A DNA stretch of 23,484 nucleotides, taken from IMG/VR virus record IMGVR_UViG_3300027972_000052, positions 1 through 23,484 of that record. One strand, given 5' to 3'. Each line of letters starts with the position of its first letter. The first letter of the stretch is position 1. The translations under genes and the position numbers were made by a program. The notes beneath the pieces are model-generated. The model made no database searches, had not been told where the DNA came from, and saw only the letters and a list, made by a program, of their open reading frames with translations. Origin of the DNA: a virus. Shown in pieces: positions 1 to 23,484 of the stretch.

Positions 1-2898
1 GCGCCCGCTAAACTTCGGCCTGAGAATGTTCCCTTCCTCGAAGAGTACCGGGATCTTGTTCAAGTCTTCGATGGGGAGGTTGGCCCACCGCATAAGGAAG
101 TTGCCCGGCTCTGTCTGACCCATGGGGTAGTACCCCTGATTCTTCATATAGTCGGGCATGATGGTGTAGTCAAAGTCCTCGTCGTTTGTCAGCGCCCCCC
201 GAACCTTGGGAATTACGGAGTACATTTCCGGGTACAGAGTAAGCCCTGAAATCTGGTTGGCTACGTTGTGGCGAATCCATGAGTAGAAGGGGATAACCTT
301 CCCAAGCGTCTTCTTCTCGAAGTCCGAAAGGTCTGAGTAGTCTATGAACCACTTCTTTGCCTCTTGATCGGCATACTCCAAGTACTGTTTCTGGGTCGCC
401 AGGCGTTCCGACAAGTCCCCCGCTGTCTGCCCTCCCCTACCAATCATATCTTCCATGTCCATCAGGGCAGACTTGAACTTGGCGGTGTTCTCGTTAAAGT
501 CCCCGATCCGCTGAGATATCTTGAAGGGGGCGAAGTTCTTTGCGGAAGCCTTCTCCATCCATGACTTCTGGGCCTTCTGCCCTATCTCCTGCGCCGCCTG
601 AGTACGGGAGGAGAGAAGCCCCGTGCTACGGAAGTAGTCCGCATACTCGCGGACCGTGAAATCACCGATCCTATGGTTCAACTGCTTCTCTACCCACGCA
701 GGAGAAGCCTTGAACTCTTTGGTAATCAAGTCCATGTACTTCTCGGGGTGCATGGCGTACATCGTCCCTACTGCCGTGGGGCCGAAATACTTATCTTCTC
801 GGAACCAGCGGGGACCGAACTTCAAGAAGCCTGTCACGTTGTTTGATATCCAGTTTCTAACGTGATACCCGGGGGTGGCAAGTACCGTCCCCTTCCACCA
901 CTGGGTCATCCACCCGAAGGCTTTGGTGAACTCGTCTGCCGCCTGGCCATTGCCAAGGGCCATGTTCATATTGGTGAGGGTTTTCGCTACCTCTTCGTCG
1001 AAGATGTAGTCCTTGAACCCATCTACGTTAACCTTGTAAAGCCCAAGTTTGGAAGTGCCCTCCCCGAAGGTCATAAGAGCATCTCCGAGTCTCGGTTCTG
1101 CGGCAATCGCGTCTTGAATTGGGATACCAAACTGGCGGAACTCTTCCACCATCTCGTACTTAGCCATGGCCTTCGCGTGATCCTGGCCGCGAAGGGTGAA
1201 GGCAGTCTGAAGGTCGATAGCTGACTCGGTAAGTTGGTTCTTGCGTACCCAATCCTCAAGGAACTCTTGGTATGTTCCTGCAAACCCAGAAGCCTTGTAT
1301 GCCGCATCCAACTTGTCGTGCATGAGATAGTCAAACACGGCGGCGTTGTTCTGAATCTTCTGACCAAGGGACATGCTCTTGCTTTTCGTGAACCCGGTAG
1401 AGCCTGTGCCCTGCGGACCGCCGCGCCCCAACTGACTTCCTGCCGTGGCCCCCGTGCCCTGCTTTTGAGGCATATAGACAATCTTCGGCTCTACGTCGAA
1501 GGGAAGCCCCGCCATAGCCGCCGCGTCTCGCTCCTTGGCGAACCAATCGTCGCTTACCGTCTTTAGCTTCTCGAACAGCCCTTGGAACTTGCTTATCTCC
1601 TCGGGCTTGATGTCGTTCGCCTGTTGGAACAAAGGGTCAAGAATGCGCTGAGAAACGGGTTCGGTACCGCCTTCTGCGGCGGCCATGATCTGTACAGCCT
1701 TGTCCTTGGATTCCTCGTCAAGCCCCTTAAACAACTGGTTAAACTTGGAAGCCTCTTCCTCGGCGGCGGTATGGATACCGATATCAGAGATTCTCCGCTT
1801 GGTAAGGTGGACAAGCTGTTCGTAGGGGTTGCGGATACCAAAGGCTCGTTTCAGGGAGCCGATGGGACCGTTGTTCATTCGGGACCACCAAGCGTCTTTC
1901 AGCTTCGCGCCCACAGGGGAAGTCTCAAGCCGCGCTTTAATGGCATCCCACGCCTTCGTGGGTGCCCAAGGCTCTCTCACACTGGCCCCCATGGGCTTCC
2001 CCCCAAGTCTGAAAGCGCGTTCGCCTGCGGCCCCGTAGCCGAAGTCCATCTTGCCCAGAAGATCGGTAAGCCCCTGATTGCCCATGGAGCGGGTGAGGGC
2101 TTCCTCCACTTGGGGAGACAACTCCTTGACAAGCTCTTTCTCTGGCCTACGCAACGCCGTCTGGAAAGCCTTATTGTACGTCTCCTCCATGAACTGTTTG
2201 CCTATGGAGCTTTTGGAGATAATCTTAGCTATGTCGTCTACGTTTTTGCCGGCTTTCTCGCCGAACTTCACGCCCAGTTTAGCGAAGTCATCTGCCCCCA
2301 TTGTGGCAATCTTGAGCTTCAGGGCGTCCTTGGCGAACTTCCCTGCCGCCGCCTTGGCCGCATTCGTAGGGCCAAACCCTATGTATGTAGTAGGGTCAAG
2401 AGCTATGTTAGCCGCCATCCCCAACAGTTTACGGGGGCGCAGGATACCTTCACCGAGCCCGGTAGCACCCTCCTTGGCGTTCTTCCACTTCAACAGAGGG
2501 TCGTCGCCCCAGTCGCCAGGAATCCACCCCGGCCTCTCACCGGCCTGATCGGAGGTACCTTCAATCTTCCCCCCGAACAGAAGCGTCTCCCAGTCTCCCT
2601 TACGTTGACCCGTGATACCTTGGAAGGCCGCTTTCAACACTTCTACCGTAGACTCCCCAAGAGGCCGCCCGGTACGAAAAGACTCTTCTACTTCATCTGC
2701 TATGTTCGCTGTGAGGTACTGCCCCCTCTGGAGGAGGTCCAGAATCATCTTGACAGGCTGGAAGCGTTTCTGCTTCTTCTCGTCTTCCTGCTTTACTTGA
2801 TTGGCATAGGGGCGTATAGAGGTATCACCGGCGCCGGTCTGTCGGGAGAGAGGGGAGGAGAGTCGGGTGAGAGTAGACCGGAGGGGACTGAGGTTCAT
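1..2898 (-). CDS. Very large internal virion / ejection-type protein, 3' end cut by window edge
   Basis: I translated the minus strand from an ATG at 2896-2898 and found no stop through position 1, giving at least 966 residues with the carboxyl end outside the window. The start overlaps the stop of the upstream gene as TAATG; no clear ribosome binding site is seen, so coupled translation is likely. The protein is mostly soluble and helix-prone, rich in Lys, Ala and Glu. Two segments stand out: WWKGTVLATPGYHVRNW (about residues 665-685) and VIPFYSWIRHN (about residues 866-880). From memory, similar Trp/Arg/Asn-rich and PF-x-W-x-R-x-N segments occur in very large phage proteins carrying 'large polyvalent protein-associated' domains. 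Its place at the end of the tail/internal protein run fits a protein packed in the capsid and ejected with DNA. Family membership and role are inferred; the reading frame is secure. Confidence 0.8.
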   Translation of the reverse strand, partial: MNLSPLRSTLTRLSSPLSRQTGAGDTSIRPYANQVKQEDEKKQKRFQPVKMILDLLQRGQYLTANIADEVEESFRTGRPLGESTVEVLKAAFQGITGQRKGDWETLLFGGKIEGTSDQAGERPGWIPGDWGDDPLLKWKNAKEGATGLGEGILRPRKLLGMAANIALDPTTYIGFGPTNAAKAAAGKFAKDALKLKIATMGADDFAKLGVKFGEKAGKNVDDIAKIISKSSIGKQFMEETYNKAFQTALRRPEKELVKELSPQVEEALTRSMGNQGLTDLLGKMDFGYGAAGERAFRLGGKPMGASVREPWAPTKAWDAIKARLETSPVGAKLKDAWWSRMNNGPIGSLKRAFGIRNPYEQLVHLTKRRISDIGIHTAAEEEASKFNQLFKGLDEESKDKAVQIMAAAEGGTEPVSQRILDPLFQQANDIKPEEISKFQGLFEKLKTVSDDWFAKERDAAAMAGLPFDVEPKIVYMPQKQGTGATAGSQLGRGGPQGTGSTGFTKSKSMSLGQKIQNNAAVFDYLMHDKLDAAYKASGFAGTYQEFLEDWVRKNQLTESAIDLQTAFTLRGQDHAKAMAKYEMVEEFRQFGIPIQDAIAAEPRLGDALMTFGEGTSKLGLYKVNVDGFKDYIFDEEVAKTLTNMNMALGNGQAADEFTKAFGWMTQWWKGTVLATPGYHVRNWISNNVTGFLKFGPRWFREDKYFGPTAVGTMYAMHPEKYMDLITKEFKASPAWVEKQLNHRIGDFTVREYADYFRSTGLLSSRTQAAQEIGQKAQKSWMEKASAKNFAPFKISQRIGDFNENTAKFKSALMDMEDMIGRGGQTAGDLSERLATQKQYLEYADQEAKKWFIDYSDLSDFEKKTLGKVIPFYSWIRHNVANQISGLTLYPEMYSVIPKVRGALTNDEDFDYTIMPDYMKNQGYYPMGQTEPGNFLMRWANLPIEDLNKIPVLFEEGNILRPKFSGR

Positions 2899-3833
2899 TA
2901 TTGAGTGTAGTCTCTCATTCTACCAGTAGGGGGCCGCAGAGGAACAACAGGAGCCAGCTTTGTCTTGAGGTATTGCGCCACCCTATAAAGCATTTCGTAA
3001 TTAGACTTTCCAAGTTTACCAGGGTTCGCGCTCATATTAAGGGCGGCTTGAGCTACTTCTTTATCTTCCCCCTGCAACGCAGGGATCATACTGGAAAGCT
3101 CTGCTTCAAGGGAAGATTCTGGCCCAGCCCAACTTTTGTTAGTCATTCCTCCCGTGTCATAGGCAGGGGCCGCTATATTTTTGACGGTATCTGCGATTTT
3201 TTTAAATATGGAGATATAGTCTTTGGCTCCGCCTTGATCGACTGTTGGAGCAACACCCCACTTATCTACATATCCATTAAACGATCCCTTGGCCCACTCT
3301 ATTTCCTTGTCTGTTAAGCCCGGGTAATTGTCAACTTGGGAATACAGGAATTGCCTGAGTTCCTCTTTCTTCGCCATGTCAAACTGGCCCTCCTTAGTGA
3401 CGAATAGGGGGTTGCTCAAAGCAAGTTCGTAAGCCCTTTGAGTCCATGCCGCAAGAGCAGACATGGTTTGCTTTGCTCTTTCTCCGGCGTCCCTTTCCAT
3501 CCGGGCTTTTTCCAGTTCTCTCTGCAAGGCCCTATCAAGGTCATTCTGCTCTGCATTAAATGCCTTATCGTATAGACCCTGTTCTGCTTGGAATCCTCTG
3601 GTCTGTGCGGCCTGTCCGGCAGAGAACGCTTGTGTGCCGAGACGTTCGTTAGTCCCGTATGCCTGCGCGGCCTCTCGCTCCGAGGTCCCGTACTTGCGCC
3701 CACTCAGGGTCTTCCAGATATCTGACCCCATACTGGCGGCGTCCATGAGCTTCGCCCATCTATCGTTCCCTACTGTTCTTTTCTCCGCTCGCCGTCCGCG
3801 AAGGTAATCCGCTATTGTCTCGCCTACTGGCAT
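2898..3833 (-). CDS. Putative internal virion protein with coiled-coil region
   Basis: This encodes 311 residues, starting at an ATG that overlaps the previous stop as TAATG, with AGGGGG five bases upstream. Roughly residues 50-130 are rich in Ala, Gln, Glu and Arg with repeated short motifs (AQAYGT, AQAFSA, RGFQAEQ, KAFNAEQ) and then a charged heptad-like stretch, so a long helix or coiled coil is likely. The carboxyl half is a mixed-charge globular region ending in a Pro/Arg-rich tail. I see no signal peptide or membrane segment. I do not recognise a named family. It sits between a nozzle-like gene and a very large protein, where podoviruses often encode internal core or ejection proteins; that role is inferred from position and composition only. 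Confidence 0.75.
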   Translation of the reverse strand: MPVGETIADYLRGRRAEKRTVGNDRWAKLMDAASMGSDIWKTLSGRKYGTSEREAAQAYGTNERLGTQAFSAGQAAQTRGFQAEQGLYDKAFNAEQNDLDRALQRELEKARMERDAGERAKQTMSALAAWTQRAYELALSNPLFVTKEGQFDMAKKEELRQFLYSQVDNYPGLTDKEIEWAKGSFNGYVDKWGVAPTVDQGGAKDYISIFKKIADTVKNIAAPAYDTGGMTNKSWAGPESSLEAELSSMIPALQGEDKEVAQAALNMSANPGKLGKSNYEMLYRVAQYLKTKLAPVVPLRPPTGRMRDYTQ

Positions 3834-4084
3834 TAGAACCCCCTATCAGAGCTTGACACGAAGGGCTGAATCTGCCCGCGCCCTGCCTGCCACTTGTCAA
3901 ACATACCTTTGGCGTCCCCAAGGCTTTTAGCAATATCGGGAACCCACATACCCACGGCTCCCACCCAGTCCCCAGCGGCGGCCCGGGCCACGGATACCCC
4001 GGCCTTGACCCCGGTCTTCATGAACCCCATGAAGTCTTCCATGCCCTTTTGTTTCTTGTTGGCGTAGTATTCTGCTACACTCAT
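3833..4084 (-). CDS. Small hypothetical protein with amphipathic or membrane-active centre
   Basis: This encodes 83 residues. AGGGG sits six bases before the ATG, and the gene is three bases downstream of the 372-residue gene. Residues about 20-55 (VKAGVSVARAAAGDWVGAVGMWVP) are Ala/Gly/Val-rich and moderately hydrophobic, flanked by Lys- and Asp-rich ends, so a membrane-inserting or amphipathic helix is plausible. The tail is polar (QPFVSSSDRGF). No family is recognised. Small membrane-active proteins in this part of a podovirus operon are often minor internal virion proteins that act during DNA entry; a holin-like role is possible but has no direct support. Confidence 0.7.
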   Translation of the reverse strand: MSVAEYYANKKQKGMEDFMGFMKTGVKAGVSVARAAAGDWVGAVGMWVPDIAKSLGDAKGMFDKWQAGRGQIQPFVSSSDRGF

Positions 4085-4087
4085 TAC

Positions 4088-5206
4088 TTACCCCTGAATC
4101 CAAGAGCCAATTTTTAACGCGAGCCATACCAAGGGCATACCCGGTATAAACCACAATCCCGGACTCTTGTTCACTGTATCAATAAGATCCTGCTCTTTTG
4201 TTTTCCACCAGTGAGAGTCCTCTATTGCTGATTCGTTAATGGCGTCCGCCTCCCACCTTGCATACATAGCATCAAGGTACTCGTCTGGACTTGAATACCC
4301 ACCCATCTCGCGCACCATCTGGTCGGTGAGTTGGTTAATCTGCGACTCTATGTTCGCGGAAACCTGACGGAACTGGCTCTCGTCCACCTGTTCGAGAGTC
4401 TGCCATTCCTGCATGGTCTGAGACATGGACATGAGATAGTTCTGATATCCTGTCTGCAATTGATCGAACCTGAATTGGAGGTAGTCCCTCCCAGAGATGG
4501 CCCCCTGCTGAATAAGCTGTTGGAAGTACTGATTGTTCGCATTCACGGCCGAGACGGCCTGATTGAACACTCCGAGGTTCTGCTGAGTCTTCTGCTGTAG
4601 GTAGGAACTCTGAAGTTGAGAAGTCATTTCATAGGCGGCTTGGAACCCTCCCAGACCACCGCGCTCCCCAAAGATAGATTCGAGTTGTTTCCCGATCTGC
4701 TCCTCAGCCTGCCGCATCGCTACCCGCATGGACTTGTCCTGCTCCTGCATGAAGGAAGAGTTAGCAAGAGTTTCAAGATAGGCGTTGGCCGCGCTTGCAT
4801 CTGTCTGGGCCGCGAAATTGGGGTCGCTCATTCTCTGGGCGTTCTGTGCTTGCATAGCTGACCACTGTTCGGGAGTCATCCCGTAAAGCCCGGCCGCGTA
4901 CTCGTTAGCCCCGGCCATGTTAGCAGAACTGTTGGGATTCCATCCTCTAATCTGAGCCGCGAGGTCATCCATCCCGCCCTGTTGCTGGTTGTAGCGGGTC
5001 TGCCAATCAGAACCTTCCCACTGCATGGGCTTCCAAGCATTCTGCCACTGGCTAAGAGACGCTTGGGCCGTGTTAATCTTAGTATTCCAAGAGTTATACT
5101 GATCCCAAATAGCTCCACTAATAGAGGCTCTATGGGCAGTTTTCCACGCCTGATACTCCTCAGCATTTAGCCCGGAAGGAGGGGCAATCGGTAGTTCAAA
5201 TGCCAT
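4088..5206 (-). CDS. Gln-rich putative internal virion protein
   Basis: This encodes 372 residues, starting at a TAATG junction with AGAGGA upstream. The chain is strikingly rich in Gln, Ala, Met, Ser and Asn, with predicted long helices, for example residues about 140-310 containing many Q-x-x-Q spacings. The last 25 residues turn hydrophobic (LWFIPGMPLVWLALKIGSWI), a plausible carboxyl-terminal membrane segment or amphipathic anchor. Gln/Ala-rich helical proteins with a hydrophobic end, encoded directly after the tail nozzle gene, resemble ejection proteins of short-tailed phages in general character. I cannot assign a specific family, and the function is inferred from composition and position. 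Confidence 0.78.
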   Translation of the reverse strand: MAFELPIAPPSGLNAEEYQAWKTAHRASISGAIWDQYNSWNTKINTAQASLSQWQNAWKPMQWEGSDWQTRYNQQQGGMDDLAAQIRGWNPNSSANMAGANEYAAGLYGMTPEQWSAMQAQNAQRMSDPNFAAQTDASAANAYLETLANSSFMQEQDKSMRVAMRQAEEQIGKQLESIFGERGGLGGFQAAYEMTSQLQSSYLQQKTQQNLGVFNQAVSAVNANNQYFQQLIQQGAISGRDYLQFRFDQLQTGYQNYLMSMSQTMQEWQTLEQVDESQFRQVSANIESQINQLTDQMVREMGGYSSPDEYLDAMYARWEADAINESAIEDSHWWKTKEQDLIDTVNKSPGLWFIPGMPLVWLALKIGSWIQG

Positions 5207-7188
5207 TAGTATTTCCTCTTCTCTACTTCAACCGAGAATCCCAGAAGACGGGCGTCACACTTGGAGTCGTGAGCGATATACACACCATATGTGTATCCGT
5301 CGATACCAGGGGGGATTCCCAAGTAGGTTATGTCGTTACCGCTTCCCGTGGCCGCCGTGTACTGTGCCGAGGCGGTCACTTCTCCCGCCGCGTTGTTCGC
5401 GTAGTGCTTGATCGTGTACACCCCGCCGCCCGTAAGGGAAACCTGTCCGAGAACGAGTTTGAGCCTCCTGAACAACTTGTTCTGCTGTCCATTACCAAAG
5501 GGCATATCCCTTGTTCTTATAACCATGGGGATAGTTGCGGTAGACCCTATTAAATCGTAGTTGCCTGTTTCGAGTTGATCCAACCTTGCGGTAGAGGTTG
5601 CATTCACTACAGCCATGAGGTTACCGGTGTCCCCGGCCCCCGTGTAAGGTAGGAACTGGTTTACCGCGTACCCCGTGAACTTGTAGAAGCTCATCCTCCC
5701 GTCCCCCACATCGTCAAGCCTGTAGGTATCGGGGTCAAAAATGAGTGTGTAGGAGTTGGATGGGAAGGATACCCAGTACTCGCTATTGATCTTCGTGGCC
5801 GCCGCGTTGGTAGCCGTGAAAGCGTCAAAGTCAGACTGGATGTGCTTGCTAAGTTTGAGGAGTCTGGACCCGTTCCATCCGTAGATACCGTCACGGGCCA
5901 CGAAGTAAATCTCCTCATTCACGAGGGCCGCAGACCGCTTATTGATCGGACCCTTCGTGTTGTTCATCAGCTTCGTTGAGAAGTTCTCCCACGAGTTCCC
6001 AGAGATACCGTAGATCGCGTTGTCGAGGAGGACTGCGAGATAGTCCACATGGGGAACCATGGCCTGAATATACCCTCCTTCGGTGAAGTACTCTTTGTTC
6101 TCCTCGCGCCACCCCTTCAAGGTGGAACGGGGAGAATGGCGAAGCCAGTTGCCCATACCGAGGAACAGGTGACTCTTGTGCGTCGCCACGGTATCGGGCT
6201 TGTCGTTAAGACAGAGTTGGGTAAGGTACTGGGAATGCTTCACCTTCACGTAGTCTGCGGCCCACGTAACAGAACACCCGTTCTCCACGATAGCCCGCAT
6301 AGCGTAGACCCCTCCCACCGTAGAGTTCACAGTAGCGATCTTGTCTACCAGAATCTCGTTGGTGCTTCCGTCGATCGGGAAAGTCATTTCTATTACTTTG
6401 TCGCCAGCCGAGGCCCAGGTCGGAAGGGTAGTAGGAGTGAACCCTATCCACCCCGTCGCGCCGCCGCTTGAAGCCCTCCCGTAGTACTCCCACGTAAACC
6501 GGCCCGCCGTTATAGTGCTATTAGCCATAACGCCGTAAAGCTCGACCCTGTTGAACGTGTGCCCGCACCCTACCCAGAACCCACTTGTTCCAGAAGTAGT
6601 GGCGAGGTCAAAGTCGTCCACGGTAACAGACTGGGCGTCCACGGTATCCGTAACGTAAGCCGTAGTAGTTAGAGAGGGGAAGTACTGCCCAACGTCCCAC
6701 GAGTCGTTATCGTGGGTCCGCGTGTCGTATCTCTCGACGGTATCGAGAAGAAAAGAGGATGCCGAGGTACGCATGACTATAGGCTTATCATACCCGTTGA
6801 CTGCGACCACGCGCTCGTCAAGGACCGCGAACTGTACATCGTTCCCGTTGGCAAGGACTGCCCCAGTATAAGTCATAGTGGCCGCGTCAGCATCAAATCG
6901 AGAGAAGGTAGTGTAGGCTGTGTTAGTACCGTAGCGCAGTTCCACGGCGGCCCCCGTAGGCTCCACCGCAAGAATCGTGTACCACACGGAAGCCAACTTC
7001 GCCCTGATACCGCCCCTCACAGTTCCCGTGAAAGAGGTGAGAGACGCCTTCCCCTTTCTCTTCTTTAGCCCGTCCCGCCAGTACACGTTCTCTGCGGTAC
7101 GAAGCTCGGAGTTCTCCATGAGGTCGTCTGGTACATCCGTGAAGTACCCGCCCCTGAAGTTTGCGAAGTCGAACTGCTGTGCCGCCAT
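5206..7188 (-). CDS. Tail nozzle / stabilisation-like structural protein (podovirus tail)
   Basis: This encodes 660 residues, starting at a TAATG junction with GGTGAG upstream. The amino end (FDFANFRGGYFTDVP, then NVYWRDGLKKRKGK) matches the common opening of podovirus tail proteins: an RGG-type start, then an Asn followed by a Lys/Arg-Lys-Gly segment. The rest is beta-strand-rich, with recurring short hydrophobic strands separated by Gly, Asn and Asp, as expected for a beta-propeller. A central block around residues 375-450 (DYLAVLLDNAIYGISG, IYFVARDGIYGWNG) looks like successive propeller blades. In short-tailed phages such proteins form the nozzle below the adaptor ring, and here it directly follows the adaptor candidate. 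The structural assignment is fairly confident; the precise ring is inferred. Confidence 0.82.
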   Translation of the reverse strand: MAAQQFDFANFRGGYFTDVPDDLMENSELRTAENVYWRDGLKKRKGKASLTSFTGTVRGGIRAKLASVWYTILAVEPTGAAVELRYGTNTAYTTFSRFDADAATMTYTGAVLANGNDVQFAVLDERVVAVNGYDKPIVMRTSASSFLLDTVERYDTRTHDNDSWDVGQYFPSLTTTAYVTDTVDAQSVTVDDFDLATTSGTSGFWVGCGHTFNRVELYGVMANSTITAGRFTWEYYGRASSGGATGWIGFTPTTLPTWASAGDKVIEMTFPIDGSTNEILVDKIATVNSTVGGVYAMRAIVENGCSVTWAADYVKVKHSQYLTQLCLNDKPDTVATHKSHLFLGMGNWLRHSPRSTLKGWREENKEYFTEGGYIQAMVPHVDYLAVLLDNAIYGISGNSWENFSTKLMNNTKGPINKRSAALVNEEIYFVARDGIYGWNGSRLLKLSKHIQSDFDAFTATNAAATKINSEYWVSFPSNSYTLIFDPDTYRLDDVGDGRMSFYKFTGYAVNQFLPYTGAGDTGNLMAVVNATSTARLDQLETGNYDLIGSTATIPMVIRTRDMPFGNGQQNKLFRRLKLVLGQVSLTGGGVYTIKHYANNAAGEVTASAQYTAATGSGNDITYLGIPPGIDGYTYGVYIAHDSKCDARLLGFSVEVEKRKY

Positions 7189-8177
7189 TAGCTCACCACT
7201 TTTGGCGGGATCGTGCTACCTCCGGATGGGAAGAGAGTCGGATTGTTATTCGCTTCCCGTATCTTGTAGTCCGTGCAAATATCGTTGAACGCCCGCTGGT
7301 GATAGATAGACTTGTCAAACTCGTGCGCCTCGTCAAACAGTTTTGCCGCCGCCCAGTGGATAGGGGCCATGTGAACCTCTTCTGGCAGGGGGCAGGAAAC
7401 AGAGTCACTTGACCCGTCCACCCCCAGGTCCGTGGGGAAGCCCGTATAGAAAATCTTAAAGTAGTCCTGCTCCACCGGCACCGGCTCAAGCCTGATGAGC
7501 TTGTTCTTCACCGAGTAGTACTGCGGTGCGCCCGTAGAATAGGGCTTGATGAAGCAGTCAAAGGGGGCTGGTACGACCTCCGTATCTCCGAACATGACAT
7601 ATTCCATCTCAAGGAATCCCGAAGGCAGAGACTGCTCCACGTTGCAATTCAGGGGGATGGCCCCCGTGAGAGTAGTATCTGCGATAGAAAGCGCGCCCCC
7701 CCATACCCAATCGTTAGCGTCGATGTACCTCTGATCGACAGGCTCCGTAGACGAGATTGCGGTTGGGGTTCCACTTGGCGACATATAGAACGTCCAAGAC
7801 GAGGCCGTCCAGCCCATAACCACACTTCCAGACCCGCCCCCTGCTACCACAGCGGCATTAACATTTGAAGCCATGTGAGCCGCCACGGTGGTCGGGGTCG
7901 CGTTCGTCAGGGTAGAGGAGGCAACCGGTACATCCGTGGCCGCCATCGCATCGTCACCGCCGCTGATGGTGAGATTGACGGCGAAATTAGCATCCAGATC
8001 GAACTTGGGTGTGAGAACAATGAACGCTTCCGTGGCGATACCGTGGACCCGTTTGGAGAACTCCCTGCACCCCTCGTTAATGTACATCTTAGTTGCGTCT
8101 GAGGTCGTAGAGATAGTGTTGGCTCCCGCCGAACGGGTCCATCTTTCCGCGAGGACAGTTTGTGTAGATAATGTCAT
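7188..8177 (-). CDS. Head-to-tail adaptor (connector) protein
   Basis: The chosen start is the ATG at 8175-8177, giving 329 residues (MTLSTQTVLAERW...). It overlaps the endonuclease stop as ATGA and has GAGGAG nine bases upstream; an in-frame upstream start at 8207 would overlap more and lacks such a site. The amino end contains SDATKMYINEGCREFSKRV, an arrangement typical of phage adaptors, where short helices begin the chain. The middle (about residues 55-190) is a Thr/Ser/Val-rich beta insert. The carboxyl part has LPEEVHMAPIHWAAAKLFDEAHEF followed by a helix around FDKSIYHQRAFNDICTDY, as in SU10/gp6-like adaptor proteins. It lies between capsid and nozzle genes, the expected place. The beta insertion makes it longer than a minimal adaptor. 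Confidence 0.78.
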   Translation of the reverse strand: MTLSTQTVLAERWTRSAGANTISTTSDATKMYINEGCREFSKRVHGIATEAFIVLTPKFDLDANFAVNLTISGGDDAMAATDVPVASSTLTNATPTTVAAHMASNVNAAVVAGGGSGSVVMGWTASSWTFYMSPSGTPTAISSTEPVDQRYIDANDWVWGGALSIADTTLTGAIPLNCNVEQSLPSGFLEMEYVMFGDTEVVPAPFDCFIKPYSTGAPQYYSVKNKLIRLEPVPVEQDYFKIFYTGFPTDLGVDGSSDSVSCPLPEEVHMAPIHWAAAKLFDEAHEFDKSIYHQRAFNDICTDYKIREANNNPTLFPSGGSTIPPKVVS

Positions 8178-8695
8178 TCCAAATATCTCCTCGCCCTTCC
8201 AAACCACTCGGTGTCATCAAATGCCGCTATTTGTCTATTGCACCCATGGCATAGCAACCCCCTTACCTTCCCCGTTTTATGATCATGGTCAACAACGGTA
8301 GCCGGCTTGTTGCATAGGGCACAGTGACCACCCTGGTTCTCCAGCATGGTTTCCCACTTCATCTTTGAGATTCCATACTTAATACAACGAAGTGCCCATG
8401 TATCGGTGGGGGCGCATTCCTTGCAGATTCTTTGCTTATTACCAGTGGGCTTGTATTCCTTTTGGCAAACCTCACATATCTGGGGTTTCAGATTATCCGG
8501 CCTTCCGCCCTTCTTTGTATACCCATGGAACCGAGATAGGTTTACCTTCGTGCCTCGGGCAGTCGCAGAACACTTCAGGGAACAGTATTTTGATCTCCAC
8601 AAACGTGAAGCGCACTGAGATTGATATACTTTCCCACAGAACTCACAGGTCTTGAAGACCGTCCCTGCTTTTGCTCTGCCCTCCGCCAGAGTCAT
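8174..8695 (-). CDS. Recombination endonuclease VII-type HNH nuclease, probably free-standing homing endonuclease
   Basis: This encodes 173 residues, starting at a TAATG junction with GGAGGG upstream. The carboxyl half has the endonuclease VII/HNH pattern: C125-x2-C128, VDHDH at 135-139, a basic VRG at 144-146, and C149-x2-C152 followed by N153; D136-H139 and the Asn form the His-metal finger. Before this lie two further Cys clusters, C17-x2-C20 with C38 and C42, and C74-x2-C77 with C91-x2-C94, likely zinc-binding DNA-recognition modules. The family cleaves DNA (Holliday junctions in T4; many relatives are mobile HNH genes). It interrupts a run of virion genes and is not obviously structural, which suggests a mobile homing nuclease, though a packaging or junction-resolving role is possible. 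One 60-base stretch (8221-8280) is 48% GC, lower than a capsid-gene stretch (57%). Confidence 0.92.
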   Translation of the reverse strand: MTLAEGRAKAGTVFKTCEFCGKVYQSQCASRLWRSKYCSLKCSATARGTKVNLSRFHGYTKKGGRPDNLKPQICEVCQKEYKPTGNKQRICKECAPTDTWALRCIKYGISKMKWETMLENQGGHCALCNKPATVVDHDHKTGKVRGLLCHGCNRQIAAFDDTEWFGRARRYLE

Positions 8696-9057
8696 TAGTA
8701 TCCCCCTCCCGTCCTATAGCCGTCAAATGCAAGACTATATGATCCCGTTCCGGTGGCCCCGACATCGACGGCCATTTTAAGCCCGCTACAGGTTTCTGAC
8801 GCCTGATGACCAACGACGCCAAGGTTTAACCTGTACGCACCACTTGTTACCGTGGACCCCCACTTCATAAAAACGCTACTGACAGAATCATACGTTTCTA
8901 TGAGACTGAATTCACTTATCGTGCTTGCATTTTCAAACCCGATGAAGGCATTCGTAAGTACCCACCTCGTCCCGGTAACAGAGGGGAACATCGTCACGGA
9001 GTTTGATCCGTCGATTATCCCCCTGTATCTTACGGGATCCTGCATGAATACACTCAT
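8695..9057 (-). CDS. Small beta-rich virion protein, paralogue of the upstream gene
   Basis: This encodes 120 residues, starting immediately after the upstream stop (TAGATG) with AGGAAAG upstream. Alignment by eye to the 116-residue neighbour shows a clear duplication: an opening of Trp/Phe-x-Gln-x-Pro followed by a DG-x3-S segment, then RWVL with G-x-x-NA, a mid region ending in a Gly-His-Gln-Ala-Ser type motif, and an ending of the form MA-x-x-x-GA-x-TG with a final GY. The chain is beta-rich with few charged residues. It is probably a capsid decoration or minor tail protein, judged by its place between the capsid and adaptor genes. No named family is recognised. Confidence 0.75.
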   Translation of the reverse strand: MSVFMQDPVRYRGIIDGSNSVTMFPSVTGTRWVLTNAFIGFENASTISEFSLIETYDSVSSVFMKWGSTVTSGAYRLNLGVVGHQASETCSGLKMAVDVGATGTGSYSLAFDGYRTGGGY

Positions 9058-9408
9058 CTACTTTCCTACGTAGTATCCTGTAAACAACGCCGTGAAAGTC
9101 CCCGTAATGGCACCGATATTCAGAGCCATTCGAGAAGAATAAGATGAAGACGCTTGTATCCCGTGATCCCCAAGAAAGAATGTCTGGAAACCATTGGTGA
9201 CCGATGTGGCAAAGCAAAGGAACGTCGCACTGTTCGTGGAGTCATGCTCCATGAGACAAACAGTGATACTGGATGCCGCGTTACGCCACCCAAATGCCGC
9301 CGCTTGCAAAACCCACCGGGCACCCGCTACAGCCGTGAAAGCCGTAGCGGAGCCACCACCATCCATTTTGATTCTTGCACGGGCGGGGTTCTGTTCCCAT
9401 ACACCCAT
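9058..9408 (-). CDS. Small beta-rich virion protein, tandem duplicate partner
   Basis: This encodes 116 residues, starting at an ATG nine bases after the 122-residue gene stops, with AGGGGG as the ribosome binding site. It has few charged residues after the first 15, many aromatic and Ala/Gly/Thr residues, and the same spaced motifs as the next gene: RWVL near residue 31, FGWRNA, a Gly-Asp-His-Gly-Ile-Gln-Ala-Ser block, RMALNIGAITGT and a final FTGYY. The pair arose by tandem duplication. Position suggests a decoration or head-tail surface protein. The function is not established. Confidence 0.74.
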   Translation of the reverse strand: MGVWEQNPARARIKMDGGGSATAFTAVAGARWVLQAAAFGWRNAASSITVCLMEHDSTNSATFLCFATSVTNGFQTFFLGDHGIQASSSYSSRMALNIGAITGTFTALFTGYYVGK

Positions 9409-9417
9409 TTTTACCCC

Positions 9418-9786
9418 CTACAGCCCGATGGCAAAGAAGGGAAGACCCGTAGTCGCAACGTTGTTCCACATCATCGTAAACGAGGTAAGGTCGAGTGATG
9501 TGCTACCGCTTGCCAGATATCCCTCCGCATACGACGCGGTGCAAGATAGGCTACCCGTACGCACGGCGAACCTTGAAGTACCAACGTTGTAGTCAAACAT
9601 GAAACCCGAAGCGGGAGGTATACTCACAAACGCTACATTAGCGAGGCCCGGGACAGTCATGGTGGTAAGCGCACCCCCATACGTGCCCGTAAGCCTCCCC
9701 AGATAGAACTTGAAACCCCTCGATTTATACGAATCAAGTTCGGGGTTCCCGCTCAGTCCGATATCAAGACTTGCAGTCAAAGCCAT
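9418..9786 (-). CDS. Small beta-rich putative virion protein
   Basis: This encodes 122 residues with a good ribosome binding site (AAGGAG seven bases before ATG). A strong stem-loop lies in the 46-base gap upstream of it. The chain is neutral, rich in Gly, Thr, Ser, Ala and Leu, with alternating strand-like segments (FKFYLGRLTGTYGGALTT, VAFVSIPPASGFMFDYNVG). There is no signal peptide or clear membrane segment. It resembles the two following proteins in size and composition, but I do not see convincing residue-level alignment to them. A capsid decoration or fibre role is inferred from position only. Confidence 0.72.
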   Translation of the reverse strand: MALTASLDIGLSGNPELDSYKSRGFKFYLGRLTGTYGGALTTMTVPGLANVAFVSIPPASGFMFDYNVGTSRFAVRTGSLSCTASYAEGYLASGSTSLDLTSFTMMWNNVATTGLPFFAIGL

Positions 9787-9803
9787 TTAATACTCCTTAT
9801 AGT

Positions 9804-9825
9804 GGGGCGAGCCGAAGCCCGCCCC
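9804..9825 (-). promoter_or_regulatory. Strong intergenic hairpin with UUCG tetraloop
   Basis: In the minus-strand transcript the 22 bases fold as GGGGCGGGC, loop UUCG, GCUCGCCCC: nine pairs, one of them G-U, closed by C-G around a UUCG loop, a very stable combination. It lies between the 176- and 122-residue genes, with the ribosome binding site of the latter about 5 bases downstream. No run of U follows, so it is not a typical intrinsic terminator. It may protect or delimit mRNA segments or adjust translation of the next gene. Confidence 0.7.
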
Positions 9826-9832
9826 GCCATGC

Positions 9833-10363
9833 CTACGATGCCATACCCCCGATGGGATCGCCGAACAGGTACCAGTCATACGTACCCTGCGAGACGCTCG
9901 ACAGCGAAACCGCGAAGGTGTTGATAAGGCTGTCCGTTGCAACGGTCGCCGCGAACTGTCCAGATGAAGAGCAGAGGAACGCCGCCCCCGTCCACTTGAT
10001 CGCGCAGTTGATGTAGTTGTCAACAGACGAGGTAAGCTGAACCCCGATGTACGGGCCTCCAATCTGGAACCACCCGTCAGTATCAGAAGGAACGTTGGTC
10101 GCGGGGATCCCAACGTAGTACCTGGGCCACTGCGCGGAAGTTGCCGAAGCAAGGCCGTTGGAGTACACCGCAGTCGCAAAATACCCCACGCCCACAAGGG
10201 GGTTAGAGGCGCTACACACCCTCTGAAGAATCTTGGGAACGTTCGCCGTGGCCGAGGCTCCCGCGTGGGCAAAGATATGAACCCTGCCGTCCGCGTCTTC
10301 CCTCTTGAAATTGGAACCGTGGCGAATCTTATAAGTGCTTACATCACCGCCATAATAACTCAT
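9833..10363 (-). CDS. Putative capsid decoration / virion protein encoded next to the capsid gene
   Basis: This encodes 176 residues, with AAGGAG seven bases before the ATG. The gene directly follows the major capsid gene and is separated from both neighbours by about 45-base gaps that each contain a hairpin. The amino end (SYYGGDVSTYKIRHGSNFKREDADGRVHIF) is polar and may bind the shell; the rest is Ser/Thr/Ala-rich and strand-prone with a final WYLFGDPIGG segment. Genes directly after a capsid gene in phages commonly encode decoration or head-completion proteins, so that is my best inference. No family is recognised. Confidence 0.74.
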   Translation of the reverse strand: MSYYGGDVSTYKIRHGSNFKREDADGRVHIFAHAGASATANVPKILQRVCSASNPLVGVGYFATAVYSNGLASATSAQWPRYYVGIPATNVPSDTDGWFQIGGPYIGVQLTSSVDNYINCAIKWTGAAFLCSSSGQFAATVATDSLINTFAVSLSSVSQGTYDWYLFGDPIGGMAS

Positions 10364-10382
10364 TGTCTATCTCCTTACACTT

Positions 10383-10397
10383 GGGGGGCTTCCGCCC
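10383..10397 (-). promoter_or_regulatory. Intergenic hairpin with GNRA (GGAA) tetraloop after the capsid gene
   Basis: In the minus-strand transcript GGGGC, loop GGAA, GCCCC form a five-pair GC-only stem with a GNRA loop in the 45-base gap after the capsid stop. The flanking bases could extend the stem with one mismatch. No U-run follows, and the next ribosome binding site (AAGGAG) is a few bases away. It resembles the hairpin on the other side of the following gene, suggesting a shared mRNA-processing or stabilising role. Confidence 0.55.
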
Positions 10398-10408
10398 CTC
10401 CGAATCAC

Positions 10409-11365
10409 TTACAGGGTGTAGTCAAGAGCCGAGTAACGGCCCTGAACCTTACGCATCCTGCACACAAGATTTCCAGCCCACGACACGCTCTTCGCAAGGG
10501 CGTTGGGGAACCCGATCTGCTCAAGCGAACCCCAGTCAGACACCTTGAAGTTAAAGTCGGGGTGATACCGCATCTCAAGCATGTCCGTGCAGAGCAAGTA
10601 CATAGCCGAGGTCGGACAGTGAGCGTCCGACACGATATCAACATCGTGGAACTTCACGGAACTGAACCCTGCCTTCGCAAGATCACTGTTCCCACTGTAC
10701 TGCTTCTGAGGCTCAAGAAGGCTCTCTGCCTTGGAGAACAGGTTGCGGGTGGTGATGATAAGGTCGGGCATCTTCTTCCCGAAGGTAGCCGTATTAATCA
10801 TCGCGGACAGCGACCCAGAGGTTCCGTACAGAACCAGACGGGTCGTAGAGGTATCAATCGCCGGGGAATACCACTCGGTAGCATCCGACTGAGAGATACC
10901 AGCGTAGGTCGAGGAGGTCGTCCCGATAATCGTGTTAAGGGTCTGGATATTCAGCGACCCCTGAGAGGTGGCATACAGATCGTCAGCAAACTTCTCGAAC
11001 AAGTCGTCATTCATTTCCTGCGTCTTGTCCTTGATAAGATTGATGATCTGCGCCTTACCGGTGTTCTTGGTCCGCTCGTCCCAGGAGATAATCCCCTTGG
11101 TCACGTAGTAGGCCCAATCCAGAACAGCGGCGGTCCTCGTCTCCTTCGCCTGATAAGCAATCTGGCTCCGGGGGCCGACCGCCTCCGCAACGCCAGCTTC
11201 CTTATACCTGATAGGAAACTGAATCTGCGTACCGCCGTCCCAAGTAACCTTGTTCTTGTTCTTCAGGCGGGTCCACAGAGGAGACTCATCATACACCTGC
11301 GAAGTGATGGTTTTGTCAAAATACTTACTCGATACCGCATTTGCCTCGTCAATACTAAGTGCCAT
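10409..11365 (-). CDS. Major capsid protein
   Basis: This encodes 318 residues with a very strong start (GGAGG six bases before ATG), consistent with high expression. Features match phage capsid proteins of this length: an amino-terminal helical arm (SIDEANAVSSKYFDKTI), the early VTWDGGTQIQFPIRY strand, a long helix with TGKAQIINLIKDKTQEMNDDLFEKFADDLY resembling the HK97-fold spine helix, a Ser/Thr/Gly-rich middle, and a strand-rich carboxyl half ending in MYLLCTDMLEMRYHPDF and SWAGNLVCRMRKVQGRY. It directly follows the scaffold gene and precedes small virion genes, the usual order. It forms the icosahedral shell. The HK97 fold is expected from family knowledge, not shown here. Confidence 0.9.
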   Translation of the reverse strand: MALSIDEANAVSSKYFDKTITSQVYDESPLWTRLKNKNKVTWDGGTQIQFPIRYKEAGVAEAVGPRSQIAYQAKETRTAAVLDWAYYVTKGIISWDERTKNTGKAQIINLIKDKTQEMNDDLFEKFADDLYATSQGSLNIQTLNTIIGTTSSTYAGISQSDATEWYSPAIDTSTTRLVLYGTSGSLSAMINTATFGKKMPDLIITTRNLFSKAESLLEPQKQYSGNSDLAKAGFSSVKFHDVDIVSDAHCPTSAMYLLCTDMLEMRYHPDFNFKVSDWGSLEQIGFPNALAKSVSWAGNLVCRMRKVQGRYSALDYTL

Positions 11366-11383
11366 TCAGCACCTCCAATTCTC

Positions 11384-12193
11384 TTATGAGTCAGGCGTAA
11401 CGCCCAACTCTCTCATTGCGGCCTCACGGGCCTCGTCAGTGTTCCGATATGTCTTGTTGGAGGTTGTAGGTCCGGCTCCCTTTGAGGAAACCATCCCTGC
11501 CGTAGACTTACGTTTCAGGTTATCAGTGATCTTCTGCTCAATCTGTGCGGGGGACTTCTGACCCTTTACCGCCCAGTGCAGAAGCTCAAGCAAGGGGCCT
11601 GTCTTACCGTCTGACAGGTACTCAAGGCGAGCCATCACTTCGGGTTCGTCAAAGTCCGGGTACTTCTCCCGTAGAGAAGCCATCTCGGAGTCCAACTCCT
11701 TCTTAGTGCGCTCTTCCTCAAGCTGTTTTTCCAGAGCCTCAAGCCTTTCCTGTAGCTTCTGCGTAGAACCATCTGCGTACTCACGCGCTCGCTCATAGGC
11801 AACAGAGGGGTCGGCGGGGGATGTAGCGGCCCGTTCGAGTTGCTGGTAAATGTCGGGCCTTGTCTTCAGCAACTTATCCCACTCATCGTACCTCTTCTTG
11901 CCTTCAAGAAAAGCCTTCTGCTCTTCGGCGAACTTCTTGCGGTCCTCTTCGATCTGCTTACGGGTGGCCGCAATCTCTTGCGTCTTTTTCGTATAATCAG
12001 ACTGCCGAAGATAGGAACTCTTCCACTCTTTCGCCAAATCTTCCTTGCTGTTGAAAACCTTCTTAGACCCGTCCGGGAGTACGTCTTCGAAGAACGGCCC
12101 CGAACTGTGTACCGTATCCGCCATAGCCGACTGAGCGGCAGAGGCGGGGGTATTGTCGCCTTGTCCCGAAAGGGGGGCTGTCTGGTCTGACAT
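11384..12193 (-). CDS. Capsid scaffolding protein
   Basis: This encodes 269 residues, with GGAGG ten bases before the ATG. The organisation is typical of phage scaffolds: a disordered acidic/Ser/Ala/Pro amino end (about 1-40), then charged coiled-coil helices (about 70-125, for example EIAATRKQIEEDRKKFAEEQ, and 150-190, LQERLEALEKQLEEERTKKE), and a basic, disordered carboxyl tail (LKRKSTAGMVSSKG...) as expected for capsid binding. It sits immediately before the capsid gene. Scaffolds guide shell assembly in the procapsid and leave or are cleaved later; no protease gene is visible in the window. A fused protease domain is absent. Confidence 0.85.
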   Translation of the reverse strand: MSDQTAPLSGQGDNTPASAAQSAMADTVHSSGPFFEDVLPDGSKKVFNSKEDLAKEWKSSYLRQSDYTKKTQEIAATRKQIEEDRKKFAEEQKAFLEGKKRYDEWDKLLKTRPDIYQQLERAATSPADPSVAYERAREYADGSTQKLQERLEALEKQLEEERTKKELDSEMASLREKYPDFDEPEVMARLEYLSDGKTGPLLELLHWAVKGQKSPAQIEQKITDNLKRKSTAGMVSSKGAGPTTSNKTYRNTDEAREAAMRELGVTPDS

Positions 12194-12196
12194 AGT

Positions 12197-12586
12197 CTAC
12201 CTACCTCCTAACTTATTAAGTAGTCCCTCCATGCCGGCGGGCGCAGGCTGTCCAGGGGGTGCAACCATGGGCTTAACGCCCGGCATCGTGGGGGGCTGTC
12301 CACCGGGCTTCAACCCGGCATCGTTCGCAATATTTCTCATCTTGTTCATGGGATTGGCATTCTGGGCCTGCTTCTTCGCCATTTCTACAAGCTGAGTCAC
12401 GGGTCCATCTACATCAATCCCCTGCTGACCGAGGAAGTCCCTGACGGTCATATCGGGGGAAAGCTGTCCAGATGCTCCCATAAGGGCGGCATCGTTCTTA
12501 TTGAACACGCTGAGATTTTTCATCACGGGAGACGGACCCTGCGGGGGCGCTCCCTGCGGCGGCATCCCTTTAGCCATATCACTCAT
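12197..12586 (-). CDS. Small Pro/Gly/Met-rich head-module protein
   Basis: This encodes 129 residues, with GGAGG eight bases before the ATG and an eight-base overlap with the portal gene. Two low-complexity ends (MPPQGAPPQGPSP at the start; PGGQPPTMPGVKPMVAPPGQ near the end) flank a helical centre (about residues 45-95) containing VRDFLGQQGIDVDGPVTQLVEMAKKQ. The ending MEGLLNKLGGR looks like a short docking helix. No family is recognised. Location between portal and scaffold suggests a minor head or portal-associated protein. An alternative start at the fourth codon (Met4) is possible. Confidence 0.75.
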   Translation of the reverse strand: MSDMAKGMPPQGAPPQGPSPVMKNLSVFNKNDAALMGASGQLSPDMTVRDFLGQQGIDVDGPVTQLVEMAKKQAQNANPMNKMRNIANDAGLKPGGQPPTMPGVKPMVAPPGQPAPAGMEGLLNKLGGR

Positions 12587-14468
12587 TTGGTTGTCCTCCG
12601 GCTGACATAAGCTGGGCCATCATGTTTTCAGGGCCGCCCGTCTCCGGACCGCCCGCTCCCGGCTGTCCACCGGGGGGTTGCATGGACTTCTCGAAATTGT
12701 CCTTCATGTCCTGAATAATCTGCTTGTACCGTGGGATTCTAAGGGCGGAGAGGGCCGCTTCCCACATCGGCATACCCGTCACAGGATTGCCCCCAGCCAT
12801 CTCAAGGAGCCTCAAGAACAGGTTTGCCAAGGACTGCTTGTCCATAGGCAGGGTGGAATTGGTCTGAATCTCAAGGTCGAACTCTGCGTATACGGGGTCC
12901 ACATCCCCAAACTCTTCGATAAACCGCATGTAGTCTTTCTCTACCTGCGCGTCCTCTTCGGTAGGCTCCACGCCCTCTTCTGGAGGTTTTGGAGTTCCGA
13001 TAGTCTCGGCCACCTGTGCGTTAGACGACCCTACCGTGTAGTAGTCAATCTTGTCGTCGCGTCCCAGAGAGAACTCTCTCGGCTCCGTGTAGAACTGCTG
13101 AGAGTTGCACAGGATGAGGTACAGAAGCCTCTTGACAGACCACTCGAAATTCCTTACCCGCTGGCGCGTCCGCGTGTAGGAGGACTCAATCAGCGTGGAA
13201 ATCTCGGTGGCCGACTGCCTCTGGCTCTTGGTAGTCATGCCCTTTGTAATGTCCGTGACCCCCGAAATCTCCTCTACGAGCTTCGAGAGGCCCGTCATAA
13301 ACTGAAGGACCGCCTGGTCAAAGTTGCCTATGTCTCCGACAAGAATGGGCTTCCCCTGGGGCATGGCCGCGAAGTTTGCCGCGAACACCCCGCCACCGGC
13401 AGGGATGGACTTCTTGAGGTCTTCGATGTCCACGCCACAATTGGTGTCAGCGAAAATGGGCGGGTCGCATCGATATCGGGTGTAGTTATCGAGAAGCTGT
13501 AGTGAACGGTTATAGGACTTGTTGAGTTCTTCAATCTGGTCCCCCTCGCCCATCCCGATAAAGGAGTGAGGAACGATGTAATCGTACAGAGCAACGTAAG
13601 GGGGCTTGCTGTGCTTATAGGCAGAAGGCTTATCCTCAAGAACTGCATCCTGAGTGAAGACCACGATCCTGCCGTTGGGGAACGCGGGGCGAGAACGCTT
13701 CTCCGCACCCTCCGTTTCCTTGTCTGTCTCGAACTCCTTATCAGCCTCTACCCTTACAAAGTAGTCTTCCGCTGTGTCGTCCTTGAGCCAAACCTCGTAC
13801 ACGGTGACATACTTGTTTTCAAGCTCCCACTGTTCTGCGTCGTCTGGGAACTTGTCATTCTCGTCGTCGGGCTTGACCTTCTTGGCCTTGTCTGGGTACT
13901 TGGTATAAACCCAAGAAAGCGGCTTTCTAATACGAGTCCCACAAATGGGAGCATCCCAAATATCGTCATAGCCCGGCGCACAGAAGAACAGACGGGGATC
14001 GACAAGCTCAACTCTATGCTCACCTCCGAACTCTGCCTCTGGATCGAAGTACAGTTTCACAATACCGACCTTCATAATGAGGGCGTCCAGAATCCACTTG
14101 AACGTCACCGCGTCCATATCCAGTTTGTCCCACAGGTATTCGAGAGACAGGGACAGACCGTCAAAGTAGTTCTGTAGGTAGGGCTTGCGGCTCCTGATAG
14201 ACCAGATAGGGCGGTTGTCGGTAATGAGGGGAGCAATCGTCATAACCGTGGAGAACATAAGATTGGCTACGATGGTCGAATCGGTGTCCTTGAGCTTGCT
14301 CTCGTCCCACCACTCGCCCTTGTACCGCTTGAGATAGCGGCTCATCTCGTCGCGCTGTTCCTGGGTTTCCTCGAAAAACTTATCGACAACGGTCTTCAGG
14401 CGCTTGAACTTCAGCGTCTCTTCCTTGTTCTTACCCTTCCCCGGCTTCAAGAAGTCCAACACCGCCAT
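12579..14468 (-). CDS. Portal protein
   Basis: This encodes 629 residues, starting at a TAATG junction. The content and length fit podovirus portals: an amino-terminal helical region (about 20-55, RDEMSRYLKRYKGEWW), followed by SIVANLMFSTVMTIAPLITDNRPIWS-type hydrophobic segments, a basic/acidic wing with KPLSWVYTKYP, and VALYDYIVPHSFIGMGEGDQIEELNKSYNRSLQLLDNY, where an E-N-K-x-N pattern near the clip and stem is common. The middle has TDITKGMTTKSQRQSATEISTLIESSYTRTRQRVRNFE, a long helix expected in the portal crown or stem. It forms the dodecameric DNA channel at one vertex and docks the terminase. It is placed directly before scaffold and capsid genes. The Pro/Gly-rich tail overlaps the next gene. 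Confidence 0.9.
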   Translation of the reverse strand: MAVLDFLKPGKGKNKEETLKFKRLKTVVDKFFEETQEQRDEMSRYLKRYKGEWWDESKLKDTDSTIVANLMFSTVMTIAPLITDNRPIWSIRSRKPYLQNYFDGLSLSLEYLWDKLDMDAVTFKWILDALIMKVGIVKLYFDPEAEFGGEHRVELVDPRLFFCAPGYDDIWDAPICGTRIRKPLSWVYTKYPDKAKKVKPDDENDKFPDDAEQWELENKYVTVYEVWLKDDTAEDYFVRVEADKEFETDKETEGAEKRSRPAFPNGRIVVFTQDAVLEDKPSAYKHSKPPYVALYDYIVPHSFIGMGEGDQIEELNKSYNRSLQLLDNYTRYRCDPPIFADTNCGVDIEDLKKSIPAGGGVFAANFAAMPQGKPILVGDIGNFDQAVLQFMTGLSKLVEEISGVTDITKGMTTKSQRQSATEISTLIESSYTRTRQRVRNFEWSVKRLLYLILCNSQQFYTEPREFSLGRDDKIDYYTVGSSNAQVAETIGTPKPPEEGVEPTEEDAQVEKDYMRFIEEFGDVDPVYAEFDLEIQTNSTLPMDKQSLANLFLRLLEMAGGNPVTGMPMWEAALSALRIPRYKQIIQDMKDNFEKSMQPPGGQPGAGGPETGGPENMMAQLMSAGGQPNE

Positions 14469-14746
14469 TAGATTTTGCTTACCTTCCTTGTCCCCTTGGG
14501 GGACGGATACAGCTTCTTCGAACCCTTGGAAGCGAGCCAGTTGTCACGCTCCCGCTTCTCGTAGAAGTTCTTACCCGCCCCCGGATCCCAACCCGGCGAG
14601 AAGTCAACCACGAACCGTGGAGGACTATTCCAGACCCTTTTTGCTTCCCGTCCGCAAGATGGACATAAGGGGCAACCCGTTGGAACCGAGTTTTCAAAGA
14701 CTTCCTGCCGCCCGTGTTCTTTACAAAGAACATCGTAGAATGGCAT
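14468..14746 (-). CDS. Zinc-ribbon protein of FmdB-like type
   Basis: This encodes 92 residues. Possible metal ligands are C8, H11 and the cluster C25, C28 and C31 in GCPLCPSCG. The opening MPFYDVLCKEHGRQEVFENS followed by CPLCPSC resembles small FmdB-type zinc-ribbon proteins (Y-x-Y-x-C, FE, then CP-x-C), though the first Cys pair is Cys/His here. The remaining half is basic and has a WDPGAGKNFYEKRERDNW segment that also occurs, from memory, in phage-encoded members next to portal genes. The ribosome binding site is weak (GACGG), and it ends in a TAATG junction with the portal gene. Function is unknown; a head-assembly or regulatory role is speculative. Confidence 0.75.
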   Translation of the reverse strand: MPFYDVLCKEHGRQEVFENSVPTGCPLCPSCGREAKRVWNSPPRFVVDFSPGWDPGAGKNFYEKRERDNWLASKGSKKLYPSPKGTRKVSKI

Positions 14747-14750
14747 ACCG

Positions 14751-14951
14751 TCAGACCCGAGGAGGAGTAGGGCCGCGATAAATGCCCTGGGGGGAGTTTG
14801 CGACAGGCTTGAACCCGGCTGGGTTGCCTCTCATACCCACGTTTTTAGACTGGAACAGCGGTGAACCTCCTTGCATCTGCGCCATAAGACGCTGGATTGT
14901 TTCAGGGGGCGCACCGAGTCCAAGAAGTAGTTCATACACGTTCTGTGCCAT
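14751..14951 (-). CDS. Small hypothetical protein before the head module
   Basis: This encodes 66 residues starting at the ATG at 14949-14951, which overlaps the cytidylyltransferase stop as TGATG; GGGGGG lies upstream. An in-frame TTG one codon earlier is unlikely to be used. The amino half is helical (VYELLLGLGAPPETIQRLMAQMQ); the second half is Gly/Pro/Asn-rich and ends IYRGPTPPRV. No motif or family is recognised. Its tight coupling to both neighbours suggests co-translation with the sugar cassette end and the zinc-ribbon gene, but it has more the character of a small head-module protein. Confidence 0.65.
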   Translation of the reverse strand: MAQNVYELLLGLGAPPETIQRLMAQMQGGSPLFQSKNVGMRGNPAGFKPVANSPQGIYRGPTPPRV

Positions 14952-15664
14952 CAATACCCCCCAAAATATCGGATAACATCACGATATCCGAAATCTCCAC
15001 TATTAGCAGACACAAATTTGCGTACTTTGTCAAGGTCTTGAACAGTATCAACGGAAGTGTTAATGTATGAGTAATCGTTAACGTCCCTGAGTTGGAAAAA
15101 CTTAAACAACGCAGGGTTGTCGTATGCGTAAAGTGTTACGTGTTCACGATATAGGGGATCGTCTGATAAATGATACATACGCTTTAGGGTGTTTCTGTGT
15201 AGAACTTCTACGTCCATCCCCTTGGGGTAGGAGCGCCGCAGAACGTTGGTGCTTATGTCAACCCTATTGTCGATATAGCCATATATCGTATTGTCAACCA
15301 AAACGGGATCAATTAGGGGGCAATCCCCACATACTCTTACTACCAGTTCGGCGTTACTCCAATTAGCGGCCCTTATGTATCTACCCAGTACGTTGTTCGG
15401 GTCGCCCGTATCGAGGTACGCCCAACACCCTTGAGCTTGGGCGTACTCTGATATCTCTCCGTCAGGGGTCGCCACGACGATCTGATGCAAGAGCTTGCTC
15501 TTCTTGAGCCTGTCGATAACCCACCCGATGACTGGCCTTCCGTTAAGGTCGGCCAGCATCTTACGGGGGAACCTCTGGGAATTGAGCCTCGCCTGAACAA
15601 TCGCTATGGCAATCGGAGGGTCATCTCTTCGAGAGTAGATGGACTGTGAGGTCGTCAAACCCAT
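14951..15664 (-). CDS. SpsF/PseF-like cytidylyltransferase (nucleotide-sugar activation)
   Basis: The reading frame is secure but its exact start is not: an ATG at 15664 has AGGAGG directly against it, whereas a TTG at 15658 has the same AGGAGG at a normal six-base spacing. With the ATG it has 237 residues. The nucleotide-binding signature ARLNSQRFPRK (residues 25-35) and the metal-site motif GDCPLIDP (113-120) mark the COG1861 (SpsF) / CTP-transferase family, also close to CMP-pseudaminate and CMP-Kdo synthetases. Family members link CTP or another NTP to an acidic or amino sugar. It overlaps the methylase gene upstream and a small gene downstream. The 3' part is unusually AT-rich (15001-15180: about 39% GC by my count), unlike neighbours at 50-58%. 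The exact sugar is unknown. Confidence 0.85.
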   Translation of the reverse strand: MGLTTSQSIYSRRDDPPIAIAIVQARLNSQRFPRKMLADLNGRPVIGWVIDRLKKSKLLHQIVVATPDGEISEYAQAQGCWAYLDTGDPNNVLGRYIRAANWSNAELVVRVCGDCPLIDPVLVDNTIYGYIDNRVDISTNVLRRSYPKGMDVEVLHRNTLKRMYHLSDDPLYREHVTLYAYDNPALFKFFQLRDVNDYSYINTSVDTVQDLDKVRKFVSANSGDFGYRDVIRYFGGY

Positions 15665-16214
15665 CCTCCTTCCCCGCGAATCCCTTGTCAATAAGTTTAA
15701 GCCCGTACTTCTTCTCGTATACGTCCCCGTAGGGGCCTCGGAAAAGAGCGCCAGCCTTCCCCCTGTAATGAATCTCCTCGAAGATGGGGTTGTCGTATTC
15801 CATACAAAGGACGTACCTGTTGGAACACCTGATAATCTCCTGCATGACGATATCCACTTCTTCCGGCTTCTGGTGGATCAGCACTCCTGCCGTGAATACC
15901 ATGTCAAAATAGTCATCCCTGAACGGGAGGTCGAAGGCAGAACACCTAACCGCATTAAGCTCTCGATACTTTGTGCGAAGCCCCGTCAAGGCCCTCTGGT
16001 TTATATCACATCCCCACGCATTACTGGGGGCCGGCAGGTACTTGGCAAGAAGGCTGATGTTCTGGCCCCCGCCGCACCCGACCTCCAAGACATTCTTAAA
16101 CTTAGCCTTGTAGACAATATCCCCCCAGAACTTAATCCGGGGGGAATAATCCTTGTCACACCTCACGGTGTAATCGTCTCCAAACTGTCCTGCCCACAGA
16201 GCCTCGTTACTCAC
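15621..16214 (-). CDS. Pseudaminic-acid biosynthesis-associated SAM-dependent methylase
   Basis: This encodes 197 residues. The chosen start is the GTG at 16212-16214, which overlaps the amidotransferase stop as GTGA and has AAGGAG at a normal spacing; a GTG two codons upstream is less well placed. Motif I is LEVGCGGGQN (about residues 43-52), the acidic residue after strand 2 is D70 in GCDIN, and FDMVFTAGVLIH (103-114) is motif IV. Beyond the methyltransferase fold, the opening LWAGQFGDDYTVR, the segment RCSNRYVLCMEYDNP and the later YRG and DDLT motifs match the family annotated as pseudaminic-acid biosynthesis-associated methylase (TIGR03587) as I remember it. In bacteria it sits in flagellin-glycan loci. 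The methylated atom is not known. Confidence 0.88.
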   Translation of the reverse strand: MSNEALWAGQFGDDYTVRCDKDYSPRIKFWGDIVYKAKFKNVLEVGCGGGQNISLLAKYLPAPSNAWGCDINQRALTGLRTKYRELNAVRCSAFDLPFRDDYFDMVFTAGVLIHQKPEEVDIVMQEIIRCSNRYVLCMEYDNPIFEEIHYRGKAGALFRGPYGDVYEKKYGLKLIDKGFAGKEDGFDDLTVHLLSKR

Positions 16215-17257
16215 TTCCACTCCTTTTTGTGCCTGTTAACAATGTCAAAGAACTCTTTCTCGGAATACCCCATGGTGTCGCAGAAGTCTTTCAGCGCCCA
16301 CGGATCAAGAACGCTGTCGTTCTTCGCTATCAAATCCTGGCCCTGAGCATAGGTAAGAGTCCCGTCCCGTACCCTTCGCGTGGCGATATCCGTGACCCTC
16401 TGCCACCCGAACTTGGGGTACTTGAGCCACAGGTGGACCATGTAGGCCACGGAGTCGATCTGCTCGTAGTTCTCGATGGTACCCTTTCGGTCCCACTCCC
16501 CCGTCAAGTCCCTGAACCCCATCTCTTTTGCAAGAGCAAGGTTCGTTACCGAACTCCACTGGAAGAAGTGGCTCATGTACATCACGAGAGGGTCGTTCTC
16601 CCCAAGCATCCACATGGGAAGGATGGAATCTACCTCCTTGGAAGTCACCTTGTAGCGGTCCCACATGGGCCTCTCGTCGTTGCACTGGTTAATCATCTTC
16701 CTGATGGTCGCGTTGGCGCTGAAAATATCATCCTCGGAAGTCCCGTACTCGTAGGCCGAGTTCTCCCCGAAGACAACAAGGGGGATACCCATCTGCTGTG
16801 CAATTCTAACCGGAATCGTGTAGATGGCGTATTCTACAAACTTCAGGGCTTCTCCCGTGGCCTCGAAAGCCGCTCGCGTGGCCCGCTTAAACAGGTTGTG
16901 CGAGATAGTGTACTGCCAGTGATTCAGGTTGTATTTGGTGATAAGGTTACGCAGATTGTAACTTCCCGCCTGAGTATGGGTAAAGGAATCCGTCACGGTA
17001 ACGAGAAGCGGGTTCATTCCGAAAGAGCACATCTGATGTACAAGGAAGTGAGAATCTTTACCGCCAGAGACAGGAATCAAACAGTCGTACTTGTGTTTCC
17101 CCCTGTAAGCGGACAGAATAGCCTCCAAATCCTGCTTCCGCTTGTCCCAGTCGATATCCTTACGCTTCTCGTAATTGATACACGCCCCGCATACACCATC
17201 CCGGAAGATCAGCCCGGGTCTGTTGTTCGGGAACCCGCACCTGCTACACCTTTCCAT
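16211..17257 (-). CDS. N-acetyl sugar amidotransferase, WbpG/PseA type (PP-loop ATPase)
   Basis: This encodes 348 residues. The start is the ATG at 17255-17257 with AGGAGG four bases upstream; an in-frame TTG further up would be preceded by no site. C4-x2-C7 and C23-x2-C26 form a zinc-binding head; SGGKDS at 64-69 is the PP-loop that binds ATP, and TDSFTH, a Glu/Asn-rich GENSAYEYG block and the EWDRKG segment follow. Together these match the N-acetyl sugar amidotransferase family (WbpG of Pseudomonas O-antigen; PseA of Campylobacter flagellin glycans), which converts an acetamido or keto/acid sugar to an amidino form using ammonia from a HisH/HisF-like glutaminase. No such partner is encoded in the window. 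It is the first enzyme of the cassette and starts within the 3' end of a small membrane-protein gene. Confidence 0.88.
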   Translation of the reverse strand: MERCSRCGFPNNRPGLIFRDGVCGACINYEKRKDIDWDKRKQDLEAILSAYRGKHKYDCLIPVSGGKDSHFLVHQMCSFGMNPLLVTVTDSFTHTQAGSYNLRNLITKYNLNHWQYTISHNLFKRATRAAFEATGEALKFVEYAIYTIPVRIAQQMGIPLVVFGENSAYEYGTSEDDIFSANATIRKMINQCNDERPMWDRYKVTSKEVDSILPMWMLGENDPLVMYMSHFFQWSSVTNLALAKEMGFRDLTGEWDRKGTIENYEQIDSVAYMVHLWLKYPKFGWQRVTDIATRRVRDGTLTYAQGQDLIAKNDSVLDPWALKDFCDTMGYSEKEFFDIVNRHKKEWK

Positions 17258-17354
17258 ATTTCCTCCTGATAATTTCGACAATTCTTTTGGTGATATCGGT
17301 TATTGTGTACCCGACGCAAACTCCAATAAGCAAAAGAACAACGGTATGAAGCAT
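17244..17354 (-). CDS. 36-residue predicted single-pass membrane microprotein
   Basis: The ORF is ATG to TAG, 36 residues, beginning 9 bases after the terminase stop. A purine-rich AGGAGGAGGA run lies immediately before the ATG. The protein reads as a short amino end, a hydrophobic helix (LHTVVLLLIGVCVGYTI, about residues 2-18) and a positively charged tail (TKRIVEIIRRKYGKV). It overlaps the amidotransferase start by 14 bases, in a different frame, so the two are probably coupled. The architecture suits a membrane-anchored helper, a small holin or antiholin-like protein, or a tether for the sugar enzymes. None of these is shown. It is too short for a homology call by eye, but its codon reading and site make it credible. 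Confidence 0.6.
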   Translation of the reverse strand: MLHTVVLLLIGVCVGYTITDITKRIVEIIRRKYGKV

Positions 17355-17362
17355 TCCTCCTC

Positions 17363-18916
17363 CTACTTGCTGAAGCGGTCGCCATACCCCATGGCGGTCT
17401 TCTTCTTGCACAAATCCATGATTGTGATGCCTTTCTTCACAAGGCCCAACGGGTCTTTCCAGTACTTGAAACTGAACTGCTCCACGACAGAGAAAATCAT
17501 GGATAGGGCATCTACCAAGTCATCCTTTCCTGCGTAGTTCTTGTTATATAGACCCATCTGGGTCATAAGGTCGGTGAGACGCGAGTTTATCGCTATCCTT
17601 CGGGAGCGCACGAACGACCCCAGAGTCAGGTTTATCCTGTCATACTTGTCCCTCTTTGTAATCTGGATAGGCTCGATAGGGAGGGATATGGGCTTTCTTT
17701 GCGCGGCCTCCCAGTTCGATTTCTTCATGTCGATAATGTAGCGAAGATGTTCCTGCAAGCCGAACTCAATACCGATCTTCCTGGGGTTGTACTTCTCATT
17801 TAGCTGGAGAATGAACTCCGCTGTCTGGTCGCCCGTCTTCTTGAAGTGGAACGCTTCTTCCACGAACACGTATCCTATCTCGTTCACGGCGGCCACGATA
17901 ATCGCAGTCTCGTCGGACCACGTATTCACAGTCGCCGCAGGGTCAACAGCCATGTAGTAGTTGTACTTTCCCTTGGGAAGCTCCTGGTACTGAGGCTGGG
18001 GAGGAGGGAAAAGCTGATCCTCCATGGGTTGCGGATCGCAGTAATACTGACACGACACCTGATAAGGCGTCATGCGCTTACGAAGACGGTCCATGATCTT
18101 CTGGTTGAAGTAGGAGTAGATAAACTTCCCATTTTCTATCACGGGCCGAATATAGATGTTATCGAATATCTTCTCTTTGCGGATGAAGTTGGTAAGGTCT
18201 TCGTAGTGGTACGGAGTGCCGATGTAGATTTCCTGCCCTCCCGGCTCAAGGACGCCCTGAATATACCCGTACCACTCCCTTGTCTTGTTCAACTGCTCCA
18301 TGGTCTGAGAGTTCTTGTCAGTCACAAGATCGTCGTAGATATGAACGTCGAAGTGCTTCCCGATGGGGTTCCCCCCGATACCAAAGACCTCGATCTGGCA
18401 CTCTTGGGGAGGGGAGATGCTTCCTTTCGGGTCGCGCCAGACCGTGAGTTGGCTCGCCCTGTTCACCTGCCAGCCCGTACCCTTCGGACCCGGGTCAACC
18501 AAAACCTCGGAAAACAATTGTATAAGCCGAGGGTTTGTAAGCATCCTTTTTATGCTCGCCAACTCCTGTTCGAGAAGGTCTGCCGTGGAGGAATAAAGGG
18601 CTTGCCGGATAAACGGGTCGCGGAGGATGTTCTGGATGAGCTTGATCTTGACCCACGAAGTCTTCATGTGCCTTCGAGGGACGATGCACATAACATCCTC
18701 GTTGGTAGACAGAACACCGGCAAGCCATCTATGGAAAACGGGGTCCACAAGTGGGCGGCCCCGCTTGTCTTTCGCCTCTTTCATGCCGAGAATATCATAT
18801 CCCAGAAAGAATAGGTCGGTAAGACACTTCCACTTCACCCATAGGGTCGCGGCTTCATTCTCGTCCTTGGTTTGCTCAAGGAACTCCTTGTATTTCTTGG
18901 TTTCTGTCTCTGTCAC
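17363..18916 (-). CDS. terL: Terminase large subunit (DNA packaging ATPase/nuclease)
   Basis: This encodes 517 residues. The start is GTG at 18914-18916, the only in-frame start after a stop at 18929-18931, and overlaps the upstream stop as GTGA; the binding site is weak. The ATPase half has the Walker A-like PRRHMKTSW (80-88), Walker B VHIYDDLV (191-198, with D195-D196) and coupling motif YIGTPYH (231-237). The nuclease half has the metal-binding acids D325 (MAVDPAA), E384 (IGIEFG) and the acidic KDDLVDA motif (464-470, D465/D466/D469). It powers DNA packaging through the portal and cuts concatemers. No small terminase gene is recognised in the window, and it is followed by sugar genes rather than directly by the portal, an uncommon arrangement. 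Confidence 0.95.
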   Translation of the reverse strand: MTETETKKYKEFLEQTKDENEAATLWVKWKCLTDLFFLGYDILGMKEAKDKRGRPLVDPVFHRWLAGVLSTNEDVMCIVPRRHMKTSWVKIKLIQNILRDPFIRQALYSSTADLLEQELASIKRMLTNPRLIQLFSEVLVDPGPKGTGWQVNRASQLTVWRDPKGSISPPQECQIEVFGIGGNPIGKHFDVHIYDDLVTDKNSQTMEQLNKTREWYGYIQGVLEPGGQEIYIGTPYHYEDLTNFIRKEKIFDNIYIRPVIENGKFIYSYFNQKIMDRLRKRMTPYQVSCQYYCDPQPMEDQLFPPPQPQYQELPKGKYNYYMAVDPAATVNTWSDETAIIVAAVNEIGYVFVEEAFHFKKTGDQTAEFILQLNEKYNPRKIGIEFGLQEHLRYIIDMKKSNWEAAQRKPISLPIEPIQITKRDKYDRINLTLGSFVRSRRIAINSRLTDLMTQMGLYNKNYAGKDDLVDALSMIFSVVEQFSFKYWKDPLGLVKKGITIMDLCKKKTAMGYGDRFSK

Positions 18917-19374
18917 CTTCGACGCCTGTTACGAGAGTGGATAACTCCCCCCATATACTTCGGTTTCTTCGCGGCCGCAGTAGTGGTCGTCGTACCCCCC
19001 GATGTATCCAGATTCCCGACAAGGGCCGATATCGCTTCCGTGATCTGTTGAATGTAGTGAAGTAGAAACATCGTCCCGCCCAGAACCGCTGTTCCAACTG
19101 TCATACCCGCGAAGGCCATCAGAGAGAAGATACTCCCCACTGTTGTCGCGGCCCCCGAAATGGTCGAAGTAAGGAAGTGAATAAGGAATGCCATCCCGGT
19201 CACTCCACTCGTCACCGCCACCGCTTCCAAGAGCAGGACATGGAGAAGGAATATGTTCCCAACTGTCGTAGATACGCATGTTATTGATCCTGCAAGCTCC
19301 TGTATTACTACAACCCCGGCGGTCCCTTGGAACCCGTCGCTCTGGAACCCTGTAGGCTGAAAACCCTCGGCCAT
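18913..19374 (-). CDS. Hydrophobic repeat protein with amino-terminal GFQ repeats
   Basis: This encodes 153 residues, starting at a TAATG junction with the 252-residue gene; no clear ribosome binding site is visible. The opening has three five-residue GFQ-x-x units (residues 4-18). Residues about 27-125 form roughly five degenerate 19-25-residue repeats with a [V/I]-S-x-[V/A]-[S/T]-T-x-x-G-x-hydrophobic pattern. The middle is strongly hydrophobic with a Met/Leu/Phe run, so it could be taken for several membrane helices. Because similar repeats occur in the 381-residue protein that lies in the fibre module, a fibrous virion role is the better inference. The carboxyl end is Thr-rich then basic (RNRRRR). 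No family is recognised. Confidence 0.7.
   Translation of the reverse strand: MAEGFQPTGFQSDGFQGTAGVVVIQELAGSITCVSTTVGNIFLLHVLLLEAVAVTSGVTGMAFLIHFLTSTISGAATTVGSIFSLMAFAGMTVGTAVLGGTMFLLHYIQQITEAISALVGNLDTSGGTTTTTAAAKKPKYMGGVIHSRNRRRR
19000..19296 (-). repeat. Degenerate protein repeats in the 153-residue gene
   Basis: About five units of 19-25 residues share a small/hydrophobic plus V-S or S-G-A-x-T-T-x-x-G start followed by a hydrophobic stretch (for example CVSTTVGNIFLLH, SGVTGMAFLIHFL, GAATTVGSIFSLM). Units are highly diverged. They resemble the repeats in the 381-residue protein, where the same S-x-x-x-G-x-hydrophobic phasing appears. Confidence 0.5.
19321..19365 (-). repeat. Three GFQ-x-x pentapeptide repeats
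   Basis: Residues 4-18 of the 153-residue protein read GFQPT, GFQSD, GFQGT. The units are perfectly periodic at five residues, in-frame with the gene. Such Phe-Gln-containing short repeats may be a docking tag. I recall similar motifs in other phage proteins but cannot check. Confidence 0.7.
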
Positions 19375-20132
19375 TAGTAATACTGCTCAAGAATAATAAG
19401 GCCCTGCGCCCCGTCCCCGCCCTTTACGCTACTTGAAGATGCTACATACGATCCCCCCCCACCGCATCCATAACCACCGGCCGTAGCTCCATTCGCCCTG
19501 TATCCCGCGACCCCCTGATATCCATAAGCATGAGCGGCCATACCACCGTATCCCCCATTCCCCACCGTACCCGAAATCCTTATTCCCTTTTCTCCAGACT
19601 GGCCGGTAATCATAAACGTCCCGTTGGAAGCAGATCCCCCAACTCCTCCTGCCGTAGAAGCGAGAGACGTACCTACCGTTATCGGTGCCGCAGTAGCGCC
19701 CCCGGGAAGGGCTGTAAACGTACCAGGTGCCGCCTCTCCAATCCACGTTGTAATCCCGACTGCTCCGGCGGCAGAACCAGAACCACCGGCCCCCCCTGTT
19801 CCGCACTTATACTGATAAGTAGTTGTAATCGAGGATATGCCTATGAAAAACTCGCAATACCCCCCGGCCCCGCCCCCGCCACCGGCGGCCCCGTTTGCGG
19901 CAGAAGCAGAAGCCCCAGCGCCCCCGCTTCCCCCTCCCCACATCCTCACAAATATGGCCCCCACCGAACCGGAAAGAGTAATCGTAGAAGAAACCGCGGT
20001 AGTTAGATAAAGCGTATCTTTGTACGTATACCCCAGAATCGTGTGGCTTGCGTTCCAGTGGGAGGGCATGACCCACGAAGAGGTGGCGTCATCGGCCACC
20101 GGGTTAGTGTACGGATGCTTAACGACAGGCAT
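19374..20132 (-). CDS. Glycine-rich tail adhesin-like protein
   Basis: This encodes 252 residues, with GAGG six bases before the ATG. The opening has NPVADDATSSWVMPSHWNASHTI, a tail-fibre-type amino end that recalls N-x-x-x-D...P-S-x-W-N-x-x-H segments in other phages. From residue about 68 onward the chain is dominated by Gly-Gly-Gly runs separated by short hydrophobic segments (RMWGGGSGGAG, GGGGGAGGYCEF, GNGGYGGMAAH, GGYGCGGGG), as in glycine-rich distal adhesins that use packed polyglycine helices to hold receptor-binding loops. The ending LIILEQYY is a common closing strand. It probably sits at the tip of the tail fibres and contacts the host. The exact partner is inferred. Confidence 0.8.
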   Translation of the reverse strand: MPVVKHPYTNPVADDATSSWVMPSHWNASHTILGYTYKDTLYLTTAVSSTITLSGSVGAIFVRMWGGGSGGAGASASAANGAAGGGGGAGGYCEFFIGISSITTTYQYKCGTGGAGGSGSAAGAVGITTWIGEAAPGTFTALPGGATAAPITVGTSLASTAGGVGGSASNGTFMITGQSGEKGIRISGTVGNGGYGGMAAHAYGYQGVAGYRANGATAGGYGCGGGGSYVASSSSVKGGDGAQGLIILEQYY

Positions 20133-20135
20133 AAG

Positions 20136-20414
20136 CTACCTCGCGCTCATGTAGATTTGCAGTTGCCCGCTGTTCAGACTCGCGGCCCTCGGGTTCTCGC
20201 ACCACAATCTGTCAAATACCCACCCGTCTGTGAAGTTGGCTCCATCGGCCTCCCCGACAAAGATGGTGTTGCTCGCGCTGTTCATCACTCTACACACTTG
20301 CCCTGCGGCAGTGGCCCCGACCCACCTGAGAGAGTTAAGAATGAATACGCCCGTAGCAATATCTCCGGAGGCCGTGAGGGTGTAAACACCAGTTCCCGTT
20401 CCCGTAACAGCCAT
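20136..20414 (-). CDS. Small beta-rich structural protein of the fibre module
   Basis: This encodes 92 residues, with GGAGG five bases before the ATG and a TAATG overlap with the upstream gene. It is predominantly beta-strand with few charges (YTLTASGDIATGVFILNSLRW, IFVGEADGANFTDGWVFDRLW, NSGQLQIYMSA). Proteins of this length with this ladder of Ser/Thr/Gly and Trp are found beside phage fibre genes; from memory they resemble a family of small virion proteins. No catalytic motif is present. It is probably a minor tail or capsid surface protein; confidence in function is low, in the reading frame high. Confidence 0.72.
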   Translation of the reverse strand: MAVTGTGTGVYTLTASGDIATGVFILNSLRWVGATAAGQVCRVMNSASNTIFVGEADGANFTDGWVFDRLWCENPRAASLNSGQLQIYMSAR

Positions 20415-21559
20415 TAGAACCTCCCTCTGTGAATCTTCATGTAGATACGAAGTTTGTTTATAGCGGACCCACCTGTTTTTGTAAGGTTTCCAATTATCGT
20501 AGACACCCCGTCAACAGCGGCCGTGAAAAGGCGGATTCCAAACAACTGTAGACTGCCGAAGGTAGAACTGACAGCATCCACGGCCCCCGCAAGAACTTGG
20601 AGTACGCCTTCTCCAAATGTTTCCAGATTCCCCACGGTAGAGGAAACAGCCGCGAAAGTGTCCGAAAGAAGCCTGTGCATTATGTAGGGAAGAGTATTCG
20701 ATATACTGCTTACTGCGGCCACCGTATTGTTAATGAGGTAATGGAAAATCTGGGGCAACAGAGACGGTAGACTGCTTATCGCATTTACGGCCCCCGCAAG
20801 AGCATGGATGATTTGTTCCGATGTGATAACTATGTTCCCGTAAAGCGTCGTGGCCCCCGAAACAATGTTATCCACAAGATAATGATACAAGTAAGGCAAG
20901 AAGTTTGACAGGCTACTCACTGCCGAGACTGCGTTGTTCACCAAGTAGTGATAGATATAGGGCAGAAGTGTATTAAGGCTCGCGGCCCCGGAAACAACGT
21001 TGTTAACAAGGTAGTGGTAGATGTAGGGGAGGAAAGAATTGGTGGAAGATGCGCCAGAAATACCTCCCGCCAACGCAATCCCCCCAGACGCGGCATACGT
21101 GACATAAGCGATAGATTCCCAAGTTCTGATAGATTCGGCCCCCGCATCAAACGGGTCATCAAGCGTTGTGTCACCGAGATTGAAATATCCGCTGTTACCC
21201 GTCCCCGTTGCCTTTGTGTAATTATAACACCCGTCGTTTACATAAACCACCCAATAAGAAGTACTCGCGGCCAAGGTTTCTACATAATCAGTATTATACC
21301 ACCCCTCTGGACTTAGCGCCGGAACCGTTATTGTTACAATGTCTCCCACCATGGCCCCGGGTTGGTCATTGGCCGAATCGTCTTCATATACCGCACAATA
21401 AATATGTTTATCTGATCCAGCCGTGTTTTTAGTATATACATAAAACTTGGCAGTCACGCCACCGCTTGCGTCTGTTGTATCTTCGCTATACCAAGCATAG
21501 TTTGCGTTAGCGCCTTCGTCTGTCAAGCTGGTTGTTTCGGTAAACCCAAGCTCCGCCAT
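20414..21559 (-). CDS. Repeat-rich tail fibre-like protein with beta-sandwich-like head
   Basis: This encodes 381 residues, starting at a TGATG junction with AGGA upstream. Residues about 1-155 look like a beta-sandwich of the carbohydrate-binding or cell-wall anchor type: KFYVYTKNTAGS, a DDSANDQPGAMVGD turn, and SYWVVYVND. Residues about 167-360 contain nine degenerate 19-25-residue repeats, several of which carry LPYIYHYLVNN. The last 20 residues are basic. The chain is rich in Ser, Thr, Ala and Leu. In the fibre module, after the beta-helix gene, a fibre or adhesin role is likely. Part of the gene is AT-rich (21241-21300 is about 38% GC by my count). Confidence 0.75.
   Translation of the reverse strand: MAELGFTETTSLTDEGANANYAWYSEDTTDASGGVTAKFYVYTKNTAGSDKHIYCAVYEDDSANDQPGAMVGDIVTITVPALSPEGWYNTDYVETLAASTSYWVVYVNDGCYNYTKATGTGNSGYFNLGDTTLDDPFDAGAESIRTWESIAYVTYAASGGIALAGGISGASSTNSFLPYIYHYLVNNVVSGAASLNTLLPYIYHYLVNNAVSAVSSLSNFLPYLYHYLVDNIVSGATTLYGNIVITSEQIIHALAGAVNAISSLPSLLPQIFHYLINNTVAAVSSISNTLPYIMHRLLSDTFAAVSSTVGNLETFGEGVLQVLAGAVDAVSSTFGSLQLFGIRLFTAAVDGVSTIIGNLTKTGGSAINKLRIYMKIHRGRF
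20480..21061 (-). repeat. Nine degenerate 19-25-residue repeats in the fibre-like protein
   Basis: Units begin with V/I-S-x-[A/V]-[S/T]-[S/T] and run about 19-25 residues. Units 1, 2, 3, 5 and 6 carry an LPY/LPQ-x-x-H-x-L-x-x-x block (LPYIYHYLVNN); units 4, 7, 8 and 9 instead have S/T-T-x-x-G-N/S-I/L. The alternating types look like an old expansion with later divergence. The DNA copies are visibly related, for example the repeated AAGTAGTGATAGAT-like stretch on the plus strand. Confidence 0.7.
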
Positions 21560-22731
21560 CAGTATATCCTAATGTAAGAAGTGGCCGCACCCTGCAAGGG
21601 GTGGGGATAGGTATATTCGGTATACGGGTAATAGGCATTGGCTCCAGACCCCGAAAATGTCATATCGGAAGCCCCGGCCCTCGTGGGATATGTCTCGCTT
21701 CCCCCGCTTGAGGCGGGAGCGTGAAGGAAATAATCGCGGTCCTCCTGAATAAAAGTAGAATCAGCTCCATTTTGCAAATGTATCCCGGCCGCGCTACCAT
21801 TCCTGGTATTGCCCCAAAAGAAAGAGTTCATAATCTGATCTTCTGCCGCCCACGCTCCGTCGAGTGGAGAGAAAAATGCCGCCTGCCATCCCTCCTCTTC
21901 ACTTAATACGATCTCGGTAGACGAGGTAACATAGGTAAAGGCATTGTTGTAACAAAGAATAGAGCCGCCCCGGAAATACAGAACCCTGTAAGACTTCTGG
22001 TAGTCAAACGTGTTCTCGTAGACCTCCACGATGGGCTGGCCCCTAAAATCCCCAGTACCATCATAGTAGTTCTGGTTTCCGTGAACATCAAATGGGCAAA
22101 AGTCGTAAGTGTACGCAGAGGCGTCGAAGGTATTGTACCGAATAACCGTTCGCGCCCCTTCCTGGTGGTAGATGCACTCGTTGACCTCAATACACGCCCC
22201 GTCTTGGGTAAAAGTGTTGTCCTCGATAAACGTTGCGTGTTCGGTTGCGGCGGCAATAGTCCTTCCCCACGCGTAATTGTTATCTCCAACAAGCATTATC
22301 GCCCTGTTACAGTTCAGAAACTCGTTGTGATCTATCAGCCCCTCGAACCAACCGTCGATATATATCGAATCGGTCCCATTCGAGTTTCTCCAAAACTTAT
22401 TCCCGTGTATTCTGACGCTATCAAGGCAATATGAATTACCCTTGTCACCAGAAATAAGGACTCCCTTCCCATCTTTGAAGCATATTCCACTAAGATCAAG
22501 GGCTTTGTCCGAGCCGGGGTTGAATCTGAACAACTGCCGAGTCGCACCGTCTGCCGTGATTATGGTAGATGCCGTTCCAGCCCCGACTATGGTAAGCTCT
22601 TTTGTAACGGTTAGAGTCCCTGCCCACGTCTCCGATCCGGCCGGGATAACAAGAGTATCCCCATCGTTGCAAAGACCCATCGCGGTATTAACTGCCGCAA
22701 GCGTAGCATCTGCGGCTACTTGTGTCGCCAT
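21559..22731 (-). CDS. Right-handed beta-helix protein, candidate depolymerase/tailspike
   Basis: This encodes 390 residues, starting immediately after the upstream stop (TAAATG); the ribosome binding site is weak. After an amino end with VNTAMGLCNDGDTLVIPAGSE, the classic pectate-lyase-like opening, there follow ladder-type units: LTIVGAGTASTIITADG, VRIHGNKFWRN, LIDHNEFLNC, FIEDNTFTQDG, VIRYNTFDAS, VEVYENTFDY, ILCYNNAFTY. The I/V-x-x-N-x-F repeats, each starting a helical coil, mark a right-handed parallel beta-helix. The ending YTYPHPL is common in such proteins. Phage members often degrade capsule or lipopolysaccharide as depolymerases, but a structural fibre is possible; no catalytic triad is assignable by eye. 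Confidence 0.83.
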   Translation of the reverse strand: MATQVAADATLAAVNTAMGLCNDGDTLVIPAGSETWAGTLTVTKELTIVGAGTASTIITADGATRQLFRFNPGSDKALDLSGICFKDGKGVLISGDKGNSYCLDSVRIHGNKFWRNSNGTDSIYIDGWFEGLIDHNEFLNCNRAIMLVGDNNYAWGRTIAAATEHATFIEDNTFTQDGACIEVNECIYHQEGARTVIRYNTFDASAYTYDFCPFDVHGNQNYYDGTGDFRGQPIVEVYENTFDYQKSYRVLYFRGGSILCYNNAFTYVTSSTEIVLSEEEGWQAAFFSPLDGAWAAEDQIMNSFFWGNTRNGSAAGIHLQNGADSTFIQEDRDYFLHAPASSGGSETYPTRAGASDMTFSGSGANAYYPYTEYTYPHPLQGAATSYIRIY

Positions 22732-23130
22732 TTAGTCCAGACTGATCGTCACCGACCCCACCGCAAAAGCCGCCACATCGTTCGTGGCAATAGTTCTTGC
22801 CGCAGTCAGAGTGCCCCACGCAATCATGCTTCCAGTAGCCGAATCCGTGAGCATGGCAAAATGCGTCAGAGAACCACCCCAGGTATTCGAGGAAGTTGCA
22901 TAAGTGATCGTGGCTACGTTGTAGATCGACCCTCCGGAGTCGGTGCAAGTAGACCAAGCGCCCGTGGACTTCCTTGCATAAGAACCACCCGTTGCCTCAG
23001 TTCCGCCCGAAGCATCAGAGGGGGCCACAGTGAACAAAGCCATCCACATCGTGGTAGATGCAATAGGCGCATCGTTCCCACCGATCGCATTCAGGATGTT
23101 CTTCTCAAAATAATTAGTAAAACTACCCAT
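22732..23130 (-). CDS. Small tail protein, Gp80-like family, second copy
   Basis: This encodes 132 residues, with AGGAGAAG shortly before the ATG. Residues 14-50 carry NAIGGN, MWMALFTVAPSDASGGTE and a GGSYARKS segment, the hallmark of small phage tail proteins I know from mycobacteriophage Gp80-like proteins; the later THFAMLTDSATGSMIAWGTL matches the same family. It shares these segments with the partial gene immediately upstream, so the two are tandem paralogues. It ends adjacent to the beta-helix gene. It is probably a minor tail or fibre-tip protein. The family name is recalled, not searched. Confidence 0.78.
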   Translation of the reverse strand: MGSFTNYFEKNILNAIGGNDAPIASTTMWMALFTVAPSDASGGTEATGGSYARKSTGAWSTCTDSGGSIYNVATITYATSSNTWGGSLTHFAMLTDSATGSMIAWGTLTAARTIATNDVAAFAVGSVTISLD

Positions 23131-23139
23131 TCTCTTCTC

Positions 23140-23484
23140 CTATACCGCCGCGTTAAAAATAGGAATGCTGTATGTCACTACCGTCTGGGGGATCGTCAAC
23201 GACGACCACATAATCATATTTCCTGTAGAACTATCATCAAAAAGCGCCCAACAACTCACATCCCCCCACCCCGCCGTAGCGGTCGCGAAGACAGTGTTGG
23301 TCACATTAGAAAACCCCACCCCCGACCCCACCACTGTCGCGGTAGTCCAAGCTCCCACGGACTTCCTGCCGTAATTCCCCCCAGAAACCTCCGTCCCCCC
23401 AGAAGCATCACTTGGCGCACTGGTAAACAACCCCATCCATAAACTCATGGAGGCCACCGGGGACCCGTTCCCCCCCATGGCATT
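23140..23484 (-). CDS. Small tail protein, Gp80-like family, first copy, 5' end cut by window edge
   Basis: The visible part encodes 114 residues and continues beyond the right edge. The first visible codons, N-A-M-G-G-N, align with N-A-I-G-G-N at residues 14-19 of the paralogue, so about 13 residues are missing and the internal Met at 23478 is not the start. It has MSLWMGLFTSAPSDASGGTE, GGNYGRKSVGAW and CWALFDDSSTGNMIMW, matching the next gene. Its carboxyl end is a few residues shorter. It is probably a tail or fibre-tip protein. Confidence 0.76.
   Translation of the reverse strand, partial: NAMGGNGSPVASMSLWMGLFTSAPSDASGGTEVSGGNYGRKSVGAWTTATVVGSGVGFSNVTNTVFATATAGWGDVSCWALFDDSSTGNMIMWSSLTIPQTVVTYSIPIFNAAV

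Follow-up and report, generated by a model that had tools for sequence, protein, structure and literature searches.

A phage gene cassette between terminase and portal with a predicted role in nonulosonate-type sugar modification

Introduction

What are three sugar enzymes doing between the terminase and portal genes of a phage? The question is raised by a linear virus fragment from IMG/VR that is 23,484 bases long and corresponds to about half a genome; the whole of this stretch is called the window below. A first-pass annotation had recognised three overlapping ORFs at this site and read them as a PP-loop N-acetyl sugar amidotransferase, a pseudaminic-acid-associated methylase, and an SpsF/PseF-like cytidylyltransferase, i.e., a cassette for nonulosonate-type sugar modification. 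Most sugar enzymes known from phages are lone glycosyltransferases or belong to sets of one or two genes that edit a sugar of the host. If the reading proposed here is true, phages can themselves decorate proteins with sialic-acid-like sugars, which would have consequences for adsorption, for the exclusion of superinfecting phages, and for the recognition between phage and host.

Results

Layout of the Locus

Almost every gene of the window lies on the minus strand. In the direction of reading, fibre-/head-like genes are followed by the terminase large subunit (TerL), the amidotransferase, the methylase, the cytidylyltransferase, a 67-aa ORF, an FmdB-like zinc ribbon, the portal, the scaffold, the major head protein, small paralogous structural proteins and, finally, internal or tail proteins. 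TerL (17363..18916, minus strand; PHROG 38 with 8e-64, Terminase_6C) forms the upstream boundary of the cassette, and a portal of the P22/SU10 type (12579..14468, minus strand; PF16510 with 66 bits, PHROG 156 with 3e-41) forms the downstream one. All three overlapping ORFs of the first-pass annotation are present between them on the minus strand: the amidotransferase at 16211..17257, the methylase at 15621..16220, and the CMP-sugar cytidylyltransferase at 14951..15691. The amidotransferase starts at ATG 17257 with a clear AGGAGG in front and overlaps the methylase ORF by 10 bases. The overlap of the cytidylyltransferase (CMP-transferase) with the methylase comprises 71 bases if counted from TTG 15691 (the longest frame) and 44 bases from ATG 15664; the true start is probably ATG 15664 or later. 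The 67-aa ORF (14751..14954, minus strand), whose start codon overlaps the stop of the CMP-transferase, has no family match, and the FmdB-type zinc-ribbon protein (14468..14746, minus strand) scores under the family cut-offs.

Several other features of the window deserve mention. The fibre-/head-like genes that precede TerL (18913-23484) stand where relatives have TerS-like and nonulosonate (NulO) genes, so the order is rearranged. The segment 20414-21559 encodes hydrophobic Ser-rich repeats of ~30 residues, FLPYIYHYLVNN-like, with tape-measure-like PHROG matches, and STTVGNI-type stretches encoded at 18913-19374 resemble them. An Endonuclease VII/HNH-type gene, possibly a homing endonuclease, is found among the structural genes (8174-8695); another such gene is located directly before the amidotransferase in a relative (L003:127-651).

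Identity of the Three Enzymes

HMM searches against the families TIGR03573 and TIGR03587 placed the first two proteins above the curated cut-offs. The amidotransferase (WbuX/PseA/PtmG-type) reaches 255.7 bits against TIGR03573 (WbuX) over residues 1-340, the cut-off being 203.2. The motifs pointed out in the first-pass annotation, SGGKDS and two CxxC pairs (C4/C7 and C23/C26), turned out to be invariant in all four phage homologues aligned (the window, L002, L003, and L004), and a profile of these four matches the N-acetyl sugar amidotransferase 8wex in the PDB with 5e-28. The window protein is predicted from its sequence to be a sugar-amidating enzyme. The methylase, a SAM-dependent methyltransferase (Methyltransf_25/11), obtains 136.5 bits against TIGR03587, the pseudaminic-acid-associated family, with a cut-off of 112.05; a PtmH-like role is proposed for it.

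The third assignment held only in part. The protein is a cytidylyltransferase of the CTP_transf_3 family (PF02348, 102 bits vs. a gathering score of 22.6), seemingly of the nonulosonate type, and its nearest named models are KdsB-like (SpsF/KdsB-like). The name PseF was rejected, since the score against the PseF equivalog TIGR03584 is 40.6 bits vs. a cut-off of 205.7. The best PDB relative of a five-phage profile is 6oew (E 3e-52), an entry named only 'Cytidylyltransferase'. In general, all three proteins belong to sugar-enzyme families, as had been claimed, and the searches placed none of them outside.

Conservation of the Cassette

Relatives were found by searching viral contigs with the proteins of the window and with their alignments. 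Such searches rely on short peptide patterns and overlook some members: a single-sequence pattern search of the viral contigs with the CMP-transferase gave no match, although relatives exist. All counts given here are therefore lower bounds.

The amidotransferase, methylase, and CMP-transferase genes occur in identical order in seven IMG/VR contigs, namely the window and six further contigs from other metagenomes (L002, L003, L004, L005, L016, and L029). Wherever both ends are visible, the cassette sits between TerL and portal; in L003 (G002), TerL is located at the opposite end of the contig. A one-off chimeric assembly join, named in the first-pass annotation as a refuting outcome, is rejected because seven contigs share the same site. 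As L016 and L029 are closely related, the contigs represent about six independent lineages. A branch of the TerL tree with support 99/97 separates the seven cassette contigs from seven others that run from TerL to portal without the cassette or are cut before its site. As this tree is unrooted, both a single gain and a single loss fit.

L016 and L029 are the sole pair close enough to measure selection, and in this pair the cassette is under purifying selection. The dN/dS is 0.18 for the amidotransferase, 0.10 for the adjoining WbuZ gene, 0.05 for the methylase, and 0.035 for the CMP-transferase, with synonymous differences at 9–34% of sites in those four genes.

Two Subtypes of the Amidotransferase

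The amidotransferases of the seven contigs fall into two subtypes. The first, found in the window, L002, L003, and L004, is nearest to archaeal and Patescibacteria homologues, with 55–59% identity. The second is distant; it occupies the same slot and has a HisF-like WbuZ gene after it in L005 (8189-9995), L016 (4294-6062), and L029 (11500-13268). A grouping of L005, L016, and L029 is rejected by the TerL data (AU p 5.5e-5), as is a grouping of the window, L002, and L005 by the amidotransferase data (p 2e-50); these p-values are optimistic, as the tested groupings were picked after the identities had been seen. The two trees conflict, which implies at least one replacement of the amidotransferase at this site. 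The methylase and CMP-transferase trees are compatible both with a swap of these genes along with it and with no such swap (AU p 0.12 and 0.06, respectively).

Cellular homologues of the amidotransferase have PseC-like neighbours and partly also methylase, CMP-transferase, PseB-like, and NeuB-like genes. Close homologues lie in sugar clusters of archaeal (Altiarchaeales, Thorarchaeota) and Patescibacteria contigs (L035, L036, L037, and L038); in L035-L037 the amidotransferase is clustered with methylase, CMP-transferase, and PseB/PseC-like genes.

Backbone Synthesis Genes in Relatives

Three of the five relatives longer than 38 kb (G002, G004, and G006, about 45 kb each) carry PseB-, PseC-, and NeuB-like and GNAT genes in addition to the cassette, with the common order DUF115, PseB-like, PseC-like, short NeuB-like, GNAT. 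DUF115, CMP-transferase, NeuB-like, and DegT genes are present in all five contigs of this size. Since NulO-synthesis genes and a Maf-type glycosyltransferase gene accompany the cassette in relatives, the nonulosonate-type reading of the first-pass annotation gains support and moves from motif reading to pathway evidence.

The individual family matches are of uneven strength. For the PseB-like proteins, TIGR03589 is the best NCBIfam family, with 287–315 bits vs. a cut-off of 407.75. The PseC-like proteins score 318, 186, and 42 bits, under the cut-off of 423.5, against what is still their best-scoring NCBIfam family, and that of G004 has only 206 aa. The GNAT protein of G004 matches PseH weakly, and that of G006 matches no NCBIfam family. 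The NeuB family PF03102 is over the cut-off in G004, G006, G008, and G009, and the NeuB-like protein of G002 was recognised only by alignment to those four. The motifs K.Q, KIA, SDHT, and EKH are retained in the short NeuB, which has about 210 aa. A sequence search of the PDB with this protein gave no match, and its relatives there were found by fold comparison alone: its model, which is of low confidence at residues 122-182, has a single Foldseek match under E 0.001, to a putative SpsE (NeuB family), and KDO8P synthases come next. No PseG hydrolase (TIGR03590) was found in any relative, the search covering 16 contigs, most of them fragments. Likewise, the window has no match to PF01973, PF03102, or PF02719, i.e., no DUF115, NeuB, or PseB gene.

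G008 and G009 lack the TerL-portal cassette and follow a different sugar route, carrying a full NeuB, a B12 radical SAM protein, DUF115, CMP-transferase, a DegT aminotransferase, and an SDR. Cassette-less loci with a full NeuB, B12-binding radical SAM, DUF115, CMP-transferase, DegT aminotransferase, and SDR lie at L054:6308-15076 and L055:2749-10004. In two phages, a small membrane-like protein that contains HExxH, reminiscent of zinc proteases, or a related motif is encoded directly after the GNAT of the NulO cluster (L014:12723-13226 and L005:4012-4533).

A Probable Maf-Type Transferase in Relatives

PF01973 (DUF115/MptE-like) is above the cut-off in all five contigs longer than 38 kb. Among PDB entries, a five-sequence profile matches the Magnetospirillum Maf glycosyltransferase 5mu5 best (2e-8); CMP-sialyltransferases, matched weakly, come next among enzymes. 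An AlphaFold2 model of the DUF115 protein (pLDDT 62 and pTM 0.64, the core being better) also finds 5mu5 as its best fold match (Foldseek 5e-8; Z 19.8 over 228 residues at 3.0 A), ahead of an archaeal HPPK (Z 12.7) and CMP-sialyltransferases (Z about 9). The match to the PseD family NF050051 is partial, with 31 bits in one relative vs. a curated cut-off of 670. An assignment as a pterin kinase (HPPK/MptE) was rejected in view of the weaker fold match, the absence of a sequence match to such kinases among solved structures, and gene neighbours that do not fit. Judging by the modelled fold and gene context, the DUF115 protein is probably of the Maf type and would transfer NulO to protein.

Discussion

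Proposed Pathway and Acceptor

With modest confidence, we propose that the cassette is the finishing module of a phage pathway for a pseudaminate- or legionaminate-like NulO, and that a Maf-like enzyme attaches this sugar to proteins, most likely those of the virion. In relatives, the backbone would be made by the PseB/PseC/PseH/NeuB-like enzymes encoded upstream of the terminase. The cytidylyltransferase would convert the nine-carbon acid into CMP-NulO, the amidotransferase would turn an acetamido group into an acetamidino group, and the methylase would N-methylate the latter; the last two of these steps are modelled on the PtmG/PtmH reactions of Campylobacter. There and in Legionella, PtmG converts CMP-Leg5Ac7Ac into the 5-acetamidino form, which PtmH then N-methylates (PMC3766260, PMC13317340). 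The three cassette enzymes fit this order of reactions. The Maf-type (DUF115) transferase would finally move the sugar from CMP to Ser/Thr residues of protein in the cytoplasm, where Maf-dependent glycosylation is known to proceed (PMC4065374). The window phage may encode its own transferase in the missing half of its genome. One counterpoint to the pathway as a whole is that enzymes can be repurposed.

The likeliest acceptors would be Ser/Thr-rich small capsid or fibre proteins, which would give the virion a chemically unusual coat. We favour virion acceptors because the cassette is embedded among head and packaging genes, and on this evidence of position we lean towards them over host flagellin. 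The Ser/Thr content of the window virion proteins singled out no acceptor candidate. Runs of small structural proteins in which Ser and Thr together make up 19–28% are encoded at 8695-10363 and 22732-23478; they might be decoration proteins and accept the glycan. A more specific version seems to us possible rather than probable: the lineage would make an N-methyl-acetamidino NulO de novo and O-glycosylate its own virion by the Maf-type enzyme, the swap of amidotransferase subtypes being a chemical switch of the coat. If the proposal holds, specified proteins of the virion should show a constant shift in mass.

Alternative Explanations

The data suggest that, in line with the two options of the first-pass annotation, these phages coat either their own particles or the host surface with a relative of sialic acid, and the second of these options is an alternative that we consider possible, if on balance unlikely. 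In that case, the Maf-like enzyme would act on host flagellin or another surface protein, or CMP-NulO would enter the O-antigen or capsule, with the result that superinfection is blocked or the cell is masked. Maf proteins are indeed flagellin glycosyltransferases (PMC4065374), and Acinetobacter prophages carry enzymes altering the pseudaminate of the host capsule (PMC12053666, PMC6586298). However, the neighbours of the cassette are late genes for packaging and head, which is late for remodelling the surface, and no polymerase, flippase, or LPS glycosyltransferase is seen in the cassette; both points count against this explanation, short of refuting it. A Maf-type enzyme also favours cytoplasmic protein O-glycosylation over LPS or capsule editing. 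It is rather improbable, in our estimate, that the three enzymes merely remodel a host-made NulO and that the window phage has neither a pathway nor a transferase of its own. The window does hold just these three genes, with no DUF115, NeuB, or PseB family match, and the known prophage cases act in this way (PMC12053666). However, it is a 23.5-kb fragment, and cassette-bearing relatives of ~45 kb encode synthesis genes and the transferase.

Two further explanations appear very improbable. The PP-loop enzyme, methylase, and nucleotidyltransferase might act on a nucleic acid instead of a sugar and so produce a hypermodified base. PP-loop enzymes act in base modification too, and the PP-loop domain of GMP synthase is a marginal match; this is outweighed by the scores above the sugar-amidation and NulO family cut-offs and by the NeuB, PseB, and Maf-like genes that accompany the cassette in relatives. 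Equally hard to credit is a functionless chance cargo or assembly artefact, for which nothing speaks beyond the small number of contigs, and against which stand the shared site in seven contigs, the low dN/dS, and the kept motifs.

Relation to Known Systems

The closest counterpart of the proposed finishing module is ptmG/ptmH of Campylobacter, with its Legionella homologues, where an amidotransferase and a methylase likewise act on a CMP-nonulosonate in a pathway that contains a CMP-NulO synthetase (PMC3766260, PMC13317340). The genes described here differ in being phage-borne and clustered in a single cassette flanked by terminase and portal; they are likened by role, their substrate and regiochemistry being predicted only. 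The Maf/PseD systems of Aeromonas caviae and Magnetospirillum (5mu5) share a DUF115 transferase encoded together with NulO synthesis genes. In contrast to these, the DUF115 proteins of the phage relatives are shorter (about 420–460 aa, the 5mu5 chain having 666) and have no flagellin gene in view, and DUF115 is absent from the window fragment. Enzymes that modify a nonulosonic acid are also encoded by Acinetobacter prophages (epaA/epaB, O-acetyltransferases; PMC12053666, PMC6586298). Those prophages edit a host capsule sugar with one or two genes, whereas the relatives studied here encode most of the synthesis steps and a protein-type transferase. For virion glycosylation in mycobacteriophages, we know of no description of nonulosonate biosynthesis or a Maf-type enzyme. 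Mycobacteriophages such as Maravista resemble the present case in having phage glycosyltransferases, with capsid glycosylation suggested (PMC11256854). A Bacillus phage paper was discarded as a precedent, as it merely cites a KDNase.

In the open-access papers searched, which covered few subscription titles and no preprints, no phage with both NulO synthesis and a Maf-type enzyme was found described. Similarly, 50,697 GenBank phage records gave no match to the window amidotransferase, the L005 subtype, the methylase, or the DUF115 protein of G006. The clues to the host are scarce: there are no tRNAs in the window or its relatives, no GenBank phage is near (TerL identity is <30% among the matches listed), and a genome scan with the amidotransferase returned only cellular-looking archaeal and Patescibacteria loci. 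The lineage would offer compact natural enzymes for making CMP-nonulosonates. The same GenBank phage records contain three distant matches to the CMP-transferase, and NeuB- and PseB-like genes occur by themselves in a small number of phage records that are large or unannotated. A distant CMP-sugar transferase is encoded in the unannotated record of a 462-kb uncultured jumbo phage (L056, LR756500.1).

Follow-up and report, generated by a model that had tools for sequence, protein, structure and literature searches.

A 381-residue podophage protein carries nine units of a degenerate repeat that are under selection, have a helical hydrophobic period, and are encoded within a cassette of fiber-type genes. 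We tentatively favor the reading that this is a two-part, probably virion-associated protein, in which a predicted N-terminal beta domain is joined to a helical array acting as an oligomerizing stalk. The gene lies in an IMG/VR record of 23,484 bases (the window, meaning the whole stretch analyzed), which is a fragment of a phage known from metagenome data only. The features are listed in Table 1.

Table 1. Positions of the repeat protein, its parts, and other genes in the window
Feature	Position	Strand	Remarks
Internal virion proteins	1-2898, 5206-7188		
SU10-type adaptor	7188..8207	-	PF24175; indicates short-tailed phage
KdsB/PseF-like cytidylyltransferase	14951-15691		
Methyltransferase	15621-16220		
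N-acetyl sugar amidotransferase	16211-17281		WbuX, 9e-76
Large terminase subunit	17363..18916	-	Profile matches
153-aa neighbor	18913..19374	-	N-terminal tag (FQxxG, three times), then a hydrophobic array and a basic tail; possible sister of the repeat module
FQxx[G/A] x3 N-terminal tag of the 153-aa neighbor	19327-19362	-	Also at loci L024-L143
Gly-rich tail-fiber-type protein	19374..20132	-	PF21722; phrog_863
Repeat protein gene	20414..21559	-	381 aa, ATG start; abuts or nearly abuts neighbors at start/stop
GG linker and basic C-terminal tail	20417..20482	-	aa 360-381; sequence TKTGGSAINKLRIYMKIHRGRF
Repeat array	20483..21064	-	aa 166-359; nine units, most likely a hendecad-spaced amphipathic helix
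Second 25-residue unit	20585..20659	-	aa 301-325; predicted helix break, aa 308-311
First 25-residue unit	20792..20866	-	aa 232-256; predicted helix break, aa 243-246
N-terminal region	21095..21559	-	aa 1-155; beta strands predicted at aa 27-115 with low confidence
Beta-helix protein	21559..22731	-	Same cassette as the repeat gene
Gp80-like protein (podophage GP4 fiber I)	22732..23130	-	PF23140

Repeat units and their helical period

Self-similarity of the repeat protein was maximal at an offset of 22 residues (mean BLOSUM62 score of 1.25, versus 0.06 for the best of 500 shuffles), with further peaks at offsets 69, 91, and 47, and a local repeat scan ranked the protein second among all ORFs examined (z = 63). 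The nine-copy degenerate repeat of the original prediction is thus far above chance; its position moves from 20480-21061 to that given in Table 1, and the units measure 22, 22, 22, 25, 22, 22, 25, 22, and 12 residues in array order, rather than 19 to 25. The block LPYIYHYLVNN, which the same prediction had singled out, recurs exactly in two units, as LPYLYHYLVDN in one, and in diverged form in two more (LPQIFHYLINN and LPYIMHRLLSD). Units 4, 7, 8, and 9 differ from the LP type in their second halves. Because the second halves run LP, LP, LP, G, LP, LP, G, G, end, the description of two alternating unit types was inaccurate, and a 69-residue super-period (22+22+25) fits the unit order better. 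Pairwise, the five 22-residue LP units are identical at 36 to 73% of residues versus 41 to 67% of bases, and between units pS is near saturation at 0.68 to 1.10, versus a pN of 0.20 to 0.56. Synonymous sites being near-saturated and protein change limited, the units are therefore old duplications under purifying selection, in agreement with the predicted selection on a phased repeat.

Hydrophobicity along the array displayed a single dominant period of 3.64 residues, with a power of 5.0 (99% of shuffles, <1.98). Harmonics at 22/k are inherent in a 22-residue repeat, so unit columns were also permuted in concert in 1000 arrays, only 9 of which reached the observed helix-band power (period, 3.65). 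The hydrophobic stripe, at 3.64 to 3.65 residues per turn, is as expected of hendecad coiled coils, for which the value is 3.67, compared with ~3.63 for an ideal straight helix (PMC4786415). In hendecad notation, the first half of a unit has L at position a, I or L at d, an aromatic residue or Met at e, and L at h, and the second half is V/A/V/L-like; P at b and H at f are invariant across the LP units, giving conserved L, P, I/L, aromatic, H, and L at positions a, b, d, e, f, and h.

Single-sequence AlphaFold2 modeling of the full protein gave strands in the N-terminal region and helices from aa 144 onward (pLDDT 39), and the array alone was modeled as helices at aa 173-242, 247-262, 264-307, and 312-364 (pLDDT 48), with breaks within the two 25-residue units (Table 1). 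Both monomer models are helical over the array; since their confidence is low, we took from them, as suggestions, nothing beyond which parts are helix or strand and where the breaks fall. Most likely, the array is an amphipathic alpha helix whose spacing is that of hendecads (11 residues), each 22-residue unit equaling two hendecads, and it likely forms a helical rod or bundle.

The original prediction had pictured an aromatic ladder in a fiber shaft or stacked solenoid. A beta-type structure of this kind would suit the location in a fiber cassette, and similar small phage proteins carry beta-looking 20- to 23-residue repeats (e.g., L037 and L126, by inspection only). Nevertheless, the band power in the array is 0.67 for beta versus 4.24 for helix, and the array is helical in both low-confidence models, which makes a beta solenoid unlikely and the beta reading as a whole very improbable. 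The array may nonetheless form a fiber shaft, which would then be a helical coiled coil instead of a ladder.

Phage type and gene neighborhood

The window encodes a P22/SU10-type portal, the SU10 adaptor, scaffold, capsid, internal virion, and terminase proteins; the phage is therefore a podophage. No tail-tube gene was found among the profile matches of this 23.5-kb record, a fragment. As a podophage has no tail length to measure, the repeat protein is no working tape measure. A tape measure gene would belong to a long-tailed phage and be preceded by genes for the major tail protein and the tail chaperone, and such surroundings were not found here.

The cassette, a compact run of small genes, comprises, in order, two Gp80-like fiber genes, the beta-helix gene, the repeat gene, a 92-aa gene, the Gly-rich fiber gene, and the 153-aa gene, followed by the terminase gene. 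The repeat gene is thus placed among fiber genes, as a tail fiber or tailspike gene would be. Its N-terminal region had no significant family match in Pfam, NCBIfam, PHROG, or PDB, including any recognizable anchor or receptor-binding domain family, and had no relative at a meaningful E value among GenBank phages.

Stalk model and likeness to tape measure proteins

In the stalk model, the L-I-Y-L/V-A-V-L stripe (positions a, d, e, and h) would pack on its counterpart in other chains or in other segments of its own chain to give a stiff rod or bundle, with Ser, Asn, and His on the opposite face turned to solvent. The 25-residue units, by their three additional residues, would interrupt the helix as hinges or turns. 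The array might then extend as a rod of up to ~28 nm (190 residues x 0.15 nm) or fold into a bundle of ~10 nm. As a stalk, it would cause the protein to oligomerize and would carry the beta domain at a distance from the virion. We favor this model because the period beats permuted arrays and shuffles, positions are conserved, breaks fall at the 25-residue units, the units are under selection, the gene is in a fiber cassette, the geometry is that of hendecads, and the array has no strong transmembrane peak (maximum KD hydropathy, 1.53). Counted against it are the low charge (10 of 205 array residues), which is unusual in a soluble coiled-coil shaft, the proline recurring in five units, the low model confidence, and the lack of a recognizable virion-anchoring N terminus in the repeat protein. 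Tail-fiber coiled-coil shafts likewise set a repetitive helical stalk beside a beta domain within a fiber gene cassette; the repeat protein differs from them in being almost uncharged, in matching no Pfam fiber repeat, and in having no known anchor.

The repeat had originally not been recognized as a named domain. This holds for Pfam, NCBIfam, and PDB, whereas PHROG tail length tape measure profiles match the pattern over residues 170 to 370 (phrog_5493, 1.3e-10; phrog_58, 9.1e-8). Two shuffles matched nothing, a column-permuted array gave weak matches only, and the reversed array still matched tape measure families (best, 7e-5). Because the reversed sequence also matches, much of the tape measure score reflects periodic composition. 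In tblastn, the array matched Paenibacillus phage tape measures with an E value of 0.04 and 27% identity, and the tape measure of Paenibacillus phage Bob (UYL91812.1) contains a hydrophobic array, with prolines, that repeats every 11 residues and has a period of 3.66 to 3.67 and offsets of 11, 22, and 44. The array and the tape measure hydrophobic region thus share a pattern of the same physical kind; their likeness is one of pattern rather than of proven ancestry. Both are 11/22-residue periodic, uncharged, Pro-containing, and helical. In siphophages, however, the region lies within proteins of >1000 aa in long-tailed phages, whereas the podophage array is a stretch of 200 residues that follows a predicted beta domain, and the likeness is partly compositional. 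Descent of the array from a tape measure fragment moved into a podophage would account for the tblastn match and for forward PHROG matches far better than reversed ones (1e-10 versus 7e-5), but we give it little credence, as the reversed array still matches, identity is low, and flanking tape measure domains are absent.

Similar helices are known from other phage proteins. The tape measure of TP901-1 has mostly helical 11/18-residue repeats marked by Trp or Phe and used in tail length (PMC5099701); it shares with the array the 11-residue basis, aromatic markers, and mostly helical character, whereas the array is built as 22+22+25 with LP-aromatic-H blocks and has no tail to measure. The solved, decameric tube of the phiX174 DNA pilot protein H is made of hendecads and heptads (PMC7354561). 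Protein H is a phage protein with hendecad helices, like those predicted for the array, but it is Gln/Lys-rich and unrelated in sequence.

These parallels bear on a further reading, in which the array would be released when the phage infects and would insert into a membrane or the cell envelope, comparable to the hydrophobic region of tape measures or to the helical DNA pilot tube of phiX174; its helices would assemble with hydrophobic residues facing lipid and Ser and Asn lining the inside, and the basic tail would point toward DNA or cytoplasm. The period shared with the Bob tape measure, the PHROG matches, and the hendecads of the phiX174 H tube are consistent with it, and the near absence of charge, together with a basic tail in both the repeat protein and the 153-aa neighbor, keeps it alive. 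Nonetheless, we regard insertion as rather unlikely: the array is less hydrophobic than tape measure regions (maximum KD of 1.53 versus 2.0 to 2.7), its gene lies in the fiber cassette away from the internal virion proteins, and membrane insertion of the TP901-1 tape measure could not be shown by its authors (PMC5099701). A more elaborate version, which we consider quite unlikely, is that of a detachable podophage module that would do what tape measures do in crossing the membrane, aiding passage through the envelope without a long tail, with a hydrophobic hendecad array of variable length swappable between N-terminal domains (the beta domain or the FQ tag of the neighbor). If the stalk model is right, hendecad arrays like those of tape measures would also be used as building blocks in other proteins, here of short-tailed phages, and the clean 22+22+25 repeat would be suited to testing how unit length sets helix breaks.

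Relatives and neighboring genes

Protein and repeat-profile scans detected no close homologue of the repeat protein in IMG/VR, nor was one found in GTDB representative genomes or, for the whole protein, in GenBank phages. The sequence is therefore new to those collections, and the kind of structure that it appears to encode, a helical hendecad array, is already known; distant relatives may exist, because these scans reach close relatives only. Cassette relatives were undetectable in four viral records related via capsid and terminase genes (L003, L005, L006, and L007), two of which, L003 and L005, have a terS-like gene before the terminase gene (assigned by eye from ORFs). An untuned regular expression for an assumed beta-sandwich motif, which misses the query's own kind, found no relatives among the fetched ORFs.

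Relatives of the beta-helix gene occur in L022 and L023. On inspection of L022, the beta-helix relative ends in a hydrophobic tail and is followed by an adjoining gene with IKAITDVIPDAGALT repeats and then a relative of the 92-aa gene; hydrophobic helical stretches therefore recur in such cassettes, on different proteins. A 377-aa protein next to a beta-helix relative (L022:7291-8424) has a 34-residue repeat, AIKAITDVIPDAGALTDLLAAI, and no NCBIfam match.

The hydrophobic array of the 153-aa neighbor contains the motifs VSTTVGNI, AATTVGSI, and ISALVGNL. These motifs and one weak match (E value of 0.0024, 25%) make the neighbor a possible sister repeat module of the array, but the unit HMM, which scored it not above shuffles, speaks against this. 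Its gene had no close homologue in GTDB genomes. The DNA pattern of its FQ tag was found in at least 120 IMG/VR stretches, and among the matches listed the tag was within the first 25 residues in 106 of 120 proteins. The bodies that follow are mutually unrelated, ranging from coiled coils ending in DDEEALLLL to beta-like 20- to 23-residue repeats, and the tag looks like a widespread, apparently unnamed module of small phage proteins. One FQ-tagged protein (L126:4824-6278, minus strand) has 22-residue repeats, TVSASNELLPSLYTNSQTFYSP, with a hydrophobic period of 3.68, which resemble, by eye only, the LLPxLY block of the repeat protein.

Beyond the terminase gene, the window carries genes for an amidotransferase, a methyltransferase, and a cytidylyltransferase (Table 1), and the same region of a relative (G003; L012:10445-13122) has PseB-, PseC-, PseI-, and PseH-like genes. 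Although most of these matches are below NCBIfam equivalog cutoffs, the gene set suggests a phage-borne nonulosonic (pseudaminic-type) acid pathway.
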